A DNA stretch of 64,000 bases from an uncultured Pelagibacteraceae bacterium (GTDB lineage: Bacteria; Pseudomonadota; Alphaproteobacteria; Pelagibacterales; Pelagibacteraceae), in NCBI GenBank assembly GCA_902524115.1, contig CABZCA010000001.1, forward strand, positions 1 to 64,000. The letters are read 5' to 3'. Under the pieces are notes generated by a model. That model made no database searches. It was not told the DNA's origin and was given only the letters and a program-made list of their open reading frames with translations. Below, one piece after another: positions 1 to 64,000 of the stretch. A program made the position numbers and the translations under genes. Position 1 is the stretch's first letter, and each line of letters opens with the position of its first letter.

Positions 1-303
1 AATAAAGATTTTTCTCCTCCAGATGAATGTACATTTAAACTTTCTGGAAAAAGTGTTTATGACAAAATGTTAAAAATGTTAGAAAAATTATACAATGAAA
101 AAATTATTCTTGATCATGGTATGGAAGTTGGAAAAGAGCTAGCAAAAGTTTTAAGTGGTGGCGATACTACTTTAGAAAAAACTTTATCAGAGGATGATTT
201 ATATAAATTAGAGTTAGATGCATTTATGAAGCTAATTGAGACAGAAAAAACTCAAGAAAGAATTAAACATACATTGAAAACTGGTAAACCTCTGGTAAAC
301 TAA
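1..303 (+). CDS. C-terminal end of a 3-hydroxyacyl-CoA dehydrogenase / enoyl-CoA hydratase-type protein (partial)
   Basis: The reading frame is open from base 1 and ends at a TAA at 301-303, so only the last 100 residues of a larger protein are visible. The C-terminal pattern, an acidic helical stretch followed by T-Q-E-R-I-K-H-x-L-K-T-G-K-P-L, resembles the tail of FadB/FadJ-like multifunctional beta-oxidation enzymes of alphaproteobacteria. Those enzymes hydrate enoyl-CoA and oxidise the 3-hydroxyacyl-CoA product. No catalytic residue lies in the visible part, so the assignment rests on this tail alone. The Met codon at 67 is internal rather than a start. A small membrane-protein gene follows after four bases. 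Confidence 0.55.
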   Translation, partial: NKDFSPPDECTFKLSGKSVYDKMLKMLEKLYNEKIILDHGMEVGKELAKVLSGGDTTLEKTLSEDDLYKLELDAFMKLIETEKTQERIKHTLKTGKPLVN

Positions 304-307
304 TAAT

Positions 308-529
308 ATGGCAAATAGACCAACAAAAAAACAAGTAGACAACGCAACAAAAATTCTAATATCTTGGAAGAAAAAAATGCCATTTTATTATGCTGCAGCT
401 ATTATAATTGCTTTAATAATAATTCTAGTTTCATCAAATTCTACTAAAGAGCTTTCCATGTATCAAAAAAATATCAATGATTTTAAAAAAGCAGCTGAAT
501 TTATTCATAAAAATAGCTCTAAAAATTGA
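308..529 (+). CDS. Small single-span membrane protein, unknown function
   Basis: I do not recognise this 73-residue protein. It has a basic N-terminus with several Lys residues, one hydrophobic helix at about residues 26-44, and a polar Lys-rich tail, which suggests a bitopic inner-membrane protein. It starts four bases after the upstream beta-oxidation gene, and its TGA stop overlaps the TTG start of the ureohydrolase gene as TTGA. It is therefore probably co-transcribed and translationally coupled with both. No functional motif is visible. Confidence 0.6.
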   Translation: MANRPTKKQVDNATKILISWKKKMPFYYAAAIIIALIIILVSSNSTKELSMYQKNINDFKKAAEFIHKNSSKN

Positions 530-1482
530 AAGATAAAAATAAAAAACCAATCCAACCAGTAAGTGGAACAAAAGTACCAAGGTATGCGGGACCATCAACT
601 TTTGCTAGATTGCCAGAATTAAGAGATGTTGAAAGTTGTGATGTAGCAATTGTAGGAGTTCCTTTTGATTCTGGCACTAGTTACAGACCCGGAGCACGAT
701 TTGGACCTCAAAGCATAAGACAAGCATCACGACATTTAAGAACGAATTATCATCCAAGTTACGATGTTGAACCGTTTAAAGTGCAACAAGTTGCTGATGC
801 AGGAGATATTGCATGTAATCCATTTAATATTGATGAAGCTATAAAACAAATAGAAGTTGGTGCTACAGATCTTTTAAATAAAGTAGGAGGGATTATTAGT
901 CTTGGTGGTGACCATACAATAGCTGTTCCATTGCTTAGAGCAATTAATAAAAAGAATAAAGGTCCAGTTTCATTAGTCCATTTTGATGCTCACCTCGATA
1001 CCTGGGATACTTATTTTGGAGCACCTTATACACATGGTACACCATTTAGGAGAGCTAGAGAGGAAAATTTATTTTTAGATGATGCATCAATGCATGTTGG
1101 AATTAGAGGTCCACTCTATAGCAGGGAAGATATCAAGAATGACGAAAGTTTTGGTTTTAAAATAATTCATTGTGATGAATTTCAGACTGAAGGTATAGAT
1201 AAAATAGTTGAGAGAATTAGAAAGAGAGTAGGAGACAATGCCTTATATCTATCGATAGACATTGATGTCTTAGATCCAGCTTTTGCTCCTGGAACTGGTA
1301 CACCTGAGATAGCAGGTATGACAACTAGAGAAATTGTAAATGTTATTAGAGGATTGTCAGGCTTAAACTTAGTTTCAGCAGATGTAGTTGAGGTAGCACC
1401 TGCATACGATCATGCAGAAGTAACTTCTTTAGCAGCTGCAACAATTGTTTATGAATTGACAAATTTGTTTGCAAAAGCCTAA
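526..1482 (+). CDS. speB: Agmatinase-family ureohydrolase
   Basis: This is a 318-residue enzyme of the arginase/agmatinase family, which hydrolyses a guanidino group to urea plus an amine. The binuclear Mn ligand motifs are intact: G-G-D-H at 127-130, H-F-D-A-H-L-D at 152-158, and S-I-D-I-D-V-L-D at 243-250. The start is an unusual TTG overlapping the previous stop (TTGA); no ATG lies nearby in frame. The next gene, 19 bases on, is an aldehyde dehydrogenase. That pairing fits agmatine/putrescine use, or alternatively a 4-guanidinobutyraldehyde to guanidinobutyrate route with this protein as guanidinobutyrase. Guanidine hydrolases belong to the same fold, so substrate is uncertain while the family is secure. 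Confidence 0.88.
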   Translation: MKDKNKKPIQPVSGTKVPRYAGPSTFARLPELRDVESCDVAIVGVPFDSGTSYRPGARFGPQSIRQASRHLRTNYHPSYDVEPFKVQQVADAGDIACNPFNIDEAIKQIEVGATDLLNKVGGIISLGGDHTIAVPLLRAINKKNKGPVSLVHFDAHLDTWDTYFGAPYTHGTPFRRAREENLFLDDASMHVGIRGPLYSREDIKNDESFGFKIIHCDEFQTEGIDKIVERIRKRVGDNALYLSIDIDVLDPAFAPGTGTPEIAGMTTREIVNVIRGLSGLNLVSADVVEVAPAYDHAEVTSLAAATIVYELTNLFAKA

Positions 1483-1501
1483 AGAACAGATAGCTTAATA
1501 T

Positions 1502-2935
1502 ATGTTAGAAAAAAGAAATTTTTATATAAATGGTAAATGGGTAGAACCAAAAAATTCTAAAGATATTCAAGTAATAAATCCTGCTACAGAGAAAAGTTGT
1601 GCGGTTATTTCACTGGGTGGAAAAGAAGACGTTGATGATGCAGTATCAGCTGCAAAAACTGCTTTTCAAACTTGGGGTTTCACAAAAAAAGAGGAGAGGA
1701 TTAAACTATTAGAAAAGTTTTATGAGCTATATAAAAAAAGATGGAAGGATACTACAGAGGCAATAATGATGGAAATGGGTGCTCCAAAAGATTTTGCATC
1801 CAAACTACAAACTGGTACAGGAGCCAGTCATACGAAATCATTTATAAAGTATCTTAAAGCTTTTGATTTTGAAAAACCTTTAGGAGATCATGCACAAGAT
1901 CAGAGAATTATTTATGAACCCAAAGGAGTTTGTGTATTAATAACACCTTGGAATTGGCCAATGAATCAAGTTTGTTTAAAAGTAATCCCAGCTTTAGCAG
2001 CAGGGTGTACAATGATTTTAAAACCTTCTGAGTTAGCACCTTTATCATCAATAATACTTGCAGAACTTATTGATGAGGCAGGTTTTCCAAAAGGTGTGTT
2101 TAATTTAGTTAATGGAGATGGAGAAACCACCGGTAATGCACTGACTAGTCACAAAGATGTGAATATGATATCTTTTACAGGCTCAACAAGAGCAGGAGCT
2201 CTAATTTCACAAAAGGCAGCAAAAGACTTTAAGAGGGTAAGTCTTGAATTAGGTGGAAAGGGAGCAAATATTATTTTTAAAGATGCAGATTCTGAAGCAA
2301 TTGAAAGAGGAGCTGCAAGATGTTTTAGAAATTCAGGTCAATCATGTAATGCACCTACAAGAATGCTTGTAGAAAAATCAATTTATGACGATGCAGTTAA
2401 TAGATTAAAAAAATTTGCTAATGAATATAAAGTTGATATTCCCCAAAAAGAGGGAGATCACATTGGTCCAGTAATATCAGAAACACAATATAATAAAATT
2501 CAAGGTTTAATTAAAAAGGGTATAGATGAAGGTGCTAATTTAATAGCAGGAGGACCTGGAAAACCTGATGGTTTTGAAGATGGTTATTATGTAAAGCCAA
2601 CTGTTTTTGCTGATGTAAATAATAATATGGAAATTGCCAGAACTGAGATTTTTGGTCCAGTATTATCTGTAATTCCATTTGAAACAGAAGATGAGGCAAT
2701 AGAAATTGCAAATGATACTCATTATGGTTTGACAAACTATATTCAAACTGATGATCAAGAAAAAGTAAAAAGAGTTGCAAGAAAACTTAGATCAGGAATG
2801 ATAGTTGCAAATACTGCCTCACTTGCTGTAGACGCTCCATTTGGAGGATTTAAACACTCTGGAATAGGAAGAGAAGGTGGAAAAGAAGGCTTATTAGAAT
2901 TTTTAGAAGTAAAATCTATTGGTGGTTGGAACTAA
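1502..2935 (+). CDS. NAD(P)-dependent aldehyde dehydrogenase
   Basis: This 477-residue protein is a full-length member of the aldehyde dehydrogenase superfamily, oxidising an aldehyde to the carboxylic acid in the cytosol. The P-W-N-W-P motif is at 149-153. The general base Glu is at about 249 in L-E-L-G-G-K, and the catalytic Cys is at 282 in G-Q-S-C. The C-terminal F-G-G-F-K-H-S-G-I-G-R-E block is also present. It lies directly behind the ureohydrolase, so an amino- or guanidino-aldehyde from polyamine or arginine breakdown is a reasonable substrate, but this is inference. Its TAA stop shares bases with the TAG of the convergent argE gene (CTAA at 2932-2935). Confidence 0.9.
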   Translation: MLEKRNFYINGKWVEPKNSKDIQVINPATEKSCAVISLGGKEDVDDAVSAAKTAFQTWGFTKKEERIKLLEKFYELYKKRWKDTTEAIMMEMGAPKDFASKLQTGTGASHTKSFIKYLKAFDFEKPLGDHAQDQRIIYEPKGVCVLITPWNWPMNQVCLKVIPALAAGCTMILKPSELAPLSSIILAELIDEAGFPKGVFNLVNGDGETTGNALTSHKDVNMISFTGSTRAGALISQKAAKDFKRVSLELGGKGANIIFKDADSEAIERGAARCFRNSGQSCNAPTRMLVEKSIYDDAVNRLKKFANEYKVDIPQKEGDHIGPVISETQYNKIQGLIKKGIDEGANLIAGGPGKPDGFEDGYYVKPTVFADVNNNMEIARTEIFGPVLSVIPFETEDEAIEIANDTHYGLTNYIQTDDQEKVKRVARKLRSGMIVANTASLAVDAPFGGFKHSGIGREGGKEGLLEFLEVKSIGGWN

Positions 2936-4119
2936 TTCAAAGATTTATTTTTTACACCATCTAAAAAACTAATACATTTTTTAATTTCAGATAATTTTAT
3001 AAACTCATCAATCTTATGAGCTTGCTTTATAGATCCAGGTCCACATACAACTGTACTTATTCCAATTTCTTGAAATAGTCCTGCTTCGGTTCCAAATGAA
3101 ACTACTTCTCTAGAATTATCACCTGTTATACTTGAAACAAATTCGCATGCCTCTGAATTAGAAATTCTATCAAAACCAGTTATTTCACCAATAATATCTT
3201 TTTTAATTGAGGATTCTGGATAAATTTTTTTCATTGCCGGTAAAAGAATTTCTTTAGTAAATTTATCTATTTCATGATTTAAAAAAATTCCATCTTCTTT
3301 AACTACTGGTCTTGTCTCCCAGTTCACATGACATTTATCTGCAATTACATTATGAGCTATGCCCCCAAAAATTCCACCAACCTGTAAAGTTGAGTATGGA
3401 GGATCAAAGATAGAGTCTTTAAGCTGTCTTTCTTTAAGTTTTTCTTTTAATTCTAAAAGTTTATTTACATATCTTGCTGCAAATTCAACTGCACTCACAC
3501 CTTTATCTGGTTGAGAACTATGACCTGCGAGACCTTCAAAATAAGTGGTATATTCGTAGCATCCTTTGTGTGCATCTATTATTTTCATATTAGTTGGTTC
3601 ACCTACAATACAAATACAATCATGTATTTCCCTTTTTTTTAATTCTTCAATTAAAATAGGCGCACCTTTGCAAGCAGTTTCCTCATCAAAAGTAAATGAG
3701 AAGTGGATATCTCTATCCAAATTTGATGAGGAGAATATAGGAGCATATGCCAATGCACATGCTATAAATCCTTTCATATCACAAGAGCCTCTACCAAATA
3801 GTTTATCTTCTTTGATTGTTGCATCAAAAGGATCTGTTGCCCATCCTTTAGAAACTGGAACTACATCAGTATGACCAGATAAAATTATTGGTTTTTTGTT
3901 ACTCTCTTTTTTAGATTTAATAGTTGAAAATAGATTTACTCTTTTTTCTTCTTCATCGTATGTTCTAAAAGATACCGCACCCAATGAATTTAAAATATTA
4001 TCACAATAGTCAATTAATTGAGTATTATTTTCACCAGAAACAGTTTTAAATGCAATTAAATCTTTTAGTATTTTAATTGAATTACTATATATCTCTTCTA
4101 AATTATTTCCTGTACTCAT
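2932..4119 (-). CDS. argE: Acetylornithine deacetylase (M20 metallohydrolase)
   Basis: This 395-residue protein is a zinc-dependent M20-family hydrolase, and its sequence style matches ArgE, which deacetylates N-acetylornithine in arginine synthesis. The metal-site motif S-G-H-T-D-V-V-P lies at about 81-88. A second block, G-R-G-S-C-D-M-K-G, carries the bridging Asp, and a D-E-E-T-A-like catalytic Glu stretch follows. The gene is transcribed alone on the - strand, convergent with the aldehyde dehydrogenase. ArgE is easily confused with DapE or other M20 amidohydrolases; the overall length and the V-P-V-S-K-G-W-x-T-D-P-F segment favour ArgE. Confidence 0.85.
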   Translation of the reverse strand: MSTGNNLEEIYSNSIKILKDLIAFKTVSGENNTQLIDYCDNILNSLGAVSFRTYDEEEKRVNLFSTIKSKKESNKKPIILSGHTDVVPVSKGWATDPFDATIKEDKLFGRGSCDMKGFIACALAYAPIFSSSNLDRDIHFSFTFDEETACKGAPILIEELKKREIHDCICIVGEPTNMKIIDAHKGCYEYTTYFEGLAGHSSQPDKGVSAVEFAARYVNKLLELKEKLKERQLKDSIFDPPYSTLQVGGIFGGIAHNVIADKCHVNWETRPVVKEDGIFLNHEIDKFTKEILLPAMKKIYPESSIKKDIIGEITGFDRISNSEACEFVSSITGDNSREVVSFGTEAGLFQEIGISTVVCGPGSIKQAHKIDEFIKLSEIKKCISFLDGVKNKSLN

Positions 4120-4144
4120 TTATTTTTAATTATATATTAAATTT

Positions 4145-4486
4145 ATGAAAGAACAAATAACCTACGACATATATGACAAAGTAGATATCAGGGTAGGAAC
4201 AGTAATATCGGTAAAAAAAAATGAAAAAGCAAGGAAACCGTCTCTTGTTGTTGAAGTTGACTTTGGCAAAGATATAGGAATTAAGCAATCATCAGCGCAG
4301 ATAACTCATTATTATAATGAGGGAAATCTAGTCGGAAAGCAAGTCATTGGAATAAGTAACTTTCCTGAAAAAAATATAGCAGGTATTATCTCTCAGGTTT
4401 TAATACTTGGTTCTATAGATGAGGAAGGTAAAGTTGTTCTTGTTCATCCATCTCAAAAAGTAGAAAATGGTTTGCCTGTAGCTTAG
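4145..4486 (+). CDS. csaA: CsaA-like tRNA-binding (OB-fold) protein
   Basis: This 113-residue protein is a stand-alone EMAP/Trbp111-type OB-fold domain, as in CsaA, which binds tRNA as a dimer and has been described as a chaperone-like export factor in Bacillus. Supporting features are the K-V-D-I-R-V-G-T-V stretch near residue 13, the acidic strand V-V-E-V-D-F-G, the Q-S-S-A-Q-I-T segment, and the hydrophobic P-S-Q-K-V-E-N-G C-terminus. It starts 25 bases from the divergent argE start and is followed after two bases by a LysE-family exporter, so the two are probably co-transcribed. No direct functional link between them is evident. Confidence 0.85.
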   Translation: MKEQITYDIYDKVDIRVGTVISVKKNEKARKPSLVVEVDFGKDIGIKQSSAQITHYYNEGNLVGKQVIGISNFPEKNIAGIISQVLILGSIDEEGKVVLVHPSQKVENGLPVA

Positions 4487-4488
4487 AC

Positions 4489-5079
4489 ATGCACCCCGAA
4501 TTACTGTCTCTATGTTTGTTTATGTTTGTTACTAGCTGTTCTCCAGGACCAAATAATATTGTTGCCTCTCACTCTGGGTTTAATCACGGATTTAAAAAAA
4601 CCATTCCTTTAATGTTGGGAGTAATTTTTGGATTTACATTTATGCTAGCAGTAATTAATTTTGGATTAATAAATATATTTAAACTTTATCCAATACTTCA
4701 AAAAGGTTTAATTGTAACAGGAACAATTTTTTTAATATATTTGTCATACAAAATATCATTTTCAAAATCATCAAGTGAAAATGATAATCTAAAACCTGTA
4801 AATTTTGTTGAAACATTTCTATATCAATTTCTAAATCCTAAAGGAGTAATTGTTGCAATAATTGCAGTCTCTACCTATGTAGAATCTGGTGGTAACTTTA
4901 TTTCATATTCAATTTGGCTATTAAGTATTGCCTTTTTGTTTGCAGTTATTAGTATTATTTTTTGGACTATAATTGGAAAATTTATGAGGAAATTCGCGAC
5001 AAATGAGAAATTTATTAAATGGTTTAATTATGTTATGTCGGCACTCTTATTAAGCTGTATTGCAACTTTTTATTACTAA
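4489..5079 (+). CDS. LysE/RhtB-family amino-acid exporter
   Basis: This 196-residue integral membrane protein has about six hydrophobic helices. It carries the S-P-G-P-N-N motif near residue 20 that marks the LysE/RhtB family of amino-acid and metabolite exporters. A second conserved segment, F-L-N-P-K-G, lies near residue 113. Length is slightly below the usual ~205 but no block is missing. It begins two bases after the CsaA-like gene and ends three bases before aconitase, so it is in a tight run of genes. The exported substrate cannot be told from sequence. Confidence 0.85.
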   Translation: MHPELLSLCLFMFVTSCSPGPNNIVASHSGFNHGFKKTIPLMLGVIFGFTFMLAVINFGLINIFKLYPILQKGLIVTGTIFLIYLSYKISFSKSSSENDNLKPVNFVETFLYQFLNPKGVIVAIIAVSTYVESGGNFISYSIWLLSIAFLFAVISIIFWTIIGKFMRKFATNEKFIKWFNYVMSALLLSCIATFYY

Positions 5080-5082
5080 ATT

Positions 5083-7758
5083 ATGAAACCAGGTAAACAA
5101 AATTCATTTAATTGTTTAAAAGAAATGTCAGTAAATGGAAAAAATTATTCTTATTATTCACTAAAAGAAGCTGAAAAAAATGGTTTAGAAGGGATAAATA
5201 AATTACCAAAATCAATAAAAGTCTTACTTGAAAATCTTCTTAGATATGAAGACAATGTAACAGTAAATAAAGAGCAGATTTTGGCGATTAAAGAGTGGTT
5301 AAATTCAAAAAAATCTAAAACCGAAATTGCATATAGACCAGCAAGAGTACTTTTGCAAGATTATACAGGTATACCAGCCGTGGCTGATCTTGCTGCAATG
5401 AGAGATACAGTTAAGGAAAAAAATAAAGATCCAGATACCATCAATCCTCTTTCTTCAGTTGATCTTGTAATAGATCATTCTGTTCAAGTTGATAAGTTTG
5501 CAACTATGAATTCATTAAAAGAAAATGTTGATATTGAGTTTGATAGAAATTTTGAGAGATATTCTTTTTTAAAATGGGGTCAGCAGGCTTTTAATAACTT
5601 TAGAATTGTTCCCCCGGGTACTGGAATTTGCCATCAAGTAAATTTAGAATATTTATCAAAAGTAGTTTGGAACGAAAAGTTTGAAGATAAAGATTATTTA
5701 TTTCCAGATACGCTAGTTGGAACTGATAGCCATACTACAATGGTTAATGGTTTATCAGTACTAGGTTGGGGTGTTGGAGGAATTGAGGCTGAAGCAGGTA
5801 TGCTTGGCCAACCTATATCAATGTTGATACCAGAAGTTATTGGGTTTGAAATGAAAAATAAGCTACCTGAAGGTACAACTGCTACCGATCTAGTTTTAAC
5901 AGTAGTGAAAATGTTAAGAGACAAAGGTGTTGTAGGTAAATTTGTAGAATTTTATGGAGAAGGTCTAAAAAATCTAACACTTGCTGATAGAGCAACTATT
6001 GCGAACATGGCTCCAGAGTATGGTGCAACTTGTGGATTTTTTCCAATTGATGTAGAAACATTAAAATACTTAGAATTTTCTGGAAGATCAAAAGAGAATA
6101 TTCAAATCGTAGAAAAATACGCAAAAGAACAAAATTTGTGGGCAAGTGAAGAAATTGTTTTCACTGATACTTTATCTCTAGATATGTCTACAGTGGTTCC
6201 AACAATTTCTGGACCAAAAAGACCACAAGACAAAGTTCTTTTAACAGAGGCATCAAAAAATTTTATAAAAGTTTTTGAAGATGTATGTAAAAAAACTGAT
6301 CCAACAGTAGCAAAAGTTAAAGATACAGATTTTGAGATAAAAGATGGAGATATATTAATAGCAGCTATTACATCATGTACGAATACCTCCAATCCAAATG
6401 TATTAATTGGTGCAGGACTGTTAGCCAAAAATGCAATTGAAAAAGGCTTAAATGTTAAACCTTGGGTTAAAACTTCATTAGCGCCTGGATCTCAAGTTGT
6501 TACGGACTACTTAGATAAAGCGGGTTTAAGCAAATATTTAGATGAATTAGGTTTTAATTTAGTTGGTTATGGTTGCACTACTTGTATTGGTAACTCTGGA
6601 CCTTTACCAGATAACATTACTGATGCTGTTAAAGAAAATAATTTATACGCAGTTTCGGTTTTATCTGGAAATAGAAACTTTGAAGGAAGAATTTCTCCAT
6701 TGGTAAAAGCTAACTATTTAGCGTCACCTCCTCTTGTAGTAGCTTACGCAATCGCAGGATCTATGAGAATGGATTTGTATAAAGATCCATTAGGCAAAGA
6801 TAGCAAAGGACAAGATGTTTATTTAAAAGATATTTGGCCTTCTAACAAAGAGATTGAGGATACTCTTAAGCAATCTTTAAACCCAGAAATGTTTGTGAAC
6901 AGATATTCAAATGTTTCAGAGGGACCAGAACAATGGCAAAAAATTACAGTGGATAAAGGAAGTATTTATAATTGGGAAGAAAATTCTACCTATGTAAAAA
7001 AACCACCATTTTTTGAAAATTTACCAGATGAACCAGAGGGATTTAAAGAAATAAAAGATGCAAGACCGTTACTAATTTTAGGGGATATGGTAACAACAGA
7101 CCATATATCTCCAGCCGGAAGTATTCAAAAAGAAAGCCCAACAGGAAATTATTTTATGAGGCATCAAATTTTACCAAAAGATTATAACTCCTATGGTGCA
7201 AGAAGAGGAAATCATGAAGTAATGATGAGAGGAACATTTGCTAATATTAGAATTAAAAATGAAATGGCCCCAGGTACAGAGGGAGGTTTCACTAAATTAT
7301 ATCCTGAAGAAAAAGTAATGCCTATTTATGATGCTGTTGTTGAATACAAAAAAAGAGGAACAGATTTAGTTGTATTTGGAGGAAAAGAATATGGAACTGG
7401 TTCTTCAAGAGATTGGGCAGCAAAAGGAACAAAATTATTAGGTGTAAAAGCTGTAATTGCTGAAAGTTTTGAGAGAATACATAGATCAAATCTTATTGGT
7501 ATGGGAGTGTTACCTTTGCAGTTTGTAGAAAATATGAATAGACAGAATTTAAACTTAAAAGGTTCAGAATTAATTTCAGTATTACGACTTGAGAAAGGAA
7601 TTAGTCCAGGTGAACATTTGGAGGTCGAGATTAAATATGCAACAGGTGACATTAAAAAAATTAAAATGTTGTGCAGAATAGACACTAAAAATGAATTAGA
7701 ATACTATAAGAACGGTGGTATTCTACAATATGTTCTAAGGAATATGATTAATGGATGA
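5083..7758 (+). CDS. acnA: Aconitate hydratase A
   Basis: This 891-residue protein is AcnA, the [4Fe-4S] dehydratase that isomerises citrate to isocitrate in the TCA cycle. Length is typical. Cluster-ligand cysteines are visible in S-C-T-N-T-S at about 435 and in the C-T-T-C-I-G-N-S-G block near 500. The swivelling C-terminal domain contains G-D-M-V-T-T-D-H-I-S-P-A-G and the Y-G-T-G-S-S-R-D-W-A-A-K-G active-site loop. Its 3' end overlaps the YfgM-like gene by eight bases, which suggests coupling to the following envelope-biogenesis genes. Confidence 0.97.
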   Translation: MKPGKQNSFNCLKEMSVNGKNYSYYSLKEAEKNGLEGINKLPKSIKVLLENLLRYEDNVTVNKEQILAIKEWLNSKKSKTEIAYRPARVLLQDYTGIPAVADLAAMRDTVKEKNKDPDTINPLSSVDLVIDHSVQVDKFATMNSLKENVDIEFDRNFERYSFLKWGQQAFNNFRIVPPGTGICHQVNLEYLSKVVWNEKFEDKDYLFPDTLVGTDSHTTMVNGLSVLGWGVGGIEAEAGMLGQPISMLIPEVIGFEMKNKLPEGTTATDLVLTVVKMLRDKGVVGKFVEFYGEGLKNLTLADRATIANMAPEYGATCGFFPIDVETLKYLEFSGRSKENIQIVEKYAKEQNLWASEEIVFTDTLSLDMSTVVPTISGPKRPQDKVLLTEASKNFIKVFEDVCKKTDPTVAKVKDTDFEIKDGDILIAAITSCTNTSNPNVLIGAGLLAKNAIEKGLNVKPWVKTSLAPGSQVVTDYLDKAGLSKYLDELGFNLVGYGCTTCIGNSGPLPDNITDAVKENNLYAVSVLSGNRNFEGRISPLVKANYLASPPLVVAYAIAGSMRMDLYKDPLGKDSKGQDVYLKDIWPSNKEIEDTLKQSLNPEMFVNRYSNVSEGPEQWQKITVDKGSIYNWEENSTYVKKPPFFENLPDEPEGFKEIKDARPLLILGDMVTTDHISPAGSIQKESPTGNYFMRHQILPKDYNSYGARRGNHEVMMRGTFANIRIKNEMAPGTEGGFTKLYPEEKVMPIYDAVVEYKKRGTDLVVFGGKEYGTGSSRDWAAKGTKLLGVKAVIAESFERIHRSNLIGMGVLPLQFVENMNRQNLNLKGSELISVLRLEKGISPGEHLEVEIKYATGDIKKIKMLCRIDTKNELEYYKNGGILQYVLRNMING

Positions 7759-8395
7759 AGAAATAGAAATTATTAATACAAATACAAGAGTTGAAAAATT
7801 AAAAAATTTTTTAATATCAAAAAAAAAACAATTAATAACTTCATTAATATTAATCGTCTTAATATTGATTACCTTTTTTGGCTATCAAGAGTTCAAGTCT
7901 AGTAGTAAAGAAAAATTAGCCGATAAATTTAATTCAATTATTACAAACTTCGAGACAGGAAAAAAAGAAAATATAAATATCAACTTAATAGAAATCATAA
8001 ACACTAAAGATAAAACATATTCACCATTAGCTTTCTTTTTCTTGCTTGATAAAGATTTAATTACCTCAAGTGACGAAATAAATTCATATTTTGACCTTCT
8101 TATAAATGAAGTATCGCTTGATAAAGAAATTAAAAATTTAACTATTTACAAGAAAGGTCTATTTAATTCAGACCTTGTTGAAGAAAACGAATTATTAAAT
8201 ATTCTTAATCCAGTAATAAAATCAGAGAGTATATGGAAACCTCAAGCACTATATCTTATGGCTGAGTTTTACTTAGCGAATAATCAAAAACAAAAGTCCA
8301 AAGATTTTTTTGATCAAATTATGAGTATAGAAAATGTAAGTCCTAAAATTAAACTAGAAGTTCAAAGAAGATTGCGTTCTGAATTCGGTGAGTAA
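7751..8395 (+). CDS. YfgM-like membrane-anchored TPR protein
   Basis: This 214-residue protein has a cytoplasmic N-terminus rich in charged residues, one membrane helix at about 27-48, and a helical region that looks like degenerate tetratricopeptide repeats. This layout matches the YfgM family, ancillary to the SecYEG translocon and periplasmic chaperones. The strongest support is context: the next gene, overlapping by eight bases, is a BamB-like beta-propeller lipoprotein, the same pair (yfgM-bamB/yfgL) found in many proteobacteria. Here the GTPase gene der that often follows is absent. Sequence conservation is weak, so the call relies on topology and neighbour. Confidence 0.7.
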   Translation: MDEEIEIINTNTRVEKLKNFLISKKKQLITSLILIVLILITFFGYQEFKSSSKEKLADKFNSIITNFETGKKENININLIEIINTKDKTYSPLAFFFLLDKDLITSSDEINSYFDLLINEVSLDKEIKNLTIYKKGLFNSDLVEENELLNILNPVIKSESIWKPQALYLMAEFYLANNQKQKSKDFFDQIMSIENVSPKIKLEVQRRLRSEFGE

Positions 8396-9659
8396 AAGAT
8401 TTTTATATATATTAATTTTTATTTTTATAACTAGCTGCAGCCTTTCCAAAAAAGATAACGAAATCAATGATACATCAATAAATATCTTTGAAAAAATAGA
8501 GCCAATAAAAAAAGAACTAAATCCTGATTTAAAAATAAAATCTCTAATTAGGTTTAAAAATAAGCCATTTCAGAACAACAAGACTAATAGCAATGGTAAT
8601 ATTAACTTTGATACAAATTTTATAAAAATATCAAATTATAAATTTAGTAAAATTAAAAAATTTGAATTTTATCAACCTGAGTTATTTTTTACTAATTCTG
8701 ATGAAATAATATTTTTTAATGGAAAGGGCACTATATTTAAATTAAATCAAAATCTAAAAGAGATATGGAAAATAAATAATTATAATAAAAAAGAAAAAAA
8801 ACTTAATCCAATTTTGTATTTTGCTCAGATAGATAACAAATTAATAGTAAATGATAATTTGTCAAAAATATATTCTGTTGATTTGAACACAGGAAAAATT
8901 TTATGGTCTAGATACAGCAGTTCATCGTTCAATTCTAATATTAAAGTATTCAAAGATAAATTTTATACAATTGATTTTGACAATGTTTTAAGAGCTATTT
9001 CCTCAAAAAATGGAAATGAACTATGGAATTTTCAAACTGAAAACTCATTTATAAAATCAGGAAAAAAATTATCAATTGTAATAAAAGATGAAATTATTTT
9101 TTTTGTAAATAATTTAGGAGATGTTACCGCACTTGATGTAAACAACGGAAGTTTAGTTTGGCAAACGCCAACACAGACAAATACAATATATCAAAATGCG
9201 TTTAGCCTTGAGAATTCAGATATAGTGTTTGAAAATAATACTATTTATTTTTCTAATAACAAAAATGAATTTTTTTCTATTGATGCTAGAACAGGAACTA
9301 TAAAATGGGCTCAATCAATAAATTCAAGTTTAAGGCCAACAATTATTGAAAATTTAATTTTTACAGTATCAAATGAGGGATTTCTTTTTATTATTGATGA
9401 TCCAACTGGCAATATAATAAGAATTACAGATGTATTAAAAAACTTTAAAGACAAACTTGAGATTAAGCCGATTGGGTTTATATATGCTAAAAATAAGGTT
9501 TATATATCATTAAGTAATGGAAGATTGGTAACTATTAATTCTTCAATGGGCATTCAAGAAAATATAACAAAAATTAGTAATTCAAAAATATCTAGACCAT
9601 ATATTTTAAATAATAGTATGTATTTAATTAAAGATAATGCATTAGCCAAAATTGAGTAA
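8388..9659 (+). CDS. bamB: BamB-like beta-propeller outer-membrane assembly lipoprotein
   Basis: This 423-residue protein begins with a lipoprotein signal ending in I-T-S-C, with the lipid-accepting Cys at about residue 17. It is followed by PQQ-type beta-propeller repeats such as A-L-D-V-N-N-G-S-L-V-W-Q and S-I-D-A-R-T-G-T-I-K-W-A. BamB is a lipoprotein subunit of the BAM complex that inserts outer-membrane beta-barrel proteins. The start is GTG, inside the last codons of the YfgM-like gene. It overlaps the next gene as TAATG. The linker after the lipobox is Lys/Asn-rich. PQQ-binding dehydrogenases share the fold but lack a lipobox and are longer. Confidence 0.85.
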   Translation: MSKRFLYILIFIFITSCSLSKKDNEINDTSINIFEKIEPIKKELNPDLKIKSLIRFKNKPFQNNKTNSNGNINFDTNFIKISNYKFSKIKKFEFYQPELFFTNSDEIIFFNGKGTIFKLNQNLKEIWKINNYNKKEKKLNPILYFAQIDNKLIVNDNLSKIYSVDLNTGKILWSRYSSSSFNSNIKVFKDKFYTIDFDNVLRAISSKNGNELWNFQTENSFIKSGKKLSIVIKDEIIFFVNNLGDVTALDVNNGSLVWQTPTQTNTIYQNAFSLENSDIVFENNTIYFSNNKNEFFSIDARTGTIKWAQSINSSLRPTIIENLIFTVSNEGFLFIIDDPTGNIIRITDVLKNFKDKLEIKPIGFIYAKNKVYISLSNGRLVTINSSMGIQENITKISNSKISRPYILNNSMYLIKDNALAKIE

Positions 9660-10087
9660 TGTTTTTAAAAATTCTTGAAAAATTAGGAAGAAAAAAAGTA
9701 GTTTTTGATAGAGGTCCTTCACACCCAGAGTTTGATAAGGCAAAACCCTGGATGAATAGGTATTACATTCTATTCAGACATAGACCAAAATGGTTTCCAT
9801 TTAACATACTTATACATGAAATGTTAGATGACGATCATGGTGATGGCGTTCATAATCATTTGTTTCCTTACATCACAATTATTTTAAGAGGAGGATATTG
9901 GGAAACATTAAAAACAGGAAAAGTGTGGCGAGCACCAGGATATATCGGATTTAGGTCAGCTAATAATTTTCATAGAGTAGACCTAGAGCCAGGAACTAAA
10001 CCAATGACAATTTTTTTAGCAGGCCCATATGGATTGAGAAAAGGACCAAGATCAGAATATGGAATAGATTTTAAAACAAAAAAATGA
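9659..10087 (+). CDS. Cupin-fold protein of unknown substrate
   Basis: This 142-residue protein appears to be a single cupin domain. A possible metal-binding cluster is H-G-D-G-V-H-N-H near residues 60-67, followed by a beta-strand-rich section with G-G-Y-W-E-T and a later H at about 101 in N-N-F-H-R-V. These match the two cupin half motifs loosely. I cannot name a reaction. The gene is embedded in an overlapping series: its ATG shares an A with the bamB stop, and its TGA overlaps the zapE start. No export signal is visible, so it is probably cytosolic. Confidence 0.6.
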   Translation: MFLKILEKLGRKKVVFDRGPSHPEFDKAKPWMNRYYILFRHRPKWFPFNILIHEMLDDDHGDGVHNHLFPYITIILRGGYWETLKTGKVWRAPGYIGFRSANNFHRVDLEPGTKPMTIFLAGPYGLRKGPRSEYGIDFKTKK

Positions 10088-11136
10088 ATTTAAGAAAATC
10101 TTATCTAAAACACTGCAAAGATAAGGATTTGGAAATAAACGAAAATCAAATAAAAATAGTCCAAAAATTAAGTGAATATTACAATCTTAACTTCAATCAG
10201 TCATTTATTAAAAAATTATTCAAAAATAAAAAAAATAAATTAGGCTTTTATTTAGTTGGCGATGTAGGTGTAGGTAAAACTATGATTTTAAATTTTTTTT
10301 TTGAAAGTTTAAAAGAAAAAAAATCAAGATTACACTTTAATGAGTTTATGGTTAAATTTCATGATTTTATATTTGAAAATAAAAAGAAAGGAAATGACAA
10401 TGGGTTAGAAAAATTTGTTAAAAATTTAAGTGACAAAACAAAAATATTATATTTTGATGAATTTCAAGTAACAAATATTGTTGATGCTATGATCTTAGGT
10501 AAATTATTTGAAAGAATATTTAATGAAAATATAAAAGTTATTTTTTCTTCAAATACAAATATTAAAGATTTATATAAAAATGGATTACAAAGAGACCAAT
10601 TCGTTCCTTTTTTAAATATTTTAAAAAATAATTGTTCTGAATTAGAACTTAATATTGAGGAAGATTATAGAACTACAAAAAATACAAATTTAAGTCGATT
10701 TTTGTCTCCAATAGATAACTCATCTAATTTTAAGTTTAATAAATCTTTTAGAAAAGCTACAAAAAATAAAAAACAAACTACTAAGACTTTAGATGTGAAG
10801 GGTCGTAAATTAGTATTTGAAAACTTTCATGAGGGGGTTCTGAAGGTATCTTTTTATGAAATTTGCAATAGAAATCTTGGATCAGAGGATTATATTGAAA
10901 TTGCTAACGAAAGTGATTTTATTTTTATTGAAAATCTACCTAATTTTAATGAGAGTAATTCTAATCAGCAACAAAGGTTTATTACTTTTATCGATATTAT
11001 TTATGAAAAAAAAATACCATTGATGATCAAATCAGAAGTTAAATTAAATTCACTCCAGACAGCTGATAGCATGAAAGAACCCTTCAAAAGAACAGTAAGT
11101 CGTTTATATGAATTAACATCACAAAATTTCAATTAA
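10084..11136 (+). CDS. zapE: AFG1/ZapE-family AAA ATPase
   Basis: This 350-residue P-loop ATPase has a Walker A G-D-V-G-V-G-K-T at 59-66 and a Walker B-like L-Y-F-D-E-F-Q-V-T at about 122-130. These are characteristic of the AFG1/ZapE family. In E. coli ZapE associates with the division ring; mitochondrial AFG1 acts in quality control. Sensor-like S-S-N-T-N follows near 160, and the family's C-terminal segment is complete. The ATG overlaps the cupin stop (ATGA). Length is close to the usual 350-380. Confidence 0.88.
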   Translation: MNLRKSYLKHCKDKDLEINENQIKIVQKLSEYYNLNFNQSFIKKLFKNKKNKLGFYLVGDVGVGKTMILNFFFESLKEKKSRLHFNEFMVKFHDFIFENKKKGNDNGLEKFVKNLSDKTKILYFDEFQVTNIVDAMILGKLFERIFNENIKVIFSSNTNIKDLYKNGLQRDQFVPFLNILKNNCSELELNIEEDYRTTKNTNLSRFLSPIDNSSNFKFNKSFRKATKNKKQTTKTLDVKGRKLVFENFHEGVLKVSFYEICNRNLGSEDYIEIANESDFIFIENLPNFNESNSNQQQRFITFIDIIYEKKIPLMIKSEVKLNSLQTADSMKEPFKRTVSRLYELTSQNFN

Positions 11137-11139
11137 TTT

Positions 11140-11559
11140 ATGAAACAAGAATTTTATAATCTAAAAATTAAAACAAATGGTCAAAAACTTTATGAGTTTA
11201 CTGATGAAACAATAGAGTGGATTAATAATAAAAACTTTAAAAATGGAATTATTAATCTCAGCATTCAACACACTAGTGCATCACTAATTGTACAAGAAAA
11301 TGCTGACCCAGATGTACAAAAAGATTTAATTAATTATTTTGATAAATTGGTACCCATGGACAACAAGTTGTATGTCCATACAACTGAGGGAAAAGATGAT
11401 ATGCCAGCCCATATCAAATCTGTATTAACTAATAATCAAATCTCCCTAAGTATAAAAGATAAAGAATTACTATTAGGAACTTGGCAAGGTATATATTTGT
11501 TTGAACACAGGTTAGAGGCAACAACAAGAACTGTAATTCATCATTTTATAGGAGACTAA
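11140..11559 (+). CDS. YjbQ-family protein (secondary thiamine-phosphate synthase enzyme family)
   Basis: This 139-residue protein is a complete UPF0047/YjbQ domain. Characteristic segments are I-Q-H-T-S-A-S-L near residue 42, N-A-D-P-D-V-Q-K-D-L near 53, the H-I-K-S-V-L-T block near 90, and the terminal G-T-W-Q-G-I-Y-L-F-E-H-R. Members have weak thiamine-phosphate synthase activity, and the physiological role is not settled. It is separated by three bases from zapE. Its TAA overlaps the TAG of the convergent photolyase gene (CTAA at 11556-11559). Confidence 0.9.
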   Translation: MKQEFYNLKIKTNGQKLYEFTDETIEWINNKNFKNGIINLSIQHTSASLIVQENADPDVQKDLINYFDKLVPMDNKLYVHTTEGKDDMPAHIKSVLTNNQISLSIKDKELLLGTWQGIYLFEHRLEATTRTVIHHFIGD

Positions 11560-12980
11560 TTTTTTTTCTTAATTGATTGAAAAGCACTCAAAGCATCAGC
11601 CCTAGCTTTTTCATGAATAACAATAGGCATTGGATAGTTCGAGCCTATGATAGTATTAATTGCATCTTGATATTTTTTTTCCATTTCCCATGGTTTATGA
11701 ATAAATTTTGGTGGTACATTTTTTAATTCAGGAACCCATTTTTTTACATATTCACCCTGCTTGTCAAATTTTTCACCCTGCAAAATAGGGTTGAAAATTC
11801 TAAAATATGGTGCTGCATCTGCACCACATCCAGCTACCCATTGCCATTGAGCAACATTGTTTGCTTCATTAAAATCTAGAAGGCAGTTTCTGAAATATTT
11901 CTCTCCCTCTTTCCAATTAATTCTTAAATGTTTTACTAAAAATGATCCAACAACCATTCTAATTCTATTATGCATCCAGCCTGTTTCATATAATTCTCTC
12001 ATTCCAGCATCAACAATCGGATAACCTGTCATTCCTTTTTTCCATGCGTTTAAAAATTTAGAATTATTTACCCAAGGAAATTTATCAAATTCTTTTCTTA
12101 AGTTTCCCTTTAGCATTTGTGGAAAGTAATTTATGAGACTGTGAGAAAACTCTCTCCAACCAATTTCATTGGTATATTTTTTTACGCTTACATTATTAGA
12201 TTTTATTTTTTTACACTTTTGCCAAATATCTCCAACATTAATTTGTCCATTTCTAATATATGGAGAAAGTAATGACGTTCCTTTAATTGATGGAAAGTCA
12301 CGATCAACACCATAACTAAGGATGCTTTTGTTAACAAAATTATCTAAATTTTCATGAGCTTTTTGCTCTGACGGCACCCAATACTTCTCAAATTTTTTAT
12401 ACCAATCAGATATAGGCAAAATATCCTCAGATTTTATTTGATTTTTAAACAATGTGATTATCTTTTTGCACTTTTTAACTTTGCTTATTTTATCAGGCAG
12501 TCTCTCTAAATAAAATTGCTCTGCATTCCTCCAAAAAGGACTGTAAACTTTAAAAGGTGTGCCATCATTTTTTGTAATTTTATTGTATTCATTAAGCACA
12601 TTTCCTTTAAAAAATTTAAAATCAATATTCTTTTTAGAAAAATCAGCACCAATTTTTTTATCTTTTTCTAATTCATTAGGTTCATAAACTTTATTCCAAT
12701 AAACAGATATTTTATTATTAGATTTTATTTTAGAAAAAAAATTTATTTCATCATCTTTAATTATTTCCAATCCAATATTTAATTTTTTTAAATCAGATTT
12801 AAAGTTTTCTAGGGATTTACTTACCCACCATTTTTGAGCTTCTCTTTTATGATCAAAAATATTACTATTAAAAATAAATACTGCTGTAACTATATCATGT
12901 TGGTTTGAAGCATAAGTCAGTGCATCATTATTTTGTATTCGAAAATCATCTCTTATCCAAACGAGTGCTGTATTAGCCAT
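11556..12980 (-). CDS. phrB: Deoxyribodipyrimidine photolyase
   Basis: This 474-residue protein is a cryptochrome/photolyase-family flavoprotein, most likely a CPD photolyase repairing UV pyrimidine dimers with blue light. The N-terminal chromophore domain begins A-L-V-W-I-R-D-D-F-R-I-Q-N-N-D-A-L. The FAD-binding region has G-W-R-E-F-S-H, M-T-G-Y-P-I-V-D-A-G-M-R-E-L, W-M-H-N-R-I-R-M and the signature G-C-G-A-D-A-A-P-Y-F-R-I-F-N-P. It is the last gene of a - strand run and overlaps the upstream lyase gene by eight bases. This suggests read-through from the gmaS operon rather than a dedicated light-responsive promoter. Confidence 0.93.
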   Translation of the reverse strand: MANTALVWIRDDFRIQNNDALTYASNQHDIVTAVFIFNSNIFDHKREAQKWWVSKSLENFKSDLKKLNIGLEIIKDDEINFFSKIKSNNKISVYWNKVYEPNELEKDKKIGADFSKKNIDFKFFKGNVLNEYNKITKNDGTPFKVYSPFWRNAEQFYLERLPDKISKVKKCKKIITLFKNQIKSEDILPISDWYKKFEKYWVPSEQKAHENLDNFVNKSILSYGVDRDFPSIKGTSLLSPYIRNGQINVGDIWQKCKKIKSNNVSVKKYTNEIGWREFSHSLINYFPQMLKGNLRKEFDKFPWVNNSKFLNAWKKGMTGYPIVDAGMRELYETGWMHNRIRMVVGSFLVKHLRINWKEGEKYFRNCLLDFNEANNVAQWQWVAGCGADAAPYFRIFNPILQGEKFDKQGEYVKKWVPELKNVPPKFIHKPWEMEKKYQDAINTIIGSNYPMPIVIHEKARADALSAFQSIKKKN

Positions 12981-14118
12981 TTGACAACTGTTCTGATCCT
13001 TTAGATAGAAGTTCGTTATAAAGTTTCATGTCTGTATCACCTTCACATCCAATTAATAAAACATTCGAGTTCATATCTAATTCAAGATCCTTTTTAATGT
13101 GTTCGTTATTACAACTAACATTTATACTTATTAGAGCAGGTGCTGAACATTCTCCTGCAACAATGTTATCCTCTCCAAAGTATCCCTTAGCTAACATCGC
13201 AACTGATAAGGGTATGTCTTTATCAGGAATACTTAGACAATTATTTACTGAGTTTTTTAAAATTTGCCATGGGACTAATGATACATCTCCACATGACATT
13301 CCTCCCATAATACTCTCTTTTTCTATTTCAACTCTAGTAAGTTTACCTGCATCAATACTTTTTAAGACACAGTCTGCATTTTTTGGCTCAACAATAATAA
13401 TTTTTGGAATTTTTTTAAAATATCTGGCAACTCCTGCTATTACCCCAGAAGCCATACCTCCAACACCTGCCTGCAGAAATATATGCGTAATATAATGATC
13501 TGTTTGTTTTGAGATTTCTTCTATCATCACTGAATATCCAGCCATAGTTAGTTTTGGAACTTTTTGATAATCTTCCCAGGCAACATCTTGTACAATTTCC
13601 CATCCATTTTCTTTGGATTGTTTTATGCATTCATTTAAAGAATTTTCATAATTTCCATTTACTCTTGTCACCTCTGCTCCAAGTTTTCGCATCTCCTCAG
13701 CTCTTGTTTCACTAACAAATTCACTTATGAAAATTTTACATTCAATTCCAAGCCTTTTTGCACCCCAAGCAACAGATTTTCCATGATTTCCTGCTGTTGC
13801 GGTAGCAATAACCACATCCTTTCTTCCAGCTGAAACTTCCGCTACCGCATAAGCACCACCGAGAGCTTTAAAAGATTTCAGTCCAAACCTTTTAGACTCA
13901 TCTTTGTAAAAGATATTTTTAAGATTAAGATCTTTTGAAAGTTTATTTAAATTAAGTAGGGGAGTGGGTTCATAATTTTCCCAACTAGAAACAGTATTAA
14001 ATGCCTTATCAATAGTTTCTTTATTTAATACACTTAAAATTTCTTCTCTATTGAATGAATAATTTTTATTTTTTATAAATGATGAAAATTTATCTATATG
14101 ACTATAATTTATAGACAT
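12973..14118 (-). CDS. Diaminopropionate ammonia-lyase-like PLP enzyme
   Basis: This 381-residue protein is a fold-type II PLP enzyme. The D-E-S-x-R-F-G-L-K-S-F-K-x-L-G-G motif at about 76-92 carries the Schiff-base Lys and is the hallmark of diaminopropionate ammonia-lyase (DpaL/YgeX), which makes pyruvate and ammonia from 2,3-diaminopropionate. The A-T-A-G-N-H-G loop and the phosphate-binding A-G-V-G-G-M-A-S-G segment are also present. It lies three bases after gmaS and overlaps phrB. Why such a lyase sits in a methylamine operon is unclear; related amino-acid ammonia-lyases, including threonine/serine dehydratases, are alternatives. Length is close to YgeX (~398). Confidence 0.8.
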   Translation of the reverse strand: MSINYSHIDKFSSFIKNKNYSFNREEILSVLNKETIDKAFNTVSSWENYEPTPLLNLNKLSKDLNLKNIFYKDESKRFGLKSFKALGGAYAVAEVSAGRKDVVIATATAGNHGKSVAWGAKRLGIECKIFISEFVSETRAEEMRKLGAEVTRVNGNYENSLNECIKQSKENGWEIVQDVAWEDYQKVPKLTMAGYSVMIEEISKQTDHYITHIFLQAGVGGMASGVIAGVARYFKKIPKIIIVEPKNADCVLKSIDAGKLTRVEIEKESIMGGMSCGDVSLVPWQILKNSVNNCLSIPDKDIPLSVAMLAKGYFGEDNIVAGECSAPALISINVSCNNEHIKKDLELDMNSNVLLIGCEGDTDMKLYNELLSKGSEQLSNG

Positions 14119-14121
14119 ATT

Positions 14122-15447
14122 TTAACAATCAAAAGTATTAGATCTTTCCCACTTTGTAATAGGTTTTAATTTGTCAAATTTTTCTTTTAACTTGAAACTT
14201 TCAATTTCAGATTTTTTTAATTTGATATAACTGTTTAAAACATTTTTTCCAAAAGCATTTTTCATGACTGTATTAAAATTTAACATTTCTAAGGAATCTT
14301 CTAATGTATTTGGTAATTTTGGTAGGTTGGGATATTTTTCGTGATCGGTATACATATTACAGAATAATGGTTTTCCAGGATTAACTCTTTTTCTAATCCC
14401 ATTTATACCCGCTGCTAAAACTCCTGCTTGCAGTAAATATGGGTTTGCTGATCCATCCATTAATCTAAGTTCAAATCTTCCTGGATCTGGAACTCTAATC
14501 ATATGTGTTCGATTATTTCCTGTGTAAGAAATACTACTTGGCGACCATGTTGCGCCAGATTTTGTCGGTGGTGCATTAATTCTTCTATAACTATTTAATG
14601 TTGGATTAAAAAATGCTGATAATGAACCTGCATTTTTAATTACACCACCCAAAAAATTATATGCTAATTTACTAAGTCCAAGCTTATCGTTGTTATCTAA
14701 AAACTTATTTTTTTTTTTATCCCATAGGGAAATATGCGCATGACACCCATTACCCGTTAGTTGTTCAAATGGTTTAGGCATAAATGTTGCTCTTAAGCCA
14801 TGCTTTTCTGCTATAGACTTAACCATAAACTTAAAAAATGTATGTCTATCTGCTGTAGTTAAGCAGTCAGTGTAGTCCCAATTCATTTCAAACTGGCCAT
14901 TAGCATCTTCATGATCATTTTGATATGGGTTCCATCCCATTGTAATCATGCAATCACATATCTCTTTTATTAAATTATATTGCCTCATTAAAGCTGATTG
15001 GTCGTAGCAAGGTTTAGATTGAGTATCTCTAGGGTCTGCAATAGAACTACCATCAGGTGATATAAGAAAATATTCACACTCAACACCCGATTTCATGTTG
15101 TAACCTTCATTTGATAGTAATTTTATTTGCTTTTTTAACATCACTCTTGGTGATGCCTCAACAGGTTTGCCATTCATCCATAGGTCTGAAGCAAGCCAAC
15201 CTACTTCTTTATTCCAAGGTAATTGAATTAAGCTATTTGGATCTGGTATAGCAAACATATCAGAGTCTGCTGGTGACATATCAAGCCAAGCTGCAAATCC
15301 AGCAAATCCTGCACCATTTTTTTGCATCTCTTTTATTGCTTGTGCAGGTACTAATTTTGATCTTAATACACCAAACAAATCAACGAAACTTATTAAAAAA
15401 TATTTAATTTTTTTTGATTTAGCAATATTAGATAAATTTTTGGGCAT
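14122..15447 (-). CDS. gmaS: Gamma-glutamylmethylamide synthetase (glutamine synthetase type III-like)
   Basis: This 441-residue protein is a glutamine-synthetase homologue that closely resembles GmaS, which ligates methylamine to glutamate using ATP, the first step of the N-methylglutamate pathway. Typical GmaS stretches are Y-F-L-I-S-F-V-D-L-F-G-V near residue 15 and G-F-A-A-W-L-D-M-S-P-A-D near 50. Metal/ATP-site motifs are V-E-C-E-Y-F, N-D-H-E-D-A-N-G-Q-F-E-M-N and G-N-G-C-H-A-H. The glutamate-site N-S-Y-R-R-I and R-F-E-L-R motifs follow. Directly upstream are mgsC, mgsB and mgsA, the known partner enzyme, and further upstream an ammonium/methylammonium-type transporter. An ordinary type III glutamine synthetase is the alternative, but sequence and context both favour GmaS. 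Confidence 0.9.
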   Translation of the reverse strand: MPKNLSNIAKSKKIKYFLISFVDLFGVLRSKLVPAQAIKEMQKNGAGFAGFAAWLDMSPADSDMFAIPDPNSLIQLPWNKEVGWLASDLWMNGKPVEASPRVMLKKQIKLLSNEGYNMKSGVECEYFLISPDGSSIADPRDTQSKPCYDQSALMRQYNLIKEICDCMITMGWNPYQNDHEDANGQFEMNWDYTDCLTTADRHTFFKFMVKSIAEKHGLRATFMPKPFEQLTGNGCHAHISLWDKKKNKFLDNNDKLGLSKLAYNFLGGVIKNAGSLSAFFNPTLNSYRRINAPPTKSGATWSPSSISYTGNNRTHMIRVPDPGRFELRLMDGSANPYLLQAGVLAAGINGIRKRVNPGKPLFCNMYTDHEKYPNLPKLPNTLEDSLEMLNFNTVMKNAFGKNVLNSYIKLKKSEIESFKLKEKFDKLKPITKWERSNTFDC

Positions 15448-15486
15448 TAATAATTATTCTACGAATTATTTATTAACTATCAATAA

Positions 15487-16806
15487 CTATTTCTTTTTTA
15501 TACCTGGCACCCAGCTAGTTCCTGCCAAGGGAACTCTAGCCATTGCAGCGGCTTCAACAGTTAATGCACATAAATCTTCTGGTTCTAAGTTGTGAAGACT
15601 ATTTTTTCCACATGCTCGTGCAATAGTTTGTGCTTCTAAAGACATAACCTTTAAATAATTTGATAATTTTCTACCTGCTTTTTTTGGATCTAATCTTTTC
15701 ATTAGCTCTGGTTTCTGAGTTGAAATTCCTGCAGGATCATTTCCCTCATGCCAGTCGTCGTACGCTCCTGCTTTACTTCCAAGTTTTTCATATTCTTTTT
15801 CCCATTTCGGATCATTATCACCAATTGCAATCATGGCCGCACTCCCAATTGATACTGCATCTGCTCCTAACGCAAGAGCTTTAGCTACATCTGCACCATT
15901 TCTAATTCCACCTGAAATTATAAGCTGAACTTCTCTATGAGAATTTAAATCTTGCAAAGCATCTACAGCAGGTCTTATGCAAGCTAAAGTTGGTTGACCA
16001 ACATTTTCAATAAATACTTCTTGTGTTGCTGCTGTACCACCTTGCATACCATCCAAGACAACAACATCTGCTCCAGCTTTTACAGCTAATGCTGTATCAT
16101 AATATGGTCTTGCTCCAGCAATTTTTATAAATATTGGAACTTTCCATTTAGTAATTTCTCTTAATTCTAAAATTTTTATTTTTAAATCATCTGGACCAGT
16201 CCAGTCAGGATGACGGCACGCAGATCTTTGATCAATACCTTTTGGTAGAGTTCTCATTTCTGCAACACGATCATCTATTTTTTGTCCAAGCAACATTCCA
16301 CCGCCACCTGGTTTTGCACCTTGTCCAATTACCACTTCAATTGCATCTGCTTTTCTTAAATCATTTGGGTTCATCCCATATCTTGAGGGCAAAAGTTGAT
16401 AAACTAAATTTTTGGATTGACCTCTTTCCTCTGGTGTCATTCCTCCATCACCTGTTGTGGTAGATGTTCCTGCTGCACTTGCTCCTCTTCCTAATGCCTC
16501 TTTAGCTGGACCAGACAATGCTCCAAAACTCATACCAGCAATCGTAATTGGAATATCAAGCTCTAATGGTTTTTTTGCATATTTTGTTCCCAAAGTTACA
16601 TTTGTAGTACATTTTTCCCTATATCCTTCTAAAGGATATCTAGACATTGAAGCACCTAAAAATAATAAATCATCAAAATGTGGAAGCCTTCTTTTAGAAC
16701 CACCACCCCTAATATCATAAATTCCAGTCTCAGCGGCTCTTCTTATTTCAGAGTTAGTATACTCATCAAAGGTCCAGGATTGACGAGGTAGAGTTTTATT
16801 TTTCAT
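15487..16806 (-). CDS. mgsC: N-methylglutamate synthase subunit C (FMN glutamate-synthase domain)
   Basis: This 439-residue protein corresponds to the FMN-binding central domain of the large glutamate synthase subunit as a free-standing polypeptide. Barrel motifs include G-M-S-F-G-A-L-S near 90, G-G-G-M-L-L-G, F-I-K-I-A-G-A-R, V-V-L-D-G-M-Q-G-G-T-A-A-T, and the phosphate site G-G-I-R-N-G-A-D-V-A-K-A-L-A-L-G-A-D-A. In MgsABC it transfers methylamine from gamma-glutamylmethylamide to a 2-oxoglutarate-derived acceptor. Where glutamate synthases have three cluster-binding Cys before G-I-S-T-Q, this copy has Y-D-D-W-H-E-G-N-D-P-A and no Cys, so the [3Fe-4S] cluster appears to be lost. It follows mgsB after two bases. 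Confidence 0.88.
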   Translation of the reverse strand: MKNKTLPRQSWTFDEYTNSEIRRAAETGIYDIRGGGSKRRLPHFDDLLFLGASMSRYPLEGYREKCTTNVTLGTKYAKKPLELDIPITIAGMSFGALSGPAKEALGRGASAAGTSTTTGDGGMTPEERGQSKNLVYQLLPSRYGMNPNDLRKADAIEVVIGQGAKPGGGGMLLGQKIDDRVAEMRTLPKGIDQRSACRHPDWTGPDDLKIKILELREITKWKVPIFIKIAGARPYYDTALAVKAGADVVVLDGMQGGTAATQEVFIENVGQPTLACIRPAVDALQDLNSHREVQLIISGGIRNGADVAKALALGADAVSIGSAAMIAIGDNDPKWEKEYEKLGSKAGAYDDWHEGNDPAGISTQKPELMKRLDPKKAGRKLSNYLKVMSLEAQTIARACGKNSLHNLEPEDLCALTVEAAAMARVPLAGTSWVPGIKKK

Positions 16807-16808
16807 AA

Positions 16809-17489
16809 TTAATAGTTAGATACATTATCAATATTAAAATTATATAGTTTTCTTGCAGAACCATACCTTTTAAATTGTTCAGGCTTAATATTTGATCCAG
16901 CCTTTTTTAAAAGCTCTTTTAATTTTGTCTTATGTTTTTTACTCATTTTTTTTTCCTCACAATCAGCTCCTAAAGATTTTACTTTCCCTTTTACATATAT
17001 GTCAGTTTCATACAAACTATCACCTAATGCTTCGCCAGCATTGCCACAAACAACTAGATTTCCAGATTGTGCCATAAATGCTGACATATGACCAACAGAG
17101 CCTTTTACTATTATATCAATACCTTTCATTGAAATTCCACATCTTGAACTTGCATCACCATCAATAATTAATGTTCCACCATGAGCAGTTGCTCCTGCAG
17201 ATTGTGATGCATTTCCCTTTACATGAACTTTTCCAGACATCATATTTTCAGCAACACCAGTACCCACGTTTCCATCGACTATTATATTTGCATTTTGGTT
17301 CATTCCTGCACAATAATATCCTACGTGTCCTTTGATGGTTACGTCAATATTTTCTGTAAGACCTGCACAGATAGCATGATTACCCTCAGGGTTTGATATA
17401 ACAAAATCTCTTTTATTTTTTTTTCGATCAATATTTTGAAGCTTTTCATTCACAGATCTTAATTTTAATTTTTTTAAATCAAGTATCAT
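16809..17489 (-). CDS. mgsB: N-methylglutamate synthase subunit B (GXGXG domain)
   Basis: About 226 residues form a right-handed beta-helix of the glutamate-synthase C-terminal type, with repeated G-x-x-G-x-x-x turns such as N-V-G-T-G-V-A-E-N-M-M-S-G and M-K-G-I-D-I-I-V-K-G. In glutamate synthase this domain has a structural, inter-domain role. I place the start at the ATG at 17489, which shares a base with the amidotransferase stop (TAATG). A TTG twelve bases earlier would add four residues but gives a less typical junction. The C-terminal tail after the helix is Lys-rich and ends in R-K-L-Y-N-F-N-I-D. Confidence 0.85.
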   Translation of the reverse strand: MILDLKKLKLRSVNEKLQNIDRKKNKRDFVISNPEGNHAICAGLTENIDVTIKGHVGYYCAGMNQNANIIVDGNVGTGVAENMMSGKVHVKGNASQSAGATAHGGTLIIDGDASSRCGISMKGIDIIVKGSVGHMSAFMAQSGNLVVCGNAGEALGDSLYETDIYVKGKVKSLGADCEEKKMSKKHKTKLKELLKKAGSNIKPEQFKRYGSARKLYNFNIDNVSNY

Positions 17490-18367
17490 TATTTTTCCCA
17501 AGAATAAACAATGCCTGGTTCAGGTTCAAAAATTTTTGCATTATTTACATTTGGTAAATGTGCCATCGCTTGAAACTCTGATGAAATTGCTACATAGTCT
17601 TTTGTTTCAGCGATAACAGCAGGCTTGCATGCAATCTCATCTCTTAGAACTGCAAAACCACTATGTGTTCCTGCAATAAAAGTATAAAATCCATCCAGAT
17701 CGCTTAAACCTTTATTTAATGTTTGTTTTAAATTTCTTTTTTTTAAACTATCTGAAATATAACCAGCTGCTACTTCAGTATCATTATCAGAATTAAATAT
17801 AGAACCATTTTTTTTTAATTTTCTTCTTAGATTATTATGATTAGATAAAGATCCATTATGCACTAAGCATTCATCTTCACCTGTAGAGTAGGGGTGAGAG
17901 CCGTTTGTTGTAATTGCACTTTCTGTTGCCATTCTCGTATGACCAATCGCATGAGTTCCGGAAAAATTATCTAAATTAAATTTTTTCACAACATTGCTTG
18001 GACTTCCAACTTGTTTAAATATTTCAATTGATTTCCCGTAACCAACTAGTGATATTTCCACAAAACTCTCTAAAATAGGGAGAATTTTGTTAGGTTTTTC
18101 AATAGATTTTAAAATTATGTGGTCAGAATTCTTTTCAATGTTTGTAAAATTCAATTTTTTTTTAATTTCTTTTTTGAATTTTTCGAAACTCATTTCATTT
18201 AAACAAATAGAATATTTATAAATTTTATTTTTATCACTGTTATAAATTGCAAAACCTGCACTATCAGGACCCCTAGACTCCATACTGACTAACATTTTAG
18301 AAAGCATTTCCCCTAAGGATTTTTCAAATTTTTTAGATTTTAGATAAATTCCAACGATGCCACACAT
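17489..18367 (-). CDS. mgsA: N-methylglutamate synthase subunit A (class II glutamine-amidotransferase domain)
   Basis: This 292-residue protein begins M-C-G-I-V-G, exposing Cys2 as the N-terminal nucleophile of class II (Ntn) amidotransferases after Met removal. Further family blocks are R-G-P-D-S-A-G-F-A near 34, G-H-T-R-M-A-T-E near 142, H-P-Y-S and V-H-N-G-S-L-S-N-H near 170, and N-D-T-E-V-A-A. In MgsABC this subunit would cleave the gamma-glutamyl amide and channel methylamine to the FMN subunit. It starts nine bases after a 51-residue microprotein gene and is coupled to mgsB. Confidence 0.87.
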   Translation of the reverse strand: MCGIVGIYLKSKKFEKSLGEMLSKMLVSMESRGPDSAGFAIYNSDKNKIYKYSICLNEMSFEKFKKEIKKKLNFTNIEKNSDHIILKSIEKPNKILPILESFVEISLVGYGKSIEIFKQVGSPSNVVKKFNLDNFSGTHAIGHTRMATESAITTNGSHPYSTGEDECLVHNGSLSNHNNLRRKLKKNGSIFNSDNDTEVAAGYISDSLKKRNLKQTLNKGLSDLDGFYTFIAGTHSGFAVLRDEIACKPAVIAETKDYVAISSEFQAMAHLPNVNNAKIFEPEPGIVYSWEK

Positions 18368-18376
18368 ATATAAGTT

Positions 18377-18532
18377 TTAAAATAGTGATAATAATTGGTC
18401 TTTATAGTAAAGCACATTGACTATAACAATGATAATGATTGCGGCAAAGACACCATATTTAGCTTTTGGCCAAGCTAATCTAGCCATTCTACTTGGAGTT
18501 TTATTTGATTGATTTTTATTTTGATCACTCAT
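18377..18532 (-). CDS. 51-residue single-span membrane microprotein between amt and mgsA
   Basis: This short frame encodes M-S-D-Q-N-K-N-Q-S-N, then a basic segment R-M-A-R-L-A-W-P-K-A-K, one strongly hydrophobic helix at about residues 28-42, and the tail Y-Y-K-D-Q-L-L-S-L-F. The positive-inside rule predicts a cytosolic N-terminus. It sits between the 78-residue membrane protein and mgsA, nine bases from the latter, and in the same direction. No clear Shine-Dalgarno is visible, but a 9-bp hairpin lies just upstream (18542-18565). I do not recognise the family. The topology and placement suggest a real gene, perhaps a partner of the Amt channel. Confidence 0.6.
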   Translation of the reverse strand: MSDQNKNQSNKTPSRMARLAWPKAKYGVFAAIIIIVIVNVLYYKDQLLSLF

Positions 18533-18541
18533 TAAGATTAA

Positions 18542-18565
18542 GGGCGCAAAATATAATTTGCGCCC
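18542..18565 (-). terminator. Stem-loop between the 78-aa gene and the 51-aa gene
   Basis: A perfect 9-bp inverted repeat, GGGCGCAAA / TTTGCGCCC, with a six-base loop stands out in this AT-rich sequence. It lies in the 47-base gap between the two microprotein genes. On the - strand the stem is followed by TTAATCTTAA, a weak U-tract, so it is a leaky terminator, an attenuator or an mRNA-stabilising stem. It could allow amt and the 78-residue gene to be expressed more strongly than mgsABC-gmaS. Confidence 0.6.
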
Positions 18566-18579
18566 CTATAAAGTTTTAT

Positions 18580-18816
18580 TTAACCTTCCGTTATATTACT
18601 TTTCCAAGCATTAGAACTAGGTTTTCTTCTAGCGAGTTTTTCAAGTTTATCGCTTTCTTGCCTAGAACTTATAACCGTCCAGCCAATCCAAATTATAACA
18701 AGTATTATAACTAAGATACCTTCAGATCCAGCGCCTGGAAATATTGGTCCAGCAGCACCACCTTCTGCTTTACTAGCAGCAGTTAAATGATCTATCCAAT
18801 TATTTACTGTAGCCAT
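18580..18816 (-). CDS. 78-residue single-span membrane protein downstream of amt
   Basis: The gene has a strong Shine-Dalgarno (AAAGGAGG) seven bases before its ATG. The product starts with a polar segment containing G-G-A-A-G-P-I-F-P-G-A-G-S, has one hydrophobic helix at about 33-49 (I-L-V-I-I-L-V-I-I-W-I-G-W), and ends in a basic tail with R-R-K-P-S-S. I do not recognise the family. It directly follows the Amt gene by 11 bases, and no PII (GlnK) gene, the usual Amt partner, is present in this window. An Amt-associated role is inference only. Confidence 0.7.
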   Translation of the reverse strand: MATVNNWIDHLTAASKAEGGAAGPIFPGAGSEGILVIILVIIWIGWTVISSRQESDKLEKLARRKPSSNAWKSNITEG

Positions 18817-18827
18817 GTTTTCCTCCT

Positions 18828-20228
18828 TTAACTACTTGAAGAAGCAACAGCTTTTTCATCTTCTTTTGCCTCCTCCATTATTTGATAGTCCAATCCTGCT
18901 AACTCAACTTCTCTTGGTATACGTAGTTTGCCCATACCATTAAGAACTTTAGCAATAATCCAACCAGGAATCATTCCAAGCACAAAAAACATTATTAATG
19001 CACCAATAAACATCCCTAATGGATTAATAGCAGCATATGTAGATCCATCCCACATTGCACCAACACTGTAACCTGATGAAGGATATCCATTTAGGACAAA
19101 CCCACAAATTACAAGACCAGCAAAGCCTGCATAACCATGAACTGCAACAGCTCCAACTGCATCATCAATTTTGAACTTACGTTCAACCCAATAATGTAGT
19201 TTGTAAGCTATAACTACCCCGATCATACCAATAATTAATGATTGAATTGGATGATAAAGATCGTTTCCTGCTGAAGCACATATTATTCCAGCTAGTCCAC
19301 TTGAGTATGTCCAGAAAGGATCACCTTTTGATATTACGTAACCAGCTAACAATCCTCCTGATAATGACATCAAGAAGTTCATAGTTATTCCACTTAATGT
19401 CGTTGGAGTGTAGTATATGTTAGTAGCAGTAAAGAAAGTTACACCTTCCATTCCATATTCAGGCCCTAAGTCATAAATTGGAACATTACAAGCCGCGTAG
19501 AAACCCCAAAAACCTGTATAAATTAAGAATAATCCAACAGTTACTAACCAAGGATTTCTTGGTCCAATGTTTCTAGGTTCACCACTTGATGAAAATTTTC
19601 CAATTCTTGGACCTAATACAGCAAGCACACCTAAAGCAAATCCTCCTGCTACAGCGTGAATTACCCCCGATGCATATGCATCATGATATCCAAGTATTTT
19701 TAACATCCACCCATCAAAGTGCCATCCCCATGCAGCATCTATACTCCAAAATACTGATCCAATTGCAATGGCAAGAATTCCAAATGCAAAAGTTGTTATT
19801 CTTTCAATAACTGCACCTGATACTATTGAAGCAGCTGTCCAGGAGAATAAAAGGAACGCTGCCCAAAATACTCCCATGATGTGATCGTTAAGCGTAATAG
19901 CCATAAACTCGTTTGTGGGATTAGCTAAATCATTTGCACCAAATCCACCTCCGAGAACAAGCCCAGTACTTTCTGTCATTATTGATGGAGCTAATCCAGG
20001 TCCTGTTGGAAAAGCCCAATATATCCACCAACCAAATAAAAACCAAGTTACCGTTACCAAAGGTATCAGCATTGTATTTTTCATTAATGTATGTTGATGG
20101 TGTTTGTAACGCGATGCTCCAACTTCATACATACAAAATCCTACATGGATAAGAAACATAAGTACTACTGTTATCCAATAGTAAAATTCTGTAAATATGG
20201 TTTGTAACGCATCAATTTGACTAGTCAT
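18828..20228 (-). CDS. amt: Amt-family ammonium (possibly methylammonium) transporter
   Basis: This 466-residue polytopic protein of about 11 membrane helices belongs to the Amt/MEP/Rh family, which conducts ammonium across the inner membrane. Family features include G-F-C-M-Y-E-V-G-A near residue 30, the H-A-V-A-G-G-F-A-L-G twin-His region near 190, and V-A-V-H-G-Y-A-G near 360. The extracytosolic loop near residue 70 differs from canonical AmtB. The gene has a good GGAGG ribosome-binding site. Being placed ahead of mgsABC-gmaS, it may carry methylammonium or recapture ammonia released by the pathway. The C-terminus ends in a short acidic and Ser-rich tail. Confidence 0.9.
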   Translation of the reverse strand: MTSQIDALQTIFTEFYYWITVVLMFLIHVGFCMYEVGASRYKHHQHTLMKNTMLIPLVTVTWFLFGWWIYWAFPTGPGLAPSIMTESTGLVLGGGFGANDLANPTNEFMAITLNDHIMGVFWAAFLLFSWTAASIVSGAVIERITTFAFGILAIAIGSVFWSIDAAWGWHFDGWMLKILGYHDAYASGVIHAVAGGFALGVLAVLGPRIGKFSSSGEPRNIGPRNPWLVTVGLFLIYTGFWGFYAACNVPIYDLGPEYGMEGVTFFTATNIYYTPTTLSGITMNFLMSLSGGLLAGYVISKGDPFWTYSSGLAGIICASAGNDLYHPIQSLIIGMIGVVIAYKLHYWVERKFKIDDAVGAVAVHGYAGFAGLVICGFVLNGYPSSGYSVGAMWDGSTYAAINPLGMFIGALIMFFVLGMIPGWIIAKVLNGMGKLRIPREVELAGLDYQIMEEAKEDEKAVASSSS

Positions 20229-20359
20229 TTCAAACCTCCATTAAATTTAATAATAAAATATTAATTAAAGAAATATTTACATCAATAGATAATAAGCTCA
20301 AAATAGGCTAGAAATTTGAGCAAGACAACTTGTGGTATATATAAAATTAGTGATTGATT
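20229..20359 (-). promoter_or_regulatory. Amt upstream region with a weak inverted repeat
   Basis: This 131-base gap separates the 135-residue gene from amt on the - strand. It has one inverted repeat, GCTCAAA (20296-20302) with TTTGAGC (20315-20321), followed on the - strand by TTATTATC, which could be a weak terminator for the upstream module. The remainder is AT-rich and probably holds the amt promoter. No NtrC-type or sigma-54 site was found by eye. Confidence 0.35.
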
Positions 20360-20767
20360 CTAAAATTTTCTGTATGCTTTTTTTAGATCTACCAAAGGAT
20401 GATTTGGAGACATTTGAAACTTAATCAACAACTCTCTTGCTATCATGTCTCTGTCTTGCTGGTTGTTTGGTAATTTAATTTTTTTTGGAATTGTGACCCA
20501 ACCATTTGCATTTCTATCAAACACTGCTGGTCTATCTTCTTCATATCCCATGTGAACATCTTCCAACCAATTTAAATCATCCCAACCCATTGCTTCAATA
20601 TATTTTTTTAAGAATGGAGTAATCCTTGAATAGTCTGGTAATAAATTTACATCATACCTATAACCAATGGTTTGACCTATCATCTTTTCTCGAGCGGTCT
20701 CTTTTTTTTTACCTAACTGACCTTTGACTGTTTTTTTGCTCGATTTTTTATTTTTTTTCTTTGGCAT
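20360..20767 (-). CDS. 135-residue protein of unknown function ending the second synthetase module
   Basis: I do not recognise this protein. Residues 1-25 are extremely Lys-rich, as in nucleic-acid-binding or ribosome-associated tails. The rest is a soluble mixed helix/strand segment with Y-R-Y-D-V-N-L-L-P-D-Y, M-G-W-D-D-L-N-W-L-E-D-V, D-R-N-A-N-G-W-V-T-I-P and a C-terminal helix. No Cys, signal peptide or membrane segment is present. It begins two bases after the second FMN-domain gene, so it is very probably part of that operon and may be a subunit or assembly factor of the complex. The left (mgs) module has no counterpart. Confidence 0.65.
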   Translation of the reverse strand: MPKKKNKKSSKKTVKGQLGKKKETAREKMIGQTIGYRYDVNLLPDYSRITPFLKKYIEAMGWDDLNWLEDVHMGYEEDRPAVFDRNANGWVTIPKKIKLPNNQQDRDMIARELLIKFQMSPNHPLVDLKKAYRKF

Positions 20768-20769
20768 AA

Positions 20770-22164
20770 TTATATTTTATGAAAATCGTCGACTCCTACC
20801 GTATGATTTGTACCAGAAAGAGGTACTTTTGCTAAAGCAGATGCTTCCATTGTTAAAGCTGCCATATCTTCTGGCTCTAATGAATGGATATTTGTTTTAC
20901 CACAAGCTCTAGCTAATAACTGAGCTTCTAACGTCATGGTATGTAAGTAATTATATACTCTAAGAGCTGCTTCATCTGGATTTAGTCTTTTCCTTAACTT
21001 AGGATCTTGAGTAGCAACACCAACTGGGCAACGACCAGTATGACAGTGATAACAATGACCTGCTGGCACTCCCATTTCTTTTTCAAAATTAGACTCTGGA
21101 ATTTCTTTATTACAGTTTAGTGCAATCATAGCTCCAGTACCTATAGCGATAGCATCTGCTCCAAGAGCTAGTGCTTTTGCCATATCGGCTCCATCTCTAA
21201 CACCACCTGCATAAATAAGAGTAACTTTACCAGTCTTTCCAACATCATCTATTGCTCTTCTTGCTTCTCGAATTGCGGCTATTCCAGGTATACCCGTGTT
21301 TGCTGCTGCGATGTGTGGACCAGCACCTGTTGAGCCTTCCATACCATCTAGATAAATAGAGTCAGGATCACATTTTGCTGCCATACGAACATCATCATAA
21401 ACTTTTGCTGCTCCAAGTTTTAATTGTATTGGAACTTTATTTTTTGTTAACTCTCTTAGCTCTTGAACTTTTAAAGCTAAGTCATCTGGTCCTAACCAAT
21501 CAGGATGTCTTGCAGGAGATCTTTGATCAATACCAGCTGGTAATGATCTCATCTCTGCTACTTGGTCAGTAACTTTTTGACCCATCAAGTGTCCACCCAT
21601 TCCAACTTTTTGACCTTGACCAATGAACACTTCAATTCCATCAGCAAGCTGTGCATGATGAGGATTAAATCCATATCTTGATTGAATACATTGATAGTAC
21701 CATTTTTCTGAGTATCTTCTTTCATCAGGTATCATTCCACCTTCACCCGAACATGTTGCACTACCTGCCATAGTTGCACCTCTTGCAAGTGCTGTTTTTG
21801 CTTCATACGATAAAGCTCCAAAACTCATACCTGTAATATAAACTGGTATATCTAATTCAACTGGGTTTTCACATCTTGGACCAATGATGGTTTTTGTCTC
21901 ACACTTTTCTCTGTAACCTTCAATTACAAATCTTGTAAGGGTACCAGGTAAAAAAACTAAATCGTCAAACGTAGGAATTTTTTTCATTAGAGCCATACCT
22001 CTCATTCGGTATCTTCCTAACTGAGCTTTAATATGAATGTCGTCTATTACTTCAGGTGTAAATATAGCGTTATAACCTAGTAAACTTTTATTTCTTTTTG
22101 AGAATTCACTTCCACCATTACCATTGGAATGTCCGTTTGATTTTCCGTTTTTTTTCTTTGCCAT
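20770..22164 (-). CDS. Second FMN glutamate-synthase-domain protein (mgsC/GlxD-like paralogue)
   Basis: This 464-residue protein is a paralogue of the mgsC product, with matching barrel motifs: G-M-S-F-G-A-L-S, G-M-G-G-H-L-M-G-Q-K-V, Y-L-D-G-M-E-G-S-T-G-A-G and G-G-V-R-D-G-A-D-M-A-K-A-L. Unlike mgsC it retains a cysteine cluster, C-Y-H-C-H-T-G-R-C-P-V-G, at about residue 375, expected to hold a [3Fe-4S] cluster as in glutamate synthase. The N-terminus carries a Gly/Asn/Ser-rich extension. Its ATG overlaps the stop of the GXGXG gene (TAATG). It probably produces glutamate or an N-substituted glutamate from a gamma-glutamyl amide; the substrate is unknown. Confidence 0.82.
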   Translation of the reverse strand: MAKKKNGKSNGHSNGNGGSEFSKRNKSLLGYNAIFTPEVIDDIHIKAQLGRYRMRGMALMKKIPTFDDLVFLPGTLTRFVIEGYREKCETKTIIGPRCENPVELDIPVYITGMSFGALSYEAKTALARGATMAGSATCSGEGGMIPDERRYSEKWYYQCIQSRYGFNPHHAQLADGIEVFIGQGQKVGMGGHLMGQKVTDQVAEMRSLPAGIDQRSPARHPDWLGPDDLALKVQELRELTKNKVPIQLKLGAAKVYDDVRMAAKCDPDSIYLDGMEGSTGAGPHIAAANTGIPGIAAIREARRAIDDVGKTGKVTLIYAGGVRDGADMAKALALGADAIAIGTGAMIALNCNKEIPESNFEKEMGVPAGHCYHCHTGRCPVGVATQDPKLRKRLNPDEAALRVYNYLHTMTLEAQLLARACGKTNIHSLEPEDMAALTMEASALAKVPLSGTNHTVGVDDFHKI

Positions 22165-23018
22165 TAAATTGCTCCTTTTTTCTCAGTTGGTTCTAAAGCG
22201 TCGTAATTCCAGAGTTTTTTACCTGCAACTACTTTTGTCATCTTTGAAATATCAAAATTTTCGCCAATTTCAGCGACTTTAAGTTTTCTTTTAATCCAAT
22301 CTATATCACTTTTTGTCATAGGTGACTCAATCGCATCACTTCCAAATGATCCAATTTTTCCACCCACATAAATAGTTCCATCGTACATAGAGTCCCCAAG
22401 GTTTATACCAACATTACCTAAAATTATTATTCTACCTCTTTGCATCATAAATCCAGTGAATGCTCCAGCGTCACCACCAACGATAATTGTTCCACCTTTT
22501 TGATCAATTCCTGTTCTAGCACCAACGCTACCTTTGCATATTAAATCTCCACCTCTAACTGCTGCACCAAAACATGATCCTGCATTTTTTTCTATTACTA
22601 CTTTTCCTGCCATCATGTTTTCTGCACACGACCATCCAACTCTACCATTAATTCTTACTGTTGGACCATCAATAGAACCAACGCCAAAATAACCCAAACT
22701 TCCTTCAAATATTAAATTCAATTTATTCAACACTCCAACACCTAAACTATGTTTTCCTTGTGGGTTCTTTATAACTATTGTTCCATAACCTTGACTCATA
22801 AGCTCATCAATTTTTTTGTTTGCCTCTTTGCAATCTAGATCATTTACATCAAGATCAATTCTTTTATTAAAATCTACATCATAAGTTCCCCAATAATAAA
22901 AGTTCTCTGCTTCATCTGGATTGAAAAATTTTTGTTGTGTTTTTCCTGTTAAGACTTCACTGTGAAGTCCCATTGATTGGGCTTTAGTTTTATTCTCGTT
23001 AGTTTTTATATTTGCCAT
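22164..23018 (-). CDS. Second GXGXG-domain protein (mgsB/GlxC-like paralogue)
   Basis: This 284-residue protein has the same right-handed beta-helix as mgsB (for example G-R-V-G-W-S-C-A-E-N-M-M-A-G-K-V and R-G-R-I-I-I-L-G-N-V-G). It carries an N-terminal extension of about 50 residues with N-P-D-E-A-E-N-F-Y-Y-W-G-T-Y-D-V-D. Its ATG lies inside the last codons of the amidotransferase gene, a 13-base overlap, so the two subunits are translationally coupled. The longer N-terminus separates this module from the left one and may contact a different partner. Confidence 0.82.
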   Translation of the reverse strand: MANIKTNENKTKAQSMGLHSEVLTGKTQQKFFNPDEAENFYYWGTYDVDFNKRIDLDVNDLDCKEANKKIDELMSQGYGTIVIKNPQGKHSLGVGVLNKLNLIFEGSLGYFGVGSIDGPTVRINGRVGWSCAENMMAGKVVIEKNAGSCFGAAVRGGDLICKGSVGARTGIDQKGGTIIVGGDAGAFTGFMMQRGRIIILGNVGINLGDSMYDGTIYVGGKIGSFGSDAIESPMTKSDIDWIKRKLKVAEIGENFDISKMTKVVAGKKLWNYDALEPTEKKGAI

Positions 23019-23947
23019 ACTTTTACCTCTCCATCAAAAGGATCGTAAGTGTCAATTTCGTGGGGCAATATAGATCTTATTGCTATTTCCTCAGATCCCA
23101 TTGCAACCAAATCATCGGACTCGTATAGAACTAATGGTTTAGCTGCCATCGTATCTTTTGCCATTCCTAAAGAATCTTTTGTTGCTACAAAATAAGTAAA
23201 TACACCATCTAATCCTGATAAACTGTCTTTCATACCTTCTTCTAATGTTGCTCCATTTCTCATTTTCTCTGCTAAATAAACAGCTATCAGCTCAGAATCA
23301 CACTCAGACATAAATCTCATGCCTTTATTCTCTAACACTCTTCTATTATTCCAGTAATTTGTTAATTGACCATTATGCACAACTGAAACATCGCTAAAAG
23401 GATATCCCCAAAAAGGGTGAGCAGATTTGATATCTACACCTGACTCAGTTGCCATTCTAGCATGACCTATAGCGTGAGTTCCTCTCACTTTGCCAAGATC
23501 ATATCTGTCTAAAACCTCCTGAGCGTCTCCTAAATCTTTTATTAGTTCAAGAGATTTTCCAATGGATAATATTTCAACACTTTCGATACTCTCAATTTTC
23601 TTTGAAAAATCCATTAAATCCTCGTCGTATTGCATTTCGTATCTATAAGAGTAGGGGGTTAATTTTTTTTCTTTTAATACTTTTGCACCAAGACTTTTTA
23701 ACATCTGATCAACAAGCTCTTTTCTTTTGTCATAAACACTCTCGTCTTCATTTATAGAAGAACTACCTTCACCGACATTTTCTCCAACTTTAAATCTCAT
23801 TATAAAGTTTTGACCATCGTTATCTGCATAAAGAGCATAACCTGTTGAGTCAGGTCCTCTATGCTTTAAGGCCTGAAGCATTGCTTGTAATTCATTTCCT
23901 ACGTTAGAGGATTTTCCCCTATGGATAAGACCAGCTATTCCGCACAT
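23006..23947 (-). CDS. Second class II amidotransferase-domain protein (mgsA/GlxB-like paralogue)
   Basis: This 313-residue protein starts M-C-G-I-A-G with Cys2 as the presumed nucleophile. It keeps R-G-P-D-S-T-G-Y-A near 33, G-H-A-R-M-A-T-E near 166, H-P-F-W-G and V-H-N-G-Q-L-T-N-Y near 190, and E-C-D-S-E-L-I-A-V. It should release an amine or ammonia from a gamma-glutamyl amide for the FMN subunit. A good ribosome-binding site (AAGGAG) precedes the ATG. It lies 22 bases after the synthetase gene, whose product presumably makes its substrate. Confidence 0.83.
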   Translation of the reverse strand: MCGIAGLIHRGKSSNVGNELQAMLQALKHRGPDSTGYALYADNDGQNFIMRFKVGENVGEGSSSINEDESVYDKRKELVDQMLKSLGAKVLKEKKLTPYSYRYEMQYDEDLMDFSKKIESIESVEILSIGKSLELIKDLGDAQEVLDRYDLGKVRGTHAIGHARMATESGVDIKSAHPFWGYPFSDVSVVHNGQLTNYWNNRRVLENKGMRFMSECDSELIAVYLAEKMRNGATLEEGMKDSLSGLDGVFTYFVATKDSLGMAKDTMAAKPLVLYESDDLVAMGSEEIAIRSILPHEIDTYDPFDGEVKVWQI

Positions 23948-23969
23948 ATTTCTCCTTAACTAAATTTGT

Positions 23970-25439
23970 CTATGGTAGGCAATCCAAATAAGTATCTAGA
24001 TCCCATTGAGTTGTTGCACCTAAAAATCTTTCCCACTCATCGTTTTTATACCAATGAAATATTTTATACATCTCATCTGGCATTGCGGATTGAATAACTT
24101 TGTCATCTGCTAAACGATCTAAAGCCTCACCAAGACTTAAAGGTAATTTTTTTACATTTTTTCCAGCCTTTTGAGCTTCATAAATATTTCTAGACTCGGG
24201 TTTTCCTGGATCTATTTTATTAGATATTCCATCATCGAAAGCTTTTAATAAACCTGCACCCATTAAGTATGGGTTATGCATTGAGTCTACAGATCTATAT
24301 TCAAACCTACCTGGGGCTGAAACTCTTAATCCACAGGTTCTATTTTGATAACCCCAATCAGCATAAACTGGTGCCCAAAAACCTTGATCCCATAATCTTC
24401 TATATGAGTTAACCGTTGATGATCCAATTGCAGTTAATGCACCTAGATGTTTCATTACTCCACCAATAGATTTTAAACCAACTTTACCTGGTAACTGAAC
24501 ATCTTTTGTATCAGGCATAAAAGTGTTAGTTCCACCTTCTACATAAGTAAATACTTCATCCATGCCTGGTAAAGATTTGTGACCCAATTTATTTACCTTA
24601 TCTTTTCCACCTGTCCATAAAGACATATTGGTATGACAACCACTAGCTGATACTCCCATAAAAGGTTTTGTCATAAAACATGCAATTAAATTAAATTCTC
24701 TTGCAACTTGAGCGCAAATTTGTCTGTAAGTAGATAATCTATCTGCATTTCTTAAAACATCATCATACATCCAGTTTAACTCTAGTTGTCCAGGGGCATC
24801 TTCATGGTCACCTTGAATCATGTCAAATCCCATAGCTCTTGCATATTCCATTACTCTCATAAATACAGGTCTTAAAGACTCGAATTGATCTATGTGATAA
24901 CAATATGGTTTAGAAAAACCCTTACCAGTTGGAGTTCCATCATCGTTTCTAGTCAACCACATCATTTCTGGTTCAGTTCCAACTCTTAGTTGGTAACCAT
25001 GTTTTTTCTTAAATTCTTTTGCAATAATTCTTAAATTACCTCTGCAATCTGATGTTAAGTGACCACCTGGATTTTCTCTTTCTTCTCTATTTCTAAAACA
25101 AGTTACAAAAACTCTCGCAACTTTTTTATCCCAAGGTAGTTGGCAAAAAGTTTCAGGATCTGGTATTCCAACCAATTCTTTAGCCTCCGGACCATATCCT
25201 ATATAATTATTATGACGATCTAAGAATAAATTAGCAGTTGCTCCATAAACTAATTGAAAACCTTTTTCGCATGTTCTTTCCCAATGATCTGCAGGAATTC
25301 CTTTACCAACAACTCTTCCTGTTACTGAAATGAATTGAAAAAAAATATAATCAATTTTTAGTTCATTTATTTTAGCTCTAACTTGTTTAACTAGTTTGGC
25401 TCTACCCGGTTGATTAACATGTTTCTCTAGATCAGTCAT
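23970..25439 (-). CDS. Second glutamine-synthetase-like ligase of unknown amine specificity
   Basis: This 489-residue protein is a glutamine-synthetase homologue distinct from gmaS and about 50 residues longer. Active-site blocks are present: R-V-G-T-E-P-E-M-M near 178, G-D-H-E-D-A-P-G-Q-L-E-L-N-W near 236, G-C-H-T-N-M-S-L-W near 290, N-S-Y-R-R-L and R-F-E-Y-R. The amine-binding region differs from both canonical GlnA and GmaS, so the ligated amine could be ammonia, an alkylamine or another primary amine. It has a strong AGGGGG ribosome-binding site. It heads the second split glutamate synthase genes and follows a FAD oxidoreductase, which suggests one pathway. Confidence 0.83.
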   Translation of the reverse strand: MTDLEKHVNQPGRAKLVKQVRAKINELKIDYIFFQFISVTGRVVGKGIPADHWERTCEKGFQLVYGATANLFLDRHNNYIGYGPEAKELVGIPDPETFCQLPWDKKVARVFVTCFRNREERENPGGHLTSDCRGNLRIIAKEFKKKHGYQLRVGTEPEMMWLTRNDDGTPTGKGFSKPYCYHIDQFESLRPVFMRVMEYARAMGFDMIQGDHEDAPGQLELNWMYDDVLRNADRLSTYRQICAQVAREFNLIACFMTKPFMGVSASGCHTNMSLWTGGKDKVNKLGHKSLPGMDEVFTYVEGGTNTFMPDTKDVQLPGKVGLKSIGGVMKHLGALTAIGSSTVNSYRRLWDQGFWAPVYADWGYQNRTCGLRVSAPGRFEYRSVDSMHNPYLMGAGLLKAFDDGISNKIDPGKPESRNIYEAQKAGKNVKKLPLSLGEALDRLADDKVIQSAMPDEMYKIFHWYKNDEWERFLGATTQWDLDTYLDCLP

Positions 25440-25506
25440 ATTCCCCCTTAAGAATTTTTAGACCAAAAAGTTAACTGAAAAAAAAACATCTGTCTACTTA
25501 GATAAA

Positions 25507-26832
25507 TTAGCTCCAAGGAAATGGACTATTAGATGTTGGGTGTAATTCACCTTTCTCGTAACGGTTGAATCTAAAAGGTTTTAATAAATCACTTTCGGTT
25601 CCAAGAATTTCTTTTGCGACAAGCTCCCCAACTCCAATCATTTTATAACCATGGTTAGAGTCTGCTATCATGTAAACGTTTTCTAAAAATCTATCAAAAA
25701 TTGGAAAAGAGTCTGGCGTCATACATCCAAGTCCCCCGGAAGGTCCTTTTCTATATAAATCTGATTTTCCTTCAAATCTTTTTTGACAATGAGCTAACGC
25801 TGAACACCACATATCATTAAAAGCTTCTGTTGTCTGATATTCAGGGGACTCTATTCCATATGGATCAACGTTTACTTGATCAAAATGTTTATCAACTATG
25901 TAAGGTGAAGTTCCACCTTGGACGCCGAGTCCTTCAATATCTGGTTTATAATATATTCCCCAAATTTTATCCGTTAATAATTTTTTAGTTTTATCTGAGT
26001 ATAATGGTGCCGTTGAGTCCACATGAATTACAGGTGGCTGTTCACCGTTATCCATTTTTAAAAAATCTGGTTCTACACCAAGTACACCTTCTTGAAGCAT
26101 CCAATATTTCCACATATCAGTTTCATGCATCTTGCCGTCTTTATCTTTTATATTTGCAGTTTTAGGAAGCTCTAACATATTCCAAAAATCTCTAGCCCAA
26201 GGTCCAGCACCAACAACAACTTGTTCGCACTCTATTGTACCTTTGTCTGTTTCAACTCCTGTAACAGCTTTACTGTTGCTTCCTCTTTTAAAACCTGTAA
26301 CTTTTACACCTTTAAATACTTCGACACCATTTGAGGTAGACTTATCTTCAAGTGCTCTAATAGAATCTTTGTTAAATGCGTATCCACCTTTTTTTTCATG
26401 AAGAACAGAAGTTATACCTTGTGCTTGCCAGTCTCCAAACATACCTTTCATATATTTCATGCAATCTTTTTCACCTTCTATAAATTCAGACTCGTAACCA
26501 ATTGCTTTTTGTTGTTCATAAATAGTTGCAACATCTGCATGCATTACTTCAGGTGAAATCTGTAAATAACCAACTGCATTATATTTAAATGCTTTAGGAT
26601 CACTTTCCCAAACTGAAACAGAATGAGCCATTAATTCTCTCATTGCAGGCTGAAAATAATTATTTCTTACCACACCACAGGCAATTCCACTTGCTCCTGC
26701 TGCGGTATCTTTTTTTTCTAATACAACAATATCACCTGGATTTTTATAAGTTTCGGAAAGTTTCCAAGCAGTACTAAGACCGTGAATTCCTCCTCCAACG
26801 ATTACTACTTTGGCTTTTGTCGGTAATGACAT
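25507..26832 (-). CDS. FAD-dependent amine/amino-acid oxidoreductase (DadA/SoxB-like)
   Basis: This 441-residue protein has an N-terminal Rossmann motif V-V-I-V-G-G-G-I-H-G-L-S near 10-21, an E-K-K-D dinucleotide-binding end of strand 2, and V-V-G-A-G-P-W-A-R. The C-terminal G-C-M-T-P-D-S-F-P-I-F-D and D-S-N-H-G-Y-K-M-I-G-V-G blocks are typical of the DAO family, including sarcosine oxidase beta and D-amino-acid dehydrogenase. It lacks the covalent-FMN His motif seen in the SoxB/MgdA-like protein at 48.3 kb. The gene sits immediately upstream of the second synthetase, so it may oxidise the N-substituted glutamate that module makes, or generate the amine. Membrane attachment is not evident. 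Confidence 0.82.
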   Translation of the reverse strand: MSLPTKAKVVIVGGGIHGLSTAWKLSETYKNPGDIVVLEKKDTAAGASGIACGVVRNNYFQPAMRELMAHSVSVWESDPKAFKYNAVGYLQISPEVMHADVATIYEQQKAIGYESEFIEGEKDCMKYMKGMFGDWQAQGITSVLHEKKGGYAFNKDSIRALEDKSTSNGVEVFKGVKVTGFKRGSNSKAVTGVETDKGTIECEQVVVGAGPWARDFWNMLELPKTANIKDKDGKMHETDMWKYWMLQEGVLGVEPDFLKMDNGEQPPVIHVDSTAPLYSDKTKKLLTDKIWGIYYKPDIEGLGVQGGTSPYIVDKHFDQVNVDPYGIESPEYQTTEAFNDMWCSALAHCQKRFEGKSDLYRKGPSGGLGCMTPDSFPIFDRFLENVYMIADSNHGYKMIGVGELVAKEILGTESDLLKPFRFNRYEKGELHPTSNSPFPWS

Positions 26833-26929
26833 ATTGAAACATTATTTTTTGAAAAGGGTTAAATATATAATTTTTTTTATATATAAAATTTAGAAATAAA
26901 AACTTACAGAACTTAGAATTTGTTGATTA

Positions 26930-27280
26930 TTAAAAGCTTAAATTTTTAAGAGTAGACAAATAGTCGTTAAATTCCTCAATAAACGATACACTTGGTTTTA
27001 TATGTTTTTTTCTTTGATCTTCAGCAGTTTTTTCTAAATAAAAAAAACCTTTTTCACATGCTTCATTAATTATTAATGCAGATTTTGGTCTAGAGGTTTT
27101 AAATAATTTAGTTTTAAGCTCCTCAACTGACAAATTTTGTTTTTGCTTAAATGCTGACATAACTAGAAGCATCATATGATAATGAGAAGGCGATTTTCTA
27201 AAAAAATAGTTACTTGATGTATGCGAAAGCTTCATTTGATCTTCCCAAAACTCTAACAAATCCTTAGTTGATTTAGCCAT
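26930..27280 (-). CDS. Small MarR-like winged-helix regulator next to tdm
   Basis: The 116-residue protein looks like a winged helix-turn-helix. The presumed recognition-helix region is T-S-R-P-K-S-A-L-I-I-N-E-A near 67-79. It is followed by a wing F-F-Y-L-E-K-T-A-E-D-Q-R-K-K-H-I-K-P-S resembling the D-x-R motif of MarR proteins. The helical N-terminus could dimerise. Its start shares a base with the tdm stop, so it is translated with tdm and may control the tdm/tmoX divergent region. It is shorter than typical MarR (about 140), and DNA binding is inferred from pattern only. Confidence 0.6.
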   Translation of the reverse strand: MAKSTKDLLEFWEDQMKLSHTSSNYFFRKSPSHYHMMLLVMSAFKQKQNLSVEELKTKLFKTSRPKSALIINEACEKGFFYLEKTAEDQRKKHIKPSVSFIEEFNDYLSTLKNLSF

Positions 27281-29619
27281 TAAGATCTTACTTTAGTTTT
27301 CTTTGGATCATAATGAGGAAATCCAACAATTTTTGCAGGAATTCTCTTTTGATGTCCATCTATCTTTCCAATTTCAACATCATTACCTATTTCTGAGTGA
27401 CCTACATCTATTCTACATAATGCAATATTTTTATTTAAAGTCGGAGAAATGCATCCACTGGTTATAATGCCAACTTGAGATCTTCCAATATGAACGCAAT
27501 CCCCATGATTTGCTATCTCTTTACCAATGAGCTCTAGTCCTACAAGTTTTTTTTGAGGATTTTCTTTTCTTTTAATTAAATTTTCTCTTCCAATAAAATC
27601 TTCTGTTTTGGATTTTAATGGAACAGAAAATCCAATGCCAGCTTCAAACGGATCTTGTTGTCCATCAAATTCATTACCAAATAAAATTAAACCAGCTTCA
27701 ATTCTTAAAAGATCCAAAGCCGCAAAACCAGCTGGTATCAGACCTTCATGTTTTCCTGCTTCCATTACTTTATCCCAAACTGTAGGAGCATCACTTGGAT
27801 GACACCAAATTTCAAAACCAAGTTCACCAGTATAACCTGTTCTTGAAACAATTAATGGTATTCCGTTTAATTCTTCCAATCGACAAATTGTAAATCTAAA
27901 CCATTCCAATTCAGATATGGAAGGTTGGGTAGGTGGGGTAAAAATTATTTTTTCTAGAATTTTTCTACTTTTGGGACCTTGTAAAGATAAATTATTTATT
28001 TGATCAGTAGAATTTTTGATATGAACTTTGTAATTTTTTTTCTTCGCTTGTTCTTTAAGCCACTCACCTCCATATTCATCACCACAAACCCATCTAAAAC
28101 CATGATCACTAAGTTTTAATAATGTTCCATCATCAAACATGGTTCCATTTTCATAACACATTGCTGAGTAAACAATTTGACCAACTGAAAGTTTTTTTAC
28201 ATTTCGTGTTAATGTATAGTTCATTAATTCTTCAGAGTCTGGTCCAAGAATTTCAAACTTTCTCAACGAAGATAAGTCAATTAGTACTGCATCTTCTCTG
28301 CATGCATTGTATTCATTAATTACCCCATGTTTTGTATAATCATTTGGTAACCAAAAACCTCTAGCATCGACAAAGTTTCTAGTTAATTTTGATGTTCTCT
28401 CATAGAAACCAGTATTTCTTGTAAGTTTATTTTCTGCATCTGTTTTCATTCTAAAACCATATGATTTTGTAAACTCTTTGCTTTTTTCGTAAGTTCTAAC
28501 AAAAATATCGGTAGGGTTCCATCCATTACAGCTATCAATATCGCTAGGGCATGCAGTTGTTCCACATGTTAAATCTTTTAACGCTTTGAAAATGACGTAA
28601 TCTCCAGGCCTTGCATAAGATTCATCAGATGTAACAGAATTTTGACCTCCAGAAGATGTATTAAAAAAAAGATTGATCGCATGCCAACCTTTTTTTTCTT
28701 CGACGCCGTACATTTTCATTGAATCATTTAAATTGTCAGAGCAATTTGCATGACCAAAATATCCAGAATCTTCGTAGTACTTTGAGGTACAAGCTAAATT
28801 AAATGTATCATGTATACCTACAGTATCTCTAATAACTTCTACCAGTGGCTCATGATCAGTATCATAAAATTTTGAAAATAAACCAGGACCTGGAAAAGTA
28901 TTTCCCATAAAAGTTCTAGTCGTTTGCCAATCAAGACCTCTCTCTATACCTTTTTCTAATTTTGCCGTGTCGTACGCAACGAAATCTGAACATTGTCTTC
29001 CTGTTGGTGTAATTATTTGAATATAGTCCCCAGCCTTAACTTGATATCCTGTTGCAGTTTTTCTATCTATATTAACTTCATAGTCAGGATCGTAAATTGG
29101 ATCAGGGATTATTGAAAATTCTTTTTCAGAATTTTTAATTTTTGCTCTTTTAACTAATACGGTCAAATCTGAAGGTGGATTTTGATCATGAATAAGCATA
29201 TCGTTCCCAGGAGCAGCAAAGATACAATAACAATTATCTTTTGCATTTAGAGTTATTTTTTCCCCAGCAATAGTATTTTTATCAAAGAGAATTGATGAGG
29301 TAGCTTTTTCAATTTGCAAATTTCTTTTTTTTAATTGTAGTAATGCTTGCAAAGAACTTTCCTCTTTTTTCAAAAGTATTTTTTTTATTGCAGATGAATT
29401 TTTATTTTCTTTTAAATTTAAAATTCCTAATTCTGGTCGTCCGTTTTTGTCAAAAATATTTATTTCGCAAATTTGATTTCCCTCATTATTTAATATTTCA
29501 ATTTCATCATCAGGAAATATTTGTATACCTGTAATTCCACCTGCATTGACAACATATCTTTCAACCCCAGGTGGTAATACGTTTAAACCAGGTTCTTTAA
29601 TACTTAAACTTGTTTGCAT
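27280..29619 (-). CDS. tdm: Trimethylamine N-oxide demethylase
   Basis: This 779-residue fusion has a unique N-terminal part, a DUF1989-like domain (about 190-390) and a C-terminal GcvT/aminomethyltransferase-type domain (about 410-775). This is the architecture of Tdm, which splits TMAO to dimethylamine and formaldehyde and can pass the formaldehyde to tetrahydrofolate. A zinc-type Cys cluster C-G-T-T-A-C-P-S-D-I-D-S-C is visible near 355-367 with G-H-A-N-C upstream. The GcvT part keeps L-S-L-Q-G-P-K-S, S-R-T-G-Y-T-G-E-L-G-F-E and the R-I-E-A-G helix. It diverges from tmoX, the TMAO-binding protein gene, across a 145-base region, which strongly supports the assignment. Confidence 0.92.
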   Translation of the reverse strand: MQTSLSIKEPGLNVLPPGVERYVVNAGGITGIQIFPDDEIEILNNEGNQICEINIFDKNGRPELGILNLKENKNSSAIKKILLKKEESSLQALLQLKKRNLQIEKATSSILFDKNTIAGEKITLNAKDNCYCIFAAPGNDMLIHDQNPPSDLTVLVKRAKIKNSEKEFSIIPDPIYDPDYEVNIDRKTATGYQVKAGDYIQIITPTGRQCSDFVAYDTAKLEKGIERGLDWQTTRTFMGNTFPGPGLFSKFYDTDHEPLVEVIRDTVGIHDTFNLACTSKYYEDSGYFGHANCSDNLNDSMKMYGVEEKKGWHAINLFFNTSSGGQNSVTSDESYARPGDYVIFKALKDLTCGTTACPSDIDSCNGWNPTDIFVRTYEKSKEFTKSYGFRMKTDAENKLTRNTGFYERTSKLTRNFVDARGFWLPNDYTKHGVINEYNACREDAVLIDLSSLRKFEILGPDSEELMNYTLTRNVKKLSVGQIVYSAMCYENGTMFDDGTLLKLSDHGFRWVCGDEYGGEWLKEQAKKKNYKVHIKNSTDQINNLSLQGPKSRKILEKIIFTPPTQPSISELEWFRFTICRLEELNGIPLIVSRTGYTGELGFEIWCHPSDAPTVWDKVMEAGKHEGLIPAGFAALDLLRIEAGLILFGNEFDGQQDPFEAGIGFSVPLKSKTEDFIGRENLIKRKENPQKKLVGLELIGKEIANHGDCVHIGRSQVGIITSGCISPTLNKNIALCRIDVGHSEIGNDVEIGKIDGHQKRIPAKIVGFPHYDPKKTKVRS

Positions 29620-29639
29620 TTTTTAAAAATATTTAAAAA

Positions 29640-29675
29640 TTATACAAAAGTATAAACAAATTTATATATAAATTT
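29640..29675. promoter_or_regulatory. Palindromes in the tdm/tmoX divergent region (possible operator)
   Basis: The region between the two divergent genes contains TTATAC-AAAA-GTATAA (29640-29655) and an 18-bp perfect palindrome, AAATTTATATATAAATTT (29658-29675). Both lie just upstream of the tmoX promoter. AT-rich DNA produces palindromes by chance, so each alone is weak, but the clustering beside a co-located MarR-like gene makes an operator plausible. Confidence 0.4.
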
Positions 29676-29704
29676 TATATATACATTTGTATCTATTTTG
29701 CTGG

Positions 29705-29733
29705 TTGACTGTAACTTTAATAGAGGGGATACT
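29705..29733 (+). promoter_or_regulatory. Sigma-70-type promoter of tmoX
   Basis: TTGACT (29705-29710) and GATACT (29728-29733) are separated by exactly 17 bases and lie about 30-55 bases before the tmoX ATG. A purine-rich ribosome-binding site (AAGGAAAGGG) precedes that ATG. This arrangement excludes a longer tmoX reading frame that would begin upstream of the -35 box. Confidence 0.7.
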
Positions 29734-29764
29734 TTATTCACTTAATATTAAGGAAAGGGAAATA

Positions 29765-30718
29765 ATGAAAAAAATAATATCTCTATTATCAGCTATGGTG
29801 ATATCTCTAGTAAGTTTTGCAGGGATTTCAAACGCAGCAGATAGTAAAAAACCAATTGTTATCCCAACTCATAACTGGTCAAGCCAAATTGTAATGGCTT
29901 ACGTAATTGGCGGTATTTTTGAAAGTATGGGGAACAATGTAAAATATGTAAATGCTGACTCGCAAGCAGTTTATGAGTCGATTAGAATTGGTGATGTAAC
30001 TATATCTCATGAAGTATGGGAATCTGCATTCGGAAAATCATTCACAACTGCTTTAGATAAAGGTGGTTTATTAGATATGGGTGATCACGAAGCTAGAACT
30101 CTTGAGGATATGGGATATCCAAACTGGGTTGTAGAAAAAGGCTTATGCCCAGGTCTACCAGACTGGACTGCATTAAAAAATCCTGATTGTGCGAAAAATT
30201 TCACAACACCTGATTCACCAGATGGAAAAGGTAGAATGTTAGAAGGACCACAAACATGGCATGGAGATTTAATACCTCAAAGAGTTGATGCTCTTGGATT
30301 AGGCGATCTTTGGTGGGTTAAATTTGCAGGAAGTGCAGATGCACTTTGGGCAGAGTTAGCTGCAGCTAAAAAAGAAGGAAGAGGAACTATCATATTTAAC
30401 TGGACACCAAACTTTACAGATGGTGCTGGTTTTACATTTATCGACTTCCCTCCATACACAGCTGGTTGTAGACCAGAAGATGGTGGAGATGGAAAATGTG
30501 GTTCTCCGGATGGTTATTTGAAAAAAGCAGCACATGAAGATTTTCCAAAAACTCATCCAGCAGCTGCAAAAACGTTTAAAAAAATGTCATTCTCTACAAG
30601 TCAAATTGGAGCAATGGCAGCTTTAGTTGATGTCGACAAAATGACTCACGAAGATGCAGCAAAAAAATGGTTAGCTGACAATAAGAGTGTGTGGGAAGAA
30701 TTCACACACGATCATTAA
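29765..30718 (+). CDS. tmoX: TMAO-binding periplasmic protein of the TmoXWV ABC importer
   Basis: This 317-residue precursor has a clear Sec signal peptide (M-K-K-I-I-S-L-L-S-A, cleavage likely after S-N-A near residue 24). A glycine-betaine/proline-type binding domain (OpuAC/ProX) follows, with H-N-W-S-S-Q-I-V-M-A-Y-V-I-G-G and W-E-S-A-F-G. Its place opposite tdm, together with an OpuA-type ATPase and permease nearby, identifies it as TmoX, which captures TMAO in the periplasm. I chose the ATG at 29765 because it has the signal peptide, the ribosome-binding site and the promoter. A strong terminator follows, suggesting TmoX is made in excess of the membrane subunits. Other quaternary amines remain possible ligands. 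Confidence 0.9.
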   Translation: MKKIISLLSAMVISLVSFAGISNAADSKKPIVIPTHNWSSQIVMAYVIGGIFESMGNNVKYVNADSQAVYESIRIGDVTISHEVWESAFGKSFTTALDKGGLLDMGDHEARTLEDMGYPNWVVEKGLCPGLPDWTALKNPDCAKNFTTPDSPDGKGRMLEGPQTWHGDLIPQRVDALGLGDLWWVKFAGSADALWAELAAAKKEGRGTIIFNWTPNFTDGAGFTFIDFPPYTAGCRPEDGGDGKCGSPDGYLKKAAHEDFPKTHPAAAKTFKKMSFSTSQIGAMAALVDVDKMTHEDAAKKWLADNKSVWEEFTHDH

Positions 30719-30739
30719 GGTTAATTTAATAAATTAAAG

Positions 30740-30773
30740 ATCTCTCCCAATTTTATTGGGGGAGATTTTTTTT
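30740..30773 (+). terminator. Rho-independent terminator after tmoX
   Basis: An 11-bp stem with one G-U pair (arms 30740-30750 and 30756-30766, loop TTTTA) is followed by a run of eight T. It lies 20 bases after the tmoX stop. It should end or attenuate most transcripts before the following small genes and tmoW. Confidence 0.88.
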
Positions 30774-30790
30774 ATCACCTCAAATAATTA

Positions 30791-31252
30791 ATGGTAAAAG
30801 TATTTTATTTAATATTATTAAACTTTTTTATTTTCAATTTTGCCTATGCAAAAGATATAAGTATTAGTGAAAATTTAAATTTAGAGTTTACATGTGAGTT
30901 AGAAAAAAAAATTGTTAAGAATTCAGAGTATAATTATAAAACTTTTCTAGCAGACGATCTAAATGATAAAAATTTAGATTCATTTCAAATTTATTCAAAT
31001 AAACCGAGCACATTGATGGTAAATGGATTATCAAAATTTTTCTCTCAAAATTCAAATTTTGATGTCAAAATAGTAAATAAAGACGTAGTTTTGTTTAAAG
31101 CCTTTAACAATGACAAAACGTATTCAGAATCTGCGATAATTACAAGAAAATCAGGCGAATTAATTCACGAAATTACTAAAAATATAAATACAGAAAATTC
31201 AGAAAAAGATATTTCAATTTATATCTGCAAGAATAAATCAAAAAATGTCTAA
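30791..31252 (+). CDS. Secreted/periplasmic protein of unknown function
   Basis: This 153-residue product has an N-terminal hydrophobic signal sequence (V-F-Y-L-I-L-L-N-F-F-I-F-N-F) ending near A-Y-A-K, so it is probably periplasmic. The mature part is Asn/Lys-rich with predicted beta strands and one Cys in each end region (F-T-C-E-L and I-Y-I-C-K-N), which could form a disulfide. I find no recognisable domain. It lies between the tmoX terminator and a MORN-repeat gene; any link to TMAO uptake is unproven. Confidence 0.6.
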   Translation: MVKVFYLILLNFFIFNFAYAKDISISENLNLEFTCELEKKIVKNSEYNYKTFLADDLNDKNLDSFQIYSNKPSTLMVNGLSKFFSQNSNFDVKIVNKDVVLFKAFNNDKTYSESAIITRKSGELIHEITKNINTENSEKDISIYICKNKSKNV

Positions 31253-31286
31253 TTTTTTTTTAAGAAATTTTGTGTAATATATTTCC

Positions 31287-31664
31287 ATGAAAAAGCTTAT
31301 ATTTTTTATACTTTTTTCGTCATTAATCACTTCTTTAGCATTAGCAAGAAGCACAGGATGTAAAGAGGGAAATTGTGACAATGGTTATGGTAAGTGGGTT
31401 TATACAGATAAAACAACTTATGAAGGTGAATGGGTAGCTACGAAAAAACATGGCCAAGGAACTGAAACATGGCCGAATGGATATATTTACAAAGGTGAAT
31501 TTAAAGAAAGTCAGTGGAACGGTATAGGAATTTTATTTTTTCCTGATGGCTCAACATATGAAGGTGAATGGGCCGATGGTTTTATGAACGGCGAAGGTAC
31601 TTTTACTTGGTCAGACGGTAATCAAAAAAAAGGTATTTGGAAAAATGGAAGTTTCCAAGAATAG
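31287..31664 (+). CDS. Exported MORN-repeat protein
   Basis: This 125-residue protein has a short signal peptide (L-I-F-F-I-L-F-S-S-L-I-T-S-L-A-L-A) and about four MORN repeats of the form Y-x-G-E-W/F-x-x-x-x-x-x-G-x-G. Examples are Y-E-G-E-W-V-A-T-K-K-H-G-Q-G and Y-E-G-E-W-A-D-G-F-M-N-G-E-G. MORN repeats form beta-hairpin arrays and usually mediate protein or membrane contacts. Two Cys close to the mature N-terminus (T-G-C-K-E-G-N-C) may form a disulfide. It overlaps the next gene by 20 bases. Biological role unknown. Confidence 0.8.
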   Translation: MKKLIFFILFSSLITSLALARSTGCKEGNCDNGYGKWVYTDKTTYEGEWVATKKHGQGTETWPNGYIYKGEFKESQWNGIGILFFPDGSTYEGEWADGFMNGEGTFTWSDGNQKKGIWKNGSFQE

Positions 31665-32190
31665 TTTTAAAACATTGTCAGAACCAGTTAAGCAATTTGG
31701 TGGGTTAGTTGGTATAATTATTCTTATCTTTTTAACTTTTTTTGTTTTAAATAATATTTTTGGTGAAGGTGACGAACTAGTTGCTAAAATGAAAATAGAA
31801 GAAGAAAGAATAGCTGAAGAAAGAAAACTTAATAAGCTAATTTCTAGTCTACCTTCAGGAGTGTTGGTTTCGTTTGATGGCACTGATAATTTTAAATTAT
31901 CTGACGAATTATATGAGGCTGTTTGTAAGGCAACTAAACTTATACCTCAACGCGCAATTATGGGTGCGAATTTTCTTAACTTTAGAGCACATGAAATTTA
32001 TACAATTAATGGAAATAAAATTGATGAAACATTTGTCAAATGGGATGATGAAAAAAATAAATGTTTTGCAGGTTTCGTTGTAAGTGGAAATAATGTTGGT
32101 GTAGATGAAACTGTAAAAGTAAGTGGAGAAGCTTTAAGTTTTTTAAGCACAGGGATTGATACAAGAGTTTATTTTATTAAAAATTTTTAG
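31645..32190 (+). CDS. Membrane-anchored protein of unknown function
   Basis: This 181-residue protein has one membrane helix at about 22-40 (G-I-I-I-L-I-F-L-T-F-F-V-L), then a charged coiled-coil-like stretch (K-I-E-E-E-R-I-A-E-E-R-K) and a soluble domain of roughly 120 residues with Cys near positions 93 and 136. I do not recognise the family. The assumed ATG lies inside the MORN gene, giving a 20-base overlap, so the two are coupled. It is the last gene before tmoW and ends 66 bases upstream of it. Confidence 0.6.
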   Translation: MEVSKNSFKTLSEPVKQFGGLVGIIILIFLTFFVLNNIFGEGDELVAKMKIEEERIAEERKLNKLISSLPSGVLVSFDGTDNFKLSDELYEAVCKATKLIPQRAIMGANFLNFRAHEIYTINGNKIDETFVKWDDEKNKCFAGFVVSGNNVGVDETVKVSGEALSFLSTGIDTRVYFIKNF

Positions 32191-32256
32191 GGAGGAAAAG
32201 TAACAAATTATAGAGATTTTATTTTATCTGAATTTCGTATAACCTTAATATTATTT

Positions 32257-33288
32257 ATGTCTGAACCAGTAATTAAATGCCAATCTGTTTATAAAATTTT
32301 TGGGGCAAACGCTGAGAGAATGCTTAAAGAAGCAAATGGTAATGTTGATGCTAAAACATTTCAAGATAATGGATGTATTGTAGGAGTAAATAATGCTTCT
32401 TTTGAGGTATCAAAAGGTGAAATGCTCGTTGTAATGGGCTTATCAGGATCAGGTAAATCAACATTATTAAGATGTATTTCTAGATTAACAGACGCAACTG
32501 GTGGAAAAATTTTTATTGAGGGTCAAGACTTGCTTAATTTAAATAACAAGGAACTTATTGATTTAAGAAGAAATAAAATGGGAATGGTTTTTCAAAGTTT
32601 TGCGCTACTTCCTCATAAAACAGTCTTAGAAAATATTGCTTTTCCTCTTCAAATTAAGGGTATTAAAACTGAAGATAGTATTAATAAAGCAATGGATATG
32701 GTTAAACTTGTTGGTCTTGATGGAAGAGAAAATTATTTTCCAAGAGAGTTATCTGGAGGACAGCAACAAAGGGTCGGAATTGCAAGATCCTTGGCGGTTG
32801 AGCCAGATATATGGTTCTTAGACGAACCTTTTTCTGCACTAGATCCTTTGATAAGGAAAGAAATGCAAGATGAGTTTTTAAGACTTCAAGAAAAATTACA
32901 AAAAACAATTATGTTTATTACTCATGATTTTGATGAAGCTTTAAAACTTGCTGACCGTATCGCAATTATGAAAGATGGAATAATTGAGCAGTTAGATACA
33001 CCAGCTAATATTGTTTTAAACCCAGCAACAGAATATGTAAGAAAATTTACAGAGGAAGTTCCGAGAGAAAAAGTTCTATTAATTAAAGATGTAATGGATG
33101 AAACAAATTCTTATGATATAGGCGATTTAAAAGTTTCAAAAGATGAGATAATAGAAAACGTTGCTGAAAAAATTTTAACTCAAGAAAAAACAGTAGCTGT
33201 TATAGATAGCAAAAATAATGTTGTAGGCTCAATTAATCCTGCAAAAATTATTAACACAGTTTTTGGGGGAAGAAAAAATAATAATTAA
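32257..33288 (+). CDS. tmoW: TMAO ABC transporter ATPase
   Basis: This 343-residue ABC ATPase is of the OpuAA/ProV type that energises quaternary-amine importers. Walker A is G-L-S-G-S-G-K-S-T near 65-73, the signature is L-S-G-G-Q-Q-Q-R near 165, and Walker B is I-W-F-L-D-E-P near 188. The N-terminal V-Y-K-I-F-G segment and the CBS-like C-terminal tail (after about 270) are characteristic of this subfamily, in which the tail can sense ionic strength. It is followed after three bases by the permease tmoV. TMAO specificity is inferred from tmoX, tdm and tmm close by. Confidence 0.9.
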   Translation: MSEPVIKCQSVYKIFGANAERMLKEANGNVDAKTFQDNGCIVGVNNASFEVSKGEMLVVMGLSGSGKSTLLRCISRLTDATGGKIFIEGQDLLNLNNKELIDLRRNKMGMVFQSFALLPHKTVLENIAFPLQIKGIKTEDSINKAMDMVKLVGLDGRENYFPRELSGGQQQRVGIARSLAVEPDIWFLDEPFSALDPLIRKEMQDEFLRLQEKLQKTIMFITHDFDEALKLADRIAIMKDGIIEQLDTPANIVLNPATEYVRKFTEEVPREKVLLIKDVMDETNSYDIGDLKVSKDEIIENVAEKILTQEKTVAVIDSKNNVVGSINPAKIINTVFGGRKNNN

Positions 33289-33291
33289 ATC

Positions 33292-35445
33292 ATGGAAGTT
33301 CTAAAAAAATACCCAAAATTATTTCAATGGTTATTTTTATTGATTGTGTTTTTTGCACTATGCTTTGCAATCGATGTACCTGAAACATATAAATTTATAA
33401 GAGGACAGGCAGAATTTGTAAAAGACCCTAATCAGAGTGCCTTCGTATTTCTAGGTAAAGAAGTTAGGTATTATGCTTTTGATGTTTTTTGGAGGTTGCC
33501 ACCACTGCTTGGATGGTTACCGATTTGGATAAATGATTCATTATTTTTCTTAATGAATGATTGGATGCCAATGGAATTTTGGAATGAAGATACGCAAGAA
33601 TATAAAACTCGACCTCTAGTTTTACAAATAACTAGAAACTTAACTGCATTCATGACTTTTCTAATAGAACTGATTAGAGAGATTTTATTAGGTGGTCTTG
33701 AAACAATTGTTGCTTTTACTAGTTGGGATTGGATTGATGCTAACCCTTGGGCAGAACTACCAGGCTTACCTTGGACTATTGTAGCAGCTGGATCAGCAAT
33801 ACTTGCTTACAAATTAGGAGGTAAAGGATTAGCGATATATGCACTTTTATCAATGACTTACATTTCAATATTTGGGCAATGGAAACCATCTATGCAAACA
33901 CTTTCTTTTATATTAGTAGCAGCACCTCTCTCTTTTATTTTTGGTTTAGGTTTAGGTGTTGCGGCATTTAAAAGCAAAAGAGTAGAAAAAGGACTATATC
34001 CAATACTTTTAGTTATGCAGACAATGCCTCAGTATGCGGTATTAGTTCCTGCGCTAGTTCTTTTTGGGGTTGGAGACCATGCTGCAGTAATTATAACAAT
34101 GATCGTTGCTGTGCCACCAATGATACTTTTAACTTTATTAGGTTTAAGAGCTGTGCCACCTGAAGTAATTGAAGCTGGTAGAATGAGTGGATGTAATAAC
34201 TGGCAACTAATGTCTAAAGTATTAATTCCAACAGCAAGAAGAGACATTTTAATAGGAGTTAACCAAGTTATAATGGTTTGTTTTTCTATGGCAGTTATCT
34301 CTGCATTTATAGGAGCAAAAGGTTTAGGTTTTAATTTATTATTAGCACTAAATCAGTTGAATATTGGATTAGCATTAGAAGCAGGTCTATGCATTAGCTT
34401 GATTGCAATTCTATTAGATAAGATGTCTTTAGCTTGGGCAAACAAACAAGTTGATTATTTTGGTAATTTAAATTTTTTTCAACGAAATAAAAATTCATTA
34501 TTCTTTGGAGTTATAGTTATAGTTGGTATTCTGTTTGCTTACTTTGGATCAATTTATTTTAAAGATGGATATAATTATTTATTCGAAGTTCCACATAACA
34601 AAGGAATATCAACAGCAGACTTTTGGAATAAAGGTGTTGACTGGATATTTGATACTTTTTTTGTATATATAAAAGCATTTAATACTTGGCTAATTGTTGA
34701 TGTGCTCCAACCGATGAGAGCCTTATATTTGAGAATGCCAGCTATAGCTACATTAGTATTAGTTGTTGGAGCTGGATATTTAATTGGTGGAGTTAGATCT
34801 GCTTTAGTTGTTTGTGGTTTGACTTTATTTATAGCATTGAGCCCATGGTGGGATAGAGCTCTAGTTACTACATACATGGCAACCTTTGGTGTTATAGTAT
34901 CATGTATAATTGGATTTACTGTTGGAACATTATGTTTTCAAAATAAACACTCAACAAGCTTTATGTTAAATGTTTGTGATATATTTCAAACTTTTCCATC
35001 TTTTGTATATTTAATTCCTGTGATGATGCTTTTTGGAATTACAGATACTTCAGTTTTAATTGCAGTAATAGTTTATGCTACGATACCAGCAACAAGATAT
35101 ACAATTGAGGGTCTCAGAAGTGTTCCAGCTGGACTACATGATGCTGCAACGATGTCAGGTGTCACAAAGTTTCAAAGACTATTTAAAATAGAATTTCCAT
35201 TAGCATTTCCACATATGATGTTGGGTCTAAATCAAACAATAGTTTTTGCTTTATTTATGGTGATTATTGGTGCCTTTATTGGAACTGAAGATTTAGGTCA
35301 GTACATTCTAAAAGCTTTATCAGATAAAAAAGGTGCAGGCATTGGGTTAACACTTGGAATTTGTGTTGCATTTATTGGACTAATTTTTGATAATTTAATT
35401 AGAACTTGGGTAGGACAAAGAAAAAAACATTTAGGTATAGACTAA
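33292..35445 (+). CDS. tmoV: TMAO ABC transporter permease with two permease modules
   Basis: This 717-residue membrane protein contains two ProW-like permease halves in one chain. Each has its own cytosolic ATPase-coupling loop: P-P-E-V-I-E-A-G-R-M-S-G-C near 285 and P-A-G-L-H-D-A-A-T-M-S-G-V near 610. Single-module ProW-type permeases are about half this size, so this is a fused or internally duplicated permease that may work as one chain. Long extracytosolic regions separate the helices, including the N-terminal F-I-R-G-Q-A-E segment. It is co-transcribed with tmoW and followed by glycerol kinase after four bases. Confidence 0.88.
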   Translation: MEVLKKYPKLFQWLFLLIVFFALCFAIDVPETYKFIRGQAEFVKDPNQSAFVFLGKEVRYYAFDVFWRLPPLLGWLPIWINDSLFFLMNDWMPMEFWNEDTQEYKTRPLVLQITRNLTAFMTFLIELIREILLGGLETIVAFTSWDWIDANPWAELPGLPWTIVAAGSAILAYKLGGKGLAIYALLSMTYISIFGQWKPSMQTLSFILVAAPLSFIFGLGLGVAAFKSKRVEKGLYPILLVMQTMPQYAVLVPALVLFGVGDHAAVIITMIVAVPPMILLTLLGLRAVPPEVIEAGRMSGCNNWQLMSKVLIPTARRDILIGVNQVIMVCFSMAVISAFIGAKGLGFNLLLALNQLNIGLALEAGLCISLIAILLDKMSLAWANKQVDYFGNLNFFQRNKNSLFFGVIVIVGILFAYFGSIYFKDGYNYLFEVPHNKGISTADFWNKGVDWIFDTFFVYIKAFNTWLIVDVLQPMRALYLRMPAIATLVLVVGAGYLIGGVRSALVVCGLTLFIALSPWWDRALVTTYMATFGVIVSCIIGFTVGTLCFQNKHSTSFMLNVCDIFQTFPSFVYLIPVMMLFGITDTSVLIAVIVYATIPATRYTIEGLRSVPAGLHDAATMSGVTKFQRLFKIEFPLAFPHMMLGLNQTIVFALFMVIIGAFIGTEDLGQYILKALSDKKGAGIGLTLGICVAFIGLIFDNLIRTWVGQRKKHLGID

Positions 35446-35449
35446 ATTT

Positions 35450-36928
35450 GTGAAAAAATTTCTTGTTGCTATCGACCAAGGTACAACATCGACTAGAGCA
35501 ATTCTCTTTGATTTAGATGGCAATATAAAATTTACATCTCAGTTTGAATTTAATCAATACTTTCCAAAAAAAGGATGGGTAGAGCATAATCCAAATGAAA
35601 TTTGGTTAACAACTCTTAAAGCTTTAAAAAGAGTAATTAAAAAAGCATCCCTACTAAAAGGAAAAATATTAAGTATTGGAATTACCAACCAGAGAGAGAC
35701 AACTATTCTATGGAACAAGAAAACGGGTGAACCAGTATACAATGCAATTGTTTGGCAAGATAGAAGAACTCATGAGTACTGTGAAAAGCTTAAGCAAAAA
35801 AAATATGAAAATATTTTTAGAAGAAAAACTGGTTTATTTATCGATCCATATTTTTCAGCTACTAAAATTAAATGGATCTTAGAAAACGTAAAAATTTCGA
35901 AGAAACTTCAAAAATCTAATAATTTATTATTTGGCACTGTTGATACTTTCTTAATTTGGAAACTAACTAACGGACAACATCATTTAACAGAGGCAACAAA
36001 TGCAAGTAGAACAATGTTATTTAATATAAATAATAACACTTGGGACAAAGAAATTTTAAAAAAGCTCAATATCTCAAAAAATATTCTACCTGATGTAAAA
36101 AATTCAGCGGATAATTTTGGATCAACAAATAAAAAAATAGTTGGATATGAAATTCCTATATCTGCAGTTTTGGGTGATCAACAAGCTGCAGCTGTAGGGC
36201 AGTCTTGCTTCGAAAAAGGCTCAATTAAAAGTACTTATGGCACAGGTGCTTTTGTAATAATGAATACTGGATCAAAAAAAATTTTTTCAAAAAATAAATT
36301 ATTAACTACAATTTGTTACAGATTAAACGGAAAAAATACTTTTGCTCTCGAAGGTTCAATTTTTACCGCTGGAGCAGGTGTTCAATGGCTACGAGATAAG
36401 TTAAAATTAATTAATAATGCTTATGACACTGAACAAATTGCTAAATCAAAAAAAAATAATGAAGGTGTCTATGTTGTACCAGCTTTAAGTGGGCTCGGAG
36501 CTCCATACTGGAGACCTGATGCGAGAGGACTTATAACTGGATTAACTAGAGATAGTGATTGGAAAATCATTGTAAGAGCAGTCATAGAATCTGTGGCATA
36601 CCAAACTCATGATCTATTTAGTGCTATGAGAAAAGATGGATTAAAACCTAATATAGTGAAAATTGATGGAGGCATGGTGGAAAATAACTGGTTTTCACAG
36701 TTTTTGGCAAATATTATTGATATTAAAACAGAAAGACCCAAAGTTTTGGAAACCACAGCACTTGGAGTGGCTTTATTTGCTGGATACCAAATAGGAATAT
36801 TTAAATCATTAGATCAAATAAAGAGAAAATGGAAAAAAGATAAAACCTTTAAACCTAAACTAAGTTCGACAATGAGAAAAAAACTATTGAATGGGTGGAA
36901 GCTGTCAGTCGAGAAAACTTTATTGTAA
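35450..36928 (+). CDS. glpK: Glycerol kinase
   Basis: This 492-residue FGGY-family kinase matches GlpK, which phosphorylates glycerol to glycerol 3-phosphate in the cytosol. Motifs are A-I-D-Q-G-T-T-S-T-R near residue 6, T-N-Q-R-E-T-T near 80, V-W-Q-D-R-R-T near 100, and L-S-G-L-G-A-P-Y-W near 345. V-K-I-D-G-G-M-V-E-N-N follows near 400. The start is GTG, five bases after the tmoV stop. With the GpsA-like gene 1.5 kb on and the glycosidase/ABC cluster beyond, it suggests a glycerol-yielding substrate is used here, although the gene is in the TMAO transporter run. Confidence 0.93.
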   Translation: MKKFLVAIDQGTTSTRAILFDLDGNIKFTSQFEFNQYFPKKGWVEHNPNEIWLTTLKALKRVIKKASLLKGKILSIGITNQRETTILWNKKTGEPVYNAIVWQDRRTHEYCEKLKQKKYENIFRRKTGLFIDPYFSATKIKWILENVKISKKLQKSNNLLFGTVDTFLIWKLTNGQHHLTEATNASRTMLFNINNNTWDKEILKKLNISKNILPDVKNSADNFGSTNKKIVGYEIPISAVLGDQQAAAVGQSCFEKGSIKSTYGTGAFVIMNTGSKKIFSKNKLLTTICYRLNGKNTFALEGSIFTAGAGVQWLRDKLKLINNAYDTEQIAKSKKNNEGVYVVPALSGLGAPYWRPDARGLITGLTRDSDWKIIVRAVIESVAYQTHDLFSAMRKDGLKPNIVKIDGGMVENNWFSQFLANIIDIKTERPKVLETTALGVALFAGYQIGIFKSLDQIKRKWKKDKTFKPKLSSTMRKKLLNGWKLSVEKTLL

Positions 36929-36934
36929 ATTCTA

Positions 36935-38263
36935 TTATTTTAAAAAAGTATCCATAGAATCATCCATCGCAGATGACCAAGGCGTGTGATGAACAGGAGC
37001 TATGGATCCAGTCACAGGTGATGAAAAAGATTTATTTCTATAAGTTGAAATATCATCCATTTTATGATGTTCCCAATCTTTGAAATGTTTTCTTATCAAT
37101 TCAAAATCAATTTTTGGGTAATCTGACATATCATGAAGCTCTTTAGTATACTCAGTTTGAAAATCGATCATTTGATTTGGATTTTCTAATTTTTCTTCCA
37201 TAGAAACCCATTTAGAAATATCTTTTTCTATTTCACTATCATTTGGAATTTTAATTTTATTCATTATCACATCCCTTGCAAACCATGCTTGGCAATCAAA
37301 CATATTAAAAGTATGAAATTGATCCTGCATGCCCAGGTACATAAGTTTGTGATTATCTTGCCAAACTACTCCTTTGTATAATTTTGGCGGATATAATCTG
37401 TTGTGAGTCTTGAGACTTAGTTTTTCGTTCAAAAATGGAAAATGATGCAGGTAGCCAGTGCATAATATAATTACATCTGCTTCTTGTTCTGTACCATCTT
37501 TAAAAATTGCTTTGTTACCGTCTAATCTATCTAGATAGTAAACTTCTTTCATACCAGAAGGCCATTTAAAACCCATTGGATTATGTCTATAACCTATGGT
37601 TACACTTTTAGCTCCATATTTATTACATTGTAGAGCAACATCTTCAGCTGAATAACTGCTTCCGAGAACTATCACATTTTTATCTCTAAATTCTTCTGCA
37701 TCTCTGAAATCATGAGAATGCATTATTCTTCCTGGAAAAGAACTCATACCCATGTATTCAGGAATAAATGGAACTGAAAAATGTCCAGTTGAAACAACTA
37801 CATAATCAAACTTGTCAGACAAAATTTTATTGTTAGTTTTATCTTGATAGCTGATTTCAAATTTATCTGAATTATAATTTACACTCTTTACACTTGTGCT
37901 AAATTTAATTTTGCTTTTAATGTTTCCTTTACTTACTCTTCCAATTATATAATTATATAATACTTCTCTAGGTGGAAAAGATGGAATAGGTTTTCCAAAA
38001 TGCTCGTCAAAAGAATAATCTGCAAATTCCAAACATTCTTTTGGTCCATTTGACCATAAATATCTATACATACTGTTGGGAACAGGATCACCATATTGAT
38101 CTGAACCAGTTCTCCAACTGTAGTTCCATAGTCCCCCCCAATCATCTTGTTTTTCAAAACATACGATTTCTGGAACCTTTTCTCCTTTTTGCTCAGCATG
38201 TTCGAAGGCTCTTAACATTGATAAACCACAAGGCCCTGCACCAATTATTGCAATTTTATTCAT
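36935..38263 (-). CDS. tmm: Trimethylamine monooxygenase (bacterial FMO)
   Basis: This 442-residue flavin monooxygenase closely matches bacterial Tmm, which oxidises trimethylamine to TMAO with NADPH and O2. FAD motif G-A-G-P-C-G lies at 8-13 and the E-K-Q-D-D-W-G-G-L-W-N block near 37. S-M-Y-R-Y-L-W-S-N-G-P-K is a Tmm hallmark near 64. The FMO signature F-P-G-R-I-M-H-S-H-D-F is near 177, and a second nucleotide-binding motif, G-S-S-Y-S-A-E-D, follows. Length is in the Tmm range. It is transcribed opposite to its neighbours, ending seven bases from glpK, and diverges from the GpsA-like gene, so it has its own promoter. Confidence 0.94.
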   Translation of the reverse strand: MNKIAIIGAGPCGLSMLRAFEHAEQKGEKVPEIVCFEKQDDWGGLWNYSWRTGSDQYGDPVPNSMYRYLWSNGPKECLEFADYSFDEHFGKPIPSFPPREVLYNYIIGRVSKGNIKSKIKFSTSVKSVNYNSDKFEISYQDKTNNKILSDKFDYVVVSTGHFSVPFIPEYMGMSSFPGRIMHSHDFRDAEEFRDKNVIVLGSSYSAEDVALQCNKYGAKSVTIGYRHNPMGFKWPSGMKEVYYLDRLDGNKAIFKDGTEQEADVIILCTGYLHHFPFLNEKLSLKTHNRLYPPKLYKGVVWQDNHKLMYLGMQDQFHTFNMFDCQAWFARDVIMNKIKIPNDSEIEKDISKWVSMEEKLENPNQMIDFQTEYTKELHDMSDYPKIDFELIRKHFKDWEHHKMDDISTYRNKSFSSPVTGSIAPVHHTPWSSAMDDSMDTFLK

Positions 38264-38378
38264 ATAAACTGTATAATTTTAAAAGTTTATCTTATTAAAC
38301 AAATCAAAAAAAATAAAACTATTTTTTCTTTAAATTTACTTGTTATTAATAAATAGTTTATTTTTAGTGAATTTATTT

Positions 38379-39335
38379 ATGAAAAAAATTCTAATTATTG
38401 GAGGTGGAGCTATGGGGTCGGCGTTCTCTGTTCCATGTATAGATAATAATAATAAAGTATTTATTACAGAACCATACAGCCAAAGATTTATTAAAAATTT
38501 ATCATCAAAAAATAAATTTCATTCAGGTTTAAAAATTAATCTTTCAAAAAAACTAATATTTAAAAAATATGCTAAAGAATTATTTCTTGAAAAATATGAT
38601 CTTATCGTTGTTGCATTAAGTTTATCAGGTATCAATTTTGTTGGTAAAGAATTAAAAAAGTATAAAGTAAAATCTCCAGTTTTAGTTCTTACAAAAGGTC
38701 TCAAATATGAAAAGAAAAATAAAAAAATTACAACTATTTCTCAAACTCTTTTAAAAAATATTCCTAAATTAAATGTATCAGTTTTGAAGGGACCTTGTTT
38801 AGCTAAAGAATTGGTAAGAAAAAGTCAAACGAGTGTAATTATAGCTAACAAAAACATTAAAATTGCAAAATTGTTAGGTAAAATGATTTCAACTAAATAT
38901 TATTTAATAGAATACTCTAAAGATGTAATTGGTGTTGAAATATGTTCAGCAATAAAAAATATTTATTCTATGATAATTGGCTCTGGTTTAAGCTTGAATA
39001 AATCTTCAAGTCTATTTCAAAAATCACTAACAGAAATGAAATACATAACTAGAGAGTTAAAAGGAAAAGAAGAAACAGTTTTAAGTTTAGCAGGAGTTGG
39101 AGACCTGTATGTAAGCGCTGCAGGTGGAAGAAATAGCAAAATGGGAAACTATTTAGGACAAGGTTTTACTTTCAAAAGTGCTAAAAAAAAATTTATGGTA
39201 AATGATACAGTAGAAGGAGAACAACTTGTGAGAGAAATCGCGCCATTTATTTTAAAAAAATTTAATTCAAAAAAAATTCCTTTGATGTTCAAAATGATTA
39301 GAGCAATTCTAAAAAATAAAAAATTTTTGATTTAA
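38379..39335 (+). CDS. gpsA: GpsA-like NAD(P)-dependent glycerol-3-phosphate dehydrogenase
   Basis: The product is 318 residues from the ATG at 38379, which opens directly into the Rossmann motif I-L-I-I-G-G-G-A-M-G-S-A-F. An upstream in-frame start would add 13 hydrophobic residues ahead of that motif and is unlikely. GpsA hallmarks are T-K-G-L-K near 104, G-P-C-L-A-K-E-L near 137, and E-I-C-S-A-I-K-N-I-Y near 186. L-A-G-V-G-D-L-Y-V-S-A with G-G-R-N-S-K-M-G follows near 240. It would interconvert dihydroxyacetone phosphate and glycerol 3-phosphate. It is divergent in sequence and very Lys-rich, so it may be a second, specialised copy near glpK. Confidence 0.82.
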   Translation: MKKILIIGGGAMGSAFSVPCIDNNNKVFITEPYSQRFIKNLSSKNKFHSGLKINLSKKLIFKKYAKELFLEKYDLIVVALSLSGINFVGKELKKYKVKSPVLVLTKGLKYEKKNKKITTISQTLLKNIPKLNVSVLKGPCLAKELVRKSQTSVIIANKNIKIAKLLGKMISTKYYLIEYSKDVIGVEICSAIKNIYSMIIGSGLSLNKSSSLFQKSLTEMKYITRELKGKEETVLSLAGVGDLYVSAAGGRNSKMGNYLGQGFTFKSAKKKFMVNDTVEGEQLVREIAPFILKKFNSKKIPLMFKMIRAILKNKKFLI

Positions 39336-39385
39336 AAAATATTAAATTTATTGACTTTTTGATCAGGGGAGACTTTTTTAACTTA

Positions 39386-39414
39386 TTGTCATTCATTTCT
39401 CTCGCTGATACATT
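39386..39414 (+). promoter_or_regulatory. Putative promoter of the sugar-type binding-protein gene
   Basis: TTGTCA (39386-39391) and TACATT (39409-39414) are 17 bases apart, with a GAGGGG ribosome-binding site near 39436 before the ATG at 39447. An alternative TTGACT lies upstream at about 39353, but with a poor -10. The assignment is by eye. Confidence 0.45.
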
Positions 39415-39446
39415 TAATTTATTAATCAACGAAAAGAGGGGAATCA

Positions 39447-40775
39447 ATGATTAAAAAAACAATAATAACTGTTTGTACGCTTATATTTTTAATTTCAAAT
39501 ATCAGTTACGCAGACATCACTTTTTGGACTACAGAAGTTCAGCCAGCTAGAATGGCTAAACAAGAGGCAATGGCTGAAGATTTTGAAGCTAAAACTGGCA
39601 TCAAAGTTGAAGTTATTCCTGTAGAAGAAAAAGATTTAGGAACAAGAGCAACTGCAGCAGCTGCAGCGGGCGATCTACCTGATGTAATCTATCATACATT
39701 ACAGTATGTACTACCTTGGGCAGAAGCTGGAATACTAGACGTAGATGCTAATAATGCAGTTGTTAAAGAGCTTGGCAAAAAAACTTTTGCGCCAGGTGCT
39801 TTAAATATGGCTAAAAAAGGATCAAAAATAGCCGCTGTACCAGTTGATGGTTGGACGCAAATGGTCGTTTATAGAAAAGACTTATTTGAAAAAGCAGGTC
39901 TTGCACCACCAACAAGCTATGAAAATATTACTAAAGCAGTTGAAGCACTTTCTGGTGATGGAATGTTTGGATTTGTTGCTGCAACAAAAACTGACGAAAA
40001 CTTTATGAGTCAGGTTTTAGAACATGTTCTTTTAGCAAATGGAGTAAATGTTGTTAAAAAAGGTGCAATAAGAAAACAAGGCAAAAAGTTAAAAGCTTCT
40101 TTAGAGTTTTATAAAGTTATTGCAAATGCAAGTCCTCCAGGAGAATTATACTGGAAGCAATCAAGAGAATTGTATTTTGCTGGAAAAACTCCAATGATAA
40201 TTTGGTCTCCATTTATTATGGATGAATTAGCTGGTTTAAGAGACTCAGCGCCGCCAACAATAAATAGTGATCCAACATCTGGGGAGTTAGCTTCAAAAAC
40301 TGGTTTTATTACAAACTTAAGTGGTCCTAATAATAAAAAAGGGGCCGCATGGGCTGATGTAAGATATTTTGGAATAACTGCAGATGCTGATACAGAAGAA
40401 GCAAGTGCATTTATCAAATATTCAATGGATGAAGGTTATACAAAGACGCTTTCAATTGCACCAGAAGGTAAATTTCCTGTGAGAAGAGGAAACTCAAGCG
40501 ATCCTGAGGCATTTACAAAAGCATGGAGTAAACTACCTGTTGGAGTTGATAGAAAAGCTCCTTTATCAGACTTATATTCAGAGGATGTTATAAATAATAT
40601 CGTTGCTGGATTGGATAAGGCTCAAAGATGGGGTGTAAAAGAAGGTGAACTTTCTAGAGCTTCTAAAATTATTAATAACAAGTTTATTAATAGAATAACT
40701 AGACTTTATGTTGATGGACAGATTGATATTGATCAAGCAGTAGATATGATCAATCAAAAACTCTCTCAATTTTAA
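39447..40775 (+). CDS. Sugar/glycoside ABC transporter substrate-binding protein (UgpB/MalE type)
   Basis: This 442-residue precursor starts with a signal peptide (I-I-T-V-C-T-L-I-F-L-I-S-N-I-S-Y-A-D) and is a cluster B extracellular binding protein. Typical segments are D-F-E-A-K-T-G-I-K-V-E-V near 45, A-A-A-A-G-D-L-P-D-V near 71, and P-V-D-G-W-T-Q-M-V-V-Y-R-K-D near 132. Such proteins bind sugars, glycosides or glycerol 3-phosphate. The neighbouring glycosidase suggests a glycosylated osmolyte. A strong terminator directly after the stop means it is probably made in excess over the two permeases. The ligand is not deducible. Confidence 0.85.
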   Translation: MIKKTIITVCTLIFLISNISYADITFWTTEVQPARMAKQEAMAEDFEAKTGIKVEVIPVEEKDLGTRATAAAAAGDLPDVIYHTLQYVLPWAEAGILDVDANNAVVKELGKKTFAPGALNMAKKGSKIAAVPVDGWTQMVVYRKDLFEKAGLAPPTSYENITKAVEALSGDGMFGFVAATKTDENFMSQVLEHVLLANGVNVVKKGAIRKQGKKLKASLEFYKVIANASPPGELYWKQSRELYFAGKTPMIIWSPFIMDELAGLRDSAPPTINSDPTSGELASKTGFITNLSGPNNKKGAAWADVRYFGITADADTEEASAFIKYSMDEGYTKTLSIAPEGKFPVRRGNSSDPEAFTKAWSKLPVGVDRKAPLSDLYSEDVINNIVAGLDKAQRWGVKEGELSRASKIINNKFINRITRLYVDGQIDIDQAVDMINQKLSQF

Positions 40776-40796
40776 TCTAGTAATTTAAATTTAAAT

Positions 40797-40828
40797 AAAA
40801 GCGGATAATATGTATTATCCGCTTTTTT
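40797..40828 (+). terminator. Terminator between the binding-protein and permease genes
   Basis: A perfect 14-bp inverted repeat, AAAAGCGGATAATA / TATTATCCGCTTTT (40797-40810 and 40813-40826), with a very short loop leads into a T-run that ends at the permease ATG (40830). It is a strong rho-independent terminator. The permease start codon sits right on the T-tract, so any read-through RNA would carry this hairpin in place of a normal ribosome-binding region. Confidence 0.9.
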
Positions 40829-40829
40829 T

Positions 40830-42089
40830 ATGAGTGATACACTTTCAAAAATAGAAAAAAGAACTGCATATATATTAATATTACCTGCAGTTTTCCTTGT
40901 TTTTTCAATCATCTTATTTCCAATATTTGCAAATGTATGGATAAGTTTTAAAGAGGTTGGTCTAAAAGATATCAGGATCCCTGAACCTAGAGCAAAAAAA
41001 ATTGTAAAATCCATTAAAGATAATCCAGATCAATTAAAGGTTATTTATAAACTTAGAAATAGTTCATTAATTTTAGAAATAAGGGATGTTAAATTTCAAG
41101 ATAAATTACCTAAGAATATCAAGCCTATTAATTTAGATGAAAGATGCAGGGTCAAATCAAATAAAATTTATTGTGAATTTGGAAATTGGGATGCAAAATA
41201 CAGGGAAAATTTTCAAATATTATTAAAGAGTTCTGATGGCAAACAATTAAATAAAAAAGAATTAAAAACTATTAAACCAAAATTAACAGGTAAATCAGAT
41301 AATATTCTATTAAATACTAATTTTACATTAAAGAATTTTAAAAAGGTATTTTTTCAAAATGATTTTTTTGATTTATTATCAACTACTTTTTATTATACCT
41401 TTTTTGGCACAATTGGTTCAATTGTATTTGGTATACTCACTGCACAACTTGTAAACCAGAAGTTTTTTGGAAGAACATTTATGAGAAGTGTTTTGCTTTT
41501 TCCGTATGTGGGTCCAGTTGTTGCTTTAGCTTATACTTGGGAGTTATTATTAGATCCTTATAGTGGAACTTTAAATAATCTTCTGATAAATTTTCAAGTC
41601 ATCCAGGAACCTCTTAATTTACTAGGACAAAAATATTTAACAATAAATTTTTTTGGTTTTGATCTTAAATTACGATTAGCATTAACAACTGTTATTATTT
41701 TTGAAATTTGGAGATACTTTCCTTTAGCATTCTTATTTATATTAGCTCGACTGCAAGCAGTGCCTAAAGAATTATATGAGGCAGCTGAAGTGGATGGTGC
41801 TGGTCCTTTACAAAAATTTATTAATATCACTCTTCCTCAAATAACAGCTGTTATATCCATTCTCTTTATGATTAGGTTTATTTGGAACTTTAATAAATTT
41901 GAGGATATTTTTTTATTAACAGGAGGTGCATCTGGAACTAGAACTTTGCCAATAAATGTTTATGAGCAAGGATTTACTATTTCCGATATTGGTATGGGAT
42001 CAGCAGTATCAATTGTAATAGTTGCTTTGCTGCTAATATTTATGTTCGTTTACTTTAAATTAATAGGTAAGAGGGCCGATGAAAACTAA
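40830..42089 (+). CDS. Sugar-type ABC permease 1 (UgpA/MalF-like) with large extracytosolic insert
   Basis: This 419-residue permease has a first helix at about 15-37, then a soluble, Lys-rich region of about 120 residues (45-165) before the remaining helices. The C-terminal part has the coupling motif V-P-K-E-L-Y-E-A-A-E-V-D-G-A near 310. Usual family length is about 300; the insert resembles in position the P2 loop of MalF and is probably periplasmic. The gene follows the terminator directly. It overlaps the second permease by 11 bases. No ATPase gene for this importer lies in the cluster. Confidence 0.85.
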   Translation: MSDTLSKIEKRTAYILILPAVFLVFSIILFPIFANVWISFKEVGLKDIRIPEPRAKKIVKSIKDNPDQLKVIYKLRNSSLILEIRDVKFQDKLPKNIKPINLDERCRVKSNKIYCEFGNWDAKYRENFQILLKSSDGKQLNKKELKTIKPKLTGKSDNILLNTNFTLKNFKKVFFQNDFFDLLSTTFYYTFFGTIGSIVFGILTAQLVNQKFFGRTFMRSVLLFPYVGPVVALAYTWELLLDPYSGTLNNLLINFQVIQEPLNLLGQKYLTINFFGFDLKLRLALTTVIIFEIWRYFPLAFLFILARLQAVPKELYEAAEVDGAGPLQKFINITLPQITAVISILFMIRFIWNFNKFEDIFLLTGGASGTRTLPINVYEQGFTISDIGMGSAVSIVIVALLLIFMFVYFKLIGKRADEN

Positions 42090-43272
42090 GAGTTTAATAT
42101 ACTACGCATTAATTTCTTCGATATTTTTGTTTTCTTTGGTTTCAATTTGGAAAATTTTAGTAACGCTACAAGGAATTGAATTAAAAAATTTTAATTTTGC
42201 GATAATCATTGCTTTAGGTATCGCTATTAGTCTTTTAAATACACTTATAGGGGATAAATTAAATTATATAATAAAATCAACTTTTTTTGCCCTTATATTT
42301 ACTTTTATTGATGGATATATCGTTCAGTTAATGCCAGTTTGGTATAATATTGGAATATTTGGAATTCTGATATTTTTTTCATTAAAAATTAACAAGTATA
42401 ATCAAAAATACTTAGCAACCGAGCATTCATCTCAAATAGTGGTATTTGATTTTTTAACTCTTTTTGGAATTGTTTTATTTTCATTTGTCATTTTATTTCC
42501 ATTTTACATGATGTTGATAACAAGTTTTAAAACCCAAGCTGCTTTACTAATTAACCCTTTAGATTTCAGTATTAATTTTAACCAAGACTTTAAGGAATTA
42601 TTTAAGTCATACTTTGTAATATTTGATACTTACAAATTTGGTAGATACATACTAATAAGTACATTTGTTTCAGTCGGTACAGTGATAGTTACTTTAGTAT
42701 TTGCAATTCCAGCTGCATATGCAGTAGCAAGGTTAAATTTCTTTGGAAAAAACTTTCTGTCGACTTCAATTTTAATTATTTATATGTTTCCTGCTATTGT
42801 ATTGGTTATTCCTTTATATACTGTTTTTAGTCAACTAGGGTTAAGGAACTCAGTAGGCGGTTTATTAATTGTTTACACAGCAACTACTTTGCCAGTTGCA
42901 ATTTATATGTTACAAGGTTACTTTAGAAGCATTCCCAAAGAACTAGAAGAAGCAGCAATCATGGATAAATTAAATTGGTTTGGCATAATTATAAAAATAA
43001 TTTTGCCTTTAAGTATACCTGCAATCTCATCAGTTGCTTTATATGTATTTATGATTGCGTGGAATGAGTTTTTATTTTCTCTTATGTTCTTAGACAATCC
43101 AAACTCATTTACATTATCAAGGGCAATACAATATCTTAGTGGTGACGCTGAAACCCCAAGACAATACTTAATGGCTGGGTCAGTAGTTGTTACAATACCT
43201 GTTTTGTTAATTTTTGTATACTTTGAAAAATATTTAGTCAGTGGTCTTACTGCAGGAAGTGTAAAGGGTTAA
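42079..43272 (+). CDS. Sugar-type ABC permease 2 (UgpE/MalG-like) with N-terminal membrane extension
   Basis: This 397-residue permease carries about 100 extra N-terminal residues with some four hydrophobic segments ahead of a normal MalG/UgpE-like permease domain. The coupling loop I-P-K-E-L-E-E-A-A-I-M-D-K-L lies near 290. A usual homologue is about 280 residues. It forms the second half of the importer with permease 1 and the binding protein. Its stop shares a base with the start of the glycosidase gene, so uptake and cleavage are probably coupled. Confidence 0.85.
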   Translation: MKTKSLIYYALISSIFLFSLVSIWKILVTLQGIELKNFNFAIIIALGIAISLLNTLIGDKLNYIIKSTFFALIFTFIDGYIVQLMPVWYNIGIFGILIFFSLKINKYNQKYLATEHSSQIVVFDFLTLFGIVLFSFVILFPFYMMLITSFKTQAALLINPLDFSINFNQDFKELFKSYFVIFDTYKFGRYILISTFVSVGTVIVTLVFAIPAAYAVARLNFFGKNFLSTSILIIYMFPAIVLVIPLYTVFSQLGLRNSVGGLLIVYTATTLPVAIYMLQGYFRSIPKELEEAAIMDKLNWFGIIIKIILPLSIPAISSVALYVFMIAWNEFLFSLMFLDNPNSFTLSRAIQYLSGDAETPRQYLMAGSVVVTIPVLLIFVYFEKYLVSGLTAGSVKG

Positions 43273-44540
43273 TGGAAGATTTTATCAAATCAGCTAAGAA
43301 AGTTTTATTAGGCAATAAAAAAAAAGGATATACATTACCAACCAATAATAAATTGTACCCAGCACAATGGAATTGGGACTCAGGTTTCATTGCATTAGGA
43401 TATTCTCATTTTAAACTTAAATATGCTTTAGATGAAATAAAGACACTTATAAGAGGTCAATGGAAAGATGGAATGATACCCCATATATTATTTCACGATT
43501 TAAATACTAATTATTATCCAAACCATTCTGTTTGGGCTTGTGGCAATAAAATACATTCATCTGGCATTACTCAACCACCAATTCTTGCAATAATTTTAAA
43601 ACTAATTTTAGATAAAAAAAGAATTAATAATAAAGATAAAGCTGAGTTTAAAAAAATAGTTAAGGGAATATTAAAATATCACAAATGGTTTATTAAATTT
43701 AGGGATCCAAATAATTCTGGATTGGTCTCAATTTTACACCCCTGGGAGAGTGGCTATGATAATTCACCATTATGGGATGATCCTATGAGCAAAGTAAAAG
43801 TCCCAAAAAACCTTAAATACAAAAGGGGAGATAACAAAGTTGTTAATCCTGAATATAGACCATTAGATATTGATTACGATAGATACGTAACTATCAAAAA
43901 TCATTTGAGAAAAAATAATTATAATCCAAAAAAACTTTATAAAGCTTCGTTATTCAATGTAGTTGATGTTGGTTTTAACTCTATATTTTTACGAGCAAAT
44001 AAAGATCTTCTTAAATTATTAAATACCTTCAATTTACAAAGTATTGAATTAGAGTCTTATATATCAAGATCCGAAAATAAAATTGTAAAATTATATAATA
44101 AAAAAAAAAATATATTTTTAAACATTGATATAAAAAATAAAAAAAAAATAAACATTCCATCAATTACTCATTATTTTATTTTATTTGCAGATTTAAAAGA
44201 CAAAGTATTAAATAATAAAATTATTAAAAACTTAAAAAAACACAGTTCTAAAGAAAAATATTTATTATCAAGTGTAAAACCAAATCACCAAAAGTTTGAA
44301 GAGAAAAGATATTGGAGAGGTCCGGTATGGATTAATTGTAATTGGATAATATATCAAGGCTTAAAAAATAAGAATATTAAATTTGCTAAACAAATAAAAA
44401 GAAAAACTATTAATTTAGTAAAGCAAAAAGGGTTTAATGAATACTTTAGCTGTAAAACTGGTAAAGGATTTGGTGCAACAAATTTTTCTTGGACTGCCGC
44501 ATTATTTTTAGACTTAATACTTGAAAACAAAAATGACTAA
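43272..44540 (+). CDS. GH63-like glycosidase (mannosyl-/glucosylglycerate hydrolase type)
   Basis: This 422-residue cytosolic protein has an (alpha/alpha)-barrel-type sequence: Y-P-A-Q-W-N-W-D-S-G-F-I-A-L-G near 29-43, G-Q-W-K-D-G-M-I-P-H near 66, and H-P-W-E-S-G-Y-D-N-S-P-L-W-D-D near 155. Also present are R-G-P-V-W-I-N-C-N-W near 350 and G-F-N-E-Y-F-S near 385. These match GH63 enzymes that cleave mannosylglycerate or glucosylglycerate to the sugar and glycerate; in GH63 the S-G-x-D and late Glu segments supply catalytic acids. Such osmolytes are made by marine cyanobacteria and other microbes. A run of ten A at 44101 makes frame slippage possible, but the frame stays open. Other glycoside substrates are possible. 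Confidence 0.72.
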   Translation: MEDFIKSAKKVLLGNKKKGYTLPTNNKLYPAQWNWDSGFIALGYSHFKLKYALDEIKTLIRGQWKDGMIPHILFHDLNTNYYPNHSVWACGNKIHSSGITQPPILAIILKLILDKKRINNKDKAEFKKIVKGILKYHKWFIKFRDPNNSGLVSILHPWESGYDNSPLWDDPMSKVKVPKNLKYKRGDNKVVNPEYRPLDIDYDRYVTIKNHLRKNNYNPKKLYKASLFNVVDVGFNSIFLRANKDLLKLLNTFNLQSIELESYISRSENKIVKLYNKKKNIFLNIDIKNKKKINIPSITHYFILFADLKDKVLNNKIIKNLKKHSSKEKYLLSSVKPNHQKFEEKRYWRGPVWINCNWIIYQGLKNKNIKFAKQIKRKTINLVKQKGFNEYFSCKTGKGFGATNFSWTAALFLDLILENKND

Positions 44541-45690
44541 TTACAATTGGAATTATCCAACAACTGTTTGGGTAGGCAAAGATAGAGCTAAGGATCTAGA
44601 AAAGGCTTGTGGTGAAGTTAAAACTTTAAATCCATTACTAGTAACAGATAAAGACTTAATTAACTTAGAATTTTTAAAAGATTTAATAAATGATTTAGAA
44701 AAGAAATTTAAATTATGTATTTTTTCAAATTTTTCAGGAAACCCTACTGGTGAGAATGTTGATGAGGGCGTTGAAGTATTCAAGAATAATAGTTGTGACA
44801 GTGTAATAGCTATTGGAGGTGGAAGTGCATTAGACGTGGGTAAAGCCATTGCTTTTATGTCTGGTCAATCTAGACCTATTTGGGATTTTGAGGATATTGG
44901 GGATTATTGGAAAAGGGCAGATGAAAAAAATATCTCTCCAATAATTGCAGTTCCAACAACTGCTGGAACTGGTTCTGAAACTGGTAGAGCATCAGCAATA
45001 ATTAATTCAATAACTGGAATAAAAAAAATTATTTTCCACCCAAAATTTTTACCATCTATTGTCATATTGGACCCAGTTCTTACTAAAAATCTTTCTCCCC
45101 GATTAACAGGAGCGACAGGAATGGATGCATTAGCGCATAATTTAGAGGCATTTTGTGCTCCTGGCTTTCACCCAATGGCTGATGGAATAGCTATTGAGGG
45201 AATGAGGTTGATAAAAAAATCACTTTTGAAAGCCGTTAAAGATGGAAGTGATTTAGATGCTAGATCAGATTTGTTAGCTGCAGCAAGCATGGGATCTACT
45301 GCATTTCAAAAAGGGTTAGGAGCCATACATTCACTTAGCCATCCGCTTAATGCTCAATTTAATCTTCATCATGGATTATCTAATGCAATATTTATGCCTT
45401 ATGTTTTAACTTTTAATAAAGAAAATATTGAGGAAAGAATTATTTCTATATGTGATTACCTTAACTTAAGTAAAAGTTTTGATGCTTTTCTTGAATGGAT
45501 ACTAGAACTAAGAAAAGAATTAAACATTCCACATAAACTATCAGACTTAATAGAAGCAAAAAAAATGAACTTAGATGAATTATCAAAGATGGCTCTTGAT
45601 GATCCATCAACATCTTCAAATCCAAAAAAATTGACTATAAATGATATGAAAGCTATGTATGAACATAGTATTTCAGGAGATTTATTTTAA
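44533..45690 (+). CDS. Iron-containing alcohol dehydrogenase
   Basis: From the ATG at 44533, overlapping the glycosidase stop by eight bases (ATGACTAA), this is 385 residues. It has the group III alcohol dehydrogenase NAD motif I-G-G-G-S-A-L-D near 95, T-T-A-G-T-G-S-E near 140, and metal ligands in the H-N-L-E-A-F and H-S-L-S-H-P-L region near 195-265. A TTG twelve bases upstream would add four residues and is less likely. The enzyme reduces or oxidises a small alcohol/aldehyde; linkage to the glycosidase suggests a product of osmolyte cleavage, but the substrate is unknown. Confidence 0.88.
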   Translation: MTNYNWNYPTTVWVGKDRAKDLEKACGEVKTLNPLLVTDKDLINLEFLKDLINDLEKKFKLCIFSNFSGNPTGENVDEGVEVFKNNSCDSVIAIGGGSALDVGKAIAFMSGQSRPIWDFEDIGDYWKRADEKNISPIIAVPTTAGTGSETGRASAIINSITGIKKIIFHPKFLPSIVILDPVLTKNLSPRLTGATGMDALAHNLEAFCAPGFHPMADGIAIEGMRLIKKSLLKAVKDGSDLDARSDLLAAASMGSTAFQKGLGAIHSLSHPLNAQFNLHHGLSNAIFMPYVLTFNKENIEERIISICDYLNLSKSFDAFLEWILELRKELNIPHKLSDLIEAKKMNLDELSKMALDDPSTSSNPKKLTINDMKAMYEHSISGDLF

Positions 45691-46475
45691 TGAAAAAAAT
45701 ACTAATAGTTGAGGGAAATTTAAGAGAGGAAAATCAGAGTTTTACTGATGGTGGAATTAAAACACATACAGAAAGTCTTAAGGATAGTATAGCCTATTTT
45801 ACTGATAAAATTGAAATTGATGTTGTAAATCCCTCATCTGACAAAAATATTTCTGAAAAAGTAACTGATCTCGATAAATATGATGGACTAATATGGGGTG
45901 GAAGTAGTCTAAATATTTATAATGATACCATCGAAATAAGAAGACAGATCGAATTTATGAGAGAGTGTCAAAAAAAAATTAAAAAAATATTAGCTATCTG
46001 CTGGGGACTCCAGGTTGCTGTTACTGTAGCAGGAGGGCAAGTAAAAAGATGTACAAACGGATCCCACAGAGGTATAGCACTTAATATTGAAATAAATAAT
46101 GATGGATTAAAACATCCAATATATAAAAATAAAGATAAAATTTTTAATACACCCGCTTTTAATTTTGATGAAGTTGCAACATTGCCAAAAAATTCAAAAT
46201 TGCTAGCCTCAAATCCTATTAATAAAGTTATGGGAGTAAATTTTCAATCTGCGGCAAGTGATATATGGGGTATTCAATATCATCCTGAAATTACTTACGA
46301 TAAAATGATAAGCCTTATACATTTCAGAAAAGAACGCCTTTTAAACAACAATGCTTTTGTAGATGAGCAAGAGATAAATAATCATGTAAGAATGATTGCT
46401 GAAGAAAATAAGATTACAAATAAAGATCTTAGAATGCGTGAACTTGAAAACTGGCTTAATTATCTTTTAAAATAG
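45690..46475 (+). CDS. Class I glutamine-amidotransferase-like protein
   Basis: This 261-residue protein is a stand-alone class I (triad) amidotransferase domain. The nucleophile Cys sits in A-I-C-W-G-L-Q near residue 106, and the His-Glu pair in Q-Y-H-P-E-I near 196. Relatives hydrolyse gamma-glutamyl amides, for example gamma-glutamyl-gamma-aminobutyrate or glutathione-derived amides, or are uncharacterised GMP-synthase-like proteins. The C-terminal 50 residues are a helical extension. It overlaps the dehydrogenase stop by one base, and its end overlaps the convergent fhs by nine bases. Reaction unknown. Confidence 0.75.
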
Positions 46476-48143
46476 ACCCTCTGTTTCACCTTTTTCATTA
46501 ATACGGATTGAGTCCGCTGCTGGCACTCTTGGTAATCCTGGCATAGTCATTATTGCACCGCATACAACAACGATAAATTCTGCTCCAGAAGATAGTCTTA
46601 CCTCTCTTATTGGCAATACATGGCCTGAGGGTGCTCCTTTTAGATTTGGGTCAGTAGAAAAACTATATTGAGTTTTTGCAATACAAATTGGTAATGATTG
46701 GTAACCTCTTTCTTCAAAAGCTTTTAATTGGTCTCTAATTTTAGTATCTGCAACCACTTCGCTTGCTCTATAAAGTTCCTTAGCAATTGTTTCTATTTTT
46801 TTAAACAATGATGTTTTATCATCATATAAAAATTTAAAATCACTATCTTTTTCACATAGCTCAACTACATCATTTGCTAAATCGATTGCACCTTCTCCAC
46901 CTTTTTCCCAATGCTTTGATATAGAGGCTTTAATACCTTTTTGTTCACAAAACTTGATAACTTCATCAACCTCTTTATCAGTATCTAAAACAAAGTGATT
47001 TATTGCTACTGTTACAGGTAATCCAAATTTTTGAATATTTTCTATATGTCTTTCTAAGTTAACCAATCCTTTTTTAACTGCATCGACATTTTCATTTTTC
47101 AATTCGTCTTTTTTTACTCCACCATGCATTTTTAGAGCTCTTATAGTTGCAACAATTACAACACAACTTGGTTTTAATCCTGATTTTCTACACTTTATAT
47201 CTAGAAATTTTTCTGCACCTAGGTCAGCACCAAATCCAGCTTCTGTTACTACATAATCTGAAAGTTTTAATGCTGTCTTAGTTGCTAAAACTGAATTACA
47301 TCCATGAGCTATATTTGCAAATGGTCCACCATGAATAATTGCTGGATTGTTTTCCAAGGTTTGTGTTACGTTTGGTCTAATAGCATCTTTTAATAATACA
47401 GTCATTGGACCCTGAGCGTTTAAATCTTTTGCATATATCGGTTTTTTATCTCTAGTATAACCAACTGTAATATTACCAATTCTATTTTCAAGATCATGCA
47501 AATCATTTGACAAACAAAAGATTGCCATTATCTCTGATGCAACAGTAATATCAAAACCATCTTCTCTTGGAAATCCGTTCGCTACACCACCTAGATTTAT
47601 ATTTATAGATCTTAAAGCTCGATCATTCATGTCGAGAACTCTTTTCCAAACTATTCGTCTAACATCTATATTTAATTTGTTTCCCCAATATATATGGTTA
47701 TCTATTAGTGCAGATAAAAGATTATGTGCAGATGTGATTGCATGAAAGTCTCCAGTAAAATGAAGATTTATTTGTTCCATAGGAACTACTTGAGCATATC
47801 CACCACCAGCAGCTCCACCCTTCATACCAAAAGAAGGACCAAGACTAGGTTCTCTTAAACAAACAATAGATTTTTTACCTATTTTATTTAATCCATCTGA
47901 CAATCCCACAGAAGTTGTTGTTTTTCCTTCTCCTGCTGGAGTAGGTGTAATTGCCGTTACTAGTATTAATTTTCCATCTTTTTTGTCTTTAAATTTTTCT
48001 AAGTATTCAAGTTTAATTTTAGCTATATATCTGCTTATTGGACTATATGCCTCAGCTTTATCAGGTACTCCCACGCCATCCAAAATCTCTTGGATAGGTT
48101 TCATTTTTGCTTCACGAGCTATTTGGATATCTGATTTTGACAT
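46467..48143 (-). CDS. fhs: Formate-tetrahydrofolate ligase
   Basis: This 558-residue protein is Fhs (FTHFS), which joins formate and tetrahydrofolate with ATP. In methyl-oxidising marine bacteria it can run in reverse to conserve ATP. Motifs are [12 protein letters not shown] near 66, [14 protein letters not shown] near 97, H-F-T-G-D-F-H-A near 130, and C-terminal A-K-T-Q-Y-S-F-S. Length is typical. It lies divergent from the sarcosine oxidase/N-methylglutamate dehydrogenase operon, whose product methylene-THF it can help process, with 128 bases between the starts. Confidence 0.96.
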
Positions 48144-48271
48144 TTAGTTTAAAATTTATAATTGTTTAATGTGCAAAATGTCTATACTTTTTTGGTTGGA
48201 TTTTAAACATCTAAAAAATATATATATAAAAAATAAGAAAAAATTTATGTTTAATTGGATAAAATTAAAAA

Positions 48272-49528
48272 ATGCAAAAATACTCAGTTTTTAGTCTAAT
48301 TAAAAATGCATTCTCAGATCATCAGAACTGGGAAGTAGCTTGGAAAGACCCAACTCCTAAAAAGGAATATGACGTAATCATTATTGGTGGCGGAGGTCAC
48401 GGTTTAGCAACTGCATACTACTTAGCTAAAGAGCACAATATTACAAATGTAGCTATCATTGAAAAAGGATGGATAGGTGGAGGTAATGTTGGAAGGAATA
48501 CTACAATAATTAGATCAAACTATATGCATGATGACAATGCTTTGTTCAGTGAGTTTGGCATGGATCTATGGAGAAAGATGAGTCAGGATTTGAATTACAA
48601 TGTTATGTTTTCTCCAAGAGGAATAATTAATCTTGCTCATTCAGATGCCCAAATGAATGCATACTCTAGAAGAGGAAATTCAATGCGCCTAAATGGAATT
48701 GATGCAGTTTTATTAAGTAGGGAAGAAGTTCAAAAACGAATTCCAATGGCAGATTTTTCAGACAATGTAAGATTTCCAATTTTTGGAGGATTGATGCAAC
48801 CAAGTGCTGGAACTGCTAGACATGATGCCGTTGCTTGGGGATATGCAAGACAAGCAGACTCGATGGGTGTCGATATAATTCAAAATTGTGAGGTTACAGG
48901 ATTTGATGTTACTAACGGAAAAATAGTTGGTGTAAGAACATCTAGAGGAGATATCAAAGCAAAAAAAGTTGGTTTGTGTGTAGCAGGTAGTACAAATATT
49001 TTAGCAGAAATGTTAAACATGACATTACCAATTGAAACTCATCTTCTTCAAGCATGTGTATCAGAACCTGTAAAACCCTTACTCGATCATGTTGTTACAT
49101 TTGGTGCAGGCCACTTTTATTGTAGTCAATCAGATAAAGGAGAGATGGTTATGGGTGGAGACTTAGACGGATACAATAGTTACTCTCAAAGAGGAAATTT
49201 ACCAACACTCCAACACGTATTGACAGAAGGTATTGCAATGTTTCCATTTCTAAGCAAATTGAAAATGCTTAGAACTTGGGGTGGAATTATGGATATGTCC
49301 ATGGACGGCTCACCAATTATTGATAAAACACATATTGATGGCTTATACTTAAATTGTGGCTGGTGTTACGGTGGATTTAAGGCTACCCCAGCTTCTGGGT
49401 GGACTTTTGCTCACACAATTGCACAAGACAGAGTTCATGAATTAAATGCAGGTTACAGTTTAAATAGATTTAATACTGGTGATTTGATTGATGAAAAAGG
49501 TCTTGGTACCAAAACTTGGATATCTTAA
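48272..49528 (+). CDS. mgdA: N-methylglutamate dehydrogenase / sarcosine oxidase beta subunit
   Basis: This 418-residue FAD protein has the Rossmann motif V-I-I-I-G-G-G-G-H-G-L-A near 35-46, E-K-G-W-I-G-G-G-N-V-G-R near 64, and T-A-R-H-D-A-V-A-W-G near 181. There His184 aligns with the residue that covalently binds FMN in heterotetrameric sarcosine oxidase beta. The order beta-delta-alpha-gamma in this operon is shared by soxBDAG and mgdABCD, which are homologous. Because gmaS and mgsABC are in the same window I favour N-methylglutamate dehydrogenase, which demethylates N-methylglutamate to glutamate and methylene-THF. Sarcosine oxidase is the real alternative and cannot be excluded by eye. 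Confidence 0.82.
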   Translation: MQKYSVFSLIKNAFSDHQNWEVAWKDPTPKKEYDVIIIGGGGHGLATAYYLAKEHNITNVAIIEKGWIGGGNVGRNTTIIRSNYMHDDNALFSEFGMDLWRKMSQDLNYNVMFSPRGIINLAHSDAQMNAYSRRGNSMRLNGIDAVLLSREEVQKRIPMADFSDNVRFPIFGGLMQPSAGTARHDAVAWGYARQADSMGVDIIQNCEVTGFDVTNGKIVGVRTSRGDIKAKKVGLCVAGSTNILAEMLNMTLPIETHLLQACVSEPVKPLLDHVVTFGAGHFYCSQSDKGEMVMGGDLDGYNSYSQRGNLPTLQHVLTEGIAMFPFLSKLKMLRTWGGIMDMSMDGSPIIDKTHIDGLYLNCGWCYGGFKATPASGWTFAHTIAQDRVHELNAGYSLNRFNTGDLIDEKGLGTKTWIS

Positions 49529-49798
49529 ATGCTCTATATATTCTGTCCACATTGTGGATCAAGATCACAGAATGAGTTTGCTTATGGTGGAGATGCAACA
49601 GTAAAACGACCAGAGCTTAATAAGGAAGTTAGTGACCAAGAGTGGGATAATTTTGTTTATTTAAGAAAAAGCCCTAGAGGAAAACATCTAGAGTTATGGC
49701 ATCATATATCTGGCTGTAGACAATGGATAAAAGTTGAAAGAGACACATCAACTCACGAAATTTTTAAAACTTATAAAGCAGATGAACTAACTGAATAA
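49529..49798 (+). CDS. mgdB: N-methylglutamate dehydrogenase / sarcosine oxidase delta subunit
   Basis: This 89-residue protein is a SoxD-type subunit. The early C-P-H-C-G pair near residues 6-9 and the H-H-I-S-G-C-R-Q-W segment near 63-71 form the zinc-binding Cys/His set of the family. The subunit is structural in the heterotetramer. It begins immediately after the beta-subunit stop and overlaps the alpha-subunit start by one base. Confidence 0.88.
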   Translation: MLYIFCPHCGSRSQNEFAYGGDATVKRPELNKEVSDQEWDNFVYLRKSPRGKHLELWHHISGCRQWIKVERDTSTHEIFKTYKADELTE

Positions 49799-52794
49799 TG
49801 TCCCAAGATTTTAGATTAGATAACATTGGAATGGTAAATAGAGATAAAAAAATTTCTTTTACATTTAATGGTAAAAAATATTTTGGTTATGAAGGAGATA
49901 CTATTGCTTCTGCTCTAATAGCAAATGGAGTGCATCTTGTTGGGAGAAGTTTTAAATATCATAGACCTAGAGGTTTCTTTGGAGTTGGTGTTGATGAACC
50001 TTATGCAATTTTACAGCTTGAAAGAAATAATGAAAGAGATCCTAATATTAGAGCTACTGAACAGGAGATTTTTGAAGGTTTAGAAGTTAAAAGTGTAAAC
50101 TGTTGGCCTAGTGTAAACTTTGATATTGGCGCAATTAATAATTTCTTAAAAATGTTTTTTCCAGCTGGGTTTTATTATAAAACTTTTATGTGGCCACCTA
50201 GTTTTTGGTATAAAATTTACGAACCTTTTATTCGAATGGCAGCAGGTTTTGGAGAAGCATCAATTAAACATGATAAAGAAAGATATGAGCATAAATATGA
50301 ATATTGTGATTTATTGATCACTGGATCAGGGCCTTCAGGTTTAGCTAGTGCATACGCAGCAGCAAAAAATGGTGCGCGTGTAATTTTAGCTGAAGATAAA
50401 CCAAGATACGGGGGAAGCCTGTTAACTAGTGATGTAAATATTGGTAATCAAACTGGTGTTGAATGGTCGGAGAAAATAATTACAGAATTAAAGTCAATGT
50501 CAAATGTGATTGTAAAAAATAGATCACAAGTATTTGGTTATTATGATCATAACATGTTGGTAATGTCGGAGCGAATAAGTGATCACTTACCTCAAACCCA
50601 AAAATACTTACCTAAACAACGTTTGTGGTACATAAGAGCAAAAGAAGTTCTGATTTCATCAGGTTCAATTGAAAGACCTCTAGTATTTGGTAATAATGAT
50701 ACTCCTGGTGTAATGTTATCTTCAGCAGCTAAAGAATATATGAAGGTTTATGGAGTTTTAGTAGGAAAAAAACCATTAATATTCACAAATAATGACAGTG
50801 GATATGAAACTGCTATAGAGTTCAAAAAAAATGGCGTTAATCCATTAATTCTAGATACTAGAAAAGAACCATCTTCTGATATTGTCACTGAAGCCAAAAA
50901 TTTAGGAATTGAAATTAAGTTTTCTCATGTAGTAGTGGCTGCCAAGGGATACAAAAAAGTCAAATCAGCAGATATTGCAAAAATATCTGATAATAAAAAA
51001 GATTTATCAAATATAGAAAATATTGAATGTGATTGTATTTGTGTTTCAGGGTTTTGGACACCGTCAATTCACTTAGCATCCCAATCTGGAAATAAATCAG
51101 AATTTAATGAAAAGATAGATGCATTCATTCCAAAGAAATCTAAACAGAAAGAAAATACAATTGGATCAGCAAATGGTAAATTTACTTTAGAAGAAACAAT
51201 TAACGAAGCATTTGATAAAGGATACGAAGTTTCAAACAAAATAACAGAAAATAATAATAAAGTTTCTATGCCAACTGTAGTCGAAAAAAAATCTTCAGAG
51301 CACGACAAGTTTTGGTGTGTTCCTTTACCAAAAGGTAAATCTTACAAAAGATTTTTAGATTTTCAAAACGATGTTGCAGTCACTGATATAGAGTTAGCGC
51401 TAAGAGAAGGTTTTAGATCAATCGAACATGTGAAAAGATATACAACCCTTGGAATGGCGACCGACCAAGGTAAGACAAGTAATTTAAATGGTTTACAATT
51501 AGTCTCAGATATTGAAAATAAAGTAGTGCCACAAGTTGGTCACACTACATTTAGACCCCCTTACACACCTGTTTCAATTGGGGCAATTGTGGGAAGAGAA
51601 GTTGGTAAACATTCTAAACCAACAAGAAAATCACCAATGCACGAATGGCATGAAAAAAATAATGCAGTATTTGTTGATGCTGGAGTTTGGTTAAGACCAA
51701 GATATTACAAGCAAGGAAATGAAACATTATTTGAAGCTTCAAAAAGAGAAGCAAAAAATGTAAGAAAAAATGTAGGTGTATGTGATGTAACTACTTTAGG
51801 AAAAATAGATGTCAAAGGTCCTGATGCTGCAGAATTTTTAAATAGAGTTTATACTAATGCATGGCTTAAGCTACCAGTGGGAAAAGCAAGATATGGAGTA
51901 ATGTTAAGAGAAGATGGAATTGTAATGGATGACGGAACAACAACAAGAATTTCCGAAAATCATTACCATATGACAACTACAACAGCTCAGGCGGCTAATG
52001 TCCTATCTCATTTAGAATATTATTTGCAGCTAGTTTGGCCAGGATTAAATGTTAATGTAGTTTCAACTACAGAGCAGTGGGCTGGTGCTGCAATAGCAGG
52101 CCCAAATTCAAGAGCATTATTAACGAAATTATTTCCGAATTCTGATGTATCTAATGAGGGTCTACCATTTATGGGTTACAAAGAGGGTGATTTATTTGGA
52201 ATTCCAGCAAAAATTTATAGAATTTCATTTTCAGGAGAACTTGCTTATGAAGTTAACGTGGAGTCAGATCATGGTAATTTCATGTGGGAAAAAATTATCG
52301 AAGTTGGCAAAGAATTTCAAATACAACCATACGGAACTGAGGCCCTGTCTACTTTAAGGATAGAAATGGGTCACGTTGCTGGCTCTGAACTTGATGGCAG
52401 AACAATCCCTCATGATGCATCACTTGAAGGTTTAGTAAGCAAGAAAAAAGACTTTATTGGCAAAAGGTCTTTAAGTAGATCATCTTTCACAAAACCAGAT
52501 AGAGAAAAAATAGTAGGCGTTGTTCCATTAGACAAAACAACAAGTATTCCTGAAGGTTCATATATTGTTAAAGACCCTAAAGCGAAACTTCCAAACCCTA
52601 AACTAGGTCATGTCTCAGCATCATGTTGGAGTGTTGAGTATGATAATCCATTCTCGCTTGCGATAATTAAAGACGGTAAAAATATGATAGGACAAAAGCT
52701 ATTTGCTATGTCACCTTTAAAAAATAAAACTATTCCTGTGGAAATCGTTTCATCACATTATGTTGATCCTGAAGGAAAGAGAGTAAGAGCATGA
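49798..52794 (+). CDS. mgdC: N-methylglutamate dehydrogenase / sarcosine oxidase alpha subunit
   Basis: This 998-residue protein has an N-terminal ferredoxin-like region (F-T-F-N-G-K-K-Y-F-G-Y-E-G-D-T, S-F-K-Y-H-R-P-R-G), an NAD-binding Rossmann motif G-S-G-P-S-G-L-A near 176, and a C-terminal GcvT-type folate-binding domain from about 620 with S-F-S-G-E-L-A-Y-E-V and L-R-I-E-M-G-H. In this family the alpha subunit passes the oxidised methyl group to tetrahydrofolate. It overlaps the gamma-subunit gene by four bases (ATGA-type). Length agrees with SoxA/MgdC, about 950-1000. Confidence 0.9.
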   Translation: MSQDFRLDNIGMVNRDKKISFTFNGKKYFGYEGDTIASALIANGVHLVGRSFKYHRPRGFFGVGVDEPYAILQLERNNERDPNIRATEQEIFEGLEVKSVNCWPSVNFDIGAINNFLKMFFPAGFYYKTFMWPPSFWYKIYEPFIRMAAGFGEASIKHDKERYEHKYEYCDLLITGSGPSGLASAYAAAKNGARVILAEDKPRYGGSLLTSDVNIGNQTGVEWSEKIITELKSMSNVIVKNRSQVFGYYDHNMLVMSERISDHLPQTQKYLPKQRLWYIRAKEVLISSGSIERPLVFGNNDTPGVMLSSAAKEYMKVYGVLVGKKPLIFTNNDSGYETAIEFKKNGVNPLILDTRKEPSSDIVTEAKNLGIEIKFSHVVVAAKGYKKVKSADIAKISDNKKDLSNIENIECDCICVSGFWTPSIHLASQSGNKSEFNEKIDAFIPKKSKQKENTIGSANGKFTLEETINEAFDKGYEVSNKITENNNKVSMPTVVEKKSSEHDKFWCVPLPKGKSYKRFLDFQNDVAVTDIELALREGFRSIEHVKRYTTLGMATDQGKTSNLNGLQLVSDIENKVVPQVGHTTFRPPYTPVSIGAIVGREVGKHSKPTRKSPMHEWHEKNNAVFVDAGVWLRPRYYKQGNETLFEASKREAKNVRKNVGVCDVTTLGKIDVKGPDAAEFLNRVYTNAWLKLPVGKARYGVMLREDGIVMDDGTTTRISENHYHMTTTTAQAANVLSHLEYYLQLVWPGLNVNVVSTTEQWAGAAIAGPNSRALLTKLFPNSDVSNEGLPFMGYKEGDLFGIPAKIYRISFSGELAYEVNVESDHGNFMWEKIIEVGKEFQIQPYGTEALSTLRIEMGHVAGSELDGRTIPHDASLEGLVSKKKDFIGKRSLSRSSFTKPDREKIVGVVPLDKTTSIPEGSYIVKDPKAKLPNPKLGHVSASCWSVEYDNPFSLAIIKDGKNMIGQKLFAMSPLKNKTIPVEIVSSHYVDPEGKRVRA

Positions 52795-53378
52795 CGGTAA
52801 TTTCTGCATTACAAAATGTTCATGTCGAGGGATCGTTTGGAAACTTTGAAAATAAATCTGAAAATGAATTATTAAAAATTAAAGAATTAAAAAATTTACT
52901 AATCGTTCAAGTAGTTCAGTATAAAAATTCTTCTATTAAAATTGATGATATAAATTTTAACAATTTAAAGTTTTTAAATCAGTCACAAACAGTCGTTTCA
53001 AATGAAAATATAAGAGTGCTGTGGAATTCACCAAATAATTGGCTTTTAGTTTCAAATAAAAAAGAATTATTAAAAGAAATTTACAGCACTTTTAAGGAAA
53101 ATGATTTTGCTGTTACAGACCTTTCTCATTCTAAAGCAACGATAGAATTAGAGGGACCTTACGTAAAAGAAGTTTTAAAAAAAGGATGTCCATTTAATTT
53201 TAATATTTTAACAAAAAATATGAGCATTTACTCAGCTTATAATGGAATTTCCTTTATAGTTGATATGATTGAAGATGATCCAGAAAAAGTAAGACTTTTT
53301 TCTCTAAGAAGTTTTGGGGAGTCGCTGTACCATTCTATCACTGATGCTTCTTTAGAATTTGGCTACAAGTGTAATTAG
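52791..53378 (+). CDS. mgdD: N-methylglutamate dehydrogenase / sarcosine oxidase gamma subunit
   Basis: This 195-residue protein is a SoxG-type subunit. It is poorly conserved in general, and the call rests mostly on position as the fourth overlapping gene of the operon. Supporting segments are V-L-W-N-S-P-N-N-W-L-L-V near 80, the T-D-L-S-H-S-K-A-T-I-E-L-E-G-P block near 105, and L-K-K-G-C-P. It ends three bases before the convergent transporter gene. Confidence 0.82.
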   Translation: MTVISALQNVHVEGSFGNFENKSENELLKIKELKNLLIVQVVQYKNSSIKIDDINFNNLKFLNQSQTVVSNENIRVLWNSPNNWLLVSNKKELLKEIYSTFKENDFAVTDLSHSKATIELEGPYVKEVLKKGCPFNFNILTKNMSIYSAYNGISFIVDMIEDDPEKVRLFSLRSFGESLYHSITDASLEFGYKCN

Positions 53379-53381
53379 TTA

Positions 53382-54995
53382 TTATTCCTCTGTTTTAAAT
53401 CGAGATTTCTGAATAAATAAAACAAATAGCACTGGTATAATTAAGGTAATAATTGTTACTGTTATTAACAATAATCCTAGCTCAGAATAGTCTGCTGTTG
53501 TTAAAATTGCGTTTGTAACCTTATCTTTTACTTCTCTTGTAATTGTAAAAATTTCATTGAGATATTTTGTTAATAAAGCACTTGCAGACAAAGCTAAATT
53601 AGTGAATGAAGCAAAAACTGCAAAAAAAGTTGCTTTTAAATGGGAGGGTGCATTTTTAGCAATCCAAGCCAAAAGTGGAATCATGGATATTTGACCCAAT
53701 GGAGATTCTAATGCTGTATTAATTATTGCTATAAATTTTGCATCAACAATTCCGTTTGTTAACGAGGAAGTCCAGTTGTGAAATCCATAATACATTCCAA
53801 CACTTGGTAAAAATAATATTGATCCAGCAATTGATAAAATAACAATAATTTTAGCAATAGAATTTTTAGCCATAAATGGTCTAAGAATTATTATTCCGAC
53901 TAATGTAAGTATAGAAGCAAGTAAAGACAGTATTGAAAAAAATTGTTCATTAAATTGAAGTTCATCAATTTCAAACCAAGATAAGCCAGGCCCAGGTCCA
54001 GGCATGGCTCTAAATATAAAAATAATTATAGCAGTTCCAACTATAGTAAATCTTAACTTTTCAGGTAACTCTTTAATAAGTTTATTCATAAGGAATAAAA
54101 TGATTAACATAGAACCTAAAAAAACAATTTCTTGTGCAAATGGCAATCCTAACGAACCGACACTCAATGTAAAAATTACAAAAATTAAACTACCACCTAG
54201 TATCCACCAATTAACTTTTGTTTTTTCATGATTAAAATTACCTTCTTCATCAGAAAGACCCTGTCTAATTAAAATGTTTTTCTTTTTATTTTTTAAATAC
54301 ACTGCAAAAATAACACCTAAAATTGAAACCATTGGTATTATTAATGCGTAAAGATATATTGATCCGTATAATTGTATTTTTTCAGCCTGTTCAAGATTGT
54401 CTACTCCTTTAAATAATATCACATTGGCAAGAGCAACCAAAACTGTTCCACCTATAATTGCAAATCTTCCAAGTGTTTGCATCGTTGTATGCATAATCTT
54501 AACTTGATCTGTTGTAAATTTTTCACCATTTTCACTAATTAAAGGTACTGCTTCAACCGTCATTGCATCGGCAACAACATCTTGAACTACATAACCAATA
54601 GGAGCTAAAAGAACGCTTATTACAAACCATGTTTCAACTTTTAAATAAGATGACATTTGTTCTGTATGAATTATTAGCCCATACATTATTAATAAACTTA
54701 TTCCAATTAATGAGGCGCCAACGTAGACCATGTAATTCTTTTTATTCCATATTAAATCTACCAAATGACCTAGTGGCATTTTTAAAGCCCAAGGTATTCC
54801 TGCCCAGAAACCTAATCCTGCAAGAAATGCTGCAGATAAATTTAAGTAATCTTTTACAAAGAAAGTACCCACTATTCCTGTAAGTCCAGATATACCTGCT
54901 GCCACGTAAATCATTAACGGAGGTAAATAAGACAATTTAAATTGTCTACCCAAATCAAATAGTGTTGAGTCTATAAATTGAATGATTTTGTCCAT
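53382..54995 (-). CDS. MFS transporter resembling folate/biopterin (BT1) carriers
   Basis: This 537-residue protein has about 12-14 hydrophobic helices. The segment D-V-V-A-D-A-M-T-V-E near 143 and the L-G-F-W-A-G-I-P-W-A-L-K region near 80 resemble the BT1 branch of the major facilitator superfamily, whose members carry folates or pterins. It faces the folate-dependent N-methylglutamate/sarcosine operon end to end, which is suggestive. Other MFS substrates are equally possible on sequence alone. It lies downstream of the unknown 146-residue gene, six bases away, on the - strand. Confidence 0.6.
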   Translation of the reverse strand: MDKIIQFIDSTLFDLGRQFKLSYLPPLMIYVAAGISGLTGIVGTFFVKDYLNLSAAFLAGLGFWAGIPWALKMPLGHLVDLIWNKKNYMVYVGASLIGISLLIMYGLIIHTEQMSSYLKVETWFVISVLLAPIGYVVQDVVADAMTVEAVPLISENGEKFTTDQVKIMHTTMQTLGRFAIIGGTVLVALANVILFKGVDNLEQAEKIQLYGSIYLYALIIPMVSILGVIFAVYLKNKKKNILIRQGLSDEEGNFNHEKTKVNWWILGGSLIFVIFTLSVGSLGLPFAQEIVFLGSMLIILFLMNKLIKELPEKLRFTIVGTAIIIFIFRAMPGPGPGLSWFEIDELQFNEQFFSILSLLASILTLVGIIILRPFMAKNSIAKIIVILSIAGSILFLPSVGMYYGFHNWTSSLTNGIVDAKFIAIINTALESPLGQISMIPLLAWIAKNAPSHLKATFFAVFASFTNLALSASALLTKYLNEIFTITREVKDKVTNAILTTADYSELGLLLITVTIITLIIPVLFVLFIQKSRFKTEE

Positions 54996-55001
54996 TTATT
55001 C

Positions 55002-55442
55002 TTAATCTAAAAGGTTTAATTTAATTAGACTATTATTTTTTGTTTCTTTGCACCACAATTCATAACTTTCGCACACTCTCCACAAATGATTTGTAGCTCT
55101 TTGCGATATTTCCAAGGGAAAATGACTCTTTGCATAGTATAAATCAGGAAATTTAATCAATTGTTTAATCATTGCTTCTTTTTGTAAATTCAAAAGCCTT
55201 AAAACCTCTTTAGAAATTTTTTCTCCAGAGGTATCATCAACAAAATCGTTTTCTTTTAGTTTCTCAAACCATTCATCATGAAATTTACCACTACTTACTT
55301 TCTCATACAATTTTGAACCCATAAATCTTTCAATTGCATCTATATTGGAAATATCAATATTTTGTTTTTTAATTTGAAATATTTCTAAATAGATTGCCTC
55401 AGCAACATAAAGTATGTAGGGTTTTTTATTTTCATCTTCCAT
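55002..55442 (-). CDS. 146-residue soluble protein of unknown function
   Basis: I do not recognise this protein. It is predominantly alpha-helical and charged, with no signal or membrane segment. Notable blocks are Y-V-A-E-A-I-Y-L-E-I-F near residue 12 and R-A-T-N-H-L-W-R-V-C-E-S-Y-E-L-W-C near 115-131. It is four bases after the GNAT gene and six before the transporter gene, in one - strand operon. The conserved-looking aromatic/Cys helix at the end could be a binding site, but nothing firmer can be said. Confidence 0.6.
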   Translation of the reverse strand: MEDENKKPYILYVAEAIYLEIFQIKKQNIDISNIDAIERFMGSKLYEKVSSGKFHDEWFEKLKENDFVDDTSGEKISKEVLRLLNLQKEAMIKQLIKFPDLYYAKSHFPLEISQRATNHLWRVCESYELWCKETKNNSLIKLNLLD

Positions 55443-55446
55443 AAAA

Positions 55447-55917
55447 TTATAAATCTAAAGTGTAATAACAAGAATTAGGGTCCTCTTTATAGTGAGCAAA
55501 TGGTTTACACTCACTAAATTTAAAATGTTCAAAAAGTTTTCTGGCAGGTAAAAAGAATTTTCCAGATCCCGTTTCAATACTAAGCTTTTTTATACCTAAT
55601 TTTTTTGCCTGAATTATCAAATGTGAGATTATTTTACTACCAATACCTCTATTTCTAAAATCATCAGATACTCTAATAGATTTAAATTCTCCATGATTTT
55701 GTCCAATAAATTTTAAGGCTCCACACCCAATTAAATGATTATTATTCCACAAGCTCCAAAATTTTATACTCGAATCTTTAAGTCCAGGGATATCTAAAAC
55801 ATGAGTGCTACCTTTAGAAGAAACAGATCTTAATTCAATAAAGTGCTTTATTAAAAGATGATTTACCTTTGGGTGGTCAAAGTTATTTTCTATTGATTTA
55901 ATCATTAGCATGAACAT
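55447..55917 (-). CDS. GNAT-family N-acetyltransferase
   Basis: This 156-residue protein has the acetyl-CoA-binding motif A of the GNAT fold, R-N-R-G-I-G-S-K-I-I near 88-97, preceded by the V-S-D-D-F strand and followed by A-K-K-L-G-I-K-K-L-S-I-E-T. It transfers an acetyl group to an amine; the acceptor is unknown. Three Met codons lie in the first five residues, so the exact start may be up to 12 bases downstream. It is divergent from the YedK-like gene by 36 bases. Confidence 0.82.
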   Translation of the reverse strand: MFMLMIKSIENNFDHPKVNHLLIKHFIELRSVSSKGSTHVLDIPGLKDSSIKFWSLWNNNHLIGCGALKFIGQNHGEFKSIRVSDDFRNRGIGSKIISHLIIQAKKLGIKKLSIETGSGKFFLPARKLFEHFKFSECKPFAHYKEDPNSCYYTLDL

Positions 55918-55953
55918 ATAATCTAAAAAAAAATTAAACCAATACGAAAAAAT

Positions 55954-56574
55954 ATGTGTGGAAGATACGTCATTACCAATGCAGTTTCAAAAACAAGTAA
56001 AATCGTTAAAACTGCAATTAAAGTAGAAGACTCAGAAAATTATAATGCACATCCTTACCAAAAACTTCCAGTTATTAAGAAATATAACAATGGAAATACT
56101 CTTGAAAATTTAAATTGGGGGATTGTACCTAGTTGGGCTAAAAAAAAAGACTTTAAACCACTAATTAACGCAAGATTAGAGACGATTGATGAAAAGGTCT
56201 CTTTTAAAAAGTTAATAAAGCTTCAAAGATGTGTTGCTGTGGCCGACGGATTTTATGAATGGAAGAGAATAGAAAAAGAGAAGACGCCTTATTACTTTTT
56301 AAGAGAGGATAAAAAGCTAATTTATATTGCTGGTATTTATGAGGAAGATCAATTTTGTATGATTACTGAAGAGGCAAGTTCAAATGTAACAGAAATTCAT
56401 CACAGACAGCCAGTTATCTTAAATGAAAGTGATGTTAATAAATATTTAAATATTGAAATTTCAGGTTCAAATTATTTAAAACAATCGCAAAAATCAAAAC
56501 TTTCTTTTTATGAAATTTCTAAAGATGTAAATAAGCCAACAAATAACAATATTTCTTTAATACAACCTATATAA
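55954..56574 (+). CDS. yedK: YedK/HMCES-type abasic-site crosslinking protein
   Basis: This 206-residue SRAP-domain protein starts M-C-G-R-Y, exposing Cys2, which forms the thiazolidine link to abasic sites in single-stranded DNA and so shields them from strand breakage. Other family residues are in L-I-N-A-R-L-E-T near 69, A-D-G-F-Y-E-W-K near 98, and H-H-R-Q-P-V-I-L near 148, where the His lies in H-x-R-x-P. Its stop is two bases from the convergent purK. Confidence 0.92.
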   Translation: MCGRYVITNAVSKTSKIVKTAIKVEDSENYNAHPYQKLPVIKKYNNGNTLENLNWGIVPSWAKKKDFKPLINARLETIDEKVSFKKLIKLQRCVAVADGFYEWKRIEKEKTPYYFLREDKKLIYIAGIYEEDQFCMITEEASSNVTEIHHRQPVILNESDVNKYLNIEISGSNYLKQSQKSKLSFYEISKDVNKPTNNNISLIQPI

Positions 56575-56576
56575 AA

Positions 56577-57620
56577 TTATTTTTCAATAATTGTTAGATG
56601 TCCCATTTTCCTTTTTACTTTTACTTGTTTTTTTAAATAATCATAAAAAAACTCATTCTCTTTAAAAGTTTTATTTCTATAAATTGTTATGTCATCACCA
56701 ATGAGATTAATCATTTGAGCATTATATATTTTTTTTGTGTCGATTTTTTTTAAACCACAAACAGCTCTTATATGATTTTCAAATTGACTAACATTATGTG
56801 AGTTTATTGTTAGATGACCAGAATTATGAACTCTAGGTGCAATTTCATTAACATATAAGTTTTCATTTTTATCAATAAAAAACTCAACACATAAGGTTCC
56901 AATATAATCTAGCTCTTCAACAATTTGTATTGCCCATTCTTTAGATTTTACCTTTATTGTTTCAGAAATTTCAGCAGGAATTTTTGAATGTTTCAAAATT
57001 TGATCTTCATGGACATTCTCAATCGGTTCATATATTTCATATTTTTGATTACCAAATCTACATATGACAATTGAAATTTCTTTTTTAAGATTAATAAACT
57101 TTTCTAAAATATATTCGTTAGTAAAATCAATGTCTTCATTTATGTCAATTAAACTATTTAATTTATATTGACCTTTACCATCATATCCAAGAGTAGTAGT
57201 TTTAAGCAACCCAGGCAAAAGGTTTTCATTATCTTTTATTTCATCCTTATTTTTAATTAAAGCATAGTTAGTTGTTCTAATATTGTTTTTATTTAAAAAA
57301 TCTTTTTCAGTTAGTCTATTTTGGATTAAACTATTTATTTCTGGTTTGGGCAAGACACTCTTCGATTTATTTATTTCTTTTAATATATCAAAAGGAATAT
57401 TCTCAAATTCATAAGTAACTAAATCAACGCTATTAATAAATTTTGTTATAATTTTTGTATCATTATAGTTTCCATATATAATTTTATTTGCAAAATTTTT
57501 GGCAGGAGCATCTGGATCATCGCTAAGCACTACAGTTTTTATATCTATCTTTTTAGCAGCTTCAGAAAGCATACTACCTAGCTGACCTCCTCCAATGATT
57601 CCTAAAACTGGCTGGCTCAT
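56577..57620 (-). CDS. purK: N5-carboxyaminoimidazole ribonucleotide synthase
   Basis: This 347-residue ATP-grasp enzyme makes N5-CAIR from AIR, ATP and bicarbonate in purine synthesis. The N-terminal G-I-I-G-G-G-Q-L-G-S-M-L near 7-18, the K-T-T-x-G-Y-D-G-K-G-Q ATP loop near 140, E-I-S-I-V-I-C-R, and N-E-I-A-P-R-V-H-N-S-G-H near 258 are diagnostic. It starts immediately after the purE stop and so is co-transcribed and coupled with it. Confidence 0.95.
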   Translation of the reverse strand: MSQPVLGIIGGGQLGSMLSEAAKKIDIKTVVLSDDPDAPAKNFANKIIYGNYNDTKIITKFINSVDLVTYEFENIPFDILKEINKSKSVLPKPEINSLIQNRLTEKDFLNKNNIRTTNYALIKNKDEIKDNENLLPGLLKTTTLGYDGKGQYKLNSLIDINEDIDFTNEYILEKFINLKKEISIVICRFGNQKYEIYEPIENVHEDQILKHSKIPAEISETIKVKSKEWAIQIVEELDYIGTLCVEFFIDKNENLYVNEIAPRVHNSGHLTINSHNVSQFENHIRAVCGLKKIDTKKIYNAQMINLIGDDITIYRNKTFKENEFFYDYLKKQVKVKRKMGHLTIIEK

Positions 57621-58115
57621 TTATTTAGGTTTTTTTTTAACAGATTTTGATTGTTTAGAGCGCCACTTGTTGAGATTATTTTTAACACCCATATCAAAGG
57701 TAGAGATAATTGATGCTGCAAATAATGCTGCATTTATAGCGCCATCAGTACCTATTGCTACAGTTCCAACTGGTATACCTTTTGGCATTTGAGCTATTGA
57801 CAGTAAACTATCAAGACCTTTTAATTTTTTACTTTCAATTGGCACTCCAATTACTGGAATTCTTGTTAGAGACGCAATCATTCCTGGCAAATGGGCTGAT
57901 CCTCCTGCTCCAGCAATTATTACAGAAATATTATTTTTTTCTGCAGATTTTGCATACTTAAACATACGTTCTGGAGTTCTATGAGCTGAAACTATATTTA
58001 TTTCATAATTAATTTTAAGCAATTTAAGAATTTTTTCACAAAATTTCATGGTTGAGTAATCGGAATTACTTCCCATAACAATTGATACCTTGTGACTATA
58101 TTTTTTGTTTTTCAT
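57621..58115 (-). CDS. purE: N5-CAIR mutase
   Basis: This 164-residue protein is PurE class I, which converts N5-CAIR to CAIR after PurK. Key motifs are M-G-S-N-S-D-Y near 14-20, S-A-H-R-T-P near 43, [11 protein letters not shown] near 68, and the G-V-P-I-E-S segment near 90. A Lys/Arg-rich C-terminal tail of about 15 residues is an addition to the usual core. It diverges from the dipeptidase-like gene across 87 bases that must contain both promoters. Confidence 0.95.
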
Positions 58116-58202
58116 GATATAAATTTGAATTAGTTTAGATTAACATATTCTTTAAATTTAAACTAGTCGACAAATTATATTATACTTATATGGTCTTTAA
58201 AT

Positions 58203-59171
58203 ATGAACTATCGAATTGACAATCTTCAATATTGTAACTGGTCTAGAGATATTTTTCTAATCAATAGGGAAGCTGGATTAAATGCAGTACACGTTACTCT
58301 AGTATATCACGAAGATTATGACGAATTTTTGCAAAGGGTAAAAGAGTGGGATAGATTTTTTGAAGAAAATTCAGACTTAATATTTTTAGGAAAAACATTT
58401 GAAGATATTACAAAAGCTCAATCAGACAATAAAACAGCAATTTTTTTCGGTTTTCAAAATTGTTCACCGATTGAGGATGACATCAATTTAATAGAGAAAG
58501 TTTATGAGCATGGTTGTAGATTTATGCAACTTACTTATAATAATCAATCTCTTCTAGCCACAGGATGTTATGAAAAAAATGATTCTGGAGTCACAAATTT
58601 TGGAAGAGAAGCAATTAAAGAGATGAACAGGGTAGGTATAGTTGTGGACATGTCCCATTCAGCAGAGAAAAGTACTTTGGATGCAATAGAAATAAGTGAA
58701 AAACCAATTGCAATTACCCATGCTAATCCTTCTTTCTGGCATCAAGCTTTAAGAAATAAATCAGATTTCTTGTTAAAGAAACTTTCTGAAAGTGGAGGTA
58801 TCTTAGGTTTGTCATTATATTCTCATCATTTAAAAGATGGAACAAGTTGTAAATTAGAAAGCTTTTGTGAAATGGTTGCTAAAACTGCAGAAATAATGGA
58901 AGTAAAAAATATTGGTATTGGATCAGATCTATGTTTGAACCAACCTGACAGTGTTGTTGAATGGATGAGAAATGGAACTTGGTCTAAAAGTACAAATTAT
59001 GGAGAGGGAAGTAAAAAAAAACCTGGATTTCCAAAACAACCTGACTGGTTTTTGGACGCTAGAGGGTTTGATAATTTAGAAAGTGGATTAAAAAAAGTTG
59101 GTTTTAATAAGCAAGAAGTAGAAGGAATTTTAGGAAATAATTGGTTTAATTTTTATAAAGGAATTAATTAA
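58203..59171 (+). CDS. Membrane dipeptidase (M19)-like protein with altered metal site
   Basis: This 322-residue protein is an M19 amidohydrolase-fold protein with M-Q-L-T-Y-N-N-Q near 118, V-V-D-M-S-H-S near 147, A-I-T-H-A-N-P near 169, G-I-G-S-D-L near 238, and G-N-N-W-F-N-F-Y at the end. The N-terminal H-x-D zinc pair of renal-type dipeptidases is not visible: the position is occupied by Q-Y-C-N-W-S-R-D near 9-16. The metal centre therefore differs, and the substrate may not be a dipeptide. No signal peptide is present, so it is probably cytosolic. Its last base overlaps the start of the next gene, the first of three uncharacterised partners. Confidence 0.78.
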   Translation: MNYRIDNLQYCNWSRDIFLINREAGLNAVHVTLVYHEDYDEFLQRVKEWDRFFEENSDLIFLGKTFEDITKAQSDNKTAIFFGFQNCSPIEDDINLIEKVYEHGCRFMQLTYNNQSLLATGCYEKNDSGVTNFGREAIKEMNRVGIVVDMSHSAEKSTLDAIEISEKPIAITHANPSFWHQALRNKSDFLLKKLSESGGILGLSLYSHHLKDGTSCKLESFCEMVAKTAEIMEVKNIGIGSDLCLNQPDSVVEWMRNGTWSKSTNYGEGSKKKPGFPKQPDWFLDARGFDNLESGLKKVGFNKQEVEGILGNNWFNFYKGIN

Positions 59172-60826
59172 TGGAAATAAGATTAAGAGATCCAAAATTT
59201 TTGATGAAACTATCTAAATTGGGATCTTTTCATCAATCAAAATTATCATTTCTAAGATCTTTTTTATCTGAATTTAAAGATTGGAAATATAGCCGAGATT
59301 TATTTCAACTAAATGACAAAGGACATGGTAGAGTAGTTTATTCATTTACAAAAAACAAAAGAACATATTCTCTCATTTGTTTTGCTAATGAAATCAAAGA
59401 TGACGAAAGATCAGACAGAGTAATAGCCACTAAGTGGGATGCTGCTTTTACCTTATTTGATGGAATTCCATCGAAAGAAGACATAGATAGACTTAACAAT
59501 AATGTTCCAAAACAAGAGGTGGGAAGACTTTCGTATAAGGAATTAACGTTATCAAGAGCTAACAAGTCAGTAAGAATTTTCGACCATGTGGTTGACTGTT
59601 TATCAAATGGAGAGCAACCTAATAAAGAAATTTTATCAAAGGTTGGGTATTTATATAGAACAACAGCAGTTTATGGATCAGGAAAATTTGGTTTAGCGGA
59701 CAGATTTAGAATTAAAAATAGAGAGGAAATCAGAGGACCTTTTAGATTAGAGATGATGCTAGTTTATCTCGTTAGACAATTTACATTTGATCAGGTTAAT
59801 CATATTGCAAAAAATAAAAATCCAAAACTAGCAGTAGAATTAGATCCTGCAATTAGTAGAAACTTAGGAATAGGAAATTCCACTGGCCTTGGTATGGCTC
59901 CTTTTATTGTTAATCATCCTACTTTGTTGAATAATTGGATACATGCAAGAGAAACTGCTTTGAAACAAATAAGAGAAATAGAGCAAGTTTCAAAAAATGA
60001 GATTGATATTTTTTATAATTGCCTAATTAAATCTTTAAAAAATATAACCAGTTGGCACACTGATAGCGAATTTCAAAAAGAAAAAGTCAAAGGTTTAATT
60101 GAAGATTTAAAAAAGTTTATAAAATTTATGAAAGAAGATTTTAAATTTCAAAATTCATATCAATTTAATCAAATTTACAACTGGTCAGAGAAAAATTTAA
60201 ATGATGAATGTATAGAATATATTGTATCTATGATGATGGAGCCGTATGATAACATAGTTAATCCATTAATTATGCAAATGAGTTCTGATGAGGAAGAGCA
60301 TTTTAACATTCCTGTTGATAGAACTATTGAAGATTTAAGAAACATATTAGAAAATAAATATTCTGAAATACTTAAAATTGATTTTTTAAAAGACGAAAAT
60401 AATCAAAACTTTTGGTTTATATCAAAAAATAAAGAAGAGCCTAGAATAGGAGACAGATATATTGATGAGGGATCTGATTTAGAACAACCTTTGGCAATAG
60501 CAAGAGACATAAATAAACTTTATGAAGCTGTATTTACAAAAAAAAATAGTTCTAAAATTGGCAAGTTTTTAAAAGATAATAATCATTTAAGACACGTTGT
60601 AAGAAGAGCATTTATCGCAGAAAAGTTTCCTTATTCAGAAATCCAAGATAACACAATTGGGTCCAAACTAGTTCCAATTGATATGTTAAGATTAAAATTA
60701 TCATTTTTTGGAGCTATAAAGTTTGATCCTAGATCAGATAAATGGTTGCGTATTTGCATGTTCCAAGGAGCACCTTTGCCTTCAGAATTAGAAAATTTTG
60801 ACGATAAATGGATTTATAAATCATAA
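59171..60826 (+). CDS. 551-residue conserved-looking protein of unknown function
   Basis: I do not recognise this protein. It is soluble, rich in charged residues and without membrane segments. Blocks that look constrained are G-H-G-R-V-V-Y-S-F near 53, A-T-K-W-D-A-A-F-T near 83, and G-S-G-K-F-G-L-A-D-R-F-R near 178. R-G-P-F-R-L-E-M-M-L-V-Y-L near 196 and the paired G-N-S-T-G-L-G-M-A-P-F near 246 follow. The last might be a ligand loop. It overlaps the M19-like gene by one base and precedes the DUF3726-like gene by four, so it belongs to a defined operon of unknown purpose. Confidence 0.7.
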   Translation: MEIRLRDPKFLMKLSKLGSFHQSKLSFLRSFLSEFKDWKYSRDLFQLNDKGHGRVVYSFTKNKRTYSLICFANEIKDDERSDRVIATKWDAAFTLFDGIPSKEDIDRLNNNVPKQEVGRLSYKELTLSRANKSVRIFDHVVDCLSNGEQPNKEILSKVGYLYRTTAVYGSGKFGLADRFRIKNREEIRGPFRLEMMLVYLVRQFTFDQVNHIAKNKNPKLAVELDPAISRNLGIGNSTGLGMAPFIVNHPTLLNNWIHARETALKQIREIEQVSKNEIDIFYNCLIKSLKNITSWHTDSEFQKEKVKGLIEDLKKFIKFMKEDFKFQNSYQFNQIYNWSEKNLNDECIEYIVSMMMEPYDNIVNPLIMQMSSDEEEHFNIPVDRTIEDLRNILENKYSEILKIDFLKDENNQNFWFISKNKEEPRIGDRYIDEGSDLEQPLAIARDINKLYEAVFTKKNSSKIGKFLKDNNHLRHVVRRAFIAEKFPYSEIQDNTIGSKLVPIDMLRLKLSFFGAIKFDPRSDKWLRICMFQGAPLPSELENFDDKWIYKS

Positions 60827-60830
60827 ATAA

Positions 60831-61439
60831 ATGAGAAGCTTTAGTGAAATAGAAGTAACTACAAAAAAAGCATCCAAAGCTATTGGTTTTTCTTGGGGAA
60901 TATCAGAGGAGGTTGGAAAAAATATTCGATTACTAGAAATGTTTGGACTACCAGGTCTTAAAAATTTAAACCAATACTACAAAATTTATAAAATCAGTAA
61001 TTTTGAAAATATAGATGAAATATCGGCCTCAAATACTCCAAAGACTTTTTATTGTCCTATATTATCTGGACTAAATTTTTTTGATCAATCTTCATCAATA
61101 TCTAAATTCAATGAAATTGAAATAAATAAGATTGCTTTTCCACTTATATTTTTATCATTTGTAAGCAGAACTTCAGAAATTATTGGTAAGAGAATTTTTT
61201 TAAAGATGGATGATAAAGAATTTTTGTTTAATTTTAATGAGTCTATTTATTCAAACTATCTAACAGGAGACGTATTGGAAAAATCAGATAAAATTAACTT
61301 AAAATTTTTAGATAATAAGAACAGTTTTACCGAAGATGATTGGTCTGAAATTTATAATTTATCGCTAAAAACTTACGTCGATGAAAGTGATAAATCGAGG
61401 GAACGAACAGCAGGAGCTGGATTAACAGATAATGACTAA
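60831..61439 (+). CDS. DUF3726-like protein
   Basis: This 202-residue protein starts with S-F-S-E-I-E-V-T-T-K-K-A-S-K-A-I-G-F-S-W-G, followed by E-E-V-G-K, a pattern I associate with the DUF3726 family of alphaproteobacteria. The middle has the short motif F-Y-C-P-I-L-S-G-L near 70-80. The C-terminus contains D-E-S-D-K-S-R-E-R-T-A-G-A-G, a conserved-looking tail. Its function is unknown. It sits behind the 551-residue gene and overlaps the zinc-ribbon microprotein gene by eight bases (ATGACTAA). Confidence 0.7.
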   Translation: MRSFSEIEVTTKKASKAIGFSWGISEEVGKNIRLLEMFGLPGLKNLNQYYKIYKISNFENIDEISASNTPKTFYCPILSGLNFFDQSSSISKFNEIEINKIAFPLIFLSFVSRTSEIIGKRIFLKMDDKEFLFNFNESIYSNYLTGDVLEKSDKINLKFLDNKNSFTEDDWSEIYNLSLKTYVDESDKSRERTAGAGLTDND

Positions 61440-61599
61440 GGAATATGATGCAGAATTAAATAAGAATTTAGAAGCAGATTTAAATGATATTTGTGAAGAG
61501 TGTAAAAAGGAAGATGAAAGTGTAACTCAAAATTTATTCCTTACTGGTTTTAAAATATGTAAATCTTGCAGAACATCTAAAACTGTTTTTCCTTTTTAG
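61432..61599 (+). CDS. 55-residue zinc-ribbon-like microprotein
   Basis: The short frame encodes a protein with two Cys pairs, C-E-E-C near residues 21-24 and C-K-S-C near 43-46, the spacing expected for a small zinc ribbon or rubredoxin-like knuckle. The N-terminus is acidic and the C-terminus is T-V-F-P-F. It overlaps the DUF3726-like gene by eight bases and shares its stop bases with the convergent YIP1-like gene (TTAG at 61596-61599). It is probably the fourth member of the operon. The protein is too short for a firm family call. Confidence 0.65.
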   Translation: MTKEYDAELNKNLEADLNDICEECKKEDESVTQNLFLTGFKICKSCRTSKTVFPF

Positions 61600-62174
61600 C
61601 TAATATTACTTATTGGAATTGAATTCATTCTATTAATTATGAATGTTATAGATAGAAAAGCTATTATTAGAAAAGATAAAAATACTATTCCAAAGGATTT
61701 CAAGTTAGATTTTAAATTCAAAATTTGTTTGGTTGATATTATAAGAGATGCAAAAATCCAAAATTGAGTAAGGAAAATAATTGGCAGAACTAAGTCAGGT
61801 GTTACTGCAAAAAACCTAATTAAACCTGGTGCATGAGCATATCCCACAGCTATTAAAATCTTTTTAAAAGGAACCTTACTCCCTTTATCTGGAAAAATTT
61901 TTACTCCAATTACAAAAATAAAAATAGCCCAAACAAACCATGTTAAAAGAGCTGTCAAGCCTGAGATGCCAATTGATGTTCTCACAATTGAATTTGCCGC
62001 TACTGCTCCCGCAACACCATCAAGTATCATTATAAGACCAGCAAAGTAGATTGCAGCCTCACCAAAGTAATTATTATCTCTGTATAAGCTTTTATCTAAT
62101 TTTAAAGATTTAAAAAAAATTTCTAAAAATTGTGCGAACATTTTAATTAGGGAGGAGCTAAACTCCCCCTTCAA
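61596..62174 (-). CDS. YIP1-like multi-span membrane protein
   Basis: This 192-residue protein has about five hydrophobic helices after a short amphipathic N-terminus, a layout typical of bacterial YIP1-domain proteins. Pattern support includes F-A-G-L-I-M-I-L-D-G-V-A-G-A near 48 and G-Y-A-H-A-P-G-L-I-R-F near 114, the latter like the conserved A-x-x-P-x-L/I stretch of the family. Function is not known. It follows the GcvT-like gene by four bases in the same direction. Confidence 0.68.
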   Translation of the reverse strand: MKGEFSSSLIKMFAQFLEIFFKSLKLDKSLYRDNNYFGEAAIYFAGLIMILDGVAGAVAANSIVRTSIGISGLTALLTWFVWAIFIFVIGVKIFPDKGSKVPFKKILIAVGYAHAPGLIRFFAVTPDLVLPIIFLTQFWIFASLIISTKQILNLKSNLKSFGIVFLSFLIIAFLSITFIINRMNSIPISNIS

Positions 62175-62178
62175 TTGA

Positions 62179-63537
62179 TTAACCTTTTACAACTTCTCTT
62201 GTATTGGCGTTGTAAGACTCTTTAAATGGTATATCTACAACTACAGCATCAACAGGTTTGCCTGGAGTTTCAGAATATTTTTCAGGTAAGTGTACCTTAA
62301 ATTTAGTTCCTACTTTTCCTTTTGGAAACCCATTAGCGTTTAATGTTCCATCAAATGGCACATAACCCATGGCTATATTTTGTTTTTTTTCAGGGTGATA
62401 CCAAGGGGATGTAACAAAACCTATAGGTTCTCCACCACCTTCATCAGAAATCAACCAAAAATCAGGCGCATACTCTTCAATTGGCTTTCCACCTAATTCT
62501 AGACCAACTAATTGAAGTTTGTATGGTTTATGACCTGCTTTTAAATCAGCTTTCATTTTTTCAAGAGCTTTTTTACCCACATAGTCTGACTTCTTATCCC
62601 ATTCTCCTTTCCCAGATAACGAAACTTGATAACCTAAGTTACATTGAAAAGGATTATGTTGATTGTCCATATCTTGACCCCAAGAAAGAATTCCAGCTTG
62701 AATTCTTCTATGGTGTGCAGGCGCAATAACCATAAGACTATGTTTTTTTCCTGCTTCAAGAACAGCATTCCACATATCCTCGGCATATAAAGTACATTCT
62801 CTTAAATAAATTTCGTAGCCAGCTTCACCTGAAAATCCTGATTGAGATATTACACAACTTCTTCCACCGATTTTAGCTTCTGCTAAACCGTAGAAAGGCA
62901 TATTATCAAAATCTACTTGATCTCCACATAAATCCTTCATTAATGCTTTAGATTTTGGACCTTGTATTTGAACCGGACTTACATCTATTTCATCAATTTC
63001 TACATTAAATCTCTCGTCAGCATTTACGCCTTGTAAATAAAGACCTATATCGCTATCAGATAAACTAAACCAAAATTCATCTTTTGATATTCTTAAAAGA
63101 ATAGGATCATTTAATACACCACCATATGCATTACAAAGAATTACATATCTTGCTCTCATTGGAGAAATCTTTGTAGCATCTCTTGTAATTACATAGTCAA
63201 CAAATTTTTCTGCATCTGGACCCTTTACTCTAATTTGTCTTTCAACAGCTACGTTCCACATTGTTACATGATTAACGATCGCATCATACTCTACCATTGC
63301 ACCACCATCTTCTGGTTTTACATATCCTCTGGGATGATAAATACGATTGTATACAGTTGCTCTCCAACAGCCCGCCTTCATTGATAAATGCCAATAGGGT
63401 GATTTTCTTACACGTGTTGATATTAACATTTCAACTTTTGTTGGTCCGCTTTGTCTTAAGTTATAAGGCACTTTTCTATCAGATTGATCTACTGATGTTA
63501 CGTGTCTTAATTTACTATAGTCAAATTCATTAGACAT
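62179..63537 (-). CDS. GcvT-fold, probably THF-dependent demethylase
   Basis: This 452-residue protein is an aminomethyltransferase-fold enzyme. Family blocks include V-Q-I-Q-G-P-K-S-K-A-L near 187, S-G-F-S-G-E-A-G-Y-E-I-Y near 228, and R-R-I-Q-A-G-I-L-S near 273. It is longer than GcvT or DMSP demethylase DmdA (about 370) and nearer the size of the THF-dependent aryl O-demethylases LigM/DesA. A metF-like gene overlaps its start by eight bases, the usual companion of such demethylases. The methyl donor (methoxy compound, DMSP-like or betaine-like) cannot be read from sequence. Confidence 0.75.
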   Translation of the reverse strand: MSNEFDYSKLRHVTSVDQSDRKVPYNLRQSGPTKVEMLISTRVRKSPYWHLSMKAGCWRATVYNRIYHPRGYVKPEDGGAMVEYDAIVNHVTMWNVAVERQIRVKGPDAEKFVDYVITRDATKISPMRARYVILCNAYGGVLNDPILLRISKDEFWFSLSDSDIGLYLQGVNADERFNVEIDEIDVSPVQIQGPKSKALMKDLCGDQVDFDNMPFYGLAEAKIGGRSCVISQSGFSGEAGYEIYLRECTLYAEDMWNAVLEAGKKHSLMVIAPAHHRRIQAGILSWGQDMDNQHNPFQCNLGYQVSLSGKGEWDKKSDYVGKKALEKMKADLKAGHKPYKLQLVGLELGGKPIEEYAPDFWLISDEGGGEPIGFVTSPWYHPEKKQNIAMGYVPFDGTLNANGFPKGKVGTKFKVHLPEKYSETPGKPVDAVVVDIPFKESYNANTREVVKG

Positions 63538-64000
63538 AGTTATTCTCCTTCAACCACTTGTTTGTTTCCTTCAAGCCGCCGAATGTATAAATGTGAAAAT
63601 AATCAGTATGCGATTTAACTTTCCCAATTAGATCATTAGGGTCTTTAGGTTTCAATAAATCTAATGCCTTACTAAAATTAGATTTAAGAAAATTAATGGA
63701 ATTTTTTGCACCAACAATATTTGCAAACTTTATCAAGCTTGAAATTTTCATGGGCCCAGTTATTCCAACATGAACTGGTATCGTTTGCTTAGAAATGAAA
63801 TCAACGATAGGCTGAGAGTCTAATAACCATTGGGTTACTATATAATCAGCATAAGGCTTTTTATCTATCATTGCTTTTTCTAATTCTGTATCGGATATAT
63901 CAGGACTACCCTCTGGATGTCCAGCAATTCCAATCTTAATTCCATCAAACAATCCTGTCTCTAATATTTGATACGAGCTGTCAAATTTTCCAACTGGGTC
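63530..64000 (-). CDS. Methylenetetrahydrofolate reductase-like protein (partial)
   Basis: The frame is open to the window end, so the first residues are missing and 156 residues are seen. It begins D-P-V-G-K-F-D-S-S-Y-Q and continues with I-G-I-A-G-H-P-E-G-S-P, a hallmark of MetF, and T-Q-W-L-L-D near 58 of the visible part. P-V-H-V-G-I-T-G-P and H-I-Y-T-F-G-G are near its end. MetF interconverts methylene- and methyl-THF. Adjacent to a GcvT-like demethylase it may oxidise the methyl-THF formed. The TTG at 63952 is internal, not the start. Confidence 0.85.
   Translation of the reverse strand, partial: DPVGKFDSSYQILETGLFDGIKIGIAGHPEGSPDISDTELEKAMIDKKPYADYIVTQWLLDSQPIVDFISKQTIPVHVGITGPMKISSLIKFANIVGAKNSINFLKSNFSKALDLLKPKDPNDLIGKVKSHTDYFHIYTFGGLKETNKWLKENNYV

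Follow-up and report, generated by a model that had tools for sequence, protein, structure and literature searches.

A conserved glutamine-synthetase-fold ligase and split glutamate-synthase cassette of Pelagibacteraceae as a candidate for the dimethylamine step of TMA and TMAO breakdown

We describe a gene cassette from a Pelagibacteraceae genome that, usually together with an FAD oxidase, on balance appears to carry out the dimethylamine (DMA) step of TMA and TMAO breakdown in bacteria without a DMA monooxygenase; this assessment applies to the statement as a whole and leaves the oxidase step open. The gene context makes DMA the probable substrate of the cassette. The assignment builds on the predicted identities of the genes and their conservation, on the apparent GmaS-type active site of the synthetase, and on the linkage to Tdm and the separation from Dmm, as read from the compared sequences. 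The first-pass annotation had seen here a second amine-ligase/N-substituted-amino-acid-synthase module for another amine: By sequence this probably holds, with gene context narrowing the amine to DMA, whereas three of its further suggestions, a bypass of ammonium assimilation, a unique 135-aa protein, and an obligatory oxidase, did not stand.

Within the 64,000-nt window, i.e., the whole stretch of DNA analyzed, ORFs and domain matches confirm the tight packing of the six genes: Contiguous minus-strand ORFs of 135, 464, 284, 313, 489, and 441 aa occupy positions 20360–26832, with spacings from a 13-base overlap up to a 67-base gap. By ascending coordinates, they encode U135 (20360..20767), a member of an unnamed, strongly conserved family; GlxB2 (20770..22164), the FMN domain of glutamate synthase (Glu_synthase, PF01645); GlxC2 (22164..23018), the GXGXG domain of glutamate synthase (PF01493); GlxD2 (23006..23947), a class II glutamine amidotransferase domain (PF13522/PF13537); GlnT2 (23970..25439), a GS-fold amine:glutamate ligase (Gln-synt_C; the literature name of SAR11_1305 is glnT); and, as an optional member, a DAO-family FAD oxidoreductase (25507..26832; PF01266). 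The GATase, GXGXG, and Glu_synthase genes are consecutive and provide three separate glutamate-synthase domains, as in MgsABC. GlxD2 begins with Met-Cys-Gly, a start found in 29 of 34 gene calls, and GlxB2 carries three Fe-S-type cysteines at positions 371, 374, and 379, which are kept in 33 of 34 aligned rows, the remaining row being gapped. A different cluster chemistry, as had been surmised, holds inside the window, where GlxB1 has none of these cysteines at the corresponding places. It does not hold generally: 4 of 14 MgsC-type proteins retain them, and we consequently dropped the cysteines as a strict divider between GlxB2 and MgsC. Rfam models at gathering thresholds gave no match within the window.

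The active site of GlnT2 is GmaS-like and not GS-like. Both the catalytic residues of GmaS (D177, E186, and R312 of RhGmaS) and the amine-site residues are present in all 32 aligned orthologues, and in the same 32 rows the aspartate of the Asp50' loop and the flap glutamate of glutamine synthetase are replaced by V and W; the genome's own GlnA-type gene, on contig C5, has both. An ordinary glutamine synthetase is thus ruled out by active-site residues as well as distribution. Against the type III GS model TIGR03105, GlnT2 scores 297.1 bits, below the curated cut-off of 469.6, compared with 621.9 bits for the neighboring GmaS. Its identity to GmaS is 32%; in a tree, 47 GlnT2 rows form one group and 18 GmaS rows another. 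As the amine-site residues are the same in both enzymes, amine specificity is not readable from the residues compared. GmaS also forms the amide from DMA, albeit poorly (Km 16 mM; PMC7948447). We propose that GlnT2 is a gamma-glutamyl-dimethylamide synthetase.

The order GlnT2-GlxD2-GlxC2-GlxB2-135aa is repeated in other Alphaproteobacteria and in Gammaproteobacteria, which marks the cassette as more than a chance arrangement; its genes are co-conserved across genomes rather than scattered among relatives. Neither Pfam nor NCBIfam has a match for U135, whose family numbers at least 570 loci in the genome contigs searched and travels with the other four genes; U135 is present in 29 of 337 genomes of the class. 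Its AlphaFold model (mean pLDDT 74) found no PDB match by Foldseek (best E 1.6), and the protein may represent an extra subunit of the Glx2 complex. For the neighboring u186 family, weak split-barrel fold matches were the only ones obtained (best E 0.0015).

The FAD oxidase proved dispensable, and the idea of a fixed six-gene set was dropped. It occurs in 26 of 30 cassette genomes of the class and in none of 20 cassette genomes chosen because the fetched locus had no copy; it is also present in G005 and G304, both without the cassette. Among the conserved neighbors in the 20 oxidase-less loci there was no clear candidate for a substitute. The protein scores 42.4 bits against NCBIfam soxA_mon (cut-off 479.65) and 79.2 bits against soxB (cut-off 529.45), and its closest solved chains match across the N-terminal half at an E of about 1e-14. 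Given the distribution, a role as N,N-dimethylglutamate demethylase is proposed with uncertainty. The 2011 SAR11 paper lists SAR11_1304 as a monomeric sarcosine oxidase adjoining SAR11_1303 and considers that it possibly demethylates unknown substrates (PMC3160333).

The cassette is placed between Tdm, which makes DMA, and the genes for methylamine. The latter, at 14122..18367 on the minus strand, encode homologues of GmaS, MgsC, MgsB, and MgsA (methylamine to N-methylglutamate) with 53% identity for GmaS and 81/60/48% for MgsC/B/A to Paracoccus aminophilus pAMI6; the window GmaS matches the crystallized RhGmaS with 573 bits. Directly adjoining the cassette is an ammonium-transporter family gene, Amt (18828..20228, minus strand; PF00909), only 24% identical to the Amt of pAMI6. 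On the other side, a 116-aa protein (26930..27280, minus strand) lies between the oxidase and Tdm, a place it keeps in the Pelagibacterales loci of four Pelagibacter-type genomes, the present one included; it has no Pfam match above cut-off, and reading its sequence we would guess at a small winged-helix regulator. The Tdm homologue (27280..29619, minus strand), a TMAO demethylase and DMA source, is 48% identical to P. aminophilus Tdm and has both the DUF1989 (PF09347) and the folate-binding GCV_T (PF01571) domain. It is followed by an OpuAC-type binding protein for TMAO uptake (29687..30718, plus strand; PF04069), which is labeled TmoX-like by position and by the name used in the SAR11 literature, and by a flavin monooxygenase for the conversion of TMA to TMAO (36935..38263, minus strand; PF00743), a Tmm homologue 54% and 52% identical to Tmm1 and Tmm2 of P. 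aminophilus. Further along are Fhs, a formate-tetrahydrofolate ligase (46467..48143, minus strand; PF01268), and homologues of MgdA, MgdB, and MgdC (48272..52794, plus strand; 60%, 43%, and 41% identity) of the N-methylglutamate dehydrogenase/sarcosine-oxidase type. Of the Dmm subunits, only DmmD has a counterpart in the window, through its folate domain; DmmA, DmmB, and DmmC have none there, and PF11927 (DUF3445, DmmC) was not found in this genome (G000). Elsewhere, too, the cassette has Tdm, TmoX-like, Tmm-like, Amt, Fhs, and Mgd-like genes as neighbors, and in several Rhodobacteraceae loci a run of Tmm-TmoX-Tdm genes surrounds it.

The distribution of the cassette follows Tdm and is separate from that of Dmm in the genomes compared. 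Among 28 sampled alphaproteobacterial genomes with Tdm, the cassette is present in 20 and a true Dmm (DmmC) in 5, never together; neither was found in the remaining 3 (G168, G403, G478). Of 147 Pelagibacterales genomes, 68 carry U135 and 68 carry Tdm; both are found in 65, with 58 of these 65 co-occurrences forming one linked island. Of 50 further cassette genomes, 31 have Tdm in the fetched locus. A protein with PF11927 (DUF3445), the domain of DmmC, is present in 10 of the 50; these 10 proteins share only 22–32% identity with the DmmC references (five plus P. aminophilus DmmC), which are 62–83% identical among themselves, and the number with true DmmC is accordingly 0. PF11927 alone was discarded as too broad a Dmm marker. 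Among plasmid records, 139 have Tdm and 147 have DmmC, with a near-identical organism tally for the two, and U135 occurs in none. As the sampled genomes share ancestry, these counts are not independent, and many of the genomes are incomplete. Tdm is missing from 10 of the 30 class cassette genomes, where DMA would need an outside source.

From these observations we derive a tentative pathway whose chemistry and intermediates are inferred. GlnT2 would use ATP to join DMA to the gamma-carboxyl of glutamate, yielding gamma-glutamyl-dimethylamide, from which GlxD2 would free DMA within the Glx2 complex. Reductive fixation of this DMA on 2-oxoglutarate, giving N,N-dimethylglutamate, would fall to GlxB2, the FMN/Fe-S subunit, together with GlxC2 and U135. 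One methyl group would be removed by the FAD oxidase, or by another dehydrogenase where it is missing, to yield N-methylglutamate, and MgdABCD would take off the second, leaving glutamate and passing a C1 unit to the folate pathway. The general principle, an oxygenase-free secondary-amine route in which DMA is placed on glutamate with ATP and the resulting N,N-dimethylglutamate is demethylated stepwise, might hold, at slightly less than an even chance.

Could the cassette instead be a second methylamine route, in which GlnT2 and GlxDCB2-U135 duplicate GmaS-MgsABC, for example with another affinity? GlnT2 shares the GmaS catalytic residues, and in G373 a GmaS takes the place of GlnT2 next to GlxDCB2-U135, with Mgd-like genes near; moreover, 9 of the 30 class cassette genomes lack GmaS, and another 10 have GmaS and no MgsC orthologue. 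However, 21 of the 30, this small genome included, have GmaS as well, 12 also have MgsC, and neither the tie to Tdm nor the separation from Dmm is explained, making this reading unlikely. The FMN domain and the three Fe-S-type cysteines of GlxB2, which may be analogous to FMN/Fe-S trimethylamine and dimethylamine dehydrogenases, would also be compatible with direct oxidation: GlnT2 and GlxD2 would deliver DMA, and GlxB2 as dimethylamine dehydrogenase would release methylamine and formaldehyde, with GmaS-Mgs acting next. We find this improbable given the 9 cassette genomes without GmaS for the methylamine, including G232 (100% complete) and G339 (98%), and given the 10 that have GmaS without an MgsC orthologue, where Glx2 may itself be able to form N-methylglutamate, although two of them, G227 and G433, have a further GlxB-like gene. 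Little credence is likewise due to a different amine, met alongside TMA/TMAO metabolism or unrelated to it in the Tdm-less genomes: The 10 such genomes and the nearest relatives of GlnT2, which reside in other clusters (P450, aldehyde dehydrogenase, ABC transporter, type 1 amidotransferase), speak for it, but the Dmm separation among Tdm genomes and the Tmm-TmoX-Tdm runs of Rhodobacteraceae speak against it. An ammonium-scavenging glutamine synthetase/glutamate synthase bypass coupled to Amt is very improbable, as family resemblance and Amt relatives in 16/34 and 25/80 cassette loci are opposed by the missing GS residues, the separate GlnA-type gene, and a distribution that tracks Tdm.

The proposed DMA route bears on a reported gap. 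Published work describes SAR11 as having TMA, TMAO, and methylamine breakdown genes without dmmDABC and reads the missing step as a bottleneck at which DMA may accumulate and escape to air (PMC5520151); a later study reports growth of HTCC1062 with TMAO as sole nitrogen source and proposes an unknown DmmDABC isoenzyme (PMC8918994). In the open-access titles and abstract openings listed by text searches we found no description of a dimethylglutamate or gamma-glutamyl-dimethylamide route. The cassette is a concrete candidate for the missing step. If the proposal is true, SAR11 would owe its DMA step to this cassette, as would many other Alpha- and Gammaproteobacteria, and the reported genetic bottleneck would no longer stand as it was described. 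The carriers of the cassette include very abundant ocean bacteria, and DMA is a common marine amine; U135 and GlnT2 could serve as marker genes for re-estimating which marine bacteria consume it.

Compared with known systems, the oxidase shares the DAO fold of the monomeric sarcosine oxidase (SoxB) family and lies far under its NCBIfam cut-offs, and GlnT2 shares the Gln-synt_C domain of type III/type I glutamine synthetases but falls under the curated cut-offs and has neither the aspartate nor the flap glutamate of GS. The N-methylglutamate pathway (GmaS, MgsABC, MgdABCD) is closer: It features the same GS-fold ligation of an amine to glutamate with the GmaS catalytic residues, and there, as here, a flavin dehydrogenase acting on the N-methyl amino acid is expected next. 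The differences are that GlnT2 is separate from the GmaS group and has insertions, and that Glx2 has an additional 135-aa partner, retained cluster cysteines, and the Tdm tie. Nor are the Glx2 proteins orthologous to MgsABC, with 50/37/32% identity to P. aminophilus MgsC/B/A versus 81/60/48% for the true set of the window. DmmDABC, finally, acts at the step proposed for the cassette, between Tdm and the methylamine genes, but the cassette route would use ATP and no oxygenase.

As the first-pass annotation had proposed, the module likely handles another amine, and the evidence points to dimethylamine (DMA) and to a gap already documented in how SAR11 metabolises methylated amines. Along the proposed route, the synthetase GlnT2 would convert DMA to gamma-glutamyl-dimethylamide, the glutamate-synthase-domain proteins Glx2 would form N,N-dimethylglutamate, the FAD oxidase or another dehydrogenase would remove one methyl group (step 3), and Mgd would turn N-methylglutamate into glutamate. 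All six open reading frames lie where the earlier annotation had placed them and carry the domains it had named, in an assembly of 1.1 Mb in 38 contigs with an estimated completeness of 80%.

The module proved to be real and conserved: Its genes follow one another as GlnT2-GlxD2-GlxC2-GlxB2-U135 in 34 fetched loci, some ending at contig edges. For a further collection, the best 80 of at least 570 U135 relatives in genome_contigs were used as loci. Clustering of these 80 loci, many of them short, recovered U135 in 80, GlxB2 in 77, GlxC2 in 72, GlxD2 in 65 and GlnT2 in 58; the relatives listed among them include Ruegeria arenilitoris, Pseudaestuariivita atlantica and Roseovarius as well as Granulosicoccaceae, Thiotrichales and Arenicellales. 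Among the genomes sampled, U135 was found in 68 of the 147 from the order and 29 of the 337 from the class. GlnT2 (E 1e-70) is in 31 of the class genomes, from which we dropped G410 because its sole copy (63%) stands in another gene setting, leaving 30 cassette genomes. GlnT2 and U135 occur together in 28 class genomes; G318 (84% complete) and G338 (64% complete) have GlnT2 without U135, and G373 has U135 without GlnT2. There, GmaS stands in the GlnT2 place, followed by GlxD2-GlxC2-GlxB2-U135 with Mgd-like genes close by (locus L105, 3658-9047), and no match for Tdm, MgsC or the FAD oxidase was found in this genome. U135 has no match in Pfam or NCBIfam, and its model (mean pLDDT 74) none in the PDB. 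In a contig of the viral collection IMG/VR (L214, 4575-5342), a phage-like beginning is followed by the end of GlxB2 and a whole U135 close to the contig edge; it is probably an assembly chimera and not a virus-borne copy.

As the first-pass annotation had correctly supposed, GlnT2 is no ordinary glutamine synthetase. In an alignment that uses the residue numbers of RhGmaS, a GmaS whose structure has been solved (PMC7948447), K30', Y147, Q175, D177, E179, E186, N188, R312 and the flap Trp are present in 32/32 GlnT2 and 9/9 GmaS rows; at these positions the GlnA encoded in the window's own genome carries L, Y, K, H, E, E, G and R plus the flap Glu. Insertions and five positions fixed in 32/32 rows (48' V, 174 I, 176 G, 231 A, 237 N) set GlnT2 apart from GmaS, and the type III model scores it at 297.1 bits against a cut-off of 469.6, the adjoining GmaS reaching 621.9. 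In a tree of 72 rows, 47 GlnT2 rows (support 95/74) and 18 GmaS rows (96/98) form separate groups, six GlnT2-like paralogues branching beside GlnT2. From these shared residues, fixed differences and separate groups, GlnT2 is, by sequence, predicted to be a GmaS-type amine ligase but not GmaS; the residues compared do not tell which amine. GlnT2-like paralogues (52-62%) in L002, L003 and L107-L111 adjoin a second, very different GS-like gene, and in the two annotated cases nearby genes encode a P450, an aldehyde dehydrogenase, an ABC transporter or a type 1 amidotransferase; these loci are possibly other amine ligase pathways.

The setting of the cassette is one of methylated amines. Compared with P. 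aminophilus pAMI6, the window's proteins reach 54% for Tmm (TMA to TMAO), 48% for the TMAO demethylase Tdm, 53% for GmaS, 81/60/48% for MgsC/B/A, and 60, 41 and 43% for MgdA, MgdC and MgdB; an OpuAC-type binding protein and Fhs are also encoded. The annotated P. aminophilus region, whose dmm and tmm genes are the subject of a mutational study (PMC4543880), comprises Amt, truncated haemoglobin, Tdm, a regulator and a DUF3445 protein, then a PDR/VanB oxidoreductase, the DmmA family, an aminomethyltransferase, a permease and Tmm. A search of the window with the four subunits of the DMA monooxygenase Dmm matched only by the folate-domain similarity of DmmD. Near the cassette, in the 34 loci and the best 80 of at least 570, respectively, lie Tdm (12; 34), Amt (16; 25), OpuAC-type proteins (7; 22), Tmm-like proteins (5; 16), a GntR/FCD regulator (22; 48) and an unnamed family of 186-aa proteins (13; 56; for example L080:15049-15609). 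Outside SAR11, this family is almost as constant beside the cassette as GlnT2 (best 80 of at least 570 loci); it has no Pfam match, its confident model (pLDDT 88) gives only weak matches, of split-barrel flavin type, and the window yielded no copy. Short proteins (72-78 aa, in two clusters of 7 and 6) stand beside Amt in 13/34 cassette loci, among them a 78-aa frame adjoining Amt in the window (18580-18816, minus strand; no Pfam match), which, at a guess, could be a membrane partner of Amt with a single helix.

The window's gene order fits the SAR11 locus tags in the literature: PMC3160333 gives SAR11_1302 as a transporter, 1303 as an aminomethyltransferase, 1304 as monomeric sarcosine oxidase, 1313-1315 as glxBCD and 1316 as glnT, PMC5069961 gives 1305 as glnT, and PMC2704228 gives 1309 as hypothetical and 1310 as amt; from position alone, we infer 1306-1308 to be GlxD2, GlxC2 and GlxB2. 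One short list for sulfur-limited stationary cells contains SAR11_1302 (0.22) and SAR11_1305 (0.19; first-column ratios; PMC5069961), a published hint of co-regulation.

Across the sampled genomes, the cassette mostly accompanies Tdm, the proposed DMA source, and is separate from Dmm. Tdm and U135 each occur in 68 of 147 order genomes and jointly in 65, with U135 alone in G030, G114 and G129 and Tdm alone in G018, G049 and G131; since 58 of the 65 have both within 15 kb (six on separate contigs, one 30 kb apart), this sharing is largely one island. For the class we required E at most 1e-60 and the N-terminal half, leaving out 19 genomes with weaker matches (E 1e-15 or better) and obtaining 28 Tdm genomes: 20 have the cassette, five a true DmmC, none both and three neither. 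The 20 span 11 coded families and the five (G304, G396, G453, G427 and G234, whose DUF3445 protein is 66-74% to P. aminophilus DmmC) span five; PF11927 matches in G176 (cassette, 51 bits), G403 (59 bits) and G168 (E 1.7e-50, partial) stand outside the Dmm count. Within Tdm genomes the separation gives p = 6e-4, which overstates independence because the sampled genomes share ancestry. Ten of the 30 cassette genomes lack Tdm. The three in which neither was found are G168 (a partial Tdm match), G403 and G478; as G478 is listed as 100% complete and has GmaS and MgsC, there may be some other way of dealing with DMA. The genomes of 50 loci from the best 80 of at least 570 have Tdm within the fetched locus in 31 and a PF11927 match in 10, at only 22-32% identity to DmmC references, so that 0/50 have a true DmmC. 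Plasmid records yield 139 Tdm and 147 DmmC with near-equal organism tallies, not matched record by record (Rhizobium 95/95, Acinetobacter 20/20, Paracoccus 10/9), and none with U135.

As for the chemistry, DMA ligation is feasible because RhGmaS accepts DMA (Km 16 mM; PMC7948447 Table 1). For Mgs, PMC6237917 describes reductive methylamination of 2-oxoglutarate as proposed and calls the redox cofactors unknown. GlxB2 keeps three cluster-type cysteines in 33/34 rows (one gapped), which would fit electrons coming from outside; MgsC-type proteins have lost them in 10/14, including the window copy (15487-16806), and kept them in 4/14, one of which is the orthologue from G011, a genome in the window's own genus. 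That 10/30 cassette genomes have GmaS but no MgsC orthologue (of these ten, G227 and G433 hold a further GlxB-like gene), together with the G373 arrangement, suggests that Glx2 is able to make N-alkylglutamates. In L106, L116 and L115 GmaS lies beside Amt with MgsABC missing there, and no MgsC orthologue was found genome-wide (G003, G020 and G090). Removal of two methyl groups is suggested by G339, a genome without GmaS in which the FAD oxidase lies beside the cassette, as do Mgd-like genes (77/65/61%); in G413, also without GmaS, the role of the adjoining SoxB-like protein is less sure, as it is only 44% to MgdA. Of the 30 cassette genomes in the class sample, 26 have the FAD oxidase, 23 of them within the fetched locus and three elsewhere; it was not found in the incomplete or fragmented G217, G223, G338 and G455. 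Step 3 is the least certain part of the route, because the oxidase is missing in 20/20 genomes picked for a fetched locus without one and present without the cassette in G005 and G304.

The module is best filed with the N-methylglutamate type of pathway, as a variant that stands apart from GmaS, Mgs and Dmm.
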